Program-made: the position numbers and the translations under genes
Source: Pelagibius litoralis
Lineage (GTDB): Bacteria > Pseudomonadota > Alphaproteobacteria > Kiloniellales > Kiloniellaceae
DNA length: 64,000 bases
NCBI RefSeq assembly: GCF_011683915.1
Contig: NZ_JAAQPH010000010.1
Location: 1 to 64,000 of the forward strand
Reading direction: 5' to 3'
The notes under the pieces: model-generated
The model's database searches: none
What the model saw: only the letters and a program-made list of their open reading frames with translations
Told to the model about the DNA's origin: nothing
In this document: positions 1 to 64,000 of the stretch, piece after piece
How positions within the stretch are numbered: the stretch's first letter is position 1
How the letters are laid out: the number at the start of each line of letters is the position of its first letter

Positions 1-44
1 ACATACGAAAATAGTGCTCCGCTCTCCCGATCCTCGCCCCGCAT
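1..44 (-). CDS. transposase N-terminus (partial, runs off left edge)
   Basis: Read leftwards from an ATG at 44-42, the frame gives M-R-G-E-D-R-E-S-G-A-L-F-S-Y-V and then leaves the window. This opening resembles the N-terminus of a common group of IS5/IS1182-like (DUF772-type) DDE transposases. Only about 14 residues are visible, so the family rests on the opening motif alone. Confidence 0.5.
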   Translation of the reverse strand, partial: MRGEDRESGALFSY

Positions 45-124
45 CGCGCCCTCCATGATCGCAAACCAAACGCCATAGAGAATCACGACCAAAAGACTTC
101 GGCGAGCCCTTTTTCAGCAGCCTG
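1..124 (-). mobile_element. end of an insertion sequence (partial)
   Basis: The stretch contains the transposase start at 44 and about 80 bp of upstream sequence ending in a GCTGCTGAAAAAG-like end (reverse strand, about 109-123), which is typical of this IS type. Its right boundary abuts the CTAG that begins the palindromic repeat at 125. The other end lies outside the window, so the boundary is inferred. Confidence 0.4.
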
Positions 125-185
125 CTAGAGCAGATCCCGGTCGGATGGAATTGCCGGAGGCGATCCATCGACCGGGATCTGCTCT
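125..185. repeat. 61-bp palindromic repeat, copy 1
   Basis: From 127 to 185 the sequence is an almost perfect palindrome with arms starting AGAGCAGATCCCGG and ending CCGGGATCTGCTCT. It starts at a CTAG. A second, right-truncated copy is at 11698-11745, directly on the stop codon of the ALDH gene. It behaves like a REP/MITE-type dispersed palindrome, and no coding capacity is visible. Confidence 0.75.
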
Positions 186-199
186 AACTGTTTGATGGC

Positions 200-259
200 G
201 ATCGGATTCACATGTTTTGGCGCAACCACAAAGTGATTCCGTCAAAACATGATCCGATC
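200..259. repeat. imperfect inverted repeat (REP-like)
   Basis: The left arm 200-219 (GATCGGAT, then TCA, then CATGTTTTG) is the reverse complement of the right arm 243-259 apart from the 3-nt TCA insertion. The arms enclose a GC-balanced loop. It resembles intergenic palindromes scattered through alphaproteobacterial genomes. It lies just outside the left end of the IS5-type element and contains the stop codon of the extended VOC reading frame. Confidence 0.55.
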
Positions 260-895
260 TAGGCCGTCCAGTAGGTCCGCAACAGCGATAATCTGTAACC
301 CCCACGATCTAGGCTCAGGACCCATTAATCCAGCAGGGTGGCACGACCGCACTGCGCCCTTTGTGGGTATTGGCACGTACCGCTGGAAATGTGCGGATGA
401 GGCAGCCGGCATTCCGGTCGGAGACGCCCAGCGGTTTGCCGCTGATCGGTCTTGGGCGGCAGTCCGCCGATCCTTCTGCTCTACCTCCTCGGTCCAATGC
501 TCCCGTCCGAGGGGGGAGAACATTTCCAGGAGATTGCCTTCCGGATCGCGTAGATGGACGGCTCGGATTGTCCAGCCGGGATAGTCCTTTGGCGCGTTCA
601 CGAAATCGGCGCCTTTCTCTGCAAGGCGCTTGTGGGCAGCATCCACATCATCGACCTGCAAAACGACCACAAAGGAATCCTGTTCACGTGCAGCGGACGG
701 AAGGTCTGCCGTGCCGACGGCTTCTGACATCAGATCTCGAGAGAACAGGGCGAGCATCGTCTCATCCCCAACCCGAAAGTCGGCATAGGGTCCCGATTCA
801 TCTCCCCAAACCGGTGCCAGTCCGATGATGTCTCGGTAGAACCTGAAGCAGGTGCCGAAATCCTGCACCAGCAACCGAACGCTGTACATCCTCAT
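242..895 (-). CDS. VOC-fold (glyoxalase/bleomycin-resistance-like) protein, C-terminus probably altered
   Basis: The first ~130 residues from the ATG at 895 form one vicinal-oxygen-chelate module: an opening strand SVRLLVQDF, a central VVVLQVDDVDAAHKRL, and a closing AVHLRDPEGNLLEMFSPL that carries the usual terminal metal-ligand Glu. A GGAG sits 9 nt before this ATG, which favours it over the upstream frame extending to 961. The substrate is unknown; relatives include dioxygenases, glyoxalase I-like enzymes and antibiotic-binding proteins. After about residue 135 the frame runs ~80 codons through low-similarity sequence, crosses the IS end at 307-330 and stops inside the REP-like repeat. The native C-terminus was therefore probably lost by insertion or rearrangement. 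Confidence 0.65.
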   Translation of the reverse strand: MRMYSVRLLVQDFGTCFRFYRDIIGLAPVWGDESGPYADFRVGDETMLALFSRDLMSEAVGTADLPSAAREQDSFVVVLQVDDVDAAHKRLAEKGADFVNAPKDYPGWTIRAVHLRDPEGNLLEMFSPLGREHWTEEVEQKDRRTAAQDRSAANRWASPTGMPAASSAHFQRYVPIPTKGAVRSCHPAGLMGPEPRSWGLQIIAVADLLDGLDRIMF

Positions 896-1890
896 TTTGT
901 ACGTCTCCGACAGAACCGGATCTTGTGAGGGTAGATGAACAAACGGCCATCGCAATGACATCGATCAACTTACCCACTGCCTGTAGCGCCGTGGAATCGA
1001 ACCATCTGCCGGCTGCCCATGATGTCTGCTTCGTTCCGCATCTCAGTCATTCACCACTTTATCGGTTCCGTACCCGCGCAACGCGTGATTCAAGTGAGCA
1101 AGAGAATCTGCTCATGCCAGATAACTATTGGATCAGCGAAACCCAACTCGAACGCATCAAACCTTACTTCCCGCGATCTCACGGTGTGCCGCGTGTTGAC
1201 GACCGACGCGTGATCAGCGGGATTATCCATGTCATCCGCAACGGCCTCAGATGGCGGGACGCGCCCGAAGTCTATGGAGCGCACAAGACCCTCTACAATC
1301 GGTTCGTCCGTTGGTCACGGATGGGTATGTTCCGCCGGATATTCGAGAGCTTGGTCAGCGAAGGCATGCAGCCTGAGCAACTGATGATCGACGCTACACA
1401 TCTCAAAGCGCATCGCACGGCGGCAAGTCTAGCAGAAAAGGGGGCTCTCCGCGCAGGATAGGGCGAACTAAGGGTGGCCTGAATTCCAAGCTTCATGCCG
1501 TGACCAATGGCGAGGGCAAGCCCATCATGCTGATGCTCTCAGAGGGCCAGATGAGTGACCACACAGGGGCGAAGCTGCTCTATCCCCATCTGCCTGGCGC
1601 CAGCATGTTGATCGCCGACAAAGGTTACGACAGCGATGAGTTCCGGAATGCGCTCGCGGCGAAGGGCATCAAGCCCTGCATTCCGCCAATGCTAAACCGG
1701 CGTGAAGATATTCACTACGACAAGGACGTCTATAGAACGCGCGGTCGTATCGAGATCATGTTTGGCAGACTAAAGGGCTGGCGACGCATCGCCACGCGCT
1801 ATGATCGCTCCGCCCACACCTTCTTCTCGGCAATCTGCATCGCTGCCACTGTTATCTTCTGGCTCTGATTAATGAGTCCTGAGCCTAGAT
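307..1890 (+). mobile_element. IS5-type element with a VOC-fold passenger gene (candidate)
   Basis: A 24-nt end at 307-330 and its inverted copy at 1867-1890 differ at one base. Both sit at a CTAG (309-312 and 1885-1888), which would suit a short CTAG or TA target duplication. Between them are a frameshifted IS5-type transposase at the right end and a VOC-fold gene on the opposite strand. Elements of the IS427 group are usually near 0.85 kb, so 1584 bp leaves about 0.7 kb of extra DNA. Either this is an IS carrying a passenger gene or the left end belongs to a second, decayed copy. The ends and transposase are seen; the unit is inferred. Confidence 0.5.
1114..1868 (+). CDS. IS5-family (IS427-like) transposase, produced by -1 frameshift
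   Basis: ORF A (1114-1461) carries the helical N-terminal domain and the first catalytic Asp in MIDATHLKAH. ORF B (-1 frame, to 1868) carries the second Asp in LIADKGYDSDEF and the Glu in RGRIEIMFGRLK. The slippery heptamer A-AAG-GGG lies at 1437-1443. Shifting back one base joins the halves through RRIGRTKGGLNSKLHAV, the conserved linker of intact family members. The joined protein is about 250 aa, the normal length, so this looks like programmed frameshifting and not decay. The ATG at 1114 matches the usual MPDNYWISE start. It should move the element at 307-1890. Confidence 0.85.
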
Positions 1891-2069
1891 ATTTTGCAGA
1901 CGACACCGATCACCGTCAGCACGACGCGGCATTTCAAGGCCTGAATACAGGTACAAATCGAGGGCGCGCGGCAAAATCCAGCAATACTCAACCCTGTTTT
2001 GAATCCAGATGAGTTGCCTTCCTCCATTCCGGCGAGAAGACCGCAACATCAAGTACCGGGATCGCAAAC
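1891..2069. other. gap between IS end and ABC ATPase gene
   Basis: I see no gene, RNA or clear terminator in these ~180 bp. It is the downstream flank of the ABC ATPase gene and may mark a deletion junction made by the IS. Confidence 0.5.
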
Positions 2070-3140
2070 CTAGTTGATCCGCTCGCCGGTCGCGCTTTCG
2101 AAAAGATGCACGTCATCAATCGCCCGGTCGACAAACACTGCCTTTCCAGCGTCATGCTGGTAGCGTCCCTGTACCAGTAGCGCACCGCGAACCTGCTCGC
2201 CGAAGCTGACCAGAACTTCGGTTTGAGATCCCGTGGGCTCGACCAGATCGATCGTGACCGGAATACCTGTAGTGGCAAAGTTCAAGGCCTCGGGACGAAC
2301 GCCTACTGTAACCGACCGGCTTTTGAGCCCCTTGACCTCCGGCAAAGAAACAACGGCATTCGCGCCGATCCTTACGTCCATACGCCCGCCATCTGCCTGC
2401 TCTACCACGCCATCCCACAGATTGATCTTGGGTGTGCCAAAAAAGCTGGCAACGAAGGTGTTGACCGGGCGCAGATAAAGATCATCCGGTGCGCCGAACT
2501 GTATGATTTCCCCCGCCCTCATGATCGCAATACGGTCGGCCATAGTCATAGCCTCGATCTGATCATGGGTAACGTAGACCATCGTGCGCCCCAAGCGTTT
2601 GTGCAGCGCTTTGATCTCGCTGCGCATGGCATTTCGCAGGGCTGCGTCCAGATTGGACAGCGGCTCATCCAACAAAAACGCGCCGGGCTCACGCACCATG
2701 GCGCGCCCCATCGCGACCCGTTGTCTCTGCCCCCCGGACAGCTGGCGTGGCTTGCGATCGAGGTAATCGCTGATCTCTAGGGTTTTAGCGATGGCCTCGG
2801 TCCGCCGATTGATCTCATCTTTGCTCATGCCGGAGATCTTCAGACCAAATGAGAGATTCTTGCGCACCGACATCTGCGGGTAGAGCGCGTAATTCTGGAA
2901 CACCATCGCCAGATTTCGCTTCTGCGGTGGAACAGATGTCATGTCCCTGTCGCCGATCAGTATCGCGCCGCCACTTGCATCCTCAAGGCCGGCGATAATC
3001 TTCAGCAGCGTGGATTTACCGCATCCCGACGGGCCAATCAGGGTAACGAATTCGCCCTCATCGATATCCAGGCAGATGCCCTTCAAAACGGAGTGGTCTC
3101 CGTACTTCTTCTCAAGATTTTGAATGGATATGTTGGACAT
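2070..3140 (-). CDS. sugar/glycerol-3-phosphate-type ABC importer ATPase (UgpC/MalK family), orphan
   Basis: This 356-aa protein has Walker A GPSGCGKST (about residues 37-45), Q-loop VFQNYALYP, signature LSGGQRQRV, Walker B FLLDEPLSNLD and switch His in YVTHDQ. A C-terminal TOBE-like domain (about 240-350) contains VGVRPEAL. This architecture is that of the ATPase energising carbohydrate or polyol importers of the MalK/UgpC/MsmK group. It would dimerise beneath two permease subunits. No binding protein or permease gene adjoins it, so it is either an IS-trimmed remnant of an operon or a shared ATPase. The substrate cannot be read from the sequence. Confidence 0.9.
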   Translation of the reverse strand: MSNISIQNLEKKYGDHSVLKGICLDIDEGEFVTLIGPSGCGKSTLLKIIAGLEDASGGAILIGDRDMTSVPPQKRNLAMVFQNYALYPQMSVRKNLSFGLKISGMSKDEINRRTEAIAKTLEISDYLDRKPRQLSGGQRQRVAMGRAMVREPGAFLLDEPLSNLDAALRNAMRSEIKALHKRLGRTMVYVTHDQIEAMTMADRIAIMRAGEIIQFGAPDDLYLRPVNTFVASFFGTPKINLWDGVVEQADGGRMDVRIGANAVVSLPEVKGLKSRSVTVGVRPEALNFATTGIPVTIDLVEPTGSQTEVLVSFGEQVRGALLVQGRYQHDAGKAVFVDRAIDDVHLFESATGERIN

Positions 3141-3614
3141 CTTGCCTCAGGGTCCCGCTATTTTTCCGAGCCGGCCGACCGCACCGCACAAAGTCAATGG
3201 GTGGCCGGTGAATTGCCTAAACGCCTGAAAGGTCGGCGAGACTGGGTTCCAAGCGACGGATTCCCAGTGGCTGCCCGGCCTGTCACAGAGCCGGACCGCG
3301 AATCCCCCAATCTGTTATTCGCTGATACGCATCGCCCAATCCGATAACAGCGGCCTCGCCGATTGGCTGGGCGATGGCCTGGAACGAGTGGGGCTGATCA
3401 GCAGCGGTTACCCCACAGGGCCTGGCCATCGCCGGGACAACCCGGTCACATTCGCGTGTGCGGACAGACGAACGACGACAGGTGGCCGGCACGCCCGCGG
3501 CATCGTGGCGTTCCTCGATGCCGATGTGATGCACCGGCGCACGATAGCCCTGCACCGAACGGCGGACGGGATTGGTGGCCACCCGGCCCTATGACCTGAC
3601 ACCCGGCGGCCAGG
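3141..3614. other. 474-bp gene-poor interval
   Basis: All frames here hold only short, GC-driven open frames with no motif I recognise. It lies upstream of the ABC ATPase (transcribed left) and downstream of the LysR gene (also transcribed left). It might contain the ATPase promoter or the eroded remains of lost permease genes. Confidence 0.4.
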
Positions 3615-4496
3615 TCAAACCTCAGCCTGCAGAAACTGCAGAAACAGCGCCAAGGCTTCGCTTTTTTCTCTGTCTTTGGGCCAGACCAGAAAATACGTGC
3701 CTTCAACCTCCATGTAGTCCGGATAGGCGGGCACAAGCCTACCCCTTCGAACCTCCGATTCTGCGAGGAACTCCGGTAACAGCGCAATTCCGATCCCCTC
3801 GGCTGCGGCTTCGGCCATGTTGGTGAATTGATCGAACAACATTCCGCCCAGCCTGTCGGCCGGAACACCGTGACGTGAAAACCAGGACTCCCAGGATCCG
3901 GGGCGGCTTTCCAGGTGAAGCAAGGGCAAGTTGGTCATTTCTGCCGCAGACAGCGGCGTGCTGTCGACGAAGTCCGGAGCGCATACCGGGATCATTCTTT
4001 CCTTGGACAAGGGAAGGTAATTGACTCCCATCCAGTCCCCGGTCCCATAGTGAACGGCTGCGTCGAACTTTTCGCGGTTGAAATCAAACGGCGCGATCCG
4101 CGTGGCCTGGTTCACAAGAATGTCCGGATGTTTTCCCGTGAAGGCGCGTAAACGTGGGCTTAGCCAGTACATTGCAAAAGCCGGCAAGACAGCAAGGTTG
4201 ACGCTGCGACGCGACCCGTTCGCTTTGATCTTCAAGCTGGCGCGGGCAAGGTCCTGCAGGCACTCACGAACGGACTGAGCATAGGTTACGCCGGCTGGCG
4301 TAAGCTGCAGTCCCTTCCCTTCACGTATCAACATCGTGACGCCGATCTGCTCCTCAAGGACTTTCAGCTGCCTGCTTACTGCTGAGTGCGTCAACGAGAG
4401 TTCTTCAGCAGCTGCGGTAGCAGTGCCAAGTCGTTCCACAGCCTCAAGTGCAAGAAGGGAATTGATTGACGGCAGGAAGCGGCGGGGGGCAATCAT
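3615..4496 (-). CDS. LysR-family transcriptional regulator (GcvA-like)
   Basis: This 293-aa protein has the LysR winged-helix domain at residues ~8-66 (SLLALEAVERLGTATAAAEE followed by LTHSAVSRQLKVLEEQIG), then an effector-binding periplasmic-protein-like fold to the end. The opening and the domain layout resemble the GcvA subgroup. It is transcribed away from the lysine-type catabolic operon that starts at 4598, with only ~100 bp between them. Regulation of that operon in response to a pathway intermediate is the natural inference; the inducer is not visible. Confidence 0.9.
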   Translation of the reverse strand: MIAPRRFLPSINSLLALEAVERLGTATAAAEELSLTHSAVSRQLKVLEEQIGVTMLIREGKGLQLTPAGVTYAQSVRECLQDLARASLKIKANGSRRSVNLAVLPAFAMYWLSPRLRAFTGKHPDILVNQATRIAPFDFNREKFDAAVHYGTGDWMGVNYLPLSKERMIPVCAPDFVDSTPLSAAEMTNLPLLHLESRPGSWESWFSRHGVPADRLGGMLFDQFTNMAEAAAEGIGIALLPEFLAESEVRRGRLVPAYPDYMEVEGTYFLVWPKDREKSEALALFLQFLQAEV

Positions 4497-4597
4497 GTGA
4501 GTTTTTCTCCAAGGAATGGGAGATTATATTGATATTTTGCTGGAAGAAAATCCGGTAGTTTCGCAAAAATGGCAAAGGTATGGAGTGAGTTGACTGG
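4497..4597. promoter_or_regulatory. divergent promoter region between lysR and catabolic operon
   Basis: The 101-bp gap between divergent starts contains an AT-rich core at about 4521-4540 (ATTATATTGATATTTTG), far richer in AT than its surroundings. LysR proteins usually bind such gaps at T-N11-A sites. I infer the operator and promoters lie here; exact -35/-10 boxes were not resolved. Confidence 0.55.
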
Positions 4598-5773
4598 ATG
4601 AACGTTCTTCCAGGGTTTCGGCGAGCCTCACGGATCGCGTCTCTCGAAATATCTGAAATCGTGCAGTTGACCGAGCACGCGGCGGCGCTTAGGGCCGAGG
4701 GGCGAGACGTGATCGCACTTTCGACCGGGGAACCGGATTTCCCGACGCCCGCCCATGTGATCCAGGCCGCTCATGCTGCGGCCTTGGCGGGCAAGACACG
4801 TTACCCGGCAACGGCGGGAACACCCGAACTGCGTGACGCCATCGCGCAACGCAATGGTGTGACGCGGGCCGAGGTGATCGTATCCACCGGGGCTAAGCAG
4901 GTTCTTGCGAACGCGATGCTGGCCTCGCTCGACGAAGGCGACGAAGTCATTGTGCCTGCGCCTTATTGGACCAGCTATTCCGACATCGTTGCCATGGCGG
5001 GCGGAACGCCTGTCGTTGTGCCCTGTTCAATGGCGCAGAGCTTCAAAATCACGCCGGCGTCGCTGCGGGCCGCGATCACGCCGAAAACCCGGTGGATCAT
5101 GCTGAATTCGCCGTCCAACCCGTCGGGGGCGATCTACTCCGCCGGCGAACAGCGGGCCTTGGCGGATGTTCTGGCGAAGCACCCACATGTTTTGATCCTT
5201 GTGGATGAGATCTACGAGCACCTTAGTTACGTTCCGTTCAGCTCTTTCAAGAGTGCCGCGCCGGAGCTCGCAGAGCGCATTCTGATCGTGAACGGCGTCT
5301 CCAAGGCCTATTCGATGACCGGCTGGCGGATTGGTTGGGGCGTCGGACCGGCAGCGATGATCCGGGCCATGGGGGCGGTACAGGGGCAAGTCACGTCTGG
5401 AGCATGTTCTGTCTCGCAGGCCGCCGCGCTTGCGGCCCTTCAAGGCGACGAGAGCCTGCTTGAATCGCGCCGCGAAACGCTGCACGCACGGCGGGACAAG
5501 GTCGTCGCCGCCCTCAATGCCGTCCCCGGGATCCGATGCCCGACCCCCGACGGCGCGTTTTACGTGTTCCCCGACGTAACGGGCGCCATGCAACGGGGCG
5601 GCTATGCGAACGATGCGGATTTCTGCGCGGGTCTGCTTGACAGGGCTGGGCTGGCAATCGTGCCCGGTCGCGCCTTTGGGCTTCCCGGCCATGTCCGCCT
5701 GTCTTTTGCCTATTCCGAAGCCGAGCTGGATGCAGGCTTGTCGCGCATCGCCGAGATACTGAAAGGAAACTAA
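4598..5773 (+). CDS. class I PLP aminotransferase, probably 2-aminoadipate transaminase
   Basis: This 391-aa fold-type I aminotransferase has the PLP-binding Lys at about K236 in [14 protein letters not shown], the substrate-binding SNPSG near residue 170, and Asp-Tyr in LVDEIYEHL. General relatives are aspartate or broad-range aminotransferases. It is the first gene of an operon whose other members act on aminoadipate semialdehyde and glutaryl-CoA. Conversion of 2-aminoadipate to 2-oxoadipate is therefore the likely job. The stop is followed after one base by the ATG of gcdH, so the two are co-translated. The substrate is inferred from context, not from specificity residues. Confidence 0.85.
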
Positions 5774-5774
5774 C

Positions 5775-6959
5775 ATGCCGACGACTGCTTTCACCCCGAT
5801 GGACCCGTTCCTTCTCGACAAACAGCTGACCGAAGAAGAACGCATGATCGCCGAGGGCGCCCGCGCCTATTGCGCCGACAAGTTGGCGCCGCGGGTCGAA
5901 GAGGCCTATGAGGACGGGAAAACAGACCCGGCGATCTTCACCGAAATGGGCGCTCAGGGCTTTCTGGGCGTGACCATTCCCGAAGAATACGGCGGGCTCG
6001 GCGCCGGCTATGTCACCTACGGCCTCGTGGCCCGCGAGGTTGAGCGCATCGACTCCGGCTACCGCTCGATGATGTCTGTGCAGTCTTCGCTGGTAATGTA
6101 TCCGATCCACGCCTATGGCACCGAGGAACAGCGGAGGAAATATCTGCCCAAACTGGCCAGCGGTGAATGGATTGGCTGTTTCGGCTTGACGGAACCTGAC
6201 GCCGGCAGCGACCCGGCGGGCATGAAAACCCGGGCTGAGAAGACCAGTGATGGCTACCGTTTGACAGGTTCCAAGATGTGGATCTCGAATTCCCCCATCG
6301 CCGATGTCTTTGTGGTTTGGGCCAAATCCGACGCCCACGATGGCAAAATTCGCGGCTTCGTCCTGGAGAAGGGCATGGCTGGGTTGTCGGCACCGAAGAT
6401 CGGAGGCAAACTCTCACTCCGCGCTTCGGTGACCGGCGAGATCGTGATGGACGGGGTCGAGGTCGGTGAAGACGCCCTGTTGCCGAATGTGCAAGGACTC
6501 AAAGGCCCGCTTGGCTGCCTCGACCGCGCCCGCTTCGGCATTGCCTGGGGCGTCATGGGGGCCGCCGAGGATTGCTGGCAGCGTGCGTTGCAATATGGGC
6601 TCGACCGGACCCAGTTCAGAAAACCGATCGCCGGGACACAGCTGTATCAGAAGAAGCTTGCCGATATGCAGACAGAGATCGCCCTGGGCCTGCAGGCGGC
6701 GTTCAGGGTTGGGCGGCTCTTCGATGAAGGCAGCGCCGCACCTGAAATAATTTCGCTCATCAAGCGCAACAATTGCGGCAAGGCGCTCGACATCGCGCGG
6801 CACGCCCGCGACATGCACGGAGGCAACGGCATTTCAGGTGAATTCCAGGTGATGCGGCACATGATCAATCTGGAGACGGTGAACACCTATGAGGGCACCC
6901 ATGACATTCACGCCTTGATCCTGGGCCGGGCGCAGACCGGCCTGCAGGCTTTTTATTGA
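5775..6959 (+). CDS. gcdH: glutaryl-CoA dehydrogenase
   Basis: This 394-aa flavoprotein is of the acyl-CoA dehydrogenase family. It carries [12 protein letters not shown] and the FAD-contacting WISNSP motif. The catalytic base is about E373 in [17 protein letters not shown], a C-terminal block characteristic of glutaryl-CoA dehydrogenases. It oxidises and decarboxylates glutaryl-CoA to crotonyl-CoA and CO2, passing electrons to ETF. It sits between the aminotransferase and the 2-oxoacid dehydrogenase E1, which would make its substrate from 2-oxoadipate. Length is normal for the family. Confidence 0.93.
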
Positions 6960-6972
6960 GAGTTGCCGCGAT

Positions 6973-9162
6973 ATGGACCGGTCTGTCATCGTTCATGAAA
7001 ACTTCCTGAAGCGAGTCACTGAGGGTGATTTGCCAAACGGGGCATCTCCGCAGGGACCGCTCGGTCGTGAACTGGCGGTTTCGATCTACCGGTCGGGCTG
7101 CCTATCGCGCGCGCTCGATCGCAAAGGCCGCGCCATGCAGGCAGCCGGACAGGGGTTTTACACGATCGGCTCGTCAGGCCATGAGGGAATGGCGGCCATC
7201 GCCGCCGCCTTACGACCCACCGACATGGCTTTCCTGCACTATCGCGATGCGGCGTTCCAAATTCAGCGCGCGGGACAGGTCCCTGGCCAATCGATAACGT
7301 GGGAGATGCTGCTGTCCTTTGCCTGTTCCCTGGAAGACCCGATCTCGGGCGGGCGGCACAAGGTGCTCGGCTCAAAGGCACTGACGATCCCGCCGCAGAC
7401 CTCGACCATCGCCAGCCACCTGCCCAAGGCGGTTGGGGCGGCCTATGCCATTCCGGCGGCGCGGCGACAGCGGCCCGAACATGCCGGTCTGCCAAAAGAC
7501 TCCATCGTCTTTTGCAGCTTCGGCGACGCCTCGGCCAACCATTCCACGGCGCAGGGGGCGTTCAACACGGCACAGTGGACGTCGTTTCAATCGGTGCCGC
7601 TGCCCTTACTCCTTTGTTGCGAGGACAACGGCATCGGGATTTCGACCAAGACGCCGAAGGGCTGGATTGCGGCGGCATTCGCAAACCGTCCGGGCTTAGA
7701 GTATTTCGCCTGCGACGGGCTCGACATCTACGACACCTATGCCACCGCCCTGAAGGCGGCAGACTATGTCCGTCGTCGCAAAAAGCCTGCGTTTCTGCAT
7801 GTCCGCACCGTGCGACTGTATGGGCATGCGGGGGCCGATGTGCCAACCACCTATCTGCCGGTCACCGAGGTCGAGGCGGATGAGGCCAGTGATCCGTTAC
7901 TGCATTCCGTGCGACTGCTGTCAGAGGCCGACGCTCTTTTGCCGGACGAGGCGCTCCGCATCTACGATGAGACCAATGCAAGGGTCGAGCGCGTCGCCCG
8001 GGAAGCCGTGACACGTCCACACCTGGCATCTGCACGGGAGGTGATGGACAGTCTGATACCACCTGCCCGCGCCTGCAAACCCAGCAATGGGCCTACGCCA
8101 GAGCAGCGCGCAGCAGCCTTTGGTGCCGATCTGAAGGCGATGGAAGAGCCGCAGATCATGTCGCGGCTGATCAACTGGGCGCTAACCGATCTGATGCTGA
8201 CCCATCCCGAGGTCGTCATGATGGGCGAGGATGTGGGCCGCAAGGGCGGTGTCTATGGCGTGACGCAAAAGCTGCAGAAGCGGTTTGGCCCGGACCGGAT
8301 GATCGACACGCTGCTTGATGAGCAATCGATCCTGGGGCTGGCAATCGGCATGGCGCATAACGGCTTCGTTCCGATACCGGAAATCCAGTTCCTGGCCTAT
8401 CTGCACAATGCCGAGGATCAGATCCGGGGCGAGGCGGCGACGTTGTCTTTTTTCTCCAAGGGGCAATACACCAACCCGATGGTTCTGCGGATCGCCGGAC
8501 TGGGCTATCAGAAGGGCTTTGGCGGGCACTTCCACAACGACAACTCGGTTGCCGTGCTGCGTGATATCCCCGGGGTGATCCTTGCCGTGCCGTCGAACGG
8601 GGCGGATGCAGCTGGTATGATTCGGGAATGCGTGCGGCTGGCGCGCGAAGAACAACGGGTGGTGGCGTTTCTTGAACCCATCGCGCTCTATCCAATGCGC
8701 GACCTGCATGCGGCCAAGGATGGCGCGTGGATGCGCCACTATCCCGATCCCTCCGAGAAAATTACCTTGGGCGAGGTCGGCGTGAACGGCGATGGAACGG
8801 ATCTGGCCATCGTCACCTTCGGCAACGGGGTCTACCTGTCGAACCAGGCACTGCCCCGGATTGAGAAAGCCGGGATCACGTCGCGAATTGTCGATATGCG
8901 CTGGCTCTCGCCCCTACCGAAAGAGGCGCTCAACAGAGCCGTGGAAGGCTGCCGAAACATCCTGATTGTCGACGAGACGCGCCATTCCGGCGGCGTAGCC
9001 GAGGCGCTGATGGCACATTTCCACGAGACCGAGTCGGCAAGGCTCGCGCGGCTCACGGCCGAGGACAGCTTCATAGCCACCGGGCCGGCCTATGCAGCGA
9101 CGATGCCGTCAAAAGACAGCATAGCCGCGGCCGCTCAGACGCTTGTTGGACAGCCGAAATGA
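6973..9162 (+). CDS. fused alpha/beta E1 2-oxoacid dehydrogenase (candidate 2-oxoadipate dehydrogenase)
   Basis: This 729-aa protein joins an E1-alpha-like half (residues ~35-370) to an E1-beta-like half (~390-729). In the alpha half the TPP/Mg motif begins at about residue 184 (GDASANHSTAQGAFN). In the beta half, MMGEDVGRKGGVYG and the closing transketolase C-domain are clear. The family decarboxylates branched-chain or related 2-oxoacids and normally hands the acyl group to a lipoyl E2. In this operon 2-oxoadipate to glutaryl-CoA is the obvious step. No E2 or E3 gene is adjacent; the next gene instead encodes a FabD-like acyltransferase overlapping by 4 nt. The substrate is inferred from the flanking gcdH and ALDH7 genes. 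Confidence 0.88.
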   Translation: MDRSVIVHENFLKRVTEGDLPNGASPQGPLGRELAVSIYRSGCLSRALDRKGRAMQAAGQGFYTIGSSGHEGMAAIAAALRPTDMAFLHYRDAAFQIQRAGQVPGQSITWEMLLSFACSLEDPISGGRHKVLGSKALTIPPQTSTIASHLPKAVGAAYAIPAARRQRPEHAGLPKDSIVFCSFGDASANHSTAQGAFNTAQWTSFQSVPLPLLLCCEDNGIGISTKTPKGWIAAAFANRPGLEYFACDGLDIYDTYATALKAADYVRRRKKPAFLHVRTVRLYGHAGADVPTTYLPVTEVEADEASDPLLHSVRLLSEADALLPDEALRIYDETNARVERVAREAVTRPHLASAREVMDSLIPPARACKPSNGPTPEQRAAAFGADLKAMEEPQIMSRLINWALTDLMLTHPEVVMMGEDVGRKGGVYGVTQKLQKRFGPDRMIDTLLDEQSILGLAIGMAHNGFVPIPEIQFLAYLHNAEDQIRGEAATLSFFSKGQYTNPMVLRIAGLGYQKGFGGHFHNDNSVAVLRDIPGVILAVPSNGADAAGMIRECVRLAREEQRVVAFLEPIALYPMRDLHAAKDGAWMRHYPDPSEKITLGEVGVNGDGTDLAIVTFGNGVYLSNQALPRIEKAGITSRIVDMRWLSPLPKEALNRAVEGCRNILIVDETRHSGGVAEALMAHFHETESARLARLTAEDSFIATGPAYAATMPSKDSIAAAAQTLVGQPK

Positions 9163-10205
9163 CGCGCACTGCCGTTGTCATCTGCCCGGGGCGCGGCACC
9201 TACAACGCGACCGAGTTGGGTTATCTGGCGAGGCATTTCCCCGACCCCGCCCTCCTGAAGGTCTTTGACGCAGAGCGCGAAGCCTTGGGACAGGACACGC
9301 TGAGCGCGTTGGACGGCGCCGTGAATTTCTCGTTGTCGAAACACAGCCGGGGCGACAATGCTTCAGGACTCATCTTTGCTGCGACGCTGGGCGACTTCCG
9401 GTCTATCAACCGTGCGGGCATCGATATCGTGGCCGTCACCGGGAACTCCATGGGCTGGTATTCGGCACTGACCTGCGGCGGGGCATTGTCGCCGGAGAAC
9501 GGGTTTCGCGTGGCCAACACCATGGGCACACTGATGCAGCAAGCGCTGATCGGTGGGCAACTCATCTATCCCTGGGTGGACACGGACTGGGTGCCGCAAC
9601 CGACCCGGCGAGACGCTCTTCTCTCCCTGATCGAAGAGATAAATCGGCGGCGCGAACATGCACTGGCGCTTTCAATCGATCTTGGCGGAATGCTGGTACT
9701 GGCCGGCAACGAGGTCGGCCTAACGGCCTTTGAAACCTCGGTCGATCCTCTGCAAGGCCGCTTCCCGATGCGGCTCGGCAATCATGCGGCCTTCCATACT
9801 GGGTTCCAGGCGCCGGTCGCTGAAAAAGGGCGCGCGCAGCTGAAGGCAGAGCTCTTTGGCCAGCCCGAGATCCCGATGATCGACGGACGCGGGGCAATCT
9901 GGTGGCCCGGTGCGACGGATCCGCGGGCGCTCTGGGAGTACACGCTGGGGACGCAGGTCACCGAGACATTCGATTTCACGCGGGCGATTGCTGTGACAGC
10001 TCGAGAATTCGCCCCTGATCTTTTCATCATAACCGGCCCGGGCACCACATTGGGCGGCGCCGTTGCACAGTCCCTGATCCTCACCGATTGGCGCGGGCTG
10101 CGGGACAGGAACAGCTTTCAGGCGGTTCAGACAGAGGATCCATTGCTGATCTCCATGGGAATGGACGATCAGCGCGCGCGCGTAACTCAAGGAGACGCTC
10201 AATGA
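9159..10205 (+). CDS. FabD-like acyltransferase-fold protein in lysine-type operon
   Basis: This 348-aa protein resembles malonyl-CoA:ACP transacylases. The opening VVICPGRGTYNATELG replaces the usual FPGQGSQ. The nucleophile Ser lies in TGNSMGWYSAL (about residue 95), where FabD has GHSLGE, and the conserved His lies in NHAAFHTGFQAP (about 210). It overlaps E1 upstream and the ALDH downstream as ATGA, so translation is coupled. A role in fatty-acid synthesis is unlikely here. Handling of a glutaryl or related acyl group made by E1 is possible but unproven. There is no attached ACP domain and no ACP gene nearby. Confidence 0.8.
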   Translation: MTRTAVVICPGRGTYNATELGYLARHFPDPALLKVFDAEREALGQDTLSALDGAVNFSLSKHSRGDNASGLIFAATLGDFRSINRAGIDIVAVTGNSMGWYSALTCGGALSPENGFRVANTMGTLMQQALIGGQLIYPWVDTDWVPQPTRRDALLSLIEEINRRREHALALSIDLGGMLVLAGNEVGLTAFETSVDPLQGRFPMRLGNHAAFHTGFQAPVAEKGRAQLKAELFGQPEIPMIDGRGAIWWPGATDPRALWEYTLGTQVTETFDFTRAIAVTAREFAPDLFIITGPGTTLGGAVAQSLILTDWRGLRDRNSFQAVQTEDPLLISMGMDDQRARVTQGDAQ

Positions 10206-11701
10206 CCCATTCTGAAACCCTCGCCAAAGCTGGCCTGACCGAAGCCGAACTCTCCGGTGGCACACTTGCCGTGCATTCGCCCATCGACGGCGCGGAGGTC
10301 GCGCGCCTCAAGCAAACGGATCCGTTCGACATGCCTGCCATCATCGCAACTTCCCAGGAAGCGTTCCAAATCTGGCGCAGAGTGCCCGCACCGCGACGTG
10401 GGGAACTGGTACGTCTCCTGGGGGAAGAGTTGCGCGCGGCGAAGGACGAACTCGGGGCCCTGGTGACCCTGGAAACGGGCAAGATCACCGCAGAAGGTCT
10501 TGGTGAAGTGCAAGAGATGATCGACATCTGCGACTTCGCCGTCGGTCTGTCGCGGCAGCTTTATGGTCTGACCATCGCCTCGGAACGCCCTGGCCATCGC
10601 ATGACTGAAACCTGGCATCCGATCGGGCCGGTTGGCGTGATTTCGGCCTTTAACTTCCCGGTCGCAGTCTGGAGCTGGAACACGGCGCTGGCACTTGTCT
10701 GCGGCGACCCGGTGATCTGGAAACCCTCGGAAAAGACTCCGCTGACCGCCCTGGCCTGCAAGAAGATTTTTGAAAAGGCGGCGGCAAGGTTTGGCGATGA
10801 TGCGCCCGAGGGGCTGTTGCAGCTGGTGATCGGTGGTGCTGAAGTTGGCGAAGCGCTTGTGGCGTCCAAGGGCGTTCCGGTCATCTCGGCAACCGGTTCG
10901 ACCCGCATGGGTGGTGTTGTCGGTCCGAAGGTGGCGGCCCGTTGGGGGCGGCCGATCCTGGAGCTTGGTGGAAACAATGCGATGATCGTCGCCCCCTCGG
11001 CGGATCTCGATATGGCCGTGCGCGCCATCGTATTTTCGGCAGTGGGCACGGCCGGTCAGCGCTGCACCACACTGCGCCGCCTGATAGTCCACAAGTCGAT
11101 CAAGGCGGAGCTTGTCGAGAAGCTGATCAAAACCTATGCCACCTTGCCCATCGGTGACCCCCGTTCGAAAGGCACCCTGATCGGGCCGCTGATCGATCAG
11201 GGCGCATTGGATGCGATGCAGACATCGCTTGAAGTTGCCAAGGCCGAAGGCGGCACTGTGCATGGCGGGGGCCCGGTAACCGAAGCAGTTCCGGGCGGGG
11301 CCTATGTTGCGCCCGCTTTGGTCGAAATGCCCGGCCAGACCGACATCGTGAAGAAGGAAACCTTCGCGCCGATCCTGTATGTGCTGGAATACGTGGGGCT
11401 GGACGATGCAATTGAGATACAGAACGAAGTGCCGCAGGGCCTGGCATCCTGCATTTTCACGCTGAACGTGCGCGAGGCGGAAACCTTCCTGTCGTCTGTA
11501 GGTTCGGATTGCGGCATCGCCAATGTCAATATTGGCCCGTCCGGTGCCGAAATTGGCGGCGCTTTCGGCGGAGAGAAGGAAACAGGCGGCGGCCGGGAAT
11601 CCGGGTCGGACGCCTGGAAGGGCTACATGCGCCGCCAGACCTCGACGGTGAACTATTCGGCCGAGCTGCCTCTTGCCCAGGGTATCAAGTTCGATGTCTA
11701 G
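10202..11701 (+). CDS. amaB: L-2-aminoadipate-6-semialdehyde (piperideine-6-carboxylate) dehydrogenase, ALDH7 family
   Basis: This 499-aa aldehyde dehydrogenase has the general base about E254 in LELGGNNAM and the nucleophile about C288 in AGQRCTTLRR. The C-terminal block GGEKETGGGRESGSDAWK followed by MRRQTSTVNYS is the signature of antiquitin-like ALDH7 enzymes. These oxidise aminoadipate semialdehyde (in equilibrium with piperideine-6-carboxylate) to 2-aminoadipate. The product feeds the aminotransferase at the start of the operon. The ATG at 10202 overlaps the previous stop as ATGA and is preferred to the frame opening at 10088. The stop codon is part of a dispersed palindromic repeat. 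Confidence 0.92.
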   Translation: MTHSETLAKAGLTEAELSGGTLAVHSPIDGAEVARLKQTDPFDMPAIIATSQEAFQIWRRVPAPRRGELVRLLGEELRAAKDELGALVTLETGKITAEGLGEVQEMIDICDFAVGLSRQLYGLTIASERPGHRMTETWHPIGPVGVISAFNFPVAVWSWNTALALVCGDPVIWKPSEKTPLTALACKKIFEKAAARFGDDAPEGLLQLVIGGAEVGEALVASKGVPVISATGSTRMGGVVGPKVAARWGRPILELGGNNAMIVAPSADLDMAVRAIVFSAVGTAGQRCTTLRRLIVHKSIKAELVEKLIKTYATLPIGDPRSKGTLIGPLIDQGALDAMQTSLEVAKAEGGTVHGGGPVTEAVPGGAYVAPALVEMPGQTDIVKKETFAPILYVLEYVGLDDAIEIQNEVPQGLASCIFTLNVREAETFLSSVGSDCGIANVNIGPSGAEIGGAFGGEKETGGGRESGSDAWKGYMRRQTSTVNYSAELPLAQGIKFDV

Positions 11702-11745
11702 AGCAGATCCCGGTCGGATGGAATCGCCGGAGGCGATCCATCGAC
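11698..11745. repeat. palindromic repeat, copy 2 (right-truncated)
   Basis: These 48 bp match copy 1 at 125 onwards except for one base and stop matching after CCATCGAC, so the right arm is lost. The repeat begins at CTAG, whose TAG is the ALDH stop codon. The remaining internal hairpin (GGCGATCCATC pairing back to GATGGAATCGCC) may act in 3'-end protection or weak termination of the lysine-type operon. Confidence 0.7.
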
Positions 11746-11819
11746 GTTGCAACCGAAGGTGTTGATGACAATATCGGATAAGGTTGGCTGAAAGCACGGA
11801 CGGGGCGAACGGGCTGCGA

Positions 11820-11916
11820 CTGGGTGAAATGCCCCAAAACGGGTTCGGTAGGGACCTTATCAGCTCTGCGTGTCGTACCTAGGATTACCGGAGAACATAC
11901 CATCCGGAGGCTGAAC
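11820..11916 (+). promoter_or_regulatory. conserved leader, copy A
   Basis: It begins with the 20-mer CTGGGTGAAATGCCCCAAAA and ends 97 bp later at the ATG of a short receiver-like ORF. The same block with the same spacing stands before two other receiver-like starts (17919 and 21110). Shared elements in order are the 20-mer, GGTTC, a GGGAC/TTATC block, a TAGG..TT.CCGG block and a GGAGGCT ribosome-binding site. It is probably a common promoter or operator plus 5' leader; sigma-factor class not identified. Confidence 0.65.
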
Positions 11917-12105
11917 ATGGCCGAAATCACGATTGTCGAAGATCAGGGAATTCCCGCCGGCAACATCGCCACAGTGTTGAAAAACATGGGGATCGACACT
12001 GTTCGCGGTGACCGGATCGCTCCAGCCGTCCTGAACGAGATCCACGTCGTCGCGATCGTCAAGGTGAATGCTGCAGCAGCCGTCTCCGATCATGCCGAAG
12101 CCTAG
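11917..12105 (+). CDS. truncated, degenerate response-regulator receiver (62 aa)
   Basis: The protein starts MAEITIVEDQ and continues GNIATVLKNMGI, clearly aligned to residues 1-62 of the receiver in the fusion protein at 21206. It stops at the position just past the phospho-acceptor. The acceptor segment VIADVNL of the intact copy is AIVKVNA here, so Asp52 is replaced by Lys, and the remaining half of the domain is absent. It cannot be phosphorylated normally. Its last codons overlap the start of the MurG-like gene (12092) by 14 nt. It may survive as a translated leader for that gene, or be a gene relic. Confidence 0.55.
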   Translation: MAEITIVEDQGIPAGNIATVLKNMGIDTVRGDRIAPAVLNEIHVVAIVKVNAAAAVSDHAEA

Positions 12106-13090
12106 GACGATCTGGTTCCTTGCGACCTCAAAGAGCGGGTTGGGACACCTGCGCCGCATCTCCAACATTGCGGGTCATATAGCGGAGAGTGACGCGTGTC
12201 CGGCTATCGGTCTTTTGACAAACGCAAGCTTGCCGCCGGGTCTGGATGAGGCGTGTGGGAAGATCTACAGCCATATGACGGTCGCCGAGCGACCCAATAT
12301 GACCGGGCGGCTTGCAGGAGAAAGCGTCACCGCGATCGTTGTCGATACAGCAATTGTCCCGCGCCTTAACAGCCGGGACGAGCCCTTGGTTTTGATCCTG
12401 CGCGAGATGCCGGAGGATCGGGTCGAGGCGTTTCGGCTTCCCGGTGAACGACCTTGGGACCTGGTCATCGTCCCGAACCCTGAGGACCACTGGATGCCGA
12501 AGCTGGGACAGGGCTTTGCCCGAAATGTTGCGACGGTGGGATGGATCTATCGCCGGCCCGCCGCCGTCCCTCGACGGGCGGGTGCTGTGCCCAGGTTGCT
12601 GATCGCCACAGGTGGTGGTGGCAAGGCGGATGAGGCGGCCGTGCTGCGCGGGCAACTCGACACTATCATTGCTTCGCTGCGAACCGGCACAGCTTGTCCG
12701 TTCACGGTGGAGCAGGCACTTGCCACGCGCGCACCTACTCAAGCCCGCTTATGCGGGGCGGACAGAGTGTTCGACCCCGGCACAGCTCTCAATGACTGCT
12801 TTGCCGCGGCGGACATCGTCGTAAGCACCGCCGGATACAACTCCGTGCTGGAACTGGCGATGACGGAAACCCCAACGATGCTGGTTCCTATGGCGCGGTC
12901 AATCGACGACCAGGTGGAACGGGCGAAGGCCTGGGGGCCGCGTGTGGGCTGTTTCCTGGACCCGGCGGTGCCGGAAGCCGCGCTCGAATGGTTGAGACAG
13001 CAGATCGAAGTGCCGGTGCGGCGGCCGCCGGTGGATCTCGGCCCGTCCGGCGGCGCAGAAGCCGCTCGGCGGATTCTCGCACTGCTATGA
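12092..13090 (+). CDS. MurG-like (GT28-type) glycosyltransferase
   Basis: This 332-aa protein has an N-terminal loop TSKSGLGHLRRISNIA, a central glycine run LLIATGGGGKADEA (about 170-185) and a C-terminal donor-site segment AADIVVSTAGYNSVLEL (about 245), the layout of the MurG/GT28 GT-B fold. It is a paralogue of the glycosyltransferase half of the protein at 21206. The likely reaction is transfer of a sugar from a UDP-sugar at the cytoplasmic membrane face; donor and acceptor are unknown. The ATG at 12092 is preferred to one at 12068, which lies deeper in the preceding ORF. Confidence 0.75.
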   Translation: MPKPRTIWFLATSKSGLGHLRRISNIAGHIAESDACPAIGLLTNASLPPGLDEACGKIYSHMTVAERPNMTGRLAGESVTAIVVDTAIVPRLNSRDEPLVLILREMPEDRVEAFRLPGERPWDLVIVPNPEDHWMPKLGQGFARNVATVGWIYRRPAAVPRRAGAVPRLLIATGGGGKADEAAVLRGQLDTIIASLRTGTACPFTVEQALATRAPTQARLCGADRVFDPGTALNDCFAAADIVVSTAGYNSVLELAMTETPTMLVPMARSIDDQVERAKAWGPRVGCFLDPAVPEAALEWLRQQIEVPVRRPPVDLGPSGGAEAARRILALL

Positions 13091-13199
13091 CCAAAGAGCT
13101 GGCGTCTCCGGCCAAAGATGCCGGGTTCCGCGCAACACGGAGGGAATCCCGGACTGCCGGTATCCCGCAGTTCACACTAGCAACAGAAGGGCGGTAGTC

Positions 13200-14210
13200 A
13201 TGGTTGGTGCGATATTGGTGACGGGAGGCGCCGGCTACATCGGCAGCCACGTGGTTCTGACGCTTCTGGAAGCCGGATACCCGGTCGTCGTGCTCGACGA
13301 CCTCTCGACAGGCCGGCGCGCCGCCGTGCCGAAGGCCGCGCGCTTCGTCAAAGGAGATGTCGGCGACCGCGCTCTGCTTTCACAGATTCTTGGCCAGCAT
13401 GCCGTCACCAACGTCATGCATTTCGCCGGAGCGATTGTCGTGCCGGAATCCGTCGTCGACCCGCTGAAGTACTATCTTCAGAACACCGGCAAGAGCCGCA
13501 ACCTGATCCAAGCCTGCATCGAAGCGGCGGTCAGCGGCTTCATCTTTTCCTCAACGGCGGCGGTCTACGGCCAGGGCGATGGGGCACCGGTTTCGGAAAC
13601 GGCCCCGGCCCAGCCCGCCAGTCCCTACGGCACCTCAAAGCTGATGACCGAGTGGATGCTCCGCGACGTCGCCCGGGCCCACGGCCTGAACACGGCCGTG
13701 CTTCGCTACTTCAATGTGGCCGGTGCAGACCCCAAGGGACGCAGCGGCCAAAGCACACCCGGCGCGACCCACCTGATCAAAGTCGCCTGTGAGACGGCCT
13801 GTGGCCGGCGCCCCTCCATGAAGATCTTCGGCACCGACTACGACACGCCGGACGGCACCTGTATCCGCGATTACATTCATGTCACGGATCTGGCGGACGC
13901 CCACCTTGCCTGCCTGCAGGCGCTCGAGAACCAAGGCGGCCAGTTCCTGTTCAATTGCGGCTATGGTCACGGCTATTCGGTGAAACAGGTCCTGGAAGCC
14001 GTCGAGCGGGTCTCCGGCCGGAAACTGAAGACCCGTCAGGCAGAGCGGCGGCCCGGAGACGTGGCCAGGATCGTCGCCGACGTTTCGGCGATCCGCCGTC
14101 AGCTCGCTTGGCGGCCCCGCTGCAACGATCTGGACCTGATCGTGAAGACCGCCCTCGCCTGGGAGCGAAAGCTGGTTGCGGAGAGTGAGCAGGTTGTTGA
14201 AGAAGCTTGA
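13200..14210 (+). CDS. galE: UDP-glucose 4-epimerase
   Basis: This 336-aa extended SDR protein has the NAD-binding GGAGYIGSH at residues 8-16. The catalytic Ser/Thr cluster is FSSTAAVYG (about 117-125), and Tyr-Lys are in SPYGTSKLM (about 145). CIRDYIHVTDLADAH and the C-terminal RPGDVARIVAD are typical of GalE. It interconverts UDP-glucose and UDP-galactose (or the N-acetyl forms). Lying among glycosyltransferases, it probably supplies a galactose-type donor for the glycan made by this cluster. It starts 109 bp after the MurG-like gene. Confidence 0.93.
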   Translation: MVGAILVTGGAGYIGSHVVLTLLEAGYPVVVLDDLSTGRRAAVPKAARFVKGDVGDRALLSQILGQHAVTNVMHFAGAIVVPESVVDPLKYYLQNTGKSRNLIQACIEAAVSGFIFSSTAAVYGQGDGAPVSETAPAQPASPYGTSKLMTEWMLRDVARAHGLNTAVLRYFNVAGADPKGRSGQSTPGATHLIKVACETACGRRPSMKIFGTDYDTPDGTCIRDYIHVTDLADAHLACLQALENQGGQFLFNCGYGHGYSVKQVLEAVERVSGRKLKTRQAERRPGDVARIVADVSAIRRQLAWRPRCNDLDLIVKTALAWERKLVAESEQVVEEA

Positions 14211-14278
14211 AGCCGCGTGATGTCTTGTGTGGTTCACTGTCCGTGGTTCAGGCCCGAGGCAAGGAGTGTGCAGATCGG

Positions 14279-15019
14279 ATGAGCGCTCCCACGATGAAAG
14301 AGCGGACCTGGCGAGGCGGCGCGCGGTTCTACAAGCGCGTCAACGGCCCTGCGGAAGCCAGGTGCCTGATTGGCCGCGCACATCAGATCACCGAGGCAGG
14401 AGCGCTCACGCCAGAGCCCGAATACTGCCCGGATCGAAACGTCTTGACCTTTCCGGTCATAGACGGTCCTTCCGGCACAACGTTGATCGACGCTGTCGCG
14501 TTGTCGGAGCTGTTAGCGCCATTGCAGGTTGTTCGTCGTGCCAACATGCCGGATCTACCGGTCTTCGACCCCTTTGCCAAGATTGCCGCACGACTGAAGC
14601 CGGACGCGCCGCATTGGCTGATCGACCGTGTTGCGCGGCTGCAAGGCGTGGACGCCGGCCCTGCCGGTATTGTTCATGGCGATTTCCACTGCGGCCAGTT
14701 GATCCGGGATTGCGGGGGCCGTGTCTGGATCATTGACCTGGAAGACATGTCCCAGGGGCCGGTCGAGGCGGACCTGGGTAATTTCGCGGCACATCTGGCG
14801 ACGCACCCCGAGACAGGGTGGCGGGATTTGGCGGAAGGGGTTCAGTTCTGGGCCGGACGGGTTCAGGACGCCTGGAATAGGTTGGGAAAACCTTGCGACG
14901 CCGCGCTTTTCCGACGTCATGTCGATGTTGCGCTGACGCGCAGGGCACTGAAGCTACGCCACGACCGGGCAGAGCCCGAGGTCCTGGCAGCGCTGAAGAG
15001 CTTACCGGTGATTTCTTGA
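14279..15019 (+). CDS. aminoglycoside-phosphotransferase-fold kinase (first of three)
   Basis: This ~246-aa protein has the APH/choline-kinase catalytic loop IVHGDFHCGQLI (about residue 130, base Asp in HGDFH) and the metal-binding Asp in WIIDLEDMSQGP about 20 residues later. Its N-lobe is short. The family transfers phosphate from ATP to a hydroxyl of a small molecule or sugar. In a glycan cluster, phosphorylation of a sugar or lipid-linked intermediate is plausible. An upstream in-frame ATG at 14207 would overlap the galE stop; 14279 was chosen because the extra 24 residues look non-homologous. The last 18 bp overlap the convergent response-regulator gene. Confidence 0.72.
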   Translation: MSAPTMKERTWRGGARFYKRVNGPAEARCLIGRAHQITEAGALTPEPEYCPDRNVLTFPVIDGPSGTTLIDAVALSELLAPLQVVRRANMPDLPVFDPFAKIAARLKPDAPHWLIDRVARLQGVDAGPAGIVHGDFHCGQLIRDCGGRVWIIDLEDMSQGPVEADLGNFAAHLATHPETGWRDLAEGVQFWAGRVQDAWNRLGKPCDAALFRRHVDVALTRRALKLRHDRAEPEVLAALKSLPVIS

Positions 15020-16276
15020 CAGGCCGAACTTCGACATTCGGTAGCGCAACGTATCGCGGGTAATGCCCAGAAGATCTGCGGCTTTTGAAACGTTACCCTC
15101 AGTGTACTGAAGCGCTGATTGAAGGGCGGAGCATTCGATCTGCTGGAGATCGAGGTCGGGCTTTGCCCGATTCAGCGCCGACACCCCGGTCAGATATTGA
15201 ATGTCGCCAACGTCGATCCTGCGATCTCCCGCCTTGAGCACGGCACGCCGCAAGCAGTTCCGAAGTTCCATAATGTTGCCCAGCCAGGGATAAGATAGAA
15301 GTTTTTTCCGCGCCTTGGGGGTGAAACGCGGCTTGGGATATCCGTGTTTACGTGCGACCTCGCGGGTCAGCACCGCGGCAATCGGCAGGATATCCTCGCT
15401 GCGTTCGCGGAGTGCCGGAACGTCGACCCAGCCTGTCTGAATGCGATAAAGCAGATCGGCGCTAAACGCACCCGACCGGATCAGCGGGCTGAGAGCGTCA
15501 CTCGACGTGGCAAGGACCCACACATCGTCGGCCAGCCCGGATTCAAGCGCATAAAGCAGCCCGGCCTGGGCCGCGCCATCAAGGGCAGCGATGTTCTTCA
15601 GCAGCAAGGTTCCACCCCGCGCCTTTTCCAGCATTGGGCTCCACGGACTGCATGCCGACCCGTCTTCCGTGGCACTCGAAAACGAAGCAGCACAGTCGGA
15701 CACGACGAACGGCGCTTTGCGGCGCGGGCTTTCCTCGTGCAGGGCGGCGGCAACCTTGGCCTTTGCCAAGCCCTGCTCTCCGGAAATCAGAACACTCGGT
15801 GGTTTCTCGATACCGGATGCAGCGGCAAGTCTCTTAATCGACTGCCTAAGATCGATCGCAGCGTCGGACCTGCCGATGATCCGCCCAATCCCTTTTGAAG
15901 GCTCCGTGACACTGCATTGGTTGCCCACCAGTTCTGCTGCCATCATGGCGATGGTGGCCAGCGGCGCCGGCTTGGTCAGAAAATCCCGTGCGCCGCGTTT
16001 CATGGCCTCAACTGCGACCGCGATGTCCCCATGACCAGACATTACCACGACCTGCGCTTCCGGGTTTTCTTCCCGAATCCGGCATAGAACCTCCAAACCG
16101 CACTCACGCCCGAGCCTGTAATCAACAATGGTGAGCGTCGGCCGCTCTCGCTGGAAAAGCGCGAGTCCGAAACGAGCATCAATCGCGCGGTGGCAGGAAA
16201 ACCCGCGCCTTTCCAGATAGCTCGCAATAGACCGTCCGAGGACCTCATCGTCATCGATGACCAGCAGCTGTGTCAT
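15002..16276 (-). CDS. NtrC-like response regulator with degenerate AAA+ domain
   Basis: This ~424-aa protein has three domains: receiver with acceptor about D52 (TIVDYRLG), MSGHGD and FLTKP; an AAA+ sigma-54-activator-like domain (about 130-360); and a Fis-type helix-turn-helix at the C-terminus (NVSKAADLLGITRDTLRYRM). The Walker A position reads GEQGLAKAK instead of GESGTGKE, and I find no GAFTGA loop. It therefore probably cannot hydrolyse ATP normally or engage sigma-54, and may act as a plain DNA-binding regulator. Its ATG overlaps the kinase stop as ATGA. The three repeated leaders nearby are candidate targets. Confidence 0.85.
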   Translation of the reverse strand: MTQLLVIDDDEVLGRSIASYLERRGFSCHRAIDARFGLALFQRERPTLTIVDYRLGRECGLEVLCRIREENPEAQVVVMSGHGDIAVAVEAMKRGARDFLTKPAPLATIAMMAAELVGNQCSVTEPSKGIGRIIGRSDAAIDLRQSIKRLAAASGIEKPPSVLISGEQGLAKAKVAAALHEESPRRKAPFVVSDCAASFSSATEDGSACSPWSPMLEKARGGTLLLKNIAALDGAAQAGLLYALESGLADDVWVLATSSDALSPLIRSGAFSADLLYRIQTGWVDVPALRERSEDILPIAAVLTREVARKHGYPKPRFTPKARKKLLSYPWLGNIMELRNCLRRAVLKAGDRRIDVGDIQYLTGVSALNRAKPDLDLQQIECSALQSALQYTEGNVSKAADLLGITRDTLRYRMSKFGLSRNHR

Positions 16277-17736
16277 GACAAGGTGTCGCAGGTTGGGATC
16301 GTGCACATAACCTCCACGCCTCGCCTTTTCCGGTTACGCAGCTCGAGCGATCCACCAAGCCGCTCCACAATCCCCCGTGCAAGGACAAGGCCAATGCCGA
16401 GGCCGGTCGATTTTCCGCTTTCGAACGGGCTGAAGAGCCGCCGGACCATCTCCCCTGGGATGCCGGGGCCATTGTCTTCGATGAGGATGCAGACCTGACC
16501 GTCAGACTGGATATCCCGCGAGATCTTGATCTTTCCGCCGGCCTGCATCGCCTCGATGCTGTTGGACAGGATGGAGTTCAAAACCTGTTCCACCTCGCTC
16601 GACTGGGCAACGACGCAGGGACTACGGCCCCGGTAGGCGAACTCCGCAACGATGCCGCGGTCTCGCATCTGAGATAGGAAGTTCTCAAGGCATTTTCCGA
16701 TGACCTGATCCACATCGGTGTTGCCGACACCCCCCACCGGATCCTCGAGAGCGCGTGTCAGGAAGGAGCGTATCCAACTTTCCAGCCTCTCGGACTGCTC
16801 GACAATGTCTGAGACCGGGCCGCGTGCGCTGGCGGGCAGGTCGTCGTCAAGGACCAGTTCGGCACAGGATCGGATCGCAGCCAACGGATTACGCAGGCCG
16901 TGGGCGACGGAAGACGCCATTTCACCCACGACGGCCAGCCTCTCCCTCTCAATCAATCTTGCCTCGTGACGCTGCAGTACCCGGGTGGTGTAGATGACTA
17001 CAAGCAGAAGGCCGCAGAACAGCACTGCCCCCGCCACGGCCTCGCTGGCCCAGGCCAGGTGGGTCACCCGGCCTATCGACCCGAGCAGGGTCTCTGGAAC
17101 TTTCCGGATCTCGACGGCGCCAACGATACTGGTATCGTCACTGGACCAGATCGGAATTGCAAACGTCACGAACGATGTTGCGCTGGGGGGAATGGCCGAG
17201 AGGCCGTGGCGATCTGCCTGCGGCAGAGGCCGAATTTCCGGATTCAACGTACCGCTCAGCGCTCCGGCCAGTTGGTCGTTTTCCTGGACACCCGCGCTGT
17301 TGAGCGTTCCATCGGTAGACCAGATCATGGAACCGTCCGCGCGATAGATGGTCGCCAGATAGACGTCCGGAAGATGTTGGAGATACCGTAGGATCACCGC
17401 CATTTCAGGTGTATCAGCGCCTTGGGAATCTTCGTGAAAACCACGTTCGGCACCCTCGGCACGAACCAGCGCGTTAAGCGACTCCGTCGCCTCGACGGCG
17501 TCCTGAAATGGCATCTGCCGGGTGAGATAGCTTGATAAAAAAAACCCGAGCGTGGCCGTCGTAGCGACAATTACAAGAAAGCTGAGGATCGCAAAACGCC
17601 GCACAAGCCGTATGTGATGCGATGAGCCCTGCCGCCTTGGGTTTCGTGCCACAAAGGCAAATCCAGGTTGCCTGGATTGACGTTGCCATCGGCCAACCGC
17701 AGGCAAGGGCCGGTCTTCTCCATTCGCTTGATACAT
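16273..17736 (-). CDS. membrane sensor histidine kinase
   Basis: Translated from the ATG at 17736 it is ~487 aa. A first membrane segment, FAILSFLVIVATTATLGFFL, is followed by a ~170-residue extracytoplasmic sensor region and a second segment around AGAVLFCGLLLVVIYTT. The kinase core has H-box SSVAHGLRNPLAAI, N-box LSNSIEAM, G1 EDNGPGIP and G2 GLGIGLVLARGI. It should autophosphorylate on the H-box His and phosphorylate the adjacent regulator. The extracellular signal is unknown. A longer frame opens at 17871 but its extra 45 residues are Arg-rich and unlikely. Its promoter gap is shared with leader copy B. Confidence 0.88.
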   Translation of the reverse strand: MYQANGEDRPLPAVGRWQRQSRQPGFAFVARNPRRQGSSHHIRLVRRFAILSFLVIVATTATLGFFLSSYLTRQMPFQDAVEATESLNALVRAEGAERGFHEDSQGADTPEMAVILRYLQHLPDVYLATIYRADGSMIWSTDGTLNSAGVQENDQLAGALSGTLNPEIRPLPQADRHGLSAIPPSATSFVTFAIPIWSSDDTSIVGAVEIRKVPETLLGSIGRVTHLAWASEAVAGAVLFCGLLLVVIYTTRVLQRHEARLIERERLAVVGEMASSVAHGLRNPLAAIRSCAELVLDDDLPASARGPVSDIVEQSERLESWIRSFLTRALEDPVGGVGNTDVDQVIGKCLENFLSQMRDRGIVAEFAYRGRSPCVVAQSSEVEQVLNSILSNSIEAMQAGGKIKISRDIQSDGQVCILIEDNGPGIPGEMVRRLFSPFESGKSTGLGIGLVLARGIVERLGGSLELRNRKRRGVEVMCTIPTCDTLS

Positions 17737-17918
17737 CCCAATCGGCCTCCGCGTTTTGCCGCACTCGCTGGGCTCCACCGTCTGAAGTGGCGCGTGCCGG
17801 CGGCAACACCTCCGTCTCCGATACCATCGCCGATCAGCCCGGGGAGGGCTTGACTGGGCGATTAACGACAAGTGACAGAAAAGTGAATTTTTAATGAAAT
17901 CCGGTCACCCGGGCCCGA

Positions 17919-18014
17919 CTGGGTGAAATGCCCCAAAAGGGTTCCTTCGAGGACTTATCGGCCCTGCGCGTCGTGCTTAGGCTTGCCGGCAATTCTTCAA
18001 TCGGAAGGCTGGTT
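17919..18014 (+). promoter_or_regulatory. conserved leader, copy B
   Basis: The same 20-mer opening as copies A and C is followed by GGTTCCTTCG, GGACTTATCGG and TAGGCTTGCCGGCA. A GGAAGGCT ribosome-binding site comes before the ATG at 18015, a spacing of 96 bp. It lies in the divergent gap with the histidine kinase gene, so it could also serve that promoter. Confidence 0.65.
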
Positions 18015-18116
18015 ATGACCCAGGTCATGATTATCAAAGACGAAGAGACCCTGGTCCACACCATCGCCAAGGCCTTGGCGCGGTTTTGCCCGCCAGCCCC
18101 GCGTGAAGCCACATGA
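18015..18116 (+). CDS. receiver-domain fragment acting as possible leader ORF (33 aa)
   Basis: The peptide starts MTQVMIIKDEETLVHTIAKA, matching the first ~22 residues of the receiver at 21206 (MTQVLIVEDEEILARNIATA), then diverges into CPPAPREAT and stops. It lacks the phospho-acceptor, so it is not a working receiver. Its TGA overlaps the ATG of the next gene as ATGA, an arrangement that suits translational coupling. Either it is a duplication scar or it has been kept as a translated leader for the phosphotransferase. Confidence 0.5.
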   Translation: MTQVMIIKDEETLVHTIAKALARFCPPAPREAT

Positions 18117-19516
18117 CCAAATCGGCCTTTCCCCACGATGCCACGATGCCCGGCATGTCTCTGGCTGTCGACCCATCGACGATGCAGGCGATATTCGCTG
18201 CCGAGCTGCTGCAGAGGAACGGGACCGCATACAAGATCGACGGATGCCGCCTCTTGCGCATCCGCTACCGACCGGCTGAACACTGTTTCGTGCACTACGA
18301 ACTCGACTTACGCTCAGCGAAATCCGGGCAGCGCACGGCGGTCTGGCTGACCGGCATTATCTATCCGGATGAGCGCCCACGCCGCCGCCTGAAAAAGCTT
18401 CTCGCCGCTTGCGAGGGAGAACCGATATCCGATGGCTGGCACGCGTTCGGCCCGGCCTTTTATCTGCCGGCGCCGCATATGCTTGTGCAGACCTTCCCCT
18501 GCGACCGGCGCTTGCCGGGCTTACCCCATATCGTTTCGGGTGCGGCGGCGGACCTCGAACCCGAACTCGCCAGGGCGCTGGGTCCCGGTGATTGGGAAAC
18601 AGCCGTGCGCAGCATCCAGCCGGTGCGGTATCGGGCCTTGTCTGGCGCCGTTCTGCGCTTCTCCATCGAGGCTACAGAGCGCAAAACTGGCGAGCGCAAG
18701 ACAAAGACGCCTTATGTCAAGGTCAGTCGCAATGGCGAGGGTGAACGCGAGGCCCGCTTGCTTGAGACGCTGCATTCGCAGGCTCAAGCGACGAACCAGC
18801 CGTTCACGGTCACCAGACCTCTCGCATACATTGACAGTTTGTCCGCCCTCATCGTCGAGGAGGCGCCCGGCGACTCCTTCGAACAGGCTGTCCTCAACGG
18901 GATCGACGTGGAAGGCTCGGCGCGCCGAACCGCGCGCGGCCTGGCCGCGCTCCATCAATGGACCGTAACGCCGCCGGCCGCCACCAATGCGGTGATCGCC
19001 AGAGCGCTGGTGGCCGCCGAGTACGTTGGCTGGGCCTGCCCGATGCTGGCCGACGAGGCGCAGGCAATCGTCTGCGCTGCGGAAGCGGCACTGGCGCGTA
19101 CGGCGCTTGGCCCAACCCATCTCGACCTCAAGCCCGACCATGTCTTCCTCGACGGTGAACGCGTCGTATTCATAGATCTCAACACCTTCGGGGCCGCCGA
19201 TCCGGTACTCGACATAGCGACGCTGCTGGCACGCTTGGCAGCCATGCCCGCCCGCTTCGGCGCAGCGCCCGCACATGTCGAAACGGCGGCGCGCGCCCTC
19301 ACCGAGGAGTATTTCGCTCGGGTACCGGCGGATTGGCGGCTGCGGCTCGATATAAACCATGCCGTAGCCGCAATGCAGGTCGCGTCGGAGTTTTTCCGCC
19401 ATCAGCACCCGGATTGGCGCGAGCTGGTCCCAGCCTGGATCGCGCAGGCACGGCATGCCGCTGCCGCTGCCCCGCTTGGTTTGGCGATTCAGAACAAAGC
19501 GAACCAAAGGAGTTGA
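18113..19516 (+). CDS. aminoglycoside-phosphotransferase-fold kinase (second of three)
   Basis: This 467-aa protein carries an APH-type catalytic loop THLDLKPDHVFL (about residue 335) and a metal-binding Asp in VFIDLNTFGAADPVLD. The N-terminal ~170 residues form an extra region with its own possible small fold (RLLRIRYRPAEHCFVHYEL). The large N-terminal part and the lost HGD form (HLD here) set it apart from drug-resistance kinases. The substrate is unknown; a carbohydrate or lipid head group is likely given the neighbours. Translation is coupled to the receiver fragment before it. Confidence 0.72.
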   Translation: MTKSAFPHDATMPGMSLAVDPSTMQAIFAAELLQRNGTAYKIDGCRLLRIRYRPAEHCFVHYELDLRSAKSGQRTAVWLTGIIYPDERPRRRLKKLLAACEGEPISDGWHAFGPAFYLPAPHMLVQTFPCDRRLPGLPHIVSGAAADLEPELARALGPGDWETAVRSIQPVRYRALSGAVLRFSIEATERKTGERKTKTPYVKVSRNGEGEREARLLETLHSQAQATNQPFTVTRPLAYIDSLSALIVEEAPGDSFEQAVLNGIDVEGSARRTARGLAALHQWTVTPPAATNAVIARALVAAEYVGWACPMLADEAQAIVCAAEAALARTALGPTHLDLKPDHVFLDGERVVFIDLNTFGAADPVLDIATLLARLAAMPARFGAAPAHVETAARALTEEYFARVPADWRLRLDINHAVAAMQVASEFFRHQHPDWRELVPAWIAQARHAAAAAPLGLAIQNKANQRS

Positions 19517-19532
19517 AACTTTGCGCCGTGTG

Positions 19533-20978
19533 ATGTTGCCGCGCTCTTGCGGCGCGCCGCCGCGCACCGGCTGCAGGCTACCTCGTCTATCCGCCCAACC
19601 AGGACTGCTTTGGGCCGCCACAGGAAGCCGTCGCCCTATACGGCCCGGTCATACCCGGGCGCTTCTGTTGTGCCTCTTTGGCGCCACGGCGCTTCTCGCC
19701 GCACAGCGGGTCGCTGAGTCCGAGCCGCTCGCTGAGATTCCCTCAGAGGGTCCCAACGGCGCCGCGGTACAGTTCGATTTCGATGATCCGCCAGACACCA
19801 AGAACCGGCTGACGCAAGATCTGACATTCGGCGGCAAGGTCACCCTCGGCTTCGATTATGAGCAGGATTACGACCTCGACAGGGATGAGGACGACGATCT
19901 CGCGACCTGGGCGCCGGAACTTGAGGTCGCTTTTTCCTATGACCCCTATCCTTGGTTCCGCGGATTCTTGAACCTCGAAGTAAAAAGGGAATTCCAGATA
20001 GAAGAGCCGGATGGGCGAGCGCCGCAAGAGACGGAGTTTCTGGTTAAAGAAGCCTTCTTGAACTTCCGGGAGATATTGCCGGGAGTATCGATGACGCTCG
20101 GCCGGCAGGAATTCAAGGACGAGCGTGAGTGGCTCTATGACGAGGACCTGGATGCTGTCCGGCTGTTCTTGCGGTATTCCGATTTTGGTCTCGAGGTGTC
20201 TGTCAGCCGCGAAGAACTGGTCGACAAAGATCTCTTCAACGACACATCCGCGGACGAAATCAACAACTACTTTCTTTTTGGGCGCTACGCTCTCGGAGAT
20301 GACTCCGAGCTCAGCCCTTACCTGTTCTTCCGGGACGACCGTACCAGCAGCGATGAGGACCTGATCTTCATAGGCCTGAGCTCGAGCGGCGAACTGACAT
20401 CGGATATCGACTACTGGGTGCAGGCCGCTCACGTGCGCGGCAGCGAAGACGGCACCGATGTCAGTGGATACGGGTTCGATATTGGCGCAACCTACACCTT
20501 GGACGCATCGTGGGAGCCGTCTCTGACCCTTGGTACAGCTTTCGGCAGCGGTGACAACGACCCGGACGACACGGACCGGAACTTCCGCCAGACCGGCCTG
20601 CAGGACAACAACGATCGCTTCAACGGCGTTACAAGCGTCAAGTACTATGGCGAGGTTTTGGATCCGGAACTCAGCAACCTGTTCGTCCTGACCGCCGGCC
20701 TGGGTATTCGCCCAACCAAGCGAAGCTCAATCGACCTCATTTATCACCACTATCGGCAACATCAGGCATCAGACGAACTTCGCGATGTTTCGATCGATGC
20801 CGATCCCGATGGTCAGGACCGGACATTGGGTAACGCATTGGATCTCGTTGTCGGCTATCGCGAAATCGAGAACTTCAATGCAGAGGCGGTCTTTGGCTTG
20901 TTCGCGCCGGGGGCGGCCTTTTCGAACGATGCAAGCACGGCATATTTCGTCGGTATCGAGCTGGAGATTAGTTTTTGA
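19533..20978 (+). CDS. alginate-export-like outer-membrane beta-barrel protein
   Basis: This ~481-aa protein has a long basic N-terminal region with a hydrophobic stretch ALLLCLFGATALLAAQ, then an acidic, Asp-rich mature part. Alternating aromatic strand motifs (TFGGKVTLGFDYEQDYDL, GVSMTLGRQEF) and a terminal strand ending FVGIELEISF with C-terminal Phe are typical of outer-membrane barrels. The closest family I recognise is the AlgE/alginate-export porin group. It would let the glycan, or an anionic polymer, cross the outer membrane. An AGGAG lies 8 nt before a TTG at 19521, so the true start may be that TTG; the GTG at 19530 and ATG at 19533 follow. Confidence 0.72.
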   Translation: MLPRSCGAPPRTGCRLPRLSAQPGLLWAATGSRRPIRPGHTRALLLCLFGATALLAAQRVAESEPLAEIPSEGPNGAAVQFDFDDPPDTKNRLTQDLTFGGKVTLGFDYEQDYDLDRDEDDDLATWAPELEVAFSYDPYPWFRGFLNLEVKREFQIEEPDGRAPQETEFLVKEAFLNFREILPGVSMTLGRQEFKDEREWLYDEDLDAVRLFLRYSDFGLEVSVSREELVDKDLFNDTSADEINNYFLFGRYALGDDSELSPYLFFRDDRTSSDEDLIFIGLSSSGELTSDIDYWVQAAHVRGSEDGTDVSGYGFDIGATYTLDASWEPSLTLGTAFGSGDNDPDDTDRNFRQTGLQDNNDRFNGVTSVKYYGEVLDPELSNLFVLTAGLGIRPTKRSSIDLIYHHYRQHQASDELRDVSIDADPDGQDRTLGNALDLVVGYREIENFNAEAVFGLFAPGAAFSNDASTAYFVGIELEISF

Positions 20979-21021
20979 TTGCCCGTCTCCCCAAAGATCG
21001 CACTGCAGGCGGAGCCCCGGG

Positions 21022-21117
21022 ATGAGCTGGGTTTTCGCAGCCTCAAAAAGCGAACCCGAGCACTTGCGGTTCCTATCCAATACAGCGCGCCAAGTGGAAG
21101 CGGCCGCGGCTGGGTGA
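21022..21117 (+). pseudogene. relic of a MurG-like glycosyltransferase N-terminus (31 codons)
   Basis: The frame MSWVFAASKSEPEHLRFLSN aligns with IWFLATSKSGLGHLRRISNI at the start of the glycosyltransferase at 12092, and the nucleotide sequences match over about 60 bp (compare 21020-21080 with 12102-12162). It ends at a TGA that lies inside the conserved leader copy C. It is therefore a truncated duplicate of that gene, left directly before the third leader. Confidence 0.6.
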
Positions 21118-21205
21118 AATGCCCCAAAACAGGTTCCTTCGGGGACTTATCGCTTCAGCACATTGTCCATAGGCTTGCCGGCAGCATTGGCACCGGAGGC
21201 TTTGA
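21110..21205 (+). promoter_or_regulatory. conserved leader, copy C
   Basis: This is the copy before the only intact receiver. It opens with the shared 20-mer, continues AGGTTCCTTCGGGGACTTAT and TAGGCTTGCCGGCA, and ends with CCGGAGGCTTTGA just before the ATG at 21206 (96 bp). Here CCCC and GGGG at about 21122-21143 could pair as a small hairpin, which copies A and B preserve less well. Confidence 0.68.
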
Positions 21206-22783
21206 ATGACCCAGGTCCTGATTGTCGAGGACGAAGAGATCCTGGCCCGCAACATCGCCACGGCCTTAAGGCGTGCGGGCGTCGAGGTGGCCGTCGCCGG
21301 ATCGTGCTCGGCGGCGCGCTCCGAGATCGCAAGCAGCCCGCCCGACCTTGTTATCGCAGATGTCAACCTGGGCGACGGCGACGGCATCGATCTGCTCGCC
21401 GATTGGCGGCAGGATCATCCGGATGTTCCGGTGGTTGTTATGACGGGACAGGACAGCCTGTCGAACCGCCTGCGGGCGGAGCGGCTCGATGCGACTGCAT
21501 TCTTGTCCAAACCTTTCGCCATGAGACGACTGCGGGAACTCATCCTGATTCTTCTGGCTGAAGGCAATCCGGGCCTGGGTCCGGGAATTCGCGGCCCGTC
21601 GGTGATGATGTACTCCCACGACACCATCGGCCTCGGTCATATGCGCCGCAACGCCTCCATCGCATCCGCGTTGATTGAACGGTTTCCCAACGCCTCGGTC
21701 CTGATGATGGTGGGCTGTCCCGCCGGTATGGTGTTCGAGCTGAAACCCGGCATCGACTTCGTAAAGCTCCCTTCACTTACCAAACTCGGGCGCAACCAAT
21801 GGCGACCGAGCAGCCTGCGGGTTTCTCCGGACACGACACGGTCCATACGCATGGGAATACTGGAGCGCGCAGCCGAAGCGTTCCGACCCGACATTCTACT
21901 GGTCGACCACGAACCAGCGGGTGTCTGGGAAGAACTGGTTCCGACACTCAAGGCGATCCGTCTTCGCGGTGGCGCGTCGGTGATCCTGGGTCTCCGCGAC
22001 ATCCTCGACGATCCGAAACGCACGCGTGCGCTCTGGGACAAGCAAGGCACTGCACAGGTTGTTCGCGACCTCTATGACGGCGTTTTCGTTTATGGCGACC
22101 AGAGAGTCTTCCCCTCTTCGGACCACTACGGGCTGGAAATGCTACAACCTGACAACGTCACCTACTGCGGCTACGTCACCACCGCCCATCGGGGTTCGAA
22201 CCGGGACCGCAAGAACGCGATACCGCGCCGCATTCTCGTCTCCGGCGGTGGCGGGCGCGATGCCTATCCGGTCTTGAGCGCATCGCTTGAGGCTCTTGCC
22301 TGCATACACCCTGAAAGACGGCCCGAGATGACCTTGATCGCCGGGCCGCTGATGGATGAGGAGTTGCGTGCGCCTTTGTCAGCAAGGGCAAAGCAGCTGG
22401 ATGCGGAGTTTCTGGACAGCACGTCCGACATGCCCGCGTTGCTGGATGCTGCCGACCTACTGGTCACCATGGGCGGTTACAACTCCGTGACCGAAGCCAT
22501 TGCCGCTTGCTGTCCAACCATCGTCATCCCCCGGATCGGCCCATCGAGCGAGCAGCGCCTGAGAGCCGAGTGTCTGGAGAGGTTCGGTCTTGTTGAAACG
22601 GTATCCCAGGAGGCGCTGGATCCAGAGGTCCTGGCCAAGCGCTTTCGCCGATACGACGGGTCACGGACACCCATGATCGAAGTGCCCCTTAATGGCGCCG
22701 TCATGGCAGCGAACTTGATCGCCGAGCGCCTGGCGACCATTCGGCCTGACACACCTAAAGACGCGAGAAGCGCCCATGGTTGA
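21206..22783 (+). CDS. response-regulator receiver fused to a MurG-like glycosyltransferase
   Basis: This 525-aa protein has an intact receiver at residues 1-115 (acid pair E8/D9, acceptor D52 in VIADVNL, T80 in VMTGQDS, K102 in FLSKPF). It is joined to a GT-B glycosyltransferase of the MurG/GT28 type (about 130-515): IGLGHMRRNASIAS, VSGGGGRDA, then AADLLVTMGGYNSVTEA. The phosphorylation machinery is complete, so the enzyme could be switched directly by a histidine kinase, probably the one at 16273. It is the first gene of an unbroken run of overlapping genes to 28268. Donor and acceptor sugars are unknown. Confidence 0.82.
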   Translation: MTQVLIVEDEEILARNIATALRRAGVEVAVAGSCSAARSEIASSPPDLVIADVNLGDGDGIDLLADWRQDHPDVPVVVMTGQDSLSNRLRAERLDATAFLSKPFAMRRLRELILILLAEGNPGLGPGIRGPSVMMYSHDTIGLGHMRRNASIASALIERFPNASVLMMVGCPAGMVFELKPGIDFVKLPSLTKLGRNQWRPSSLRVSPDTTRSIRMGILERAAEAFRPDILLVDHEPAGVWEELVPTLKAIRLRGGASVILGLRDILDDPKRTRALWDKQGTAQVVRDLYDGVFVYGDQRVFPSSDHYGLEMLQPDNVTYCGYVTTAHRGSNRDRKNAIPRRILVSGGGGRDAYPVLSASLEALACIHPERRPEMTLIAGPLMDEELRAPLSARAKQLDAEFLDSTSDMPALLDAADLLVTMGGYNSVTEAIAACCPTIVIPRIGPSSEQRLRAECLERFGLVETVSQEALDPEVLAKRFRRYDGSRTPMIEVPLNGAVMAANLIAERLATIRPDTPKDARSAHG

Positions 22784-24053
22784 GACCGCACCCCTGCGCA
22801 TCGGCTACGTCCTGAAACGCTTCCCCCGGCTCAGCGAAACCTTCATCCTGAATGAAATTCTTGCGCTTGAGCGGGCCGGAGTCGAGGTGGAGATATTCTC
22901 TCTGCTCCGTCCACCCGCCGAGGACCGGCACGCCCTGTTGAGCGAACTGAAGGCGCCGGTCACTTATCTTCCGTCCAAAGCTTCCGCCGCCCGCCTTACA
23001 CTGAAAACAGGTCTGGAAGCGGAGAGAGCCAGCTTCGCTGATGTCTTTGACGATCTCGTCACGCATCCGCCGCTCTTCTCCGGCAAGTCGCCCGAGGACG
23101 TGGCGGTACTCCATCTCAAAGCGAGCGTCCTCGCCTTTCTCGCCCATCGGCGCGGCATCAGACACTTTCACGCGCACTTCGGCTCCGATGCGGCGACGGC
23201 TGCCTTGTTGCTGAGCCGGCTGACTGGGGGCAGCTTTTCCTACACCGCACATGCGCGCGATATCTATCACACCTATACCTCACCGCTGGATGATGCCCGC
23301 ATGCGCCGCGCGAAGATGGCGGAGGCGCGGTTCCTGGTGACGGTGTCGGACTACAACGCAGAGCATCTGCGAAGCCTTTGCCCCAATGCCGCCCAACGAA
23401 TTCACCGGCTCTACAATGGGATCGACCTGACGCGGTTTGTGGCGAACGAAACCATGCGGCAACCTGGCCGGATCATCTCGGTCGGCCGCTTCATAGAGAA
23501 GAAGGGTTTCCCGATCCTGATCGAGGCCTGCCGTATTCTGCGGGATCGCGGTCAGCTTTTCGACTGTCTGATCCTGGGTGATGGCCCGCTGCGTACGCAG
23601 CTGGAAGCCCAGATAGACCGGCTCGGGCTCACCGATGTTGTTCGGCTTGGTGGCTCACTTCCCCAGGAGCGGCTGATCGCCGAAATGCAGACCGGCGCGG
23701 TTGTGACCCTGCCCTGCATCGTGAGCGAAAGCGGCGATCGCGACGGACTGCCAACGGTTTTGCTGGAAGCCATGGCGCTTGGCCTGCCGGTGGTCACAAC
23801 GACCGTCTCCGGCGGACCGGAGATCGTGGTCGAGAGTGAGACCGGTCACCTCTGCCCACCGGGAAACCCGGCTGCGCTTGCGGCGGCGCTGGAAAGCCTG
23901 CTCGTCAATCCGCTCCGCGCGGCGCAGATGGGCGCGGCTGGGCGCGGCCGCGCCGAGCGCCTGTTCGATCTGGAGAGGAATGTAGCGTCACTCCGCGTCC
24001 TATTCGAGAACGCGCAGGGTGGCACGGCAAGAATAGCAGAGGTCGGATCATGA
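22776..24053 (+). CDS. GT4-family glycosyltransferase
   Basis: This 425-aa GT-B enzyme opens with LKRFPRLSETFILNEI, typical of colanic-acid-type GT4 transferases. A mid-protein HFHAHFGSDAATAAL and donor-domain blocks ISVGRFIEKKGFPILIEA, LGDGPLRTQLEA and GLPTVLLEAMALGLPVVTT (Glu of the EX7E motif) follow. It transfers a sugar from a nucleotide-sugar donor to a growing glycan on the cytoplasmic side. It overlaps the fusion gene by 8 nt and the next glycosyltransferase by 4 nt, so all are co-translated. Confidence 0.88.
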   Translation: MVETAPLRIGYVLKRFPRLSETFILNEILALERAGVEVEIFSLLRPPAEDRHALLSELKAPVTYLPSKASAARLTLKTGLEAERASFADVFDDLVTHPPLFSGKSPEDVAVLHLKASVLAFLAHRRGIRHFHAHFGSDAATAALLLSRLTGGSFSYTAHARDIYHTYTSPLDDARMRRAKMAEARFLVTVSDYNAEHLRSLCPNAAQRIHRLYNGIDLTRFVANETMRQPGRIISVGRFIEKKGFPILIEACRILRDRGQLFDCLILGDGPLRTQLEAQIDRLGLTDVVRLGGSLPQERLIAEMQTGAVVTLPCIVSESGDRDGLPTVLLEAMALGLPVVTTTVSGGPEIVVESETGHLCPPGNPAALAAALESLLVNPLRAAQMGAAGRGRAERLFDLERNVASLRVLFENAQGGTARIAEVGS

Positions 24054-25237
24054 GACTTGTCTATGTCAACGCCGACAATGGTATCCCGGTCTTCGGCAAT
24101 AAAGGGGCGTCGGTCCATATCCAAGAGATGGCGCGGGCGCTTACATCGCTCGACTGCGAGCTGCGCATTCTGACAGCGCGCAAGGGTTCCGCCCCGACAG
24201 GGGGTCTTGCCGAACTGGTCGAAGCCGTAGAGGGACCGGATCGCGTCAGCACGCTGACCGGCCGGGACGAGAAGGAGCGGCTTTATGTCGAAACCGCCCA
24301 TCAGATCGAGACGCGCCTGATCGCACTCCACAAATTCTGGCCTTTCGACTTGATATACGAACGCTATTCGCTTTGGTCATCCGCGGGCGTGCGCGCCGCG
24401 CGCCGCCTGGGCATCACTTGCATAATCGAGGTCAACGCCCCGCTGGTCGAAGAGCAGGCGGCGTACCGCAAACTCGCGCTGGATGAAATTGCACGGGGAA
24501 TCGAAGCAGAGGTCTTCGCCAAGGCCGATGCATTGATGGTCGTCTCCAGGCCCTTGGCGGACTACGTCCACGGGCGGGGCGCCGCACCTCAGCGCGTTCA
24601 TGTAACCGGCAACGCGGTCGACGGCACGCGTTTTCATCCCGGCGTCGTGCCGGCCGACGTACCTGACATTCCCAAGGATGCCTTCGTCCTTGGCTTCTCC
24701 GGATCCTTGAAGCGCTGGCATGGCGTCGATGTTCTGATGACGGCCTTCCGGAACCTGAAGTCACGCATGCCCGAGGCGCACCTGCTGATCGTCGGCGACG
24801 GGCCGAAGCATGGTTGGATCGAGGGATTTGCTCAAGGAGCGGATCTGATGGACTCGGTCACGATGACGGGCTGGCAGCCGCATGCGGCGCTTCCGGGTCT
24901 GATCGCGCGCATGGATGTCGCGACCGCACCCTATCCGCAAAGCGACAACCACTATTTCTCTCCCCTGAAGCTCTTTGAATACATGGCCGTGGGCCGACCG
25001 ATCATTGCAAGCCGCATCGGGCAAACGGCGGAGGTAATCGCCGATGGCCGGAACGGTGTGCTGGTGCCGCCCGGCGACGCGGATGCACTGGCCGAAGCGG
25101 TCATGATTCTGCGCTGTGAACCGGACATCGCCCGACGCCTCGCCGCCGCTGCTGCGGAAGAGGGCAGGAAACATGACTGGAAGCGGAACGCGCGTGCCGT
25201 TCTGGACACAGCCCGGGGCGCTCGGAAGGTCGCCTGA
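24050..25237 (+). CDS. GT4-family glycosyltransferase
   Basis: This 395-aa GT-B enzyme has an N-terminal acceptor domain with GNKGASVHIQEMARAL. The donor domain has LGFSGSLKRWHGVDVLM (about 205), LLIVGDGPKHGWIE and a C-terminal SPLKLFEYMAVGRPIIAS with the conserved Glu of the EX7E motif. It probably adds the next sugar after the preceding GT4 enzyme. Its stop shares one base with the ATG of the ABC exporter, supporting a single operon for polymer synthesis and export. Confidence 0.88.
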   Translation: MRLVYVNADNGIPVFGNKGASVHIQEMARALTSLDCELRILTARKGSAPTGGLAELVEAVEGPDRVSTLTGRDEKERLYVETAHQIETRLIALHKFWPFDLIYERYSLWSSAGVRAARRLGITCIIEVNAPLVEEQAAYRKLALDEIARGIEAEVFAKADALMVVSRPLADYVHGRGAAPQRVHVTGNAVDGTRFHPGVVPADVPDIPKDAFVLGFSGSLKRWHGVDVLMTAFRNLKSRMPEAHLLIVGDGPKHGWIEGFAQGADLMDSVTMTGWQPHAALPGLIARMDVATAPYPQSDNHYFSPLKLFEYMAVGRPIIASRIGQTAEVIADGRNGVLVPPGDADALAEAVMILRCEPDIARRLAAAAAEEGRKHDWKRNARAVLDTARGARKVA

Positions 25238-26997
25238 TGGGAAACCGCAGCCGCAAGATTCAGCCAAAAGTGCTTCGCCGCCTGGCCAGCCGCCTGGGTC
25301 CGCACCTGCGCCCCCATCGCAGTCCGTTGACGATCGGGGCGCTGGCGATCGTCGGCGTTGCGGTTTCGGAGATCCTGAAGCCCTGGCCGCTCAAGATCAT
25401 CTTTGACGGTCTGCTGATCCCTCAAGGCAATCCAGATGCCATCATTACCTGGTCGGTCGCCACCTTCGGCGACGGCGGTACGCTGCTCGCCGCTGCATCG
25501 ATCGCCATCCTGCTGATCGCAGTGATCGGCGGCGCCTTGACCTTTGCGCAATCCTTTTTGATCGCAAGCGTCGGTCAAAAGGTGGTTGCCGAGATTCGAC
25601 TGGACCTCTACCGACACATTCAACGCCTCTCGCATTCGTTCCACGACACCGCCAGTACAGGGGAGATTCTGTCTCGGCTGACGGGCGACGTGAACTTGAT
25701 GCGCAACCTGCTGATCGATGCGGTCGCGTTCTTCAGCGCGCGGATTCTTGTATTCCTGGGCATCCTGATCGTCATGGCGCTGATGGACTGGCGGCTTACG
25801 CTGGCCGCCCTGGTCATTCTGCCGGGGCTGGCTTACATCACCGTGCACTTCAGTCGCAAGATCAAGGGAGCGGCCAGAAAGCAGCGCCGCAACGAAGGCA
25901 AGATCGCCGTTGTGATGGCAGAAGGGCTCTCGGCCATCAACGTCGTAAAAGGCTTCGCCCGCGAAGCCTACGAAGAAGAACGCTTCGCAAAGCAGAGCAA
26001 TTCCTCGGTCAGGGCGGGGGTTCACGCTACGCGCCTGGAGGCGCACATGGACCGGCTGGTACAGGTCACGCTGGCGCTCGGCACCTGTATCGTTATCTGG
26101 TATGGGGTGCTTCGGGTGCAGGACGCGGCGATCAGCCCAGGGGATCTGCTGGTCTTTACTGCTTATCTGACAACGCTTTACAAGCCGGTCCGCAAGATGG
26201 CGTCGATGACCGGGCGGGTGGCGAAGGCCTCTGCCAGCGGCGAGCGGCTGCTGGAAATCCTGGACCTTGAACCGGACGTGAAGGAAAGCCCGGATGCCAT
26301 CTGCGCCGCCCACTTCAGCGGGCGGATTGTCTTTGAGAACGTCGATTTCGCCTACGCCGGCGGCCCGAAGGTGCTGGATGACGCCTCTCTGACCATTGAG
26401 CCCGGCGAGACGGTCGCATTGATCGGTGAAAGCGGCGTGGGAAAGTCCACGGCGGCGCGGTTGCTGATGCGGTTCTACGATCCGCTCGCCGGGCGGATCA
26501 CGATTGACCGGCAGGACATAGCGAGCTTCACGCTCGACAGCCTGCGCGACCAGGTAGCAGTCGTCCTGCAGGAAGGCGTTCTTTTCGGGACGACGGTCCG
26601 GGATAACATTGCCTATGGTCGTCTCGACGCCCGTGACGATGAGATTGAGGAGGCGGCGCGCCAGGCAAACGCCCACGACTTCATTACGGCCCTGCCGGAC
26701 GGATACAACACGATCGTCGGGGAACGCGGAGAGACACTGTCCGGTGGCCAGCGCCAGCGGGTCGCGATCGCACGGGCCATTCTGCGCGATGCGCCGATAC
26801 TGATTCTGGACGAGCCGCTGACCGGCCTCGATAAATCAACGGCCGAACCCGTTCTGGACGCGCTGCGGGCGGCGGCAAAATCCCGCACAACACTACTGAT
26901 CGCCCACGACGATCTGTCACTAAGCCTCGCCGACAGGGTCTTGCGTGTCCAGGACGGCCGCTTTGCCGAAGACTGGAAGCTGGAGGAGATCAGATGA
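25237..26997 (+). CDS. ABC exporter, fused membrane and ATPase domains
   Basis: This 586-aa half-transporter has a type IV exporter membrane domain (about 20-310, with clear segments LTIGALAIVGVAVSEIL and ILVFLGILIVMALM). The ATPase domain has Walker A GESGVGKST (about 395), signature LSGGQRQRV, Walker B ILILDEPLTGLD and a His switch in LIAHDD. Homodimers of this group flip lipid-linked glycans, lipids or peptides outwards. With the glycosyltransferases it overlaps, export of a glycan or glycolipid across the inner membrane is likely. Confidence 0.88.
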   Translation: MGNRSRKIQPKVLRRLASRLGPHLRPHRSPLTIGALAIVGVAVSEILKPWPLKIIFDGLLIPQGNPDAIITWSVATFGDGGTLLAAASIAILLIAVIGGALTFAQSFLIASVGQKVVAEIRLDLYRHIQRLSHSFHDTASTGEILSRLTGDVNLMRNLLIDAVAFFSARILVFLGILIVMALMDWRLTLAALVILPGLAYITVHFSRKIKGAARKQRRNEGKIAVVMAEGLSAINVVKGFAREAYEEERFAKQSNSSVRAGVHATRLEAHMDRLVQVTLALGTCIVIWYGVLRVQDAAISPGDLLVFTAYLTTLYKPVRKMASMTGRVAKASASGERLLEILDLEPDVKESPDAICAAHFSGRIVFENVDFAYAGGPKVLDDASLTIEPGETVALIGESGVGKSTAARLLMRFYDPLAGRITIDRQDIASFTLDSLRDQVAVVLQEGVLFGTTVRDNIAYGRLDARDDEIEEAARQANAHDFITALPDGYNTIVGERGETLSGGQRQRVAIARAILRDAPILILDEPLTGLDKSTAEPVLDALRAAAKSRTTLLIAHDDLSLSLADRVLRVQDGRFAEDWKLEEIR

Positions 26998-28268
26998 TGA
27001 ATCCGGCGATGGACGTCTCCCGTGACATCGGACAACCGGACCCTGAGACCGTGGCGGCCCTGTTGCAGCCGGATTACGGACAGAAAGCATTCGCCCGGTT
27101 CTGCGGTGCGGAGGATTATCGAATAGAGCGGATGTATTTTTCGACTTCCAAGCCGCTTTCGCTCCACTGCCAGGCGCGGCTGCCGGATGGAATGGAGCAG
27201 ACGGTGTTTGCCCAGTGGGTCGGGACAGAGGCCGTATCTTTCGCGCAGGCTGAGATCAGCCGTCTTCAGAAGTCCCGCTGCGGTCAATTGCGCAAGGAAG
27301 CTATGGGCGCGTTACTGGGTGATGCCGCATCCGGCCTGGTGCTGCGCGCACCGGGGCTCGACGCGCGGCTTCCAGGACTGCGAATGCTTCACAGCCGTCA
27401 GACCGAGCGGGACTTCGCATTGCTCTCCCCCGCGGTCACTGCGATGGACGTCACCCTGCGCGGGCATCGCCTGGGTAAGCGAGCAGTGCTTCAGTTCGAT
27501 CTCTTCGGCGCCGATCCGAGGCAGGTTTTCGTGAAACTTCGGCCGGTCTCCAGCAACGCGGGCAGGCGAGCTCACGACCGGCATGTCGCTTTGTTCGAGC
27601 GGCTTCGAGGGGCCGTAGCGTTGCCCAAGCCGCTTGGCTATGACCCCGACTGCGGGGCCTCGGTGATTTCGGCGCTACCTGGTGTTCCACCTGACTTCGA
27701 GAGCAATGAGCCTACACTCATCGCAGAGGCATTGCGCCGCTTGCAGCAGGTCGCTGACCTTCCGGTTGAGAGCCACACCGCGGCCGACGAACTTGCCCTG
27801 CTGGAGGTCTGGTGCGATCGGGCGGCCACGGTCTTTCCGGATCGCGCGGGCTTGTTCACCGAGGCCTTTGATCGGGTTTGCAAGGACCTCCTTCGCCTAC
27901 CCGATCTACCGCCTGTCCCCTGTCATCGTGATTTCCACGAAGGCCAGATACTCATCAACGACAACGCTGCCGGTTTTCTCGACTTCGATACCTTGCGGGT
28001 TAGCGACCCGGCACTTGATCCCGGCAACCTGATCGCGCACCTGCGGCTGGCTGAAACCAGAACAGGCCGGGGACTGTCGGCGGCTGAAACGGCAATCACG
28101 GCGGCAATGCACCCTGTTCCGGCCAACCGCATTTCAGCCTGGACGCGCGCCGCGCTGTTGCGGCTCGCCGCGATCTACTCCTTCACTTCAGAGCCCCGGG
28201 AAACGCTGCAGAAGCTACTGGAAGATGTCGTTGGAGGCACAGATGACCGTTGTCTTGACCGGCTCTAG
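26994..28268 (+). CDS. aminoglycoside-phosphotransferase-fold kinase (third of three)
   Basis: This 424-aa protein has the catalytic loop CHRDFHEGQILI (about residue 305), metal Asp in GFLDFDTLRVSDPALDPGN and a following NLIAHLRLAE helix. As in the second kinase, about 170 residues precede the recognisable N-lobe. It overlaps the ABC exporter gene by 4 nt and is the last gene of the operon starting at 21206. It probably phosphorylates the exported molecule or a precursor. Alternatives include a role in salvage of a sugar alcohol or choline-like group. Confidence 0.75.
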   Translation: MMNPAMDVSRDIGQPDPETVAALLQPDYGQKAFARFCGAEDYRIERMYFSTSKPLSLHCQARLPDGMEQTVFAQWVGTEAVSFAQAEISRLQKSRCGQLRKEAMGALLGDAASGLVLRAPGLDARLPGLRMLHSRQTERDFALLSPAVTAMDVTLRGHRLGKRAVLQFDLFGADPRQVFVKLRPVSSNAGRRAHDRHVALFERLRGAVALPKPLGYDPDCGASVISALPGVPPDFESNEPTLIAEALRRLQQVADLPVESHTAADELALLEVWCDRAATVFPDRAGLFTEAFDRVCKDLLRLPDLPPVPCHRDFHEGQILINDNAAGFLDFDTLRVSDPALDPGNLIAHLRLAETRTGRGLSAAETAITAAMHPVPANRISAWTRAALLRLAAIYSFTSEPRETLQKLLEDVVGGTDDRCLDRL

Positions 28269-28364
28269 CAGCCGTCCTGCCTTGAAGACCGCGACTGTGT
28301 CGATCCCGTGAAACGCCGCGCTGGCAGCGTGCCAGGGCCGAAAACCATGTGAGGAGCGGAAACC

Positions 28365-29300
28365 ATGCATTTCAGAATACTGACGGCGATCCTGTTTCTG
28401 AACTTCACCATCGCAGTTGATCGCGCGGCTGCGGATAAGGTGGCTCTACCGATGACGGACTTCAACGTGATTACCGCCGTCGACATCTCTGACTCGATTA
28501 CACGCCACGATGAATGGTTGCAGTATAGCGGCCTTGCCCGCGGCGTGACCGACCCAGGCTTCCTTTCGTTGATCGGCGAAGGGTTGACGCGACGTATCGG
28601 CTTCATGGTGTTCACCTGGTCGAGCAACGGTCAATCGAGTGTCATTGTACCTTGGACGATAATCGCCAACCAACAGGACGCCGCAGAGGCCGCCGCAAGG
28701 CTGCGCAGCGCGCCGCGCATCGACCGCTCCCGCTACGAAAGCAATCACCAGGGCCCGGAAGCCACCCAGAGCGATACAGCTTCGTCAAGCGGCGGCATGA
28801 CCGACATCGCTCAGGCCATCGGTACAGCTTTGCGGCTGGCAGCCTCTGCCCCCTTTCAGGGGCGCCGGGCGGTGATCAACATCCTCAGCAACGGTGTCGA
28901 CAATGCCGGGGTCGGCCCCGGTCCGCAGCGCGATAAGGCTATCCGCCAGGGCGCAACGGTCAACGGGGTGGTTTTCGGACCCCGGCGCGATCTGCCCGCC
29001 TACTTCGAGCGCAACGTGATCGGCGGTCCAGGCGCCTTCCTGATGACCGTGCGCGACCCGGCCGACCTGCCCAAGGCGTTGGAGAAGAAGTTCTGGCGCG
29101 ATCTGATCGCCGGCAATACCGCTGTGCCGTGGGCCGGAAAGTTGGCCGCCGACGCCCGGGTACTGCGCGAACGGAAAGAGCACGCCAGGAGGCTTGTGTA
29201 CCGAACCCAGACCGCGCTCAAATCAACTCAAAGTACCATGGTGCGAAGAGCGAGAAAGCGATCCACATCAGAAATACAAGAGGCAACCCGAGGCGTATGA
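28365..29300 (+). CDS. DUF1194 family protein (VWA-like, exported)
   Basis: This 311-aa protein has an N-terminal signal peptide (ILTAILFLNFTIAVDRAAA). It is followed by a von Willebrand A-like fold: the metal-site strand VITAVDISDSIT (D-x-S-x-S), SGGMTDIAQAIGTAL, and RAVINILSNGVDNAG. DUF1194 proteins are periplasmic and of unknown function. It follows the glycan operon by 96 bp and may be transcribed with it. Its last 83 bp overlap the 3' end of the convergent SLC13-type gene, and the Arg/Lys-rich tail (RRARKRSTSEIQEATRG) may be a read-on extension. Confidence 0.8.
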   Translation: MHFRILTAILFLNFTIAVDRAAADKVALPMTDFNVITAVDISDSITRHDEWLQYSGLARGVTDPGFLSLIGEGLTRRIGFMVFTWSSNGQSSVIVPWTIIANQQDAAEAAARLRSAPRIDRSRYESNHQGPEATQSDTASSSGGMTDIAQAIGTALRLAASAPFQGRRAVINILSNGVDNAGVGPGPQRDKAIRQGATVNGVVFGPRRDLPAYFERNVIGGPGAFLMTVRDPADLPKALEKKFWRDLIAGNTAVPWAGKLAADARVLRERKEHARRLVYRTQTALKSTQSTMVRRARKRSTSEIQEATRGV

Positions 29301-31068
29301 AATCCGAGAAGCGATAATGGCCGGGACCCATGATGAGTAGGTTCGTTTGATAGGCGATCGGCGTGGCGAAGGAGCAATTGGCGGCGAGGAGTACAGCCAA
29401 GGCAAAGGCAGTCGGCGACTCATCGAGACGGTAAGCGATACTGACGGCGATCGGCGTGAAGATTATGGCGGTCGCATTGTTTGTGAGGATGTTGGTCATC
29501 AGCGCCACGATCAGGAACAGCAGAGAGAGCACGACCGCCGGGCCGAAAGCTTGAAAACCGATCAGCAGTTCCTGGGCAAGGAGAGTCGCGCCGCCGGACT
29601 TCTCAAGTGCAGCGCCCAGCGCCAGCGAGGTGGGAACAAGAAGCACGATACGGCGATCGAGTGCGCGCACTGCTTGCCCGAAAGTCAAAACGCCCGTGGC
29701 GATCATGGCGACACAACCAAGCAGCGCGGCTATCACCACCGGCAACAGGCCTGTCGCGGCCACGAGAACGACCCCCACGAAGATTGCCGCAGCGCGTTTT
29801 GCCAACTGAGGTGCGGGCAGTTCGACCACAGTTTCGTCGAGCGGCAGGAAGTTACCTGTCCGGCGCAGGGTTCGGAGCTGCTCACGGGTCCCCTGGACAA
29901 CCAAAACATCTCCAGCGAGAAGGCGAATCTTCGTCAGTTGATCACGAATCATGTGAGAGCGTCGTTCAAGCCCCAGGACGAGACACTGATAGCTGCGATA
30001 GAACCCTATGCGTTCCAGGGACTCTCCAACCAGTCGGGAACCCGGCGGTATCATCACTTCAGCCAAGACCTGATCCCCTGCCGTAAACGGCACCTGTTCC
30101 TCGTCGGTCGAGCCCAGCTTCTCAGCCGCAAGCGCATTGTGCAGCAAACCGGGATAACGCGCCGCAAGATCCACCAAAGCCGTGCGCGTCGCCAAGACAA
30201 CCAGCAGGTCACTGGAGCGCAATCGAACATCGCGGAAGGGTGGCAGTAAGGCCCGCTCACCGCGTTGGACCAGAATCAGTCTCGTGTTCGGTATGTTGAG
30301 GACGTTGGAAGCCGCCGCTTGGTCAATCAGGCCGGTATCGGAGGCAACGGTCAGTTTCGCCACAAAACGAGGAATGCGGCCGGTCATCATTCGCTCGGGC
30401 AACGACGGTCTGTCGGGGAGCAGGCGTGGCCCAAGCACGGCGAGGTAGACGAGCCCTACTGCAACGAGCACCAACCCGGGCACAGTCATGTCGAAAAACT
30501 CGAGCGGCGCTTCGCCGAGCTGAGTCAAGGCACCGGAAACGAGCAGGTTGGTGCTGGAGCCGATCAATGTCGTCATCCCGGCAAGGACCGCAACAAAGCT
30601 CAATGGCATCATAACCCGGCTTGCCGGGTGCCGCAGGCGATGAGCGAGCACCTGCAGGATCGGTATGAAGAGCACGACGACCGGCGTGTTATTGAGAAAA
30701 GGGCTGAGGACCAGGACACAACCAAATGCCAGAGCAAATGACAGCGTGACGTTCATGCGTGCCAAAGCCAGCACGTAACCCGTCGACCACCCAAGTGCAT
30801 CTGTTCGAATGACGCCCTGACCAAGGACGAGCAGCGCCAGCACAGTAATCAATGCGGGATTGGCAAAACCTTGAAGCAGAACTGGAGCGCCCAGGAGGTT
30901 CTGCCCGCCTGCATCGAGCAAGGGAAAGATCTCAAAGAAGAGCAAGAGCACGCCAAGAACCGCGAGCGCAGAAAGCTCGATCGGAACGCGCTCGATCGCG
31001 AACAGTACGATCGCGACAAGAACAATCAGGAATGTGAATGCTTCAGGAAAGGATATTTCCATCAGCAT
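29218..31068 (-). CDS. SLC13/DASS-type anion:sodium symporter with two RCK_C domains
   Basis: This 616-aa membrane protein has about 10-12 hydrophobic segments. Two inverted-repeat halves carry the family motifs GSSTNLLVSGAL (about 180) and TNILTNNATAIIFTPIAV (about 530). Between them are two TrkA-C/RCK_C domains (about 215-300 and 310-395, e.g. EVMIPPGSRLVGESLERIGF). Members import dicarboxylates, sulfate or other anions. The substrate is not readable. It is monocistronic and convergent with the DUF1194 gene. Confidence 0.88.
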   Translation of the reverse strand: MLMEISFPEAFTFLIVLVAIVLFAIERVPIELSALAVLGVLLLFFEIFPLLDAGGQNLLGAPVLLQGFANPALITVLALLVLGQGVIRTDALGWSTGYVLALARMNVTLSFALAFGCVLVLSPFLNNTPVVVLFIPILQVLAHRLRHPASRVMMPLSFVAVLAGMTTLIGSSTNLLVSGALTQLGEAPLEFFDMTVPGLVLVAVGLVYLAVLGPRLLPDRPSLPERMMTGRIPRFVAKLTVASDTGLIDQAAASNVLNIPNTRLILVQRGERALLPPFRDVRLRSSDLLVVLATRTALVDLAARYPGLLHNALAAEKLGSTDEEQVPFTAGDQVLAEVMIPPGSRLVGESLERIGFYRSYQCLVLGLERRSHMIRDQLTKIRLLAGDVLVVQGTREQLRTLRRTGNFLPLDETVVELPAPQLAKRAAAIFVGVVLVAATGLLPVVIAALLGCVAMIATGVLTFGQAVRALDRRIVLLVPTSLALGAALEKSGGATLLAQELLIGFQAFGPAVVLSLLFLIVALMTNILTNNATAIIFTPIAVSIAYRLDESPTAFALAVLLAANCSFATPIAYQTNLLIMGPGHYRFSDFIRLGLPLVFLMWIAFSLFAPWYFELI

Positions 31069-31895
31069 CCTCTCCGTGTAATTTAAAGACCATGCTCAAT
31101 CATCATATCCCAGACGGCTTCCGAATTCCTGGGTAGATTGTGCGACAGTCCTATCGTCAGGCGAACCGTATTCCCTGTGCTGCCATCCGATGACATTACT
31201 GCGGCGGTCGCACCGCCTTAAGGCGGTTGAGCCGATCAGATGCCAACCCTGAAAGACCGTCGTAGCAGGCAGCGTCTGATCACATAGGCTGGGATCTCGA
31301 GCGAACTATGATGACCAATCTCAGAGGCGGATAATCAGTGGAAGCCTGGCTGTTCGCTTGCGTCCCGGCATTGAGGTCTCTCGTGAAGATTCGATTTGGT
31401 CAGCTAATCCACATGAAAGCCTCAAGACCGGAGACGTCTTGCTAGAGCATGTTCCAAACAATTTCGACCAGTACGACGATTTTGGGTGTCACTTCAAGAC
31501 TCTTGATCCGGCGGCGGGAACAGCAAAGACCGGCGGATTGCCGCTAACCCTTCGGCAACGGCCCAGCGCCACCGGCTTGTCGTCTGCGCTATGGGATCAG
31601 TGACCGCCTTGTGGAAACAGGTTCAAGCAGCCAGACGACCGCTCAAAGGATCTCTGCCTCTTTCCACATGGAGCTTTCGCCCCTGCAGGTTCTGGTCATT
31701 CGCGCGGTCAAGCTGCGACGGGTCGTCCCGACCCGCAGTCACGTTGGACGCGCCATTTGATATTTGGACCGGCCTTACTACTGACCGCCCGGCGTTTCAC
31801 CGTCTGCTCCAGATTTCCCGCCTTGGCGCATCGCCAGTTGGAAGAAAGCCCCGGAACTATTCTGGAAACTCCAAGACGCGGGCTCTCCACCTCAC
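31069..31895. other. 827-bp gene-free interval
   Basis: Short open frames are present (for example 31358-31603) but none shows a family motif or a convincing ribosome-binding site. A perfect 14-bp palindrome CCGCCTTAAGGCGG lies at 31213-31226, a possible operator about 150 bp upstream of the SLC13-type gene. Nothing tRNA-like was seen. Confidence 0.45.
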
Positions 31896-32372
31896 TTACG
31901 AGCCAGCCCTGCTTGCCCTATATCGACTGTCGAGGTCGTTGATTGCATGGACGTTGGCGGCAGATCGACTGTTCTCATCAAAGGTGTTCTCAAGCCACCT
32001 ATCAACGATGACCTTCGCCACTTCCGGTCCGATGACGCGGGCCCCCATGGTAATGATCTGCGCATTGTTGCTAAGTGCCGCGCGCTCGGCAGAATAGGTG
32101 TCATGGGTGAGTGCGGCCCGGATGCCGGCTACCTTGTTCGCTGAGATGCAGACGCCGATACCGGTGCCACAGACCAAGACCGCACGGTCGAATTGGCCGC
32201 GCATAACCGCACTACCGATGCGGTCGGCGAGATCGGCATAATACTCCTCCGAACCGTCTTCGGGCGTGCTCATATCCACAAGGCGTACAACACGAGGGTG
32301 CTGGGAGAGGTGCGGCACAAGCACCTTAACCAGGGACTGCCCCGCACTGTCTCCGCCAACCGCGATCTTCAT
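31896..32372 (-). CDS. rpiB: RpiB/EryI-type pentose/tetrose phosphate isomerase
   Basis: This 158-aa protein is of the RpiB/LacAB family, with [13 protein letters not shown] at the start and the active-site Cys in [35 protein letters not shown] and [11 protein letters not shown] follow. The wording closely resembles EryI, the RpiB paralogue in alphaproteobacterial erythritol loci that forms D-erythrose 4-phosphate from a tetrulose phosphate. It is divergent from the polyol importer operon. A classical ribose-5-phosphate isomerase role is also possible. Confidence 0.88.
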
Positions 32373-32658
32373 GACTTTTCCTCCGTCTAACCAGGATTCT
32401 TGGTCGGGTCATCTTACCCAGCCTGGGCCAAAACCGTGGCGTAGGGCGGCCTGGACTGCGGCCAACCATCTTGGCTTCGAATGAGCTGGATTACGGGCAG
32501 TTTATCTCAATATAACAATTTAAAGTAACAAAATAACTCAAATACAGTGACATTGGGAAATCAAAATGTTAGGAATCGGCCTGCGTTGAGCGCATGACGA
32601 GCCCGCCGCGATCGAACAAAAAGACCACCCCACAGGGGATGAAAAGGGAGGAAACCGC
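32373..32658. promoter_or_regulatory. divergent promoter region of the polyol locus
   Basis: The 286-bp gap between rpiB and the binding-protein gene includes an AT-rich patch at about 32500-32575 (TCTCAATATAACAATTTAAA and AACAAAATAACTC), unlike the GC-rich surroundings. AGGGAGG stands just before the ATG at 32659. DeoR-type operators and both promoters probably lie here. Confidence 0.55.
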
Positions 32659-33801
32659 ATGAACTTCAAACTGAAACTAGGAATCCTTGCAGCGACACTG
32701 GCAACCACCGCCGGCGCCGCAATGGCGCAAGAAAAAACCTATGAGGTCGCTGTCATCCGTTGGGATCCGGCCGACATCTACTTCAACGGCGTGCAGTTCG
32801 GACAGGACCTCGAGCGCCAGCGCATCGAGAAAGAAGACGGGGTCAAAATCGAGTTCCGCGTTACCGGCGCCAACGATGTGAGCGCCCAGCGGAACGGTTT
32901 GGACGCGCAGATCGCACGCGGCGTGGATGGTGTCCTGCTGGTGCCTTGGCGTGGCGAAGCGATGCGCGGTATCGTTGCTGATTTGCGCGAGGAGGGCATC
33001 CCGGTGGTCACCAGCAACGCATGGGTTCCGGACGCGCCGCAGACCTTTGTCGCCTTCGACAATTCCGAAGCCGGGCGCCTTGGCGGGGAAGCCATCGTGC
33101 GCCGCCTGGATGAGCTTCGCGGTAAAGACTGGCCGACTAAGGGTGGTGTGATCGTCGAGCTGCGCTGCATCATCACGGCTTCTTTCGACATCGGCCGGCA
33201 CGAAGGGTATCGCTCCGTCTTCGACCCCATCGCGGCGGAGTACCCGAACGTGAAAATCGAAGAGCGCGAAGCCGGATGTGACGGCGGCGATGCGCGCAAG
33301 GCGGTCGACGACCTTATTTCGCGCTATGGCGGCGAGAACATCCTGGCCGTAGCCAGCATCGACGGTACCATGGGCATCGGCGGCGCCGTTCCGGCATTTG
33401 AGGCCCAGGGCCTGCTGCACCCGCTGGATGATCCCCGGCACATCCCCATTGCGACGGTCGATGGCACCGTACCCGAGCTTCAGGCCGTTGCCCGCGGTGA
33501 TATCGACCACGTGTCGGTGCAGCCGGCCATCGGGGAAGGCGTGATGTCCATGCGCCTGCTTTACCAAATGATGAAATCCGGCAAGATGCTGGAAACACCG
33601 GGCGAAGCGGCGACAATCATGGCCGACAGTGACGAACTCTGGGCGCCTGTCGCCATCGAACCGTCAGGGGTATTCGACGGCGCGTGGTATAGAACAACAG
33701 CGTATTCCATTCCGGGGGATGTCAGCCACGATGACCCGCGCGTCTGGTCGACAAAGGTTTATGAGCGCGACAACGGCAAGCTGCCTGCGTTTACCGAATA
33801 G
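32659..33801 (+). CDS. periplasmic sugar/polyol-binding protein (ABC importer, type I PBP fold)
   Basis: This 380-aa protein has a signal peptide KLGILAATLATTAGAAMA, cleaved before QEK. The body has the ribose-binding-protein-like layout: ARGVDGVLLVPW, VVTSNAW, FDNSEAGRLGGEAIVRRL and a second lobe ending with AIGEGVMSMRLLYQMM. It delivers substrate to the permease/ATPase encoded next. Given the kinase and EryI-type isomerase in the locus, an erythritol-like polyol is the likely ligand (the role of EryG). Confidence 0.88.
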   Translation: MNFKLKLGILAATLATTAGAAMAQEKTYEVAVIRWDPADIYFNGVQFGQDLERQRIEKEDGVKIEFRVTGANDVSAQRNGLDAQIARGVDGVLLVPWRGEAMRGIVADLREEGIPVVTSNAWVPDAPQTFVAFDNSEAGRLGGEAIVRRLDELRGKDWPTKGGVIVELRCIITASFDIGRHEGYRSVFDPIAAEYPNVKIEEREAGCDGGDARKAVDDLISRYGGENILAVASIDGTMGIGGAVPAFEAQGLLHPLDDPRHIPIATVDGTVPELQAVARGDIDHVSVQPAIGEGVMSMRLLYQMMKSGKMLETPGEAATIMADSDELWAPVAIEPSGVFDGAWYRTTAYSIPGDVSHDDPRVWSTKVYERDNGKLPAFTE

Positions 33802-33827
33802 GGACGTCCTCCCGGTTCCACGGTCGC

Positions 33828-33856
33828 GGGCAGCCTGGGGCTGCCCCGGCCGGGGC
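33828..33856 (+). other. intercistronic hairpins after the binding-protein gene
   Basis: GGGCAGCC-TGG-GGCTGCCC (33828-33846) is a perfect 8-bp stem. It is followed by the overlapping 14-bp palindrome GCCCCGGCCGGGGC (33843-33856). No U-tract follows. Such stems commonly protect the abundant binding-protein message and lower expression of the ATPase and permease genes. Confidence 0.55.
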
Positions 33857-33915
33857 GCCCGCCGGCAGCAGACGGTGAACGCGCAGAGGTACTGACAACC
33901 GGGGGAAATCTTGTC

Positions 33916-35445
33916 GTGATCAGCCAAGACAACTCATATGTCCTGCAGGATCTCACACGCCGCTTTCCAGGCGTGCTGGCCGTGGACAATGTCAATCTGG
34001 AAGTAAAGCAAGGTGAGATCCACGGCATTATAGGCCGCAATGGCGCGGGTAAATCGGTTCTCGTCAACATGGTCGCCGGTATCCTGGCGCCATCGGCAGG
34101 GCGCGTCGTTGTCAAAGACGGCTTCCTCTCACCTGATCATTCATCACCGATTATCGCTCACAGGCTTGGAATATCCCTGATCCCGCAAGAACCGACGTTC
34201 GCGCGCCAACTCAGTGTCGTGGACAATATGTTCATGGGGCGCAACATCACCGGACCGGCAAACCTCATCCGCCCCCGGCAGATGGCCCGGGCGATAGAGG
34301 GGATCTGTGAAAGGCTGACAGTCAAGGCACGCCCGAATCAGCCGATCGGGGAGCTGCCGATCGAGTCCCAGCAGATGCTGGCTTTCGGCAAGGCCGTGTA
34401 TATCGACCGGGCGAAAGTCATTCTGCTTGATGAGATCACCGCGTCATTGACGCAGGAACGCAAGGACATGCTTTTGAACTTGCTGCAGACAACCACCCGG
34501 CAGCAACCCGATCTCTCGTTCACGCTCATCTCTCACCACATCTCCGAGGTGCTGGAATTCACCGACCGGGTCACCGTCATGCGCGATGGCGCGCGGGTGG
34601 CCACCATCGACACGCCCGGAAGCAGCAAGGAAGAACTGGCGGGCTGGATCGTGGGCGACGCGCCCAAGGTTCGTATCGACGTTCCCAAGCCACGCGCGCG
34701 CACCAAAGCCCCCATCCTGCGCGCTGAAGGGCTTTCGGCCGCGCCGCACCTGAAGGACTTCGATCTGGAGATCCATGCGGGCGAGATTGTGGGATTCGCC
34801 GGGCTGGAAGGGTCCGGAAAAGACGCAGCGATCGAGATGCTCTTTGGCCTCCGGCATCCGAGCAGCGGCACAATCGAACTCAACGGCACGGCGGTCGAGC
34901 TTCAGGATCCGCTCAAGGCACTGTCATCCGGCATCGCCTTCCTGCCGAAACACCGGGAGGCACAGGCGGTCATCCACACCCGCTCGGTGGAGGAGAATAC
35001 GCTGATTTCATGCTATCGGCAGTTTTCGAACCGCCTGGGCCTGATCGCCCGGTCGCGGGCGCGCGCCGTCGTTGAAAAGCGCTCAGCTGATCTGCGCGTC
35101 AAGACGCCTTCGATTCACGCGGTCATCGACAATCTGTCGGGCGGCAACAAACAGAAGGTGATGATCAACCGTCTTGCCTTGACCGCGCCGCAGCTCTTCC
35201 TTCTCAACGAACCGACACGTGGGGTGGACATTTCGGCCAAGCCATCGCTGCTGAAAGTCATTCGCGAGGAGCTCGCGGACAAAAGCGCTGTCATCATGAT
35301 CTCCGAGAGCGAAGAGGAACTCGTGGAAGTCTGCGACCGGGTAATGGTGTTCTTCAAGGGTAAGGTCGAGCGTGTCATCGAGCGTGGAGAAGCCGAGTTC
35401 GACGTGGGCGAGATCTATCGCCAGGTTCAGGGGGTGAGACAGTGA
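33916..35445 (+). CDS. sugar ABC importer ATPase with two nucleotide-binding domains
   Basis: This 509-aa protein is of the RbsA/MglA type. The first domain has Walker A GRNGAGKSVLVNM (about 36-48) and Walker B VILLDEITASL. The second domain has a relaxed Walker A GLEGSGKDAAIEM, signature LSGGNKQKVMI and FLLNEPTRGVDIS. In this family the second site is often the weaker one. Its stop overlaps the permease start by 4 nt. It energises import of the ligand bound by the preceding protein (EryE-like role). Confidence 0.92.
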   Translation: MISQDNSYVLQDLTRRFPGVLAVDNVNLEVKQGEIHGIIGRNGAGKSVLVNMVAGILAPSAGRVVVKDGFLSPDHSSPIIAHRLGISLIPQEPTFARQLSVVDNMFMGRNITGPANLIRPRQMARAIEGICERLTVKARPNQPIGELPIESQQMLAFGKAVYIDRAKVILLDEITASLTQERKDMLLNLLQTTTRQQPDLSFTLISHHISEVLEFTDRVTVMRDGARVATIDTPGSSKEELAGWIVGDAPKVRIDVPKPRARTKAPILRAEGLSAAPHLKDFDLEIHAGEIVGFAGLEGSGKDAAIEMLFGLRHPSSGTIELNGTAVELQDPLKALSSGIAFLPKHREAQAVIHTRSVEENTLISCYRQFSNRLGLIARSRARAVVEKRSADLRVKTPSIHAVIDNLSGGNKQKVMINRLALTAPQLFLLNEPTRGVDISAKPSLLKVIREELADKSAVIMISESEEELVEVCDRVMVFFKGKVERVIERGEAEFDVGEIYRQVQGVRQ

Positions 35446-36470
35446 CAGACCAGAACGCAACAACCACCAAGGCCAGGCAAGGCGCCTTGGGTGGCCTGCG
35501 CTTCGATCCGAAGCTGATCTTTGCGACCATTATCGAGAAGCATCTTATCTGGGCGTTGCTGGCAGCCCTCATCCTGATCGGACTGGCGATGCCCGGCTTC
35601 ATGAGCACCCGGAACCTCGTCAACGTCATGTGGGCCGCCGCCCCGCTGGGTTGCATGGTATTGGGACTGTTCTTCGTCATCCTGACGGGAGGACTCGATC
35701 TCTCGCTGGAGTCCACCTTCGCCCTGGCCCCGACCGTTGCCGTCGTGGTCTTCACCAGCACTTTGGCGGAATACATCTGGCCCGGCTTCGCCATCCTGCT
35801 GGTCCCTCTTTTAGGCGCCCTTGTCGGCTGGGTGAACGGCATGTTTTCGGTGAAGCTGGGGGTGAGCGCTTTTCTGGTCACGCTGGGCACACTGCTCATC
35901 ATGCGCGGCATCGTCATCTACCTGATCCCGGAAGGGGTCTACTACCTGCCGGACGAGATCACCTTCCTCGGCAAGGCACGCCTTTGGGGCGTCCTGCCGG
36001 TTGCGGTCATTGTCTGGATCGTCCTCTACATACTGGCCTTCATCGCGATCAACTACCACCGGCTGGGAAAGGACATCTTCGCCCTCGGGAACAATGAGGA
36101 AGCGGCGTTCATTGCCGGCGTCAACGTCTCGCGCACAAAAGTCACCTGCTTCGCGATCGCCGGCATGCTCGCATCGATCGGCGGGCTGCTCGAGGTCGGA
36201 CGGTTGACCTCGGTCGTGGCCGATATGGGCGAGGGCGACATTCTGATGGTCTTTGCCGGCACCATCCTCGGCGGCGCCGCACTGACGGGCGGCGCCGGTA
36301 CCGTCGGCGGTATCTTTGCTGCCGTACTGGTGATCGCGATCATCGAGAACCTGATGAACCTCTATGGCGTCGAACCGTCCATCCGACAGATCGTCTTCGG
36401 CGTTATCCTGATGTGCGCGATCTACCTCGCCAGCCTGCAAGGCAAGCTGCGGAACTGGCGAAAGGACTGA
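35442..36470 (+). CDS. sugar/polyol ABC importer permease
   Basis: This 342-aa protein of the RbsC/BPD_transp_2 family has about nine hydrophobic segments. The family motifs are GGLDLSLES (about residue 83), VNGMFSVKLGVSAFLVTLG (about 130), ALGNNEEAAFIAGVNV and a late GAALTGGAGTVGG. A ~40-residue N-terminal cytoplasmic tail precedes the first segment. It forms the membrane channel of the importer (EryF-like role). Confidence 0.92.
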   Translation: MTDQNATTTKARQGALGGLRFDPKLIFATIIEKHLIWALLAALILIGLAMPGFMSTRNLVNVMWAAAPLGCMVLGLFFVILTGGLDLSLESTFALAPTVAVVVFTSTLAEYIWPGFAILLVPLLGALVGWVNGMFSVKLGVSAFLVTLGTLLIMRGIVIYLIPEGVYYLPDEITFLGKARLWGVLPVAVIVWIVLYILAFIAINYHRLGKDIFALGNNEEAAFIAGVNVSRTKVTCFAIAGMLASIGGLLEVGRLTSVVADMGEGDILMVFAGTILGGAALTGGAGTVGGIFAAVLVIAIIENLMNLYGVEPSIRQIVFGVILMCAIYLASLQGKLRNWRKD

Positions 36471-36474
36471 GGCC

Positions 36475-37989
36475 GTGACCGACAGCTTCATCCTCGGCAT
36501 CGACAGCGGGAACACGGTGACCAAGGCAGCGGTCTTTTCGGAAGCCGGCAGCCTGATCTCGCTGGGAGACTGCGAAGTCGTGCGGATCAAGCCGCGGCCC
36601 CGTTTCGTCGAGCGTGACATGAACGTGCACTGGCAAATGACCTGCCAGGCGATCCGCCAGGCGGTCGCGCAGGCAGGGATCGATCCCTCGCAGATCGCCG
36701 CCGTGACGGCGACCGGCCATGGGGACGGCCTCTATCTGGTGGATGAAGACGGAGCCCCCCTGGGCAACGGAATTGTGTCGCTGGACAGCCGCTCGGCACC
36801 GGTGATCGAACGATGGGAAGCTGAAGGCGTCCATGACGAGGCACTGAAAATTACCGGTCAGATGCCCTACGCGCCCGCCCCCTCTGCGCTGCTACGGTGG
36901 ATCAAGGAAAACGAGCCGGAGCGCTATGGCCGCATCCGCTGGGTACTCTCCTGCAAGGACTGGCTTCGATACAAGCTGACCGGCGAGATCGCGACGGACT
37001 GGACAGAGGCAAGCACCGCCTTTGTCGATCCCGACACGCAGGACTACAGCGCGGCCGCCCTGCGGCTCTTCGGCCTCGAGGAAATGGAACGGGCCCTGCC
37101 TGAAGCGCATGATCCCTGCGCCGTTATGGGCGAGATCACCCCCGAAGCGGCCGAAGCCACAGGCCTGAAGGTCGGAACACCGGTTGCGGCCGGGCTGCAC
37201 GACGTAACCGCCTCGGCTATCGGATCGGGTGTCGCGGAACAGGGTGTCGTTTCTATCTTGGCCGGGACCTTCAGTGTAAACGAGATCATCTCCGGTGAGC
37301 CCAAACCCAGCCCGGAATGGTACTGCCGGAACTCTTTCCGCCGTGGCGAATGGATGAACATGACGCTATCGCCGGCATCCAGCGCGAACATCGACTGGTT
37401 CGTCAAACAATGCTGCCGCGACGCGATCCGCCTGGCGGAAGAAAGAGGCGGCTCAGCCTATGACTATCTCGAGGAAGAACTCTCGGAAGCCTTCGCCGGC
37501 GACAGCCGGAGCGTCTATCACCCGTTTCTCTACGGCTCACCTCACGGAAACGACTCAAGCGCCGCCTTCCTGGGCCTTCAGGGCTGGCAGCACCGCGGCC
37601 ATATGATGCGCGCGCTGCTGGAGGGCGTGGTGTTCAACCACCGCCATCACGTCGACGCCCTCAGGTCCGGCTTTCATATCAAGGGCGCACGCCTTACCGG
37701 CGGCAGTTCCCGCAGCCCGCGTATCTGTCAACTCTTCTCCGACGGCCTGGGGCTCGACCTGGAAACGGTTGATGTTGACGAAGCCGGCGCCCTCGGCGCG
37801 GCGCTCTGCGGCGCGGTCGCGGTTGGCCTTTACGGCGATCTTGGAGAAGCCGCGCGGCGGACGGTCTCGGTATCCTCGACCTTCTCGCCAAGACCGCAGG
37901 TCCACCGCACATTGGACGACGGCTACCAGCGCTACAAGAGCACCATCCATCAGCTTCGGTCGGAATGGAGGGGGCTACGCGGCGAGTGA
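36475..37989 (+). CDS. FGGY-family polyol kinase (EryA-like)
   Basis: This 504-aa protein starts at GTG. FGGY_N has LGIDSGNTVTKAAVF with the phosphate-loop GIDSG, VTATGHGDGLYLVDEDG and the catalytic-region Asp in SCKDWLRYKLTGEIATDWTE. FGGY_C has AGTFSVNEII and the family signature zone RLTGGSSRSPRICQLFSDGL. It phosphorylates the imported sugar or polyol with ATP. With the downstream GlpD-like dehydrogenase and EryI-type isomerase, erythritol kinase is the best guess; xylulose, ribulose or another polyol remains possible. Confidence 0.85.
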   Translation: MTDSFILGIDSGNTVTKAAVFSEAGSLISLGDCEVVRIKPRPRFVERDMNVHWQMTCQAIRQAVAQAGIDPSQIAAVTATGHGDGLYLVDEDGAPLGNGIVSLDSRSAPVIERWEAEGVHDEALKITGQMPYAPAPSALLRWIKENEPERYGRIRWVLSCKDWLRYKLTGEIATDWTEASTAFVDPDTQDYSAAALRLFGLEEMERALPEAHDPCAVMGEITPEAAEATGLKVGTPVAAGLHDVTASAIGSGVAEQGVVSILAGTFSVNEIISGEPKPSPEWYCRNSFRRGEWMNMTLSPASSANIDWFVKQCCRDAIRLAEERGGSAYDYLEEELSEAFAGDSRSVYHPFLYGSPHGNDSSAAFLGLQGWQHRGHMMRALLEGVVFNHRHHVDALRSGFHIKGARLTGGSSRSPRICQLFSDGLGLDLETVDVDEAGALGAALCGAVAVGLYGDLGEAARRTVSVSSTFSPRPQVHRTLDDGYQRYKSTIHQLRSEWRGLRGE

Positions 37990-37997
37990 CCCTGGAC

Positions 37998-39749
37998 ATG
38001 ACGAACCACATGGGACAGACGCGGGCGATGCCGGACAAGGCCGCGATATCCCGACAAAGCCGCATCGACACCATGCGGGCAAAGGGTCACTATTCAGTGG
38101 TGGTTGTAGGTGCGGGAATCAATGGACTGGGGGCTTTCCACGATCTCTGCCAACAGGGCATCGACTGCCTGATCGTCGATCGGGGGGACTTTTGCTCGGG
38201 CACCAGCGCCGCGCCGTCGCGCATGATCCATGGCGGTTTGAAGTATCTTGAAACCGGCGACTTTCGTCTGGTCCAGGAATCGGTCCGCGAACGCAATCGA
38301 CTGCTCAAAAACGCACCGCACCTTGTGCGGCCTCTTGAAATGATCCTGCCGATCGAAACCCTGTTCGGCGGCGAAATAGCTTCCCTCTGCCGGTTCCTGG
38401 GCGGGTCGGGCAAACTGAAACGGCGCGGCCGCATGATCGTCAAGGCCGGCCTCGCCGCCTACGATTTTTACAGCCGCCGGAACCGTGTTGCGCCGAAACA
38501 CCGCATGATCTCCGGTTGGGACCTGCGTGCCGCATTTCCAGGCATAAATCACAGCTTCCGCTACGCGGCGTCCTATTTCGACGCACAGATTACAATGCCC
38601 GAGCGGCTGGGGGTGGAACTGGCCCAGGACGGAATGGCTGCCAATCCCGGCTCGATCGCACTGAACCATTGCAACCTGATGGAAACCCGGGAAGGCAAGC
38701 TGGTGCTGCGCGACGAAATAGCCGGCGAGCGGCATGAGATCCGCGCAGATCTTGTCGTCAACGCAACCGGCCCCTGGATCGACGCTGCGAATACCGCGAT
38801 GGGCGCCCGGTCCGGCCTGATTGCAGGCGCCAAGGGTTCGCATATCCTGCTCGACCTTCCTGCATTACATGACGTTCTTGCCGGGCGCATGATTTACTTC
38901 GATCCGGGTGATGGCCGCATCTGCCTCGTCACTTCATTGGCCGGCAGAGTACTTCTGGGCTCAACCGACATTCCTGTCGAAAAAGCCGACGACGTGGCAT
39001 GTGACGACGGGGAGGTTGACTATATGTTCGCGGCGCTCCGTTCAGTTTTTCCAAAGCTCGACGTGACCCGCAGTAATATCGTCTTCACCTATTCCGGCGT
39101 CCGGCCGCTGCCCATATCCAACGGCGCTCATCCGGATGCAGTGACCCGCGACCACTCGATCCACGTTCACGAACCTTCGGCAGAGCGCCCCTATCCTATC
39201 CTGTCGCTGATCGGCGGCAAGTGGACCACCTATCGTGCCTTTGCAGCGGAGGCCGGCGACGCGGTCCTGAAGCGCTTGGGAAAACACCGTCGCCAGACAA
39301 CCGAGGATCTGAAGATCGGCGGTGGCCGCGGGCTCTCTGCTCAGGTCGAGGACCTGGCCGGCCTGGCCGGTGAAATCGAAAGCATCCTCGGTGGAGACCG
39401 CGCCCGCGCCTGGGCCCTGGTTTCGCGCTATGGCAGCCGGGCCAGAGAAGTTGCCTCGCTGGATGTAGAGGGCGGTCAAACCATCCCCGGGCTCCCAGGT
39501 ATTTCGGAAGCTGAGATCGTCTACATAGCAGAAGCTGAAATGTGCGAAAGCGTCAGCGACCTCGTCCTCCGCCGCCTGCCCCTGGCCCTGAGCGGCAACA
39601 TCACGCTGGAGAGCGCCGGGACACTCGTCGCGATCATGGCCCGCGTAAAGGGCTGGACGCCCGAAGAGAACAGGCGCCAAATCACCTCGCTATCCCAGAC
39701 CCTGCTGTGTAAACATCGCATCGACCTGAAAACTGGAAAGTTCCAATAA
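37998..39749 (+). CDS. GlpD-like FAD-dependent polyol-phosphate dehydrogenase (EryB-like)
   Basis: This ~583-aa protein has a dinucleotide-binding VVVGAGINGLGAFHDL, GTSAAPSRMIHGGLKYLE, VVNATGPWID and a C-terminal DAO_C domain (about 400-540), as in aerobic glycerol-3-phosphate dehydrogenase. It feeds electrons from a polyol phosphate to the quinone pool. Next to an FGGY kinase and DeoR regulator it fits EryB (erythritol-4-phosphate dehydrogenase); glycerol-3-phosphate is the alternative. In-frame starts at 37965, 37986 (GTG) and 37998 are all possible. The first overlaps the kinase gene by 25 bp. Confidence 0.85.
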   Translation: MTNHMGQTRAMPDKAAISRQSRIDTMRAKGHYSVVVVGAGINGLGAFHDLCQQGIDCLIVDRGDFCSGTSAAPSRMIHGGLKYLETGDFRLVQESVRERNRLLKNAPHLVRPLEMILPIETLFGGEIASLCRFLGGSGKLKRRGRMIVKAGLAAYDFYSRRNRVAPKHRMISGWDLRAAFPGINHSFRYAASYFDAQITMPERLGVELAQDGMAANPGSIALNHCNLMETREGKLVLRDEIAGERHEIRADLVVNATGPWIDAANTAMGARSGLIAGAKGSHILLDLPALHDVLAGRMIYFDPGDGRICLVTSLAGRVLLGSTDIPVEKADDVACDDGEVDYMFAALRSVFPKLDVTRSNIVFTYSGVRPLPISNGAHPDAVTRDHSIHVHEPSAERPYPILSLIGGKWTTYRAFAAEAGDAVLKRLGKHRRQTTEDLKIGGGRGLSAQVEDLAGLAGEIESILGGDRARAWALVSRYGSRAREVASLDVEGGQTIPGLPGISEAEIVYIAEAEMCESVSDLVLRRLPLALSGNITLESAGTLVAIMARVKGWTPEENRRQITSLSQTLLCKHRIDLKTGKFQ

Positions 39750-39765
39750 GAAAAAGGGGTGCGGC

Positions 39766-40548
39766 GTGAAGGCAGAGGCAAGGCGACAGGCCATCATGGA
39801 GTTCCTGATGGAGGCGGGATCGGCAAGCGTTGATGAAATCGCCGAGCTTTTTGCTGTAAGCAAGATGACCGTCCACCGGGACCTGGATCAGCTTGAAACG
39901 GAGAGCCTGCTTCGCAAGGTCCGCGGCGGCGCAACCGTGCAGTCGAGCTCGCAGTTCGAAAGTGACTTTGTTTACCGCGCCCGGCTCGCAACGGATGAGA
40001 AGCGCGCCATTGCCCAGGCTGCCGCGGAGCATGTGGAACCCGGGCAGTCGATCATCCTCGATGATGGCTCCACAATTGCCGAAATGGCGCGGTTTCTTCT
40101 GGAGCGCCGTCCCCTCACCCTGATCACCAACAACGCCAACGTCATGAGTACCATGATGGGCATCCAGGGGTTGAAGCTCATCTCGCTGGGCGGCGACTAC
40201 AACAAACGCTTTCACGGCTTCTTCGGGCTTCTTACCGAGCAGGCGCTGGATTCGATCCGCGCCGACCAGGCGTTCATTTCGACCTCGTCCGTCTCGGACG
40301 GCACTGCATTCCATCAGGACCAGGAAATCGTAAAGACAAAGAGGGCGATTATTGCCGCCGCCGACACCCGCCACCTTCTGGTGGATCACACCAAGTTCGA
40401 TAAGACCGCCCTGCACGCCCTTACCGGACTGGGCGAATTCGCCAGGGTCATTACCGGCGCGGCAATATCCGACCGGGCCCGCAGCGGCATCGAGGAGGCC
40501 GGGGCAGTCTTGGAGATCGCCCGCGGGCAGGCTGAGACACCCTTATAA
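39766..40548 (+). CDS. DeoR-family transcriptional repressor
   Basis: This 260-aa protein has the DeoR winged helix at residues ~5-60 (RRQAIMEFLMEAGSASVDEIAELFAVSKMTVHRDLDQL). A sugar-phosphate-binding isomerase-like domain follows (ILDDGSTIAEMARFL, LITNNANV, LISLGGDYNKR). It is last in the polyol operon and resembles the EryR/DeoR regulator of erythritol loci. It probably represses the locus from the 32.4-32.65 kb region until a phosphorylated intermediate accumulates. Confidence 0.9.
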   Translation: MKAEARRQAIMEFLMEAGSASVDEIAELFAVSKMTVHRDLDQLETESLLRKVRGGATVQSSSQFESDFVYRARLATDEKRAIAQAAAEHVEPGQSIILDDGSTIAEMARFLLERRPLTLITNNANVMSTMMGIQGLKLISLGGDYNKRFHGFFGLLTEQALDSIRADQAFISTSSVSDGTAFHQDQEIVKTKRAIIAAADTRHLLVDHTKFDKTALHALTGLGEFARVITGAAISDRARSGIEEAGAVLEIARGQAETPL

Positions 40549-40642
40549 ATGACGCCTGAGTCGGCACCAGTTGGAAAATGAACAAGACACGGCCGGGGCT
40601 TGACGCAAAAACTTGGCGAGGGCCATGTCGAATTCGCCGTCG

Positions 40643-41449
40643 TTATCGAAGACAAGTTCGCGCAGGCCCTGATCCAAGGGATGTGGCAAAACAATCCGGC
40701 CTCGACACCCGGCTTCGCGCAAGAGCGGCGGCAATGATCCCCGCAACGCCCGGCCGCAGGCCGATCGGGTCGAGCAGCCGTCCGGGGAAGGCTGCACCGG
40801 CGAGCGCTTCGGGCAGGTCTATCTCGACATGCCCGCCCCTTCCCGCGAAAAACGGCAGGCAAAGTGCCGACCCGTCGACCCTGGCGGCCTCGGCGACGTA
40901 AGGTTGCTCGTCGATGAAGCCGAGGTGAAGCGCGCGGAACACATCTGCCGCTGTGATGAACCGGGCGACCCGATCGACGGCTTTGCGTGGTCGCGGATCC
41001 GACGGCGATCCGTGGGCAGCCAAGAGGATCGTTGTCTTTTCGGGCTGCAGGTCTTCATGCAGAGCCGCGTTACGAAGATAATCCAGACAGAACGCCGAGA
41101 CTGCGGGATCGAGGCCGAGAGGCGGCAAGATGTCGAAGCTGTCGCCCTGAATACTGCGAATCTTCTGCGGCAGCATCTTACGGACGAACCACCCGTCCGC
41201 CATAAAGAACGGATAGATCAGGGGCCGCACGCCGCCAATCGTCTCCAATGCCGCTTCGACCGCGCCTTCCCCCGCCAGGGTCGCGCCGCGAACGTGCCAA
41301 CCCGGCAAGTAGCCGGAGACCTGCTCGGCCAAGCTGCGCATCGCCATCTCCGGTCCCCAGGGTGTCGAAGGAGCGCCGTGAGCGACGATCAGTGCTGAGC
41401 GTGGCTCAGTGGCTAGTGCCTTCAGAGAAGGTGACCTTGTTCCAGACAT
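40643..41449 (-). CDS. cbiX: CbiX/SirB-like sirohydrochlorin chelatase at end of nir operon
   Basis: This 268-aa protein has two CbiX-like half-domains. The first contains ALIVAHGAPST with the metal-binding His, and the second TTILLAAHGSPSDPRPRKA; GGVRPLIYPFFMADGWFV lies between. Single or double CbiX proteins insert cobalt, nickel or iron into sirohydrochlorin. As the last gene of the nir cluster it probably inserts Fe to make siroheme, the substrate of NirDLGH. The start overlaps nirN by 44 bp. No dehydrogenase for precorrin-2 is seen nearby. Confidence 0.78.
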   Translation of the reverse strand: MSGTRSPSLKALATEPRSALIVAHGAPSTPWGPEMAMRSLAEQVSGYLPGWHVRGATLAGEGAVEAALETIGGVRPLIYPFFMADGWFVRKMLPQKIRSIQGDSFDILPPLGLDPAVSAFCLDYLRNAALHEDLQPEKTTILLAAHGSPSDPRPRKAVDRVARFITAADVFRALHLGFIDEQPYVAEAARVDGSALCLPFFAGRGGHVEIDLPEALAGAAFPGRLLDPIGLRPGVAGIIAAALARSRVSRPDCFATSLGSGPARTCLR

Positions 41450-42965
41450 TGTACTTTCCTGACGGCTTGCGCATCGGCAAACGGGTGACTTCTTCCAGTG
41501 TCGCGGCGTCGTAGACGATCACCGCGCCGTCATCTTCCCAGACGCTGACCAGGGCGTGGCGGCCATCGCGGTCGAATTCGACATGGGCGACCGTCGCACC
41601 GGGCACCGGCCGCAGCGTCTTCACGATTCCCAGAGACTGCTTGTCGATGACATGGACCGCATCACGGTTCGGGCCGAAGAAAACATCCGCCCAGACATGG
41701 GCGGCGTTCTCGTGGCTGCGCAGGAAGAAGCCGGGGCCCAGCGTTTCAATGGTTTTTACGACCTGCCAGGTCTCGATGTCGATAACCGACAGCCGCGCTT
41801 CCTTCAGATGTGGCGTCGCCATCACCCGCCGCCCATCGTTGAACCAGGAGATCCCCGAACCGAGGTGCGGCAGGCCCGGTAACGGCAGCTCGGCGATTTC
41901 GCGGCCGACGTGGAGGTTGACCACGACACCCCGTGCGCCGTCGCGCGACGCACCGATCAGGTGGCGATAGTCCGGCGTGAAGAAGAAATCGTCGATCGGC
42001 TCACCCACCTCGATCCGCCGGAGGGCAAAAAGCCCTTCGGAAGACGGCAGAGCCTCCACCATGCCTTTCTCGTAGCTGTGGACCTTGCCTTCATAGACAG
42101 CTTCGGCAGCGGGATCGGTGGCGATCTCCCAGATTTCCGGAGCGTCTTTCAGGGCGAGAATGAAGCTGTCGCGCTGAGGCGCCTGATAGACAGCCGAGAC
42201 CCGCGATGCTTCGCCGTTCCTCGCCACCACATCGAAGACCCGTTCGACCGAGAGATCCGCGGTCGAGAGGATGGTCAGCGTTCGCGGCAGATAGTTCGCG
42301 ACTGCCAGATAGCGGCCGTCCTTGGAGATCGCGATGTTGCGGCTGTTCAGCCCGGCACGGATCCGCCCGACCTCGGCCAGAGACCAGAGGTCATACTTCT
42401 GCACCCAGCCGTCACGCGACATGATGAAGACGAAGCGACCCTCGGGCGTGAACTTCGGGCCGCCATGAACCGCAAAGGGCGTTGGAAACCGGTCCATGAC
42501 GGTGAACCGGTCGCCGTCGACCACGCTGACATGGTGATCGCCGGTTTCGACGACCAGAAAGACATTCATCGGGTCGGCATCGAAGACCGGCGCCGCGGCG
42601 GGCCGATAGCCCGGGTCCAGCTGGCGGCTGGCTGCGATCTGCGCCGGGCCCCAGTCCGGAACCTCTTTCAGGGGGACCTTCACATAGTCGATAACCGCGG
42701 CAATCTCTTCGGCGGTCAGTGTCTCGCCGAAAGCCGGCATCTGGGTTGCCGCCCGGCCCGCGCCGATCACCGTGGCGAGTTTCGGGCCACGCATGCGCTT
42801 CAGGGTTTCCGGGATCAGGGCCGGTCCCGTCCCGCCCAGACGGTCGGTGCCGTGGCAGGCGGCGCAGTGTTCGAAATACAACTGCTCTGCCGGTACCACA
42901 GGGTCGGCAGCACCGAGGCCCGCGAAGAGGACCAGGGCGCTAGAGAAAGCGATGAAGCGGATCAT
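41406..42965 (-). CDS. nirN: NirN, cytochrome c / d1-type dihydro-heme d1 dehydrogenase
   Basis: This 519-aa exported protein has a signal sequence [19 protein letters not shown], a cytochrome c domain with C34-x2-C37-H38 (HCAACHGTD), then an eight-bladed d1-type propeller like that of NirS (about 130-519). NirN performs the last oxidation of dihydro-heme d1 and hands heme d1 to NirS. Length and order (after nirJ) match Paracoccus-type clusters. Its ATG lies 26 nt inside the end of nirJ. Confidence 0.9.
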
Positions 42966-44148
42966 GACTTTTTCCCCGGAAGGGCGTCACGGTCAGGCGA
43001 TCTCCACCCTCGACACCGATTTCCGCGTCGCTCATGTAACAGGCCGGGTCCTCGGCCCAGGGGTCACCGGTCAGCTGCAACGCCCGGATACGGGTGTTGC
43101 CGCCGCAGACATCCTGATGGGCGCAGGCCCCGCAGCGGCCCTTCAGCGGGCGCGGCCGTCGGCGAAGCTGGGCCAGCATCGGATCGTCGCCGCTCCAAAG
43201 CTCGGAGAACTTCCGCTCTTTCACACTGCCGATCGTGTAGTCCGACCAGTAGGTGTCCGGGTGGACCCGGCCCTGCGGATCGATGTTGGCGACACCGACG
43301 CCCGAGGCATTGCCGCCCCAGGACGCAAGATGCGCGCGCAGGTGTTCAACCTTGTCGGCCGAGAAGTTCTCCGCCGCCCAGCGCAGAAAGTAGACCGCGT
43401 CCGCGTCGTTGTTGCCGGTCACGATGTCCAGTGGCATGTCCTCCGCTGCCGCAATCCAGGCCCGGTCGATCAAAAGATCCATGGCATGACGCGAGCGCCG
43501 CCAGCTTGCATCGGCGCCGCGGTGTTTGTCGCCGCGCCCGGCATAGACCAAGTGAGACAGGTAGAACTTGTCCACGCCCTCAGCGTCGGCCAGCGCCAGA
43601 AGATCGCGGAGTTGATGCGCATTGTCCTCGGTAAGGGTAAAACGCAGACCCACCTTGATGCCGCGATTCTTACAAGCCCTGACCCCGGCAAGCCCCTGGT
43701 CGAAAGCACCGTCCTGGCCGCGAAACCAGTCATTTGTCTTGCCGATGCCATCCAGGCTTATGCCGACATAATCGAAACCGATTTCGGCCACGCGGTCGGC
43801 CTGCTCTCCGACGATCCTGGTGCCGTTGCTTGAGAGCGCCAGATACACCCCCATCTCCCGGGCGCGTGCGGCGATCTGAAACAGGTCATGGCGGTCCAGG
43901 GGCTCTCCGCCGGAGAGGATCAGGGCGGGAATGTCGAACTTTCCCAGATCTTCCAGCACCTCCATCGCCTGTTCGTGCGTCAGCTCGCCCGGGAAGTCCC
44001 TGTCGGCGGAGACTGAGTAGCAATGCCGGCAGCGCAGATTGCAGCGCCGCGTCAGATTCCAGATCACCACCGGCTTCACCGGATGACGCCTTGGCCGCAG
44101 CGGCGTCGGCGAGACAAGTTGGCGCATGTAGTGGGACAGGCGGAACAT
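42940..44148 (-). CDS. nirJ: NirJ, radical SAM enzyme of heme d1 synthesis
   Basis: This ~402-aa protein has the radical-SAM cluster ligands C36-x3-C40-x2-C43 in [13 protein letters not shown] and [14 protein letters not shown] for SAM. A C-terminal SPASM-like Cys set ([20 protein letters not shown]) suggests a second FeS cluster. NirJ removes two propionate side chains of the heme d1 precursor and installs the oxo groups or a precursor of them. The ATG at 44148 overlaps the nirH stop as ATGA; the longer frame to 44322 is not needed. Confidence 0.92.
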
Positions 44149-44639
44149 CAGGGCGCTCCTTTCCGGGTGAGCCGCAATCCGGTCTTCTTCAGGATCCGGG
44201 TCGAATAGAGGACCTCGCTGCTGCGACAGGCGTCGCCCAGCAGCGCCGCGATGCCGGCGCGCTTCTCCTCCACCTCGTCTCGATCGGCGCCGTGGACCAT
44301 GGCAAAGAGGTTGTAGGGCCAAACCGGCTGGGCGCGCGGCCTGAGATAGCAGTGAGAGACGAAGTCGAGAGCGCCGACGGCCGCGCCGAGCCGGCTCGAC
44401 TCCGCGTCCTCGACATCCCAGACCGTCATCCCGTTCGCAACCATCCCCATCGCATAGTGGTTGGGCGCGACACCGATCCGGCGGACCACGCCGCGCGCCT
44501 GCAGCGCCGCCAAACGGCTGATCACCTCGCCTTCCTCAAGGCCCAGGCTTGCGGCAACTTCAGCATAGGGTGCCGGGGTCAGCGGCAGGCCCGACTGCGT
44601 CGCCTCGATGATCCGGCGGTCGCGGGCGCAGAGGGTCAT
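44148..44639 (-). CDS. nirH: NirH, siroheme decarboxylase subunit
   Basis: This 163-aa protein is of the AsnC/Lrp-like siroheme decarboxylase family. An HTH-like N-terminus ([20 protein letters not shown]) is followed by [14 protein letters not shown] and the C-terminal [14 protein letters not shown], which is typical of NirH. With NirDL and NirG it decarboxylates the C12 and C18 acetate groups of siroheme to give didecarboxysiroheme. It overlaps both neighbours by 1-4 nt. Confidence 0.9.
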
Positions 44640-45100
44640 GCCACCACCCTGAAGCCGATGAAGAACTCCTCCTCCTTCGGAAACCGGAGGACGGAAAGAC
44701 CGGTATCCGCCTCGATGGCGCAGGCCGCCGCTTCGATCTCCTCGGCTGTCTCAGTGGCCAGCACAAACCACATGTTCAGTTGGTGCGCGCGCTCGTAGTT
44801 GTGCGCGACTTCGGAATGGGCATTGACCTTGGCCGCGACCGCATCGAACTGCGCCGCCGGGACGGCCATGGCACAGAGACAGAAGGCCCCACCCATCGCC
44901 GCTGCATCGAAAAACGGTCCGAAGCGGGTGATGGCACCGCCATCGCGCAACATCGCGAGCCGGGCGATCAAGCTGTTCTCGCTGAGGCCCAGACGCGCCG
45001 CCGCCTCGGCATAGGGGCGCGGAGAAAGCGGAAAGCCTTCCTGCAAGGCATTGATGATCTGCCGGTCGACGGCGTCCAGTTTCGGTGGCGGCTTTCTCAT
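44636..45100 (-). CDS. nirG: NirG, siroheme decarboxylase subunit
   Basis: This 154-aa protein has the same AsnC/Lrp-like fold as NirH: DRQIINALQEGFPLSPRPYA, ITRFGPFFDAAAMGG and LNMWFVLATE, then LRFPKEEEFFIGFRV at the end. The ATG at 45100 overlaps the nirDL stop as ATGA, so it is preferred over the frame start at 45151. It is part of the decarboxylase complex that converts siroheme during heme d1 synthesis. Confidence 0.9.
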   Translation of the reverse strand: MRKPPPKLDAVDRQIINALQEGFPLSPRPYAEAAARLGLSENSLIARLAMLRDGGAITRFGPFFDAAAMGGAFCLCAMAVPAAQFDAVAAKVNAHSEVAHNYERAHQLNMWFVLATETAEEIEAAACAIEADTGLSVLRFPKEEEFFIGFRVVA

Positions 45101-46089
45101 GCGGCGGCCCCGTTCGGCGAAACGACCAGCGCGCCGGTCTGTTTGAAGCAACGGATACTGAAGAGCACCTGATGAGGAACCTCGGCCAAGCCCACCTCCT
45201 CACAGGCGCGATCCAGTACGGCCATGGCTTCGGCCCGTGTGCGGGCGTGAATCATGCAGTAGAGCGTGTAAGGCCAGACGCCTGGCACCGGGCGGCGCTG
45301 ATAGCAGAGAGTGACACCGCGTACGGCAGTGAGTGCGGGCCCGACGCGCTCCACCTCTGCTTCCGGCAGTTCCCAGACCACCATGGCGTTGGAGCGCCAG
45401 CCGAGCGCCCGGTGGCGAACGATCACGCCGATGCGCGACAGGATCCCTGCCTCGGCAAGAACGGCGATGCGCGACAGAATCTCAACCTCGGTGCGCCCCA
45501 GGGCGGTGCTGAGATCGGCATAAGGACGCGCCACCAGGGGCAGACCGTTTGACAGCGCCTGCATGATGGGCCGGTCCTCAGGCAGCAGGACGCCGGCGTC
45601 CACCGAGTCCCGCGTCGTCGGCAAGCGGCTGGTTCCATCCAGCGAAAAACCCAGGTTGACGTTGAAGGGGCGCAGCAAGGGCAGATCGAGAATCTCCAAT
45701 CCGGTTCTCTCCTGGATGCGACTGAGCGTCGCATCGACGTGGGCACGGTCAGGGCCGGTCACCACGAACCAGACATTCCACCTGTTTTCGCGGAGGTAGG
45801 AATGGTTCACACCGGGCTCGGCGCCGATGATCGATGCGACCTCATCAATCTGAAAGTCCGGAGCCGCCACCGCCGCCAGGGTACTGGCCCCGGCGGTGTT
45901 GGGCCGGCAGGTCGCACCGATGCGGCTGATCGCCCCGGCCCCGGAGAGCCGGCGCAGACGGTCAAGCACCTGGTCCTCGGAAAGATCCAGCTGTTGGCCG
46001 ATTACCGCAAAGGGGCGTGAGACCAAGGGAAAGTCGCGCTGCCAACCGTCCAGCAAGGCATGATCGATGGGGTCCAGGATCGGGCTCAT
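45097..46089 (-). CDS. nirDL: NirDL, fused siroheme decarboxylase
   Basis: This 330-aa protein is two AsnC/Lrp-like units in one chain: NirD-like residues ~1-155 (DHALLDGWQRDFPLVSRPFA to LPLLRPFNVNLGF) and NirL-like ~175-325 (LSNGLPLVARPYADL to VLFSIRCFKQTGA). Each unit carries the VSRPF/VARPY-type motif and the central ISRIG or LSRIG block. In several alphaproteobacteria the two are fused, as here. It is the main heme-decarboxylating subunit. Confidence 0.92.
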   Translation of the reverse strand: MSPILDPIDHALLDGWQRDFPLVSRPFAVIGQQLDLSEDQVLDRLRRLSGAGAISRIGATCRPNTAGASTLAAVAAPDFQIDEVASIIGAEPGVNHSYLRENRWNVWFVVTGPDRAHVDATLSRIQERTGLEILDLPLLRPFNVNLGFSLDGTSRLPTTRDSVDAGVLLPEDRPIMQALSNGLPLVARPYADLSTALGRTEVEILSRIAVLAEAGILSRIGVIVRHRALGWRSNAMVVWELPEAEVERVGPALTAVRGVTLCYQRRPVPGVWPYTLYCMIHARTRAEAMAVLDRACEEVGLAEVPHQVLFSIRCFKQTGALVVSPNGAAA

Positions 46090-46092
46090 GGC

Positions 46093-47259
46093 TCAGAGTC
46101 CCGTGCGGTGGGCACGCGCGGTGAAGAAGATGCCCGAGGGCGTTTCGGCGGCGATCTCGCCGAGCTTTTCGAAACTGTGGGTGTCGTAGATGTCGATCCG
46201 CCCGGCATCGCGGACCGATACCCAGACCTCATGACCGCGTGGGGTGAATTCAATGTGCAGCACGGCAGGGCCCGGCTTCAGGCTATGGATCACCTCGCCG
46301 GAAGGGGTGTCGATCACCTGGACTGTATCGTTCAGGGGATGGGCAAAGTTCACCCAGACCTGACGTCCATCCGGCCGGGAAACGGCGAAGACGGGCTGGC
46401 CATGGGTTTTCGTGCGGCCGGTCTCCTCTAGGCTGCGCGCATCGACCCAGAGCACCTCATGGCGGCCGACGGCGGGCAGGACAAAGCGCTCGCCGGCCAG
46501 GGCCCAGCCCTCAAGGTGGGGCATCTTGTAAACCGGCAAAGCCTTCTCGCCGCGCCCATAGCCGCCAAGGATGCGCCGCGGCAGCGGCGGCGACTGCCAC
46601 AGGTCAAGCGCCGTCAGCCCATCCTCGCCAAACAGGCCGGCGATGTAGTGACGTCCGTCGGCGGTGATCAAAGCGTCGTAGGGGTTTTTGCCGATACCCT
46701 CGATCCGCGTGATCTCGGGCTCATCGCGCGAGAAGTCCGCGATCCAGGTTTCCCCGGCCTCCCAGAGCGTGAAAACGAAACGCCGGGCCGGGGCGTCCAC
46801 CAGACCGATGGTCTTGGAGCCCGTCGGGATATCCGCGACCATCTCCAGGGTCTCGGCATCGAAGACCCTGACACCGCCCGGCTCGTAGTTGGAGACGGCA
46901 ACCAGCGCGCCGTCATCGGAGATCGCGCCACCGATGGCGTTACCCGACTGAAGAACCCGGCCCGCAACAGTCTGGGTCAGCAGGTCGACCTTGCTGAGCC
47001 CGCCGTCGCGCCCGAAGACAAAGGCGAAGCGCTGATCCGGCGAGAAAACGACAGAAGCGTGGGAGAGATCGCCAAGGCCCTCGATGCGGCCGATTGCGGC
47101 GCGCTCGGACTGATCGACGATCAGCAGCGAGCCGGTGCTGCGCTCCACCACCACCCCCAGGTCGCCGGTGGCGCGGAGCGTATCGGCCAGTACCGTGTTG
47201 ATCCAGACGGTGAAGCAGATGGTCAGGAACAGCATGCCGGCGGCAATGAATCGGGTCAT
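46093..47259 (-). CDS. nirF: NirF, heme d1-binding assembly protein
   Basis: This ~388-aa protein has an N-terminal hydrophobic stretch FIAAGMLFLTICFTVWINTV. The rest is a beta-propeller related to the d1 domain of NirS (for example VVFSPDQRFAFVFGRDG, VAVSNYEPGGVRVFD) without a heme c motif. NirF binds a late heme d1 intermediate in the periplasm. I see no lipobox Cys at a normal position, unlike lipoprotein versions, so it is probably anchored by the segment or soluble. The ATG at 47259 overlaps the nirC stop. Confidence 0.9.
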   Translation of the reverse strand: MTRFIAAGMLFLTICFTVWINTVLADTLRATGDLGVVVERSTGSLLIVDQSERAAIGRIEGLGDLSHASVVFSPDQRFAFVFGRDGGLSKVDLLTQTVAGRVLQSGNAIGGAISDDGALVAVSNYEPGGVRVFDAETLEMVADIPTGSKTIGLVDAPARRFVFTLWEAGETWIADFSRDEPEITRIEGIGKNPYDALITADGRHYIAGLFGEDGLTALDLWQSPPLPRRILGGYGRGEKALPVYKMPHLEGWALAGERFVLPAVGRHEVLWVDARSLEETGRTKTHGQPVFAVSRPDGRQVWVNFAHPLNDTVQVIDTPSGEVIHSLKPGPAVLHIEFTPRGHEVWVSVRDAGRIDIYDTHSFEKLGEIAAETPSGIFFTARAHRTGL

Positions 47260-47567
47260 GGGGCACCTCCCTTCAACAGGAACTCGGCAATCCATTGCGC
47301 TTCCGCCTCGTTCAACAGCGGATGCCAGGACGGCATCGGCGTGCCGGGCACGCCTTGCAGGACGATATGGGCCAGACTCTCCGGCGGCGTCCCCGCGAGC
47401 GTGCCGGCACGGATGTCCGGTCCGAGCCCGCCTTTCAGCGTCAGGCCGTGGCAGGACCCGCAGTCCTGCAGCACCAGGCGTTCAAGTTCCGCAGCACGGC
47501 CCGGCGGCAGATCGGCCGCCGCCGCCGGCAAGGCAAACAGCAGAAAGGCCATCGCGGCGCTACGCAT
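47256..47567 (-). CDS. nirC: NirC, small periplasmic cytochrome c
   Basis: This 103-aa protein has a signal peptide AMAFLLFALPAAAA and a class I cytochrome c fold with C36-x2-C39-H40 (DCGSCHG) and distal Met in TPMPSWHPLL. NirC can donate electrons to NirS and is needed for heme d1 maturation in some species. It lies between nirE (overlapping by 8 nt) and nirF, as in Paracoccus. Confidence 0.88.
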   Translation of the reverse strand: MRSAAMAFLLFALPAAAADLPPGRAAELERLVLQDCGSCHGLTLKGGLGPDIRAGTLAGTPPESLAHIVLQGVPGTPMPSWHPLLNEAEAQWIAEFLLKGGAP

Positions 47568-48351
47568 AGGCCGCTTCCTGCACAGGCCGGGCCGCCAGCA
47601 TGGCCAGTATTTCGGCCGGGCAGCTTTGATAAAGCGAGACGACCCGGCCGATCACAAACAGCACTGGGCCAGAGAACTGCGCCGCCGCTGCTTCGTCCGC
47701 GATCCGGTCGAGACGCGAAACAAGCCGCCGCTCCCGTGGCGTGGTGGCGCTGGCGACCGCCAGTACCGGCAGGGACGCCGGCATCCCCTGCCCGGTCAGG
47801 CGGGCGGCGATCTCGGCGATGTTGGCCGCGCCCATATAGACAACCAGGGTGGTATCGGGATCGGCCAGCCCCGGCCAATCCAGATCGAGCGGCCGGTCGT
47901 CGCGGCAGTGGCCGGTGACGAAACGCAAACCGTTTGCCAGCCCGCGGTGGGTCAGCGGTACGCCGGTGGCCGCCGCCACGCCCTGGGCCGCGGTGATGCC
48001 GGGGGCGATCTCGACCGGAATCCCGGCTGCGTTCAAGGCCGCGACCTCTTCAGAACCGCGACCGAAGACCAGCGGGTCACCGCCCTTCAGGCGCACCACC
48101 GTCAAACCGTCGAGCGCCAGGTCGATCAGAATCTCGTTGATCTGTTCCTGGGGAACCGGATGTACTTTGGGTGCCTTTCCGACCGGAACCATCCGCGCCA
48201 GAGGCGGCGCCAACGCCAATACCTCCGCCGAGACCAGGCGGTCATAGACCACCGCCTGGGCACATCCCAGCAGCCGCACAGCCTTTAGGGTCAGAAGTTC
48301 AGGGTCGCCCGGCCCGGCGCCGACCAGAAATACCTGTCCTGGCTTCCTCAT
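47560..48351 (-). CDS. nirE: NirE, uroporphyrinogen-III C-methyltransferase
   Basis: This ~263-aa SUMT-family protein has FLVGAGPGDPELLTLKA at the start and VVRLKGGDPLVFGRGSEE. VEIAPGITAAQGVAA and PLTHRGLANGLRFVTGH (SAM binding) follow. It makes precorrin-2, the entry to siroheme and heme d1. The ATG at 48351 is preceded by a good GGAGGA ribosome-binding site. A terminator-like hairpin lies between it and nirS. No precorrin-2 dehydrogenase domain is attached. Confidence 0.92.
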   Translation of the reverse strand: MRKPGQVFLVGAGPGDPELLTLKAVRLLGCAQAVVYDRLVSAEVLALAPPLARMVPVGKAPKVHPVPQEQINEILIDLALDGLTVVRLKGGDPLVFGRGSEEVAALNAAGIPVEIAPGITAAQGVAAATGVPLTHRGLANGLRFVTGHCRDDRPLDLDWPGLADPDTTLVVYMGAANIAEIAARLTGQGMPASLPVLAVASATTPRERRLVSRLDRIADEAAAAQFSGPVLFVIGRVVSLYQSCPAEILAMLAARPVQEAAYA

Positions 48352-48383
48352 GGCGTCCTCCCTGCTGAAGGTTAGGCGGTGGG

Positions 48384-48412
48384 AAAAGGGGCGGCCCGGC
48401 AAAGGCCGCCCC
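48384..48412 (-). terminator. terminator-like hairpin between nirS and nirE
   Basis: On the transcribed (minus) strand GGGGCGGCC pairs perfectly over 9 bp with GGCCGCCCC across a 7-nt loop, and the 3' arm is followed by TTTT. It lies directly after the nirS stop (48424) and 33 nt before the nirE start. Partial termination here would give much more nirS message than heme-d1-gene message. Confidence 0.75.
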
Positions 48413-48423
48413 CGCTTGCTGCG

Positions 48424-50283
<1,860 letters not shown>

Positions 50284-50308
50284 TCAAACACCGAAAGCGG
50301 AGCGTCAG

Positions 50309-52360
50309 ATGCGGCCCCTCCTATCCCTCGTCCTGGTCTTCCTGGCCTGCGTTCTCTTCGCCCCGTCGCACGACAGCCAGGCGGCGGGTGGCCTGCTGCA
50401 GCCAACCACGATCGAGGCCGCCGCGCCGGACGCGGCAATCGCCGCCCGTCTTTTCAAAACCGTCGGTCCGCTCCAGCTCAGGCGCCAGGAAAAGCCGGTT
50501 CCCGGCTGGGCGGTCGAAGCGCCCGGCGGACCCGTCGGACAGATCGCCTCAACCTGGGAGATCGCCCGCTCGCTGGGCTACTCGGGACGCCCCATCGACA
50601 TCCTCGTCGCCATCTCCCAGAACGGTCGCATCGCGGGGGCCGAGTTGATGCGTCATAACGAACCGATTCTCACCCTCGGTATCTCCACCGCCGATATCGC
50701 GCGCTACGTCGATGGCTTCGCAGGCGTCGACCTGACCCGGTTGCGGGCGGACAATCCGGCCGAACGATCGGAACTGCCCGACATCATTGCGCGGGCCACT
50801 GTCTCGACCGGCGTGATCCGCGATGCGATCCTGCGCACGGCCCGTACCGTTGTACTGGAAAGCGATTTGCAAGGCGACGGCATCAACCGGCAAAACTTCG
50901 AGGTCCTGTCGTGGTCGGCCCTTCATGAGGAAGGCGCACTCGCCAACACCGTTGTTACGCTTGACCAGGCACGCATCGCGCTGGCCGGTGCCAGCACGCC
51001 ACCGCCGTCGGGTGACGCGCCTTTCATCGATCTTTGGGCCGCAATTCTCGACCCGCCGACCATCGGCCGCAACCTGCTCGGCCAGCAGAATTATACACGC
51101 GCGATGGGCGCGCTCGCGCCCGGTGAGGTGGCGCTTTTCGTCGCCTCGCGCGGTCTGCAGTCCCACCGCGGCACGGCCTGGCGGCGCAGCGGCGTTTTCG
51201 ACCGCATCCGGGTGATACAGGGCGCACAGACCTTCGGCCTCTCCAGCAACGCCTATCAGCGCCTCGACCGGCTCGCCCCATCGGACGCGCCCGGCTTCAA
51301 GGAACTCAGCCTGTTCAGGCTGTCGACCGACGGCTTCGACCCGACGCAACCCTTCGAGATCAGGGTGAGCGCAAGCCGCAGCGCGGCGACGGGCGAGGCC
51401 GTCATGGAGATCCCCCTGACCTACAGCCTGCCTGCGCGTTTCCTGCGCCCGGCCGTTACGCTGGCGGAGGCCGAGCCGCTTTGGATCTCCACCTGGCAGA
51501 ACAAGCGGGTGGAAATCGTTGGCGTCGGGCTGATGCTGACGGTTCTCACGGCCATCCTGTTCTTCCAGGAAGCCTTCGTACGCCGCGCCCGGCTCTGGCG
51601 CTGGGGCCGGATTGCCTTTCTGACGGTCACCCTGGTCTGGCTCGGCTGGATCGCCGGCGGTCAGCTCTCGGTGGTCCACGTCGTGGCTTTTCTGCATTCC
51701 CTGCTCAGCGGCTTCCGTTGGGAGACTTTTCTCATCGAGCCGGTCGTCTTCATCCTCTGGGGTTTCGTCGCGCTCGGCCTGTTGTTCTGGGGGCGCGGCG
51801 TCTACTGCGGCTGGCTCTGTCCCTTCGGCGCGCTGCAGGAGCTGACCAACCAGATCGCACAGCGCCTGCGCGTGCCGCAGATCGCCGTGCCCTTCGTGGT
51901 GCAGGAAAGGTTGTGGGTGATCAAGTACACGCTTTTCGTGGCGATCCTCGGCATCTCCTTCTATTCCATGGAACAGGCCCTAATCCTGGCCGAGGCCGAA
52001 CCCTTCAAGACCGCCATGTCGATGTACTTCCTGCGGGCCTGGCCCTTCGTGGCCTTCGTCGCGGTAGTCCTGATCGCGGGGCTTTTCATCGAACGCTTTT
52101 ACTGCCGCTATCTCTGCCCCCTGGGGGCCGCCCTGGCCATCCCGGCAAAGCTGAAGCTTTTCGACTGGCTGCGCCGCCGCCCGCAGTGCGGGCGCGAATG
52201 CCGGCTCTGCGAGCAGCAATGCACGGTCGGGGCGATCGATCCGATCGGCCGGATCAATCCGAACGAATGCGTGCTCTGCCTGCGTTGTCAGATGATCTTT
52301 CACGATCAAGCCACCTGCCCGGTGCTGAAGCGCCGGAGCAGCAGACGCGCACCGGGATGA
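50309..52360 (+). CDS. nirI: NirI, NosR-like membrane flavoprotein for nitrite reductase
   Basis: This 683-aa protein is a full paralogue of the NosR gene downstream. It has a signal segment, a periplasmic FMN-binding domain with ATV at about 170 (IIARATVSTG, where NosR has IISGATVT), and five to six membrane helices. The cytoplasmic-face motifs are [14 protein letters not shown] and [11 protein letters not shown], with a 4Fe-4S tail (CRLCEQQCTVGAI, NECVLCLRCQ). NirI is needed for nirS expression or activity in Paracoccus, which fits the divergent location. The flavin motif lacks the usual Gly. Confidence 0.9.
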   Translation: MRPLLSLVLVFLACVLFAPSHDSQAAGGLLQPTTIEAAAPDAAIAARLFKTVGPLQLRRQEKPVPGWAVEAPGGPVGQIASTWEIARSLGYSGRPIDILVAISQNGRIAGAELMRHNEPILTLGISTADIARYVDGFAGVDLTRLRADNPAERSELPDIIARATVSTGVIRDAILRTARTVVLESDLQGDGINRQNFEVLSWSALHEEGALANTVVTLDQARIALAGASTPPPSGDAPFIDLWAAILDPPTIGRNLLGQQNYTRAMGALAPGEVALFVASRGLQSHRGTAWRRSGVFDRIRVIQGAQTFGLSSNAYQRLDRLAPSDAPGFKELSLFRLSTDGFDPTQPFEIRVSASRSAATGEAVMEIPLTYSLPARFLRPAVTLAEAEPLWISTWQNKRVEIVGVGLMLTVLTAILFFQEAFVRRARLWRWGRIAFLTVTLVWLGWIAGGQLSVVHVVAFLHSLLSGFRWETFLIEPVVFILWGFVALGLLFWGRGVYCGWLCPFGALQELTNQIAQRLRVPQIAVPFVVQERLWVIKYTLFVAILGISFYSMEQALILAEAEPFKTAMSMYFLRAWPFVAFVAVVLIAGLFIERFYCRYLCPLGAALAIPAKLKLFDWLRRRPQCGRECRLCEQQCTVGAIDPIGRINPNECVLCLRCQMIFHDQATCPVLKRRSSRRAPG

Positions 52361-52366
52361 ATCAGC

Positions 52367-52380
52367 TTGACCATAGTCAA
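52367..52380. promoter_or_regulatory. FNR/NNR-type box upstream of nosR
   Basis: TTGACCATAGTCAA is a perfect TTGAC-N4-GTCAA palindrome. Its centre lies about 63 bp before the nosR ATG, so activation at -41.5 gives a leader of about 22 nt. It should allow nos genes to be transcribed independently of nirI under low oxygen and NO. Confidence 0.78.
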
Positions 52381-52436
52381 GGTGGACAGAACAGAAAGCC
52401 GGCAGAGTCCGTCCTCCGCTATGGAGGACCCTCCCC

Positions 52437-54617
52437 ATGCGCCTCGGTGCATGCCTGACAGCCCTTTTCGCCCTCGCCGCCGGCTTGGTTGCAGAGCCTG
52501 CCGTTGCTTTGGCACAGGCGGAATTGCCGCGTTTCATTGCTGAACTTGAGGCATCGGACCTGGTTCCCGGCGCGACGGGCTTCGGGGCCCTGCGCGACGA
52601 CATACCCGTCGCCCCTGTCCTGAGAGACGGCGAAACCCTGGCCTGGGCCTTTCTGACCTCGGACTTCGTCGGCACCACGGGCTATTCGGGCAAGCCGATC
52701 CACGTGGTCGCGGCGATCTCGCCGGAGGCCGTTCTGACCGGCGTCCAACTGGTCGAGCACTCGGAGCCGATCGTTCTCATCGGCATTCCCGAGGCCGAGG
52801 TACGCGAACTGACGGAAAGCTACGCCGGCCTCGACCTCAAGGCCGAAGCGGCGGCGGGCGGCTCGGCCCATGACCTCGACATTATTTCCGGGGCAACCGT
52901 GACCATCATGGTGATCGACGACTCGGTGGTGCGTGGCGGGCTGAAGGTGGCCCGGACCCTGGGGCTCGGCGGTCTCGCCCCCGAAGCCCGCGGGCCGCAG
53001 CGGGCGCTCGATCCCGGCCTGCAACGGCAGGAGGACTGGGTGACCCTGGCAGGCGACGGTTCGCTGCGCAGCCTGGCCATCGATGTCGGCCAGATCAACG
53101 CCGCCTTCGCCGCCACCGGCGACGCAAAGGCAGCGGCACGGCCAGAGAAAGGGCGCGAGACCGACACCTTCATCGACATGAAGGCCGCCCTGGTCAGCGT
53201 GCCCTCCATCGGGCTCAGCCTGCTGGGCGAGGCGGAATACGCCAACCTGACCGCCTGGCTGGACGAAGGCGAACACGCCATCCTGGTGGCCGGGCGCGGG
53301 CGCTATTCCTTCAAGGGCTCCGGCTATGTCCGCGGCGGGATCTTCGACCGCATCCAGCTGATCCAGGGCGACCGCTCGGTGCGCTTCTTCGACCGCCAGC
53401 ACCGCCGCCTCGGTGAAATCGCGGCGGCGGGCGCACCCTCCTTCGGCGAACTGGATCTCTTCAAGATTCCCGCCGACGCGGACTTCGATCCGGCGGCACC
53501 CTGGCGGTTGCAACTGTTGGCCCAGCGCGCGGTCGGACCGGTCGAAAAGAGCTTCCTCACCTTCGATCTCGGTTATCGCCTGCCGGAGCGTTATCTTCTA
53601 CCCCTCGCCGTGGCGGTCGATGACGCGAGCGAAGAGGCCGCTGCCAAGGCAGCCCTCTGGCAGCGGGTCTGGCGCGAGCGGAAGATCGAGATCGCCGGGC
53701 TCAGCGTCATGCTGATCGTCCTCACCGGCCTCTTCTTCTTTCAACGCCAGGCGACCGTCAGCGAACGCGGGCTGTTCTGGTTCCGCATGGGTTACCTGAC
53801 AGTCACGTTGGTCTTTCTCGGCTGGTACGCCAATGCCCAGCTTTCGGTCGTCAATCTGATGGCCCTGGCAGGCGCGTTGAGAACCGATTTCACCTGGGAT
53901 GCCTTCCTTCTCGACCCGCTGGTTTTCATTCTCTGGTTCTCCGTTGCCGCCGCCCTGGTGTTCTGGGGCCGCGGCGCCTATTGCGGCTGGCTCTGCCCCT
54001 TCGGGGCCCTGCAGGAACTGACCAACCGCATCGCCAGAGCGCTACGGGTGCCGCAGTGGGAACTGCCCTGGGGCCTGCACGAGCGGCTCTGGCCGATCAA
54101 GTACATGATCTTCTTCGGCCTCTTCGGCATCTCCCTCGCCTCGATCCCGCTGGCGGAGGCCTATGCCGAGGTCGAACCCTTCAAGACCGCGATCATCCTG
54201 AAGTTCGCCCGTGAATGGCCGTTTGTCATCTTCGCGGTCGGCCTGCTGATCATCGGCCTCTTCGTTGAGCGCTTCTATTGCCGCTATCTCTGTCCGCTGG
54301 GCGCGGCTCTGGCGATCCCGGCGCGGATGCGCATGTTCGACTGGCTGAAGCGCTATCACGACTGCGGGCGCCCCTGCAAAACCTGCGCAAGCGAATGCCC
54401 GGTGCAAGCGATCCATCCGACCGGCGAGATCAATCCCAACGAATGCGTCAACTGTCTCCACTGCCAGATGCTCTATCAGTCGGAAGAGCGTTGTCCGGTC
54501 GTCGCCCGGCAGATGAAACGCCTTGCAACCGCCGCCGAGCGGATGAAATCGGCACCCAAACTTCATGACGGCAAGCTCGCCGCCCCAGTTTCTACGAAGG
54601 AGAAAGGTTATGTCTGA
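52437..54617 (+). CDS. nosR: NosR, membrane flavoprotein for N2O reductase
   Basis: This 726-aa protein has a signal peptide [21 protein letters not shown] periplasmic FMN domain has the flavin-attachment motif SGATV (about 150), then membrane helices ([18 protein letters not shown] and others). The CxxxCP motifs are [14 protein letters not shown] and [11 protein letters not shown], with a polyferredoxin-like tail [13 protein letters not shown] / [10 protein letters not shown]. NosR feeds electrons from the quinol pool to NosZ and is needed for its maturation. It overlaps the nosZ start by 8 nt. Confidence 0.94.
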
Positions 54618-56541
54618 TACATCCGATTCCCGGGACAACCCCCGGAGCAACCCCTGGGCCATCACCCGGCGCGATCTCCTCGGAGCCTCCGCCGGCGGCG
54701 CCCTGCTTGCCTCCGCGACCGCCGGCGGCTCTGTTCTTACCGCGAGCCGTCCGGCCCAGGCCGCAAGCGGCGCCTTCGAGCTGGAACCGGGCGAACTCGA
54801 CGAATACTACGGTTTCTGGTCCTCGGGCCAGGCCGGCGAAATGCGCATCCTCGGCATCCCCTCGATGCGCGAACTGATGCGGGTTCCAATCTTCAACCGC
54901 TGCTCGGCGACGGGCTGGGGACAGACCAACGAGTCGCTGAAGATCCTGACCGAGGGATTGCTGCCGGAGTCCAAGGCCTATCTCAAGGCACAGGGCAAGG
55001 TCACCTACGACAACGGCGATCTGCACCATCCGCATATGTCCTTCACCGACGGGACCTATGACGGGCGCTACATCTTCATGAACGACAAGGCCAACACCCG
55101 CGTTGCGCGCGTGCGCTGCGACGTCATGAAGTGCGATAAGATCATCGAGATTCCCAACGCCAAGGACATCCACGGCCTGCGCCCGCAGAAGTTCCCGCGC
55201 ACCGGCTATGTCTTCGCCAATGGCGAACACGAGGCGCCGCTGATCAACGACGGCACAATCCTCGACAAGCCGGAAGACTACGTAAACATCTTCAGCGCCA
55301 TCGACGGCGATGAGATGAAAGTCGCCTGGCAGGTGATCGTCAGCGGCAACCTCGACAACTGCGACGCGGACTATCAGGGCAAGTACGCTTTCTCGACCAG
55401 CTACAACTCGGAAATGGGCATGAACCTGGCCGAGATGACGGCCAGCGAAACCGACCATGTCGTGATCTTCAACATCAAGCGCATCGAGGAGGGCGTCAAA
55501 GCGGGCGACGTCCAGATACTGCACGGGGTTCCCGTGCTCGACGGACGCAAGGGATCGAAATACACCCGCTATGTGCCGATCCCCAACAGCCCGCACGGCT
55601 GCAATACGGCACCGGACAAGCGCCACGTGGTGATCAACGGCAAGCTCTCGCCCACCGTCTCGGTCATCGACGTGACCAAGGTCGATGCCCTGTTCGAGGA
55701 AGATGCCGACCCACGTTCCTGCATCGTAGCCGAACCGCAACTGGGCCTCGGCCCGCTGCACACGGCCTTCGACGGCAAGGGCAATGCTTTCACCACGCTG
55801 TTCCTCGACAGCCAGGTGGTGAAGTGGAACATCGACAAGGCAATCCAGGCCTATGCCGGGTCCGACGTCGACCCGATCATCTCCAAGGTCGACGTCCACT
55901 ATCAGCCCGGTCACAACTCCACCTCCATGGGCGAGACGGCAGAGGCCGACGGCAAGTGGTTGATCTCGATGAACAAGTTCTCCAAGGACCGCTTCCTGAA
56001 CGTCGGTCCGCTGAAGCCGGAGAACGAGCAGCTCATCGATATCTCCGGCGACGAGATGAAGGTGGTTCATGACGGCCCGACCTTCGCCGAGCCCCATGAC
56101 AGCGTGCTGGTTCATCGCTCCAAGGTAAACCCGGAGGTCGTCTGGAAGCGCGACGATCCCATGTTCGCCGATGCGGTCCGCCAGGCCGCCGCCGACGGGG
56201 TCGATCTGGAAGATGGTGCCGAGGAACCGATCCGCGACGGCAACAAGGTCCGGGTCTACATGACCTCGGTCGCGCCTGTCTTCAGCCTGGAGAAGTTCAC
56301 GGTGAAGCAGGGCGACGAGGTCACGGTCTATGTCACCAACCTGGACGACATCGACGATCTGACCCATGGCTTCTGCCTGTCGAACTTCGGCGTCGCCATG
56401 GAGGTGGCACCGCAGGCAACGGCCTCGGTGACCTTCGTCGCCGAACGTCCCGGGGTACACTGGTACTACTGCCAGTGGTTCTGTCACGCGCTCCATATGG
56501 AGATGCGCGGCCGCATGCTGGTCGAGCCGAGGGGGGTCTGA
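54610..56541 (+). CDS. nosZ: nitrous oxide reductase (clade I, TAT-exported)
   Basis: This 643-aa protein has a twin-Arg signal ([20 protein letters not shown]). A seven-bladed propeller carries CuZ-site His residues in [25 protein letters not shown] and EPHDS. The C-terminal cupredoxin has the CuA ligands C621, C625, H629 and M632 ([12 protein letters not shown]). It reduces N2O to N2. The TAT signal and NosR partner mark it as clade I. The ATG at 54610 gives the TAT signal directly; an earlier in-frame start at 54565 does not help. Confidence 0.95.
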
Positions 56542-56545
56542 CCAG

Positions 56546-57811
56546 ATGCTGCGCCTCGGGCTTCTGCTTGCCGCTCTGCTGTTGCCCGCCGCAGTCGCGG
56601 CGGAACAACGGGACGTGCCGGCTGAGCCCGGGGCGCTTGCAACTGTCGTATCAGAGGCGGCAGCAGGAGACATCCTGCGCCTCGCGCCGGGCCGCCACCA
56701 GGGACCCATCATGATCGACCGGCCGCTGACCCTGGACGGCGGCGGTGCCGCTGCTATCGAGGGCAGCGGTACCGGCAGCGTGGTCACCGTTGCCGCACCC
56801 GACGTGGTACTGCGCGGCCTGACCATCACCGGCTCGGGCTCTTCGCACGAGACCATTGATGCCGGCGTCTCCCTGGGCCGCAAGGCCGCGCGCGCCGTGG
56901 TCGAGGGCAACCGGTTGCTCGGCAACCTCTACGGCGTCGACGTCCACGGCGCCCGTGACGCCCGGGTTTCCGACAATGTGATCGACGGCCGCCGCGACCA
57001 CCGCGTCAATCAGCGCGGCAACGGTGTCTACGTCTGGAACGCACCGGGCGCCGTGGTCGAAGGCAACGATATCCGATGGGGCCGCGACGGGATCTTCGTC
57101 AACACTTCGAAAAAGAATCTCTTCAGGAACAACCGCTTCCGCGACCTGCGCTTCGCCGTCCACTACATGTACGCCGATGACAGCGAGGTCTCCGGCAATG
57201 TTTCGATCGGCAACGATCTCGGCTTCGCGGTGATGTTCTCCAAGCGCCTGCGCATCACCGACAACATCTCCCTCGGCGACCGCGACCACGGGATCATGCT
57301 GAACTATGCCAACAGCTCCGTGGTAACCGGCAATCTCGTGCGCGGCGGCGGCAACCGCTGCGCCTTCCTCTACAATGCGCATAAGAACCGGATCGAGGGC
57401 AACCGTTTCGAGCGCTGCGGGGTTGGCATCCATTTCACTGCCGGGTCGGAGCGCAATGCGATGACCGGCAATGCCTTCATCGGCAACCGCACCCAGGTGA
57501 AGTACGTCGGTTCGCGCTGGCTCGAATGGTCGGATAACGGGCGCGGCAACCATTGGAGCGACCTTGCCGCCTATGACGTCGATGGCGACGGCATCGCCGA
57601 TGCGCCCTACCGCCCGAATGATCGCATGGATCACATCCTCTGGACGCAGCCGGCGGCGAAGCTGCTGCTCGGCGCCCCGGCGGTGCAGCTCGTCCGTTGG
57701 GCGCAGTCTGCCTTTCCGGCCCTGCTGCCCGGCGGCGTGGTAGACAGCCGTCCGCTCATGCGGCCGGTCGAGATCCCGGTTCCGGATTGGGAGATCGATA
57801 ATGACGGATAA
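56546..57811 (+). CDS. nosD: NosD, periplasmic copper-site assembly protein
   Basis: This 421-aa protein has a signal peptide (RLGLLLAALLLPAAVAA) and a right-handed beta-helix built of repeated strand motifs (VVEGNRLLGNLYG, NDLGFAVMFSKRL, GDRDHGIMLNYANSSVV). NosD works with the NosFY ABC transporter to deliver copper and sulfur to CuZ. The gene follows nosZ by 4 bp and overlaps nosF by 11 bp. Confidence 0.93.
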   Translation: MLRLGLLLAALLLPAAVAAEQRDVPAEPGALATVVSEAAAGDILRLAPGRHQGPIMIDRPLTLDGGGAAAIEGSGTGSVVTVAAPDVVLRGLTITGSGSSHETIDAGVSLGRKAARAVVEGNRLLGNLYGVDVHGARDARVSDNVIDGRRDHRVNQRGNGVYVWNAPGAVVEGNDIRWGRDGIFVNTSKKNLFRNNRFRDLRFAVHYMYADDSEVSGNVSIGNDLGFAVMFSKRLRITDNISLGDRDHGIMLNYANSSVVTGNLVRGGGNRCAFLYNAHKNRIEGNRFERCGVGIHFTAGSERNAMTGNAFIGNRTQVKYVGSRWLEWSDNGRGNHWSDLAAYDVDGDGIADAPYRPNDRMDHILWTQPAAKLLLGAPAVQLVRWAQSAFPALLPGGVVDSRPLMRPVEIPVPDWEIDNDG

Positions 57812-58703
57812 ACCTGCCCTCACCCTTGAGAAGGTCTGCAAACGCTACGGCAAAGCCGAAATTCTGAAGGGCATAAGCCTGACCGTGAAGCCCGGCGAGC
57901 GCGTGGCCCTGTTGGGCCACAATGGTGCCGGCAAGACCACCTTGATGAAGCTCATCCTGGGGCTGACGAAGCTGACCGCCGGGCGCATCACCGTTGCCGG
58001 TGCCGAACCGGGCAGCGCCGCGGCGCGCAGAGCCTCAACCTATCTGCCGGAGGCGGTCGCCTTTCACAAACTGCTGAGCGGGCGCGAACAACTACGGCTC
58101 TTTGCCCGCCTGGCCGGCGAATCGCCGCGTTGTGTCGAGCCGCTGCTGGAACGCGTCGGCCTCGGCGAAGCGGCCGGGCGGCGCATCGGGACCTGGTCGA
58201 AGGGCATGCGTCAGCGCCTCGGTCTCGCCCAGGCCCTGCTGGGGCAGCCACGCGTCGCCCTCCTCGACGAGCCGACCAGCGGACTCGACCCGATATCGCG
58301 CCATGACCTCTATGCCGTGATCGACGAGATCGCGGCGCGCGGTGCGGCCGTGCTGATCGCCTCCCACGCGCTGACCGAGGTTGAAGCGCGGACCGACCGC
58401 ATCGCCATCCTGCGCCAGGGCCGCCTGGTCGCCGACGACACCTTGGAGCAGCTGAGGGCACAGGCAGGCCTGCCGATCCGGCTGCGGCTGACGGCGCAAC
58501 GCGATGGTGCGGAGGAACTGCAAACACGCCTTGGCGGACTCCGGGTGAACGGCACCGCTGTCGAGCTTCACTGCCGGCCGGAAGAGAAAATGGATCGCCT
58601 GGCGCGGATTACTGCACTGGGCGGACTGGTCGCCGATGTCGAGATGGCACCGCCGAGCCTGGAGGATCTCTATCGCCACTATTCGGGGGAGGATCGCCGA
58701 TGA
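57801..58703 (+). CDS. nosF: NosF, ABC transporter ATPase
   Basis: This 300-aa protein has Walker A GHNGAGKTT (about 38-46), Q-loop TYLPEAVAF, signature WSKGMRQRLGLAQ, Walker B VALLDEPTSGLDP and a C-terminal extension typical of NosF. It energises the NosDFY complex that supplies sulfur/copper for CuZ. It overlaps nosY by 4 nt. Confidence 0.94.
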   Translation: MTDKPALTLEKVCKRYGKAEILKGISLTVKPGERVALLGHNGAGKTTLMKLILGLTKLTAGRITVAGAEPGSAAARRASTYLPEAVAFHKLLSGREQLRLFARLAGESPRCVEPLLERVGLGEAAGRRIGTWSKGMRQRLGLAQALLGQPRVALLDEPTSGLDPISRHDLYAVIDEIAARGAAVLIASHALTEVEARTDRIAILRQGRLVADDTLEQLRAQAGLPIRLRLTAQRDGAEELQTRLGGLRVNGTAVELHCRPEEKMDRLARITALGGLVADVEMAPPSLEDLYRHYSGEDRR

Positions 58704-59524
58704 TGTCCCGTATTCTGGCTGTTTCGGCCTCGGAGTTCGCTATCGCCCGTCGCAATCGCTGGGTCTTCATGGCAACCGGGATCATGACCCTTTTTGCCCT
58801 GGCGCTCACCTTCGCCGGGGCCGCGCCGACCGGTTCGCTCGGCGTCGATCTGCTCACTGTCTCCGTCGCTTCGATGACCACGCTCTCGGTTTACCTGACG
58901 CCCCTTCTGGCCTTGTTGATGGCCTTCGACGCGATCGCGGGTGAGGCGGAACGGGGCGGGCTGGCGTTGCTCATGACCTATCCGGTCTCGCGCGGCGAGC
59001 TTCTTCTCGGCAAGTTCGCGGCGCAGCTTGGCGTGCTGGCCTTCGCGGTGATGGTCGGTTTCGGCGCCGCGGGCGCGACGGCGGCTCTCGCCGGGGGCGC
59101 CGGGGCGGAGAGCCTGGCCGCACTGGCCCGCCTGATCGGCACCTCGATCCTGCTCGGCGGCGCTTTCCTCGCCCTCGGCTACGCGGTCTCCGCCGTCGGC
59201 GGCAGCAGCACCGGGGCCGCAGGGCTGGCCGCCGGTCTCTGGCTGGTCTTTGTCGTGCTCTACGATCTCGGGCTGCTGGGCGCGGTCGTCTTCGACGACG
59301 GCGGCACCTTTACCCGCACGGTCTTCCCCTGGCTGCTGACCGTAAACCCCGCCGATGCCTTTCGGCTGTGGAATGTGGCCGCCGCCGAGGGGGTCGCGCT
59401 GGCGACCGGCATGACCGGCGCCGCCAGCGCCCTGCCCGCCTGGGCCGCCCCGGCGGCGCTCATCCTCTGGCCGCTGCTGGCGCTGGGCCTCGCACGGATC
59501 GCCTTTGGAAGGATCGAGCCATGA
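58700..59524 (+). CDS. nosY: NosY, ABC transporter permease
   Basis: This 274-aa protein is of the ABC-2 type with six hydrophobic segments (for example MATGIMTLFALALTFAG, GLAAGLWLVFVVLYDLGLLG). The motif AFDAIAGEAERGGLALLMTYPVSRGELLLGK is reduced here to ALLMTYPVSR as its core. It forms the membrane part of NosFY. Two adjacent ATGs at 58700 and 58703 are equally possible. It overlaps nosL by 4 nt. Confidence 0.93.
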   Translation: MMSRILAVSASEFAIARRNRWVFMATGIMTLFALALTFAGAAPTGSLGVDLLTVSVASMTTLSVYLTPLLALLMAFDAIAGEAERGGLALLMTYPVSRGELLLGKFAAQLGVLAFAVMVGFGAAGATAALAGGAGAESLAALARLIGTSILLGGAFLALGYAVSAVGGSSTGAAGLAAGLWLVFVVLYDLGLLGAVVFDDGGTFTRTVFPWLLTVNPADAFRLWNVAAAEGVALATGMTGAASALPAWAAPAALILWPLLALGLARIAFGRIEP

Positions 59525-60033
59525 AACGCGCGCTGCTTGCTTTGCTGATGCTGGCTGCCTGCAACGACGAGGTTGCGGTGGCCCCGGACCCGGTTCCGCT
59601 CACCGACACCGCCCTCAGCCATTTCTGTCAGATGTGGATCGCCGATCACGACGGGCCGAAAGCCCAGATCCATCTGGAAGGCATGCCCCAGCCGATCTTC
59701 TTCGCCCAGGTGCGCGATGCCCTGGCCTATCTGATCAGTCCGGAGCGCGATGCCTCGATCACTGCCGTCTACGTCAGCGACATGGCGCAAGCCATAAGCT
59801 GGGAGGAACCCGGGAATGCCAACTGGGTTGCCGCCGATAGCGCCACCTTTGTGGTTGGTGCCGACGTTACCGGCGGAATGGGCGCGCCGGAAGTTGCGCC
59901 CTTCGGCACGCCAGAGGCCGCCGCAGCCTTCGCGGCCCGCCATGGCGGCAGCGTCATGGCGCTCGACCAGATCCCGGCCGAGGCCGTTCTCGGTGCCATC
60001 GACATCGGCCTGCCAGGGGAGGATGGGCAATGA
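59521..60033 (+). CDS. nosL: NosL, copper chaperone lipoprotein
   Basis: This 170-aa protein has a lipoprotein signal LLALLMLAAC with the lipid-carrying Cys. The NosL domain contains the copper-site motif FCQMWIADHDGPKAQIHL and AYLISPERD, AVYVSDMAQA, FVVGADV. It hands Cu(I) to the NosZ assembly machinery on the outer face of the inner membrane. The ATG at 59521 overlaps the nosY stop; the longer frame starting at 59368 is not needed. Confidence 0.92.
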   Translation: MKRALLALLMLAACNDEVAVAPDPVPLTDTALSHFCQMWIADHDGPKAQIHLEGMPQPIFFAQVRDALAYLISPERDASITAVYVSDMAQAISWEEPGNANWVAADSATFVVGADVTGGMGAPEVAPFGTPEAAAAFAARHGGSVMALDQIPAEAVLGAIDIGLPGEDGQ

Positions 60034-60965
60034 AAAACGGCCTGAGCCGGCGGCGCTTCCTCACCATCTCGGCAGCCGCTGCGGCCCTGCCCGGCCGGGC
60101 CTGGGCGCAGACCCCCGTGACGCGCTGGCGCGGCGCGGCCCTCGGCGCCGGCGCTTCGATGACCCTGGTCGGCATGACCGGCAGTGCCGCCGGCGATGTT
60201 TTTACCGCGGTCGAGGCGGAAGTCGCCCGCCTGGAGGCGATCTTCAGCCTGCATCATCCCGGTTCGGCCCTGAACCGTCTGAACAGGACCGGGCGGCTGG
60301 TCTCGCCGCCCACCGAGTTGTTGGAACTGCTCGTTCTGTCGGGCGCCCTCCACCGGATCACCGACGGCGCCTTCGACCCGACAGTCCAACCGCTCTGGGA
60401 ACTGCACGCTATCAGCGCCGCCAGAGGAGAGCAGCCCACGGCAGAAGCACTCGCCAAGGCTGGCGCGCGCTGCGGCTGGAGCCACCTGCGCTATGACGCC
60501 GGGCGCGTATCTTTCGCCCGGAAGGGCATGGCCCTGACCTTCAACGGCATCGCCCAGGGCTTCATCGCCGACCGGGTCGCGGCCCTGCTGCGCACCCGTG
60601 GGCTGCGCGACGTTCTGATCGACATGGGCGAGATCGCCGCGCTCGGCAGACGACCGGACGGCGGTCGCTGGCGGGCCGGGGTTGCCACGCCCGACGGTGT
60701 GATCGTGCGAGAAGTGAAACTCGCCGAGCGCGCGCTCGCCACCTCGGCCCCGCGCGGCACACTGCTCGATCCCGACGGCCGGGTCGGCCACATCTTCGAT
60801 CCGCGCAGCGGCCAGCCGGCGGGGCGATGGAGTCTTGTTTCGGTTGCCGCCGGACGCGCTGCGCTGGCCGACGGCCTGTCAACGGCCTTCTGCCTGATGG
60901 ACCGCAGCGCCATTGCGGCAGCGCTCGCCCAGTATCCGGGCGCATCGCTCGAAGTTCTTCTTTAA
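60030..60965 (+). CDS. nosX: NosX, ApbE-like FMN transferase
   Basis: This 311-aa protein has a TAT-like signal (LSRRRFLTISAAAAALPG). The ApbE fold has MGMTGSA near the start, FNGIAQGFIADRVAALL and IDMGEIAALG, and the metal-site segment VAAGRAALADGLSTAF. ApbE proteins attach FMN to Thr of SGAT motifs in target proteins. NosR (and possibly NirI) are its evident targets. Translation overlaps nosL by 4 nt. Confidence 0.92.
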   Translation: MKNGLSRRRFLTISAAAAALPGRAWAQTPVTRWRGAALGAGASMTLVGMTGSAAGDVFTAVEAEVARLEAIFSLHHPGSALNRLNRTGRLVSPPTELLELLVLSGALHRITDGAFDPTVQPLWELHAISAARGEQPTAEALAKAGARCGWSHLRYDAGRVSFARKGMALTFNGIAQGFIADRVAALLRTRGLRDVLIDMGEIAALGRRPDGGRWRAGVATPDGVIVREVKLAERALATSAPRGTLLDPDGRVGHIFDPRSGQPAGRWSLVSVAAGRAALADGLSTAFCLMDRSAIAAALAQYPGASLEVLL

Positions 60966-60993
60966 CCACAGAGACCCAAAGGGGGGAAACAGC

Positions 60994-61377
60994 ATGAAAG
61001 CCTTTAGAATCCTTGCTCTCGCCGGCCTTGCCGCCTGCCTTTCAAGCCCGGCGCTGGCCGAGGGCGATCCGGCCAAGGGCGAGAAGGTCTTCAGAAAATG
61101 CAAAGCCTGCCATACCGTCGGCGAGGACGCGAAGAACAAGGTCGGCCCGCACCTGAACGGCATCATCGATGCCGAGATCGCCTCGGTCGAGGGCTTCAAG
61201 TATTCCAAGGCCTTTCTCGCAAAGAAGACCGAAGGCTTGGTGTGGAGTGAGGCCGAGATCGACGCCTATCTAACCAAGCCGAAAAAGCATCTTCCCGGCA
61301 CAAAGATGAGCTTTGCCGGCCTGCGTAAAGAACAGGACCGTGCGGATGTGATCGCCTACCTCAAAAATTTCGATTAG
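60994..61377 (+). CDS. c2/c550-like periplasmic cytochrome c
   Basis: This 127-aa protein has a signal peptide (ILALAGLAACLSSPALA) and a class I cytochrome fold with C36-x2-C39-H40 (CKACHTVG) and distal Met in TKMSFAGLR. It lies 28 bp after nosX and before the norC box. It is probably an electron donor for NirS, NosZ or NorCB. GGGGGGAAA before the ATG at 60994 provides a ribosome-binding site. Confidence 0.9.
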   Translation: MKAFRILALAGLAACLSSPALAEGDPAKGEKVFRKCKACHTVGEDAKNKVGPHLNGIIDAEIASVEGFKYSKAFLAKKTEGLVWSEAEIDAYLTKPKKHLPGTKMSFAGLRKEQDRADVIAYLKNFD

Positions 61378-61422
61378 GCCGCTTTCGCTGAAAGACCGCG
61401 AACCGGGCACCCGGGGCACTGC

Positions 61423-61436
61423 TTGACTTTCGTTAA
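61423..61436 (+). promoter_or_regulatory. FNR/NNR-type box upstream of norC
   Basis: This is the same 14-mer TTGACTTTCGTTAA as at 50242-50255. It is centred about 72 bp before the norC ATG, leaving a ~30-nt leader if activation occurs at -41.5. It should place norCBQ under the same NO-responsive control as nir. Confidence 0.8.
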
Positions 61437-61501
61437 GGCCCCGGGACGCGGCGGCGGTCATTCTCGCCTCCATTGGAAAAGACTCCTCGCGGGAGAGCGT
61501 A

Positions 61502-61954
61502 ATGCGCGAAGTTATGACGAAATCCATGGCCCGAAACGTCTTCTACGGCGGGTCGTTGTTCTTCATCGTCATCTTCCTCGGCCTGTCGATACACAGCCAC
61601 ATCTACATCGTTAACGTATCGACCGATAAGGCGGGCCTGACGGAGACCGTGGCGCAAGGCAAGCGCATTTGGGAACGCAAGGCCTGCGTTAACTGCCACA
61701 CCATTCTGGGTGAAGGGGCCTATTTCGCCCCCGAGGTCGGCAACGTCATGGAACGCTGGGGCGTCACCGACGATCCGGAAGCCGCCTTCGAGGTGATGAA
61801 AGCCTGGATGGACTCCCAGCCCTCCGGCATCGAAGGGCGGCGCCAGATGCCGCAATTCAACCTGACGGACGACGAGGTCCGCGCCCTTACCCAATTCCTG
61901 CTCTGGACGAACACAATCGACACGCAGGGTTGGCCACCGAACGATGCCGGTTGA
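61502..61954 (+). CDS. norC: NorC, cytochrome c subunit of NO reductase
   Basis: This 150-aa protein has one membrane anchor (FYGGSLFFIVIFLGLSI) and a periplasmic heme c domain with C62-x2-C65-H66 (ACVNCHTILGEGAYFAPE). The later RQMPQFNLTDDEV supplies the distal Met. It passes electrons from cytochrome c to NorB. It is followed by norB after 12 bp. Confidence 0.95.
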   Translation: MREVMTKSMARNVFYGGSLFFIVIFLGLSIHSHIYIVNVSTDKAGLTETVAQGKRIWERKACVNCHTILGEGAYFAPEVGNVMERWGVTDDPEAAFEVMKAWMDSQPSGIEGRRQMPQFNLTDDEVRALTQFLLWTNTIDTQGWPPNDAG

Positions 61955-61966
61955 GGAGATCAAGCG

Positions 61967-63337
61967 ATGAAATACCAAACACAGAAGATCGCACAGATCT
62001 ATTTCCTGGTCGCCATGGCGCTCTTTGCGATCCAGGTCAGCGGCGGGCTCCTCGCAGGCTGGATTTATGTGGCGCCGAACACGTTGAGCGAGCTTCTCCC
62101 CTTCAACATCGTGCGCATGCTGCACACCAACAGCCTGATCGTCTGGCTGATCGTCGGCTTCATGGGGGCAGCCTATTTCCTGATCCCTGAAGAATCGGAG
62201 CGAGAGATCCACTCGCCGATGCTGGCCTACCTGCAACTGGCCATTCTTGTCATCGGCACACTGGGTGCGGTCGTGACCTATATCTTCAATCTGTTTGAAG
62301 GGAATGTGCTGCTCGGACAGGAAGGGCGTGAGTTTCTGGAGCAACCGCTCTGGGTCAAGATCGGCATCGTCGTGGCGGCACTCATCTTCCTCTACAACAT
62401 CACCATAACGGTGCTGAAGGGTCGCAAGACCGCCATTTCCAACGTCCTGCTGCTCGGTCTTTGGGGCTTGGCGCTGCTGTTCCTTTTCGCCTTCTACAAT
62501 CCGGAGAACCTCAGCCTCGACAAGCAGTACTGGTGGTACGTGGTCCATCTTTGGGTGGAAGGTGTCTGGGAGCTGATCATGGCCGCCATCCTCGCCTTCC
62601 TGATGCTGAAGCTCACCGGCGTCGACCGGGAGATCGTCGAGAAATGGCTCTACGTCATCGTCGCCACGGCGCTCTTCTCCGGCATCCTCGGCACGGGACA
62701 CCACTACTACTGGATTGGCACGCCCGCCTATTGGCAGTGGATCGGATCGATCTTCTCATCGCTTGAAGTGATTCCCTTCTTCGCCATGATGGCCTTCGCC
62801 TTTGTGATGGTCTGGAAGGGGCGGCGCGATCATCCGAACAAGGCCGCACTTCTCTGGTCGCTCGGCTGTGCGACCCTGGCCTTCTTCGGTGCCGGCGTCT
62901 GGGGCTTCATGCACACGCTGCACAGCATAAATTTCTTCACCCACGGCACCCAGATCACCGCCGCCCACGGGCACCTCGCCTTCTTCGGCGCCTATGTCTG
63001 CCTGAACCTGGCGATCTTCACCTACGCCTTCCCGATCCTGAAGAACCGGGATCCCTATAACCAGGTTTTGAACATGGTGTCGTTCTGGCTGATGGCCGGC
63101 GGCATGACCTTCATGACCTTCGTCCTTACCTTCGCCGGCATCATACAGACACACCTGCAAAGGGTCTTGGGCGAGTACTACATGGATGTGCAGGATCAGG
63201 TCAGCCTCTTCTACATCATGCGCTTCGGCGCCGGGGTTGCCGTTGTCCTGGGTGCCTTGATCTTCATCTACGCCGTGCTGATGCCGCGTAAGGAGATCAT
63301 CGAGCCCGGCCATAGCCGGCCGGTTGCCGCGGAGTGA
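61967..63337 (+). CDS. norB: NorB, catalytic subunit of cytochrome c-dependent NO reductase
   Basis: This 456-aa protein has twelve hydrophobic segments of the heme-copper oxidase fold. It carries heme and FeB ligand motifs ([24 protein letters not shown] with the FeB Glu, [20 protein letters not shown]). The short form without an N-terminal quinol-oxidising extension, plus norC upstream, marks it as a cNOR. It reduces two NO to N2O in the inner membrane. Confidence 0.96.
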
Positions 63338-63342
63338 CGACT

Positions 63343-64000
63343 ATGCAGGCACATCGGACACAGGAGGGGGCGACAGCCCCCTTCTACTTTCCACAGGGCG
63401 ATGAACGCGAGGTCTTTGCCGCTGCCCAGGCAAATGGCCTGCCCCTGCTGCTGAAGGGCCCGACCGGTTGCGGAAAGACCCGCTTTGTCGCCCATATGGC
63501 GGCACAGCTTGAGCGGCGGCTTTACACCGTCGCCTGCCATGACGATCTCTCGGCCACCGACCTGATCGGACGCTATCTGCTGAAGGGCGGCGAGACCGTC
63601 TGGGTCGACGGCCCCCTCACCCGCGCGGTCCGTGAAGGCGCAATCTGCTATCTCGACGAGGTGGTCGAGGCCCGCAAGGACGTGACCGTGGTGCTCCATC
63701 CGCTGACCGACGACCGGCGCATCCTGCCGATCGACCGCACCGGCGAGGAACTGGAGGCCGCCAGCGGTTTCATGCTCGTCGCCTCCTATAATCCCGGCTA
63801 CCAGAACATCCTGAAAACCCTGAAGCCCTCGACGCGCCAGCGCTTCCTGGCCATCGAGTTCGATTTCCCGAACCCCGAGCAGGAAACCGAGATCGTCGCG
63901 GTGGAGAGCGGCCTGCCGGCGCAGCGGGTGGCGCCGCTGGTGCGCCTGGCCGGCAAGCTGCGTGGACTCAAGGGACAGGATCTGGAAGAAGGCGTCTCGA
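63343..64000 (+). CDS. norQ: NorQ, AAA+ activator of NO reductase (partial, runs off right edge)
   Basis: The open frame continues to the window end (219 codons). It has Walker A GPTGCGKT (residues 39-46), Walker [12 protein letters not shown], and AAA+ sensor region VASYNPGYQ, all typical of the CbbQ/NirQ/NorQ family. With NorD (expected downstream, outside the window) it inserts the FeB iron into NorB. The ATG at 63343 is 5 bp after the norB stop. Confidence 0.92.

Follow-up and report, generated by a model that had tools for sequence, protein, structure and literature searches.

A conserved 16-bp inverted repeat as candidate operator of a glycosyltransferase/exporter gene cluster, carried by three related leaders in Pelagibius litoralis

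Three related leaders in a 64,000-nucleotide stretch of Pelagibius litoralis DNA (the whole stretch analysed, hereafter the window) carry an identical 16-bp dyad, and the dyad is conserved in two bacterial families. We propose, with a probability of about 0.7 and on the basis of sequence comparison, that the leader serves as operator-promoter for one gene cluster, likely bound by the phosphorylated form of an NtrC-like response regulator, and that it was copied when the cluster split.

The 20-mer CTGGGTGAAATGCCCCAAAA is present exactly at 11820, 17919 and 21110 and at no other place in the window, and ATGs are positioned 97, 96 and 96 bp downstream of the copies, at 11917, 18015 and 21206. With up to three mismatches allowed, the window contains three matches against 0.02 expected, and 0 of 100 shuffles reach three, bearing out the original prediction of one block that recurs three times at a fixed 96–97 bp from an ATG. 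At the same tolerance, the whole genome contains four matches, namely the three leaders and one match with three mismatches on C29, within mechanically listed ORFs. Each of the three leaders fronts a gene group of one and the same polysaccharide-type cluster, in which the following features were assigned:

11821–11836, unstranded: dyad copy 1 (TGGGTGAAATGCCCCA), candidate operator (exact match and matrix)
11857–11885, + strand: putative promoter copy 1, TTATCA – 17 bp – TAGGAT (spacing of the −10-like element)
11917–12105, + strand: truncated, diverged receiver ORF of 62 aa, overlapping the probable GT1 start (translation, alignment)
12068–13090, + strand: GT1, MurG-like GT28-type glycosyltransferase (PF04101; listed ORF, with homology from near 12092)
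13200–14210, + strand: GalE-type UDP-glucose 4-epimerase (TIGR01179 above cut-off)
14207–15019, + strand: APHa, APH-family kinase-like protein (PF01636)
15002–16276, − strand: NtrC-like response regulator, proposed binder (Pfam; alignment to NtrC1 4l4u/1ny5; 8-member alignment)
16273–17871, − strand: histidine kinase, partner of the regulator (PF00512, PF02518, synteny; true start probably further downstream)
17920–17935, unstranded: dyad copy 2, candidate operator at the putative ancestral, kinase-divergent position (exact match and matrix)
17955–17983, + strand: putative promoter copy 2, TTATCG – 17 bp – TAGGCT (sequence)
18015–18116, + strand: truncated receiver ORF of 33 aa, whose TGA overlaps the APHb ATG (ATGA, 18113–18116)
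18113–19516, + strand: APHb, APH-family kinase-like protein, first large gene of unit 2 (PF01636)
19455–20978, + strand: alginate-export-type outer-membrane protein (PF13372; true start probably further downstream)
21111–21126, unstranded: dyad copy 3, candidate operator upstream of intact RecGT (exact match and matrix)
21147–21175, + strand: putative promoter copy 3, TTATCG – 17 bp – TAGGCT (sequence)
21206–22783, + strand: RecGT, GT28-type glycosyltransferase with a fused receiver domain, opening unit 3 (PF00072, PF04101; orthologues)
22776–28268, + strand: remainder of unit 3, comprising two GT4-type glycosyltransferases, an MsbA-type ABC exporter and APHc (domain matches, synteny)
28365–29300, + strand: DUF1194 protein, kept in the G010 and G015 clusters (PF06707)

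Unit 1 comprises GT1, GalE and APHa; GT1, its first large gene, probably starts at ATG 12092 and scores far under the cut-off of TIGR01133. Directly upstream of copy 1 there is a dispersed repeat with 59 matches, which differs in sequence from the leader. A receiver-like start had been predicted at each copy; an intact receiver (RecGT, 525 aa) follows copy 3 alone, while at copies 1 and 2 the ATG begins an ORF of 62 or 33 codons, respectively, that retains only a truncated receiver. Comparison of the copies by blastn yields pieces of 126–168 bp that span the leader plus approximately the first 20 receiver codons, the homology thus continuing past the ATG, with 78% identity between copies 2 and 3 and 70–74% for the other pairs.

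The core of the 20-mer is a 16-bp dyad with the consensus TGGGGcAwwTgCCCCA, and it constitutes a conserved inverted repeat in non-coding DNA that precedes functionally linked operons in several lineages. It is present upstream of RecGT in 10 of the 10 genomes, from two families, that were found with RecGT and the kinase/regulator pair (G000, G010, G015, G441, G545, G658, G513, G771, G463 and G885). A matrix derived from nine of them, with G885 held out, finds as its best match in G885 a perfect dyad scoring 24.4, followed by a match of 14.2 located 23 bp away, all others scoring 7.7 or less. Furthermore, a matrix for which only RecGT sites were used gives 18 matches scoring at least 18 in 212,551 bp (next best, 14.8), all of them in the three leaders, in the intergenic regions between the kinase gene and RecGT, or upstream of GT1, and none elsewhere. 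In particular, this matrix locates strong independent sites upstream of the GT1 operon in five of the eight other GT1-bearing genomes, these five being all the GT1-holding Rhodobacteraceae loci within those 212,551 bp; the three GT1 loci without a strong site are those of G010 and G015 (GT1 after the porin gene in both) and that of G885 (a weak one only). The families also predict each other's sites. Specifically, a Rhodobacteraceae-only matrix places the three window sites on top of the 64 kb (21.8 versus 11.9 for the next), and a Kiloniellaceae-only matrix ranks the RecGT and GT1 sites top in five of six Rhodobacteraceae loci, while in L125 they fall just below a third site near the kinase. 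The element thereby survives the check for conservation beyond coding similarity in relatives. The presence of the same site at the same genes in distant bacteria makes a shared switch very probable.

Each window leader contains a −10-like TAGGCT or TAGGAT 42–43 bp past the dyad end. Among seven Rhodobacteraceae sites where the dyad is single, offset 42 ranks first of 51 offsets for the −10-like hexamer, a peak equalled at any offset by 39 of 1000 shuffles, by 100 of 1000 when one of two near-alike sites is removed, and by 200 of 1000 for the GT1 sites alone. For all 12 Rhodobacteraceae sites, no shuffle of 1000 does so, a partly circular result, as for five of the seven RecGT sites the proximal dyad or half-site, generally the weaker one, was picked after its spacing was seen to fit; this test supersedes a 10-site version without the L125 RecGT site and without G885. 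The strong dyad of those five RecGT promoters is another 23 bp upstream, and the peak from it is at offset 64–65 (3 of 1000 shuffles). A preferred dyad–promoter spacing is clear in Kiloniellaceae and modestly supported in Rhodobacteraceae. A −35 element is common within Kiloniellaceae only, with none in common with Rhodobacteraceae, and a generic promoter scan called no leader (one match versus 2.1 expected), consistent with a weak consensus. The further shared blocks of the original prediction fared unevenly: the dyad is conserved between families and the TAGG position retains a −10-like element in part, but GGTTC, present in the three window copies, is absent at that place in G010 and G015, and CTTA[TC]C, present in the five Kiloniellaceae leaders, did not show up at its place in 12 Rhodobacteraceae sites.

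The regulator is an NtrC-family response regulator with receiver, AAA and Fis-type helix-turn-helix domains (PF00072, PF00158/PF14532 and PF02954). Alignment to NtrC1 (4l4u/1ny5) reveals that the GAFTGA loop is absent, and the motif is found in none of eight aligned orthologues. The Walker B acidic pair (LFLDEI) is also lost, the window protein reading LLLKNI and the other seven orthologues likewise lacking DE there, so that on both counts the protein does not match the sigma54-dependent enhancer-binding proteins. The helix-turn-helix core is nearly identical in all eight. Gene linkage and the type of DNA-binding domain suggest that this adjacent regulator is likely the binder of the dyad. As the sigma54 contact loop is lost, it would act on sigma70 polymerase.

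In the model that we favour, the phosphorylated regulator of the adjacent kinase/regulator pair would bind the dyad, centred ~63 bp ahead of the point at which a weak sigma70-like promoter is predicted to start transcription. The simplest version would be activation of this promoter from about −63, rather than repression. The dyad would originally have been located between the kinase gene and RecGT; the flank of copy 2 resembles, by eye, this intergenic region of G010 and G015. When the cluster was broken up in the window genome, GT1 and APHb would each have acquired an upstream copy of a module consisting of operator, promoter, ribosome-binding site and the opening RecGT codons, which would keep all three units under one switch. 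What is left of the receiver 5′ ends persists as short ORFs, each running over the next start codon, and translation is probably coupled through them. A more specific version, put forward only tentatively, is that co-regulation outlived the operon split through copying of this operator–promoter–ribosome-binding site–first-codon module, leaving the two displaced genes behind truncated receiver ‘starter’ ORFs that set their translation, the regulon being rebuilt from one cassette. Because RecGT fuses a receiver to a glycosyltransferase, a single kinase may govern transcription as well as enzyme activity.

The original prediction offered a duplication footprint as its alternative, and this is also true of the window genome, because the copies bring 5′ receiver codons along; the control-element and duplication readings are each right in part, the candidate operator having spread by copying of the leader and first RecGT codons. 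A dispersed repeat or mobile element as the origin was ruled out, the homology consisting of leader plus receiver codons and the 20-mer having no further copies. A pure scar, in which the likeness derives from the copied RecGT 5′ end and copies 1 and 2 have no selected regulatory role, would fit the homology extending into receiver codons and the truncated receivers at these copies, but we judge it quite unlikely, given that the 20-mer is identical in leaders that are otherwise only 68–75% identical. Moreover, the dyad precedes GT1 in Rhodobacteraceae, where neither the flanking leader nor receiver sequence is in common, as expected of the common control element that had been suggested; since these sites were found with a matrix from RecGT sites only, the dyad is very probably a cluster operator and not only a scar.

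Binding of the dyad by another protein, such as a global repressor or nucleoid protein, is improbable, but deserves weighing because the assignment to the NtrC-like regulator rests on linkage and because the genomes contain further one-mismatch palindromes. The window genome has 18 such sites, which were considered as additional members of the regulon; 17 of them scored 11.7–19.3, the highest (C30, 19.3, and C62, 19.2) falling among the scores of accepted sites. A looser pattern is matched 21 times per strand, as against three times for a reversed control. Fifteen of the 17 are within mechanically found ORFs of at least 120 aa, and the eighteenth, on C29, within ORFs of at least 100 aa, which is weak evidence against membership because such ORFs are common in GC-rich DNA. 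Against another binder, the exact degenerate pattern is restricted to the three leaders in the window genome and, in G010 and G015, to the cluster plus one and two other places, respectively, and the dyad accompanies the kinase/regulator pair in all 10 genomes. The distant cluster of G762 (L149), left out of these 10, has a partial RecGT match only, and the 13.7 kb examined there contains no regulator match and likewise no dyad. An RNA leader (riboswitch, attenuator or RNA thermometer) would account for the nearly constant length ahead of the start codons, and six of 40 predicted consensus pairs are kept in a sequence with both sides changed; it is nonetheless very improbable, in that covariation contributes unfavourably to the consensus fold (+1.6 kcal/mol), positions 11500–21600 have no Rfam match up to E = 1, so that neither a covarying conserved fold nor a known family was found, and the best-conserved part is upstream of the inferred transcription start. 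Least credible is a sigma54 promoter served by the NtrC-like protein, a reading suggested by its family and opposed by its lack of GAFTGA and Walker B acids in the NtrC1 alignment; in addition, the 20-mer does not match the −24/−12 consensus.

At class I activator promoters, CRP is positioned at about −61, comparable to the ~63 bp between the dyad and the predicted transcription start here, at a weak sigma70-like promoter, although the window regulator belongs to a different protein family and activation here is a proposal. PrsR is a sigma54-type regulator, from which the window regulator, without the sigma54 contact loop, differs; it scores 176.5 with the PrsR-type model TIGR02915, under the cut-off of 502.6. 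PrsK/PrsR (PMC1569441, PMC9850573) resembles the window pair as a kinase and NtrC-family regulator encoded with an exopolysaccharide-type (PEP-CTERM) cluster, and one PEP-CTERM gene is described as RpoN-dependent (PMC9850573). According to passages of PMC10274813, the NtrC proteins of Rhodobacter capsulatus and Caulobacter lack GAFTGA and act at sigma70 promoters, by a mechanism termed unclear for Caulobacter. The window regulator shares with this class the family, the missing loop, a kinase partner, an alphaproteobacterial host and proposed sigma70-type targets, but it is local to a glycosyltransferase cluster and not linked to nitrogen, has the candidate site TGGGGcAwwTgCCCCA at about −63, and has lost the Walker B pair, a conserved residue of which Caulobacter NtrC requires (PMC10274813, same passages). 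Neither the operator nor the cluster has a recognised description in the titles and abstract openings of the literature searched or in the PMC10274813 passages. The dyad, together with the −10-like element that follows at a favoured distance, would provide a candidate operator for NtrC-family regulators without sigma54 contact, and the window a readable case of a regulon kept together after operon rearrangement, with a cassette copied before each fragment and the scars visible.

These comparisons define a glycosyltransferase/exporter cluster of patchy distribution that has its own kinase/regulator pair. None of 266 plasmid records covers 80% of the RecGT query at E ≤ 1e-30. Among the matches listed (at least 79 loci), full-length matches to RecGT are those of L031 and of L030, the contig of G015; the remaining 77 of those 79 were dropped, their match ending by about residue 161. 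RecGT is present in three of 23 family genomes (E ≤ 1e-60) and, at E ≤ 1e-80, in three of 61 order genomes, at least two of 385 class genomes, and at least six of 394 and four of 390 genomes in two draws around G441, the class and G441 searches scoring at most three candidates per genome among the matches listed.

The 20-mer CTGGGTGAAATGCCCCAAAA occurs in exact copies at 11820, 17919 and 21110, located 97, 96 and 96 bp, respectively, ahead of the ATG codons at 11917, 18015 and 21206. These are the three matches in the window at up to 3 mismatches, versus 0.02 in shuffled sequence, and the 6.03-Mb genome contains, beyond the three leaders, just one more match, with 3 mismatches and within listed ORFs. 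The original prediction of a three-copy block at near-constant spacing before start codons is confirmed, except that the shared stretch is longer than it stated: the homology spans 126–168 bp, running through the leader and into roughly the first 20 codons of the receiver. Outside the 20-mer, the leaders are 68–75% identical. The starts that they open define three gene groups, one per leader:

11917, + strand (copy 1): diverged receiver piece of 62 codons, its end overlapping the probable start (12092) of GT1, a MurG-like GT28-type glycosyltransferase; unit GT1-GalE-APHa (APHa–c, APH-family kinase-like genes)
18015, + strand (copy 2): receiver piece of 33 codons, its TGA overlapping the APHb ATG as ATGA; unit APHb-porin
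21206–22783, + strand (copy 3): intact RecGT, a fusion of a receiver domain and a GT28-type glycosyltransferase; unit RecGT-GT4-GT4-ABC-APHc-DUF1194
15002–16276 and 16273–17871, − strand: NtrC-like regulator and histidine kinase, between the GT1-GalE-APHa and APHb-porin groups

The best models for the two GT4-type transferases (EpsE-like and PEP-CTERM stp3-like) and the MsbA-type exporter model are below cut-off, the GalE model is over cut-off, and the porin is alginate-export-type; together, these genes suggest that the cluster product is a polysaccharide or glycolipid that is exported or located at the surface. The DUF1194 gene (28365–29300) is retained with the cluster in two Kiloniellaceae genomes of another genus (G010 and G015), and more DUF1194 matches are present on contigs C11, C22, C33 and C61 of the window genome.

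The 20-mer contains a 16-bp inverted repeat (dyad), TGGGTGAAATGCCCCA in the window. We collected six Rhodobacteraceae genomes with RecGT beside a kinase/regulator pair, and then a seventh, G885; all have the dyad upstream of RecGT, with symmetry ranging from 4/8 to 8/8 pairs across sites. A matrix built from nine sites upstream of RecGT yields 18 matches of at least 18 bits in 212,551 bp (next best, 14.8), every one positioned in the three leaders, in a kinase/RecGT intergenic region or just upstream of GT1. Of these, nine belong to the training set and two are the identical window copies. The other seven are independent finds: five lie upstream of GT1, one is near the kinase in locus L125, and one is a second RecGT site, in L126. 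A matrix trained on Rhodobacteraceae alone scores the window sites at 21.8 versus 11.9 for the next, and a Kiloniellaceae-trained matrix places RecGT and GT1 sites at the top in five of six Rhodobacteraceae loci, the exception being L125, where they rank behind the near-kinase site. In the held-out G885, the top-scoring site, upstream of RecGT, is a perfect dyad (24.4); a weaker dyad (14.2) follows 23 bp further on, and GT1 is matched only weakly (6.7) where a site would be expected. A strong site precedes GT1 in 5/8 other genomes holding that gene. The conservation across two families, with each family's matrix predicting the other's sites, supports the proposal of a common control element and, judged from sequence, marks the dyad as a real, conserved operator.

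In five loci (L123, L124, L125, L126 and L148), the strong dyad upstream of RecGT is followed 23 bp (some two helical turns) downstream by a second dyad or half-site, a pairing that suggests cooperative binding of two dimers. The near-kinase site of L125 (11243–11258), some 1 kb distant from the one at RecGT, is a perfect 8/8-pair dyad, TGGGGCATATGCCCCA, with TATAAT 10 bp beyond; autoregulation of the kinase/regulator pair is possible. In the Rhodobacteraceae genomes G771 and G463 (L126 and L127), stop codons interrupt RecGT, yet the dyad is retained. In 8/8 genomes (the window genome and seven relatives), the degenerate palindrome, with at most one mismatch, outnumbers its reversed control about 3- to 38-fold; in the window genome, one-mismatch sites at C30:15362 and C62:223504 score 19.3 and 19.2.

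The NtrC-like regulator is the only shared cluster product with a DNA-binding domain in our domain scans, and its helix-turn-helix core, GI[TS]RDTLRYR[MI], is kept in 8/8 aligned orthologues; we infer that it binds the dyad. Aligned to NtrC1 (4l4u, 1ny5), it is without GAFTGA, and Walker B LFLDEI reads LLLKNI. R. capsulatus and Caulobacter have NtrC proteins described as GAFTGA-less and acting at sigma70 promoters, the mechanism in Caulobacter being called unclear in that account (PMC10274813). In a distant cluster version (L149 in G762), with RecGT matches at two separate places, two GT4-type matches and one ABC match, the 13.7 kb read contain no matching kinase or regulator and no dyad.

The Kiloniellaceae leaders have TTA[TC]C[AG] downstream of the dyad and, after a 17-bp gap, TAGG[CA]T; Rhodobacteraceae favour the same offset (42–43) from dyad to −10-like element. 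None of 1000 shuffles reaches the peak over 12 Rhodobacteraceae sites, a figure that is partly circular because at five RecGT promoters the dyad or half-site nearer the gene, usually the weaker one, was taken after its spacing was seen to fit. At the seven sites with a single dyad, offset 42 ranks first of 51 (equalled in 39/1000 shuffles, or 100/1000 with one of two near-alike sites removed); at the remaining five, counting from the strong distal dyad puts the peak at 64–65, one 23-bp step further (3/1000). For GT1 sites alone, the peak is not significant over all offsets (200/1000), and no −35 shared with the Rhodobacteraceae sites was found. A generic promoter scan calls none of the three leaders, as is expected of a weak activator-dependent promoter and equally of no promoter. 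With TAGG[CA]T as −10, the dyad centre would lie at about −63. Overall, the conserved operator is very probably also a promoter.

That the leaders act as structured RNA rather than as a DNA operator is highly improbable: 6/40 pairs of a five-leader consensus fold show two-sided change, but the covariation term is unfavourable and an Rfam search of the leader region returned no family at E up to 1. The originally suggested footprint of duplication is right insofar as the copies carry receiver codons, but a scar without function is unlikely, being hard to square with full conservation of the 20-mer between otherwise diverged leaders and with the independent GT1 sites in Rhodobacteraceae.

In the stretches read of G010 and G015, a single leader separates RecGT from the divergently oriented kinase gene. 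APHb comes last among the shared genes downstream of RecGT, and GT1-APHa is preceded by the porin gene. Copy 2 retains the kinase-divergent position, with flanks similar by eye, and would be the ancestral site; copy 3 would have accompanied the intact operon, and copy 1 would be an addition before GT1. The operon would have been split in the window genome, with a promoter-and-start cassette copied ahead of each fragment, and this mode of operator spread is the most interesting of the findings. Because RecGT is absent from 7/7 same-genus genomes at E ≤ 1e-60, the cluster is patchily distributed and possibly moved horizontally.

Near copy 1, a dispersed palindromic repeat (GATCCCGGTCGGATGGAATCGCCGG...) occupies 11698–11753 and recurs at 125–172, with 59 genome matches at up to 3 mismatches (reversed-pattern control, 0). 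The copy ahead of leader 1 appears truncated, and three of four copies inspected apparently terminate in inverted arms of the TAGAGCAGAT/ATCTGCTCTA type. The repeat is REP- or MITE-like.
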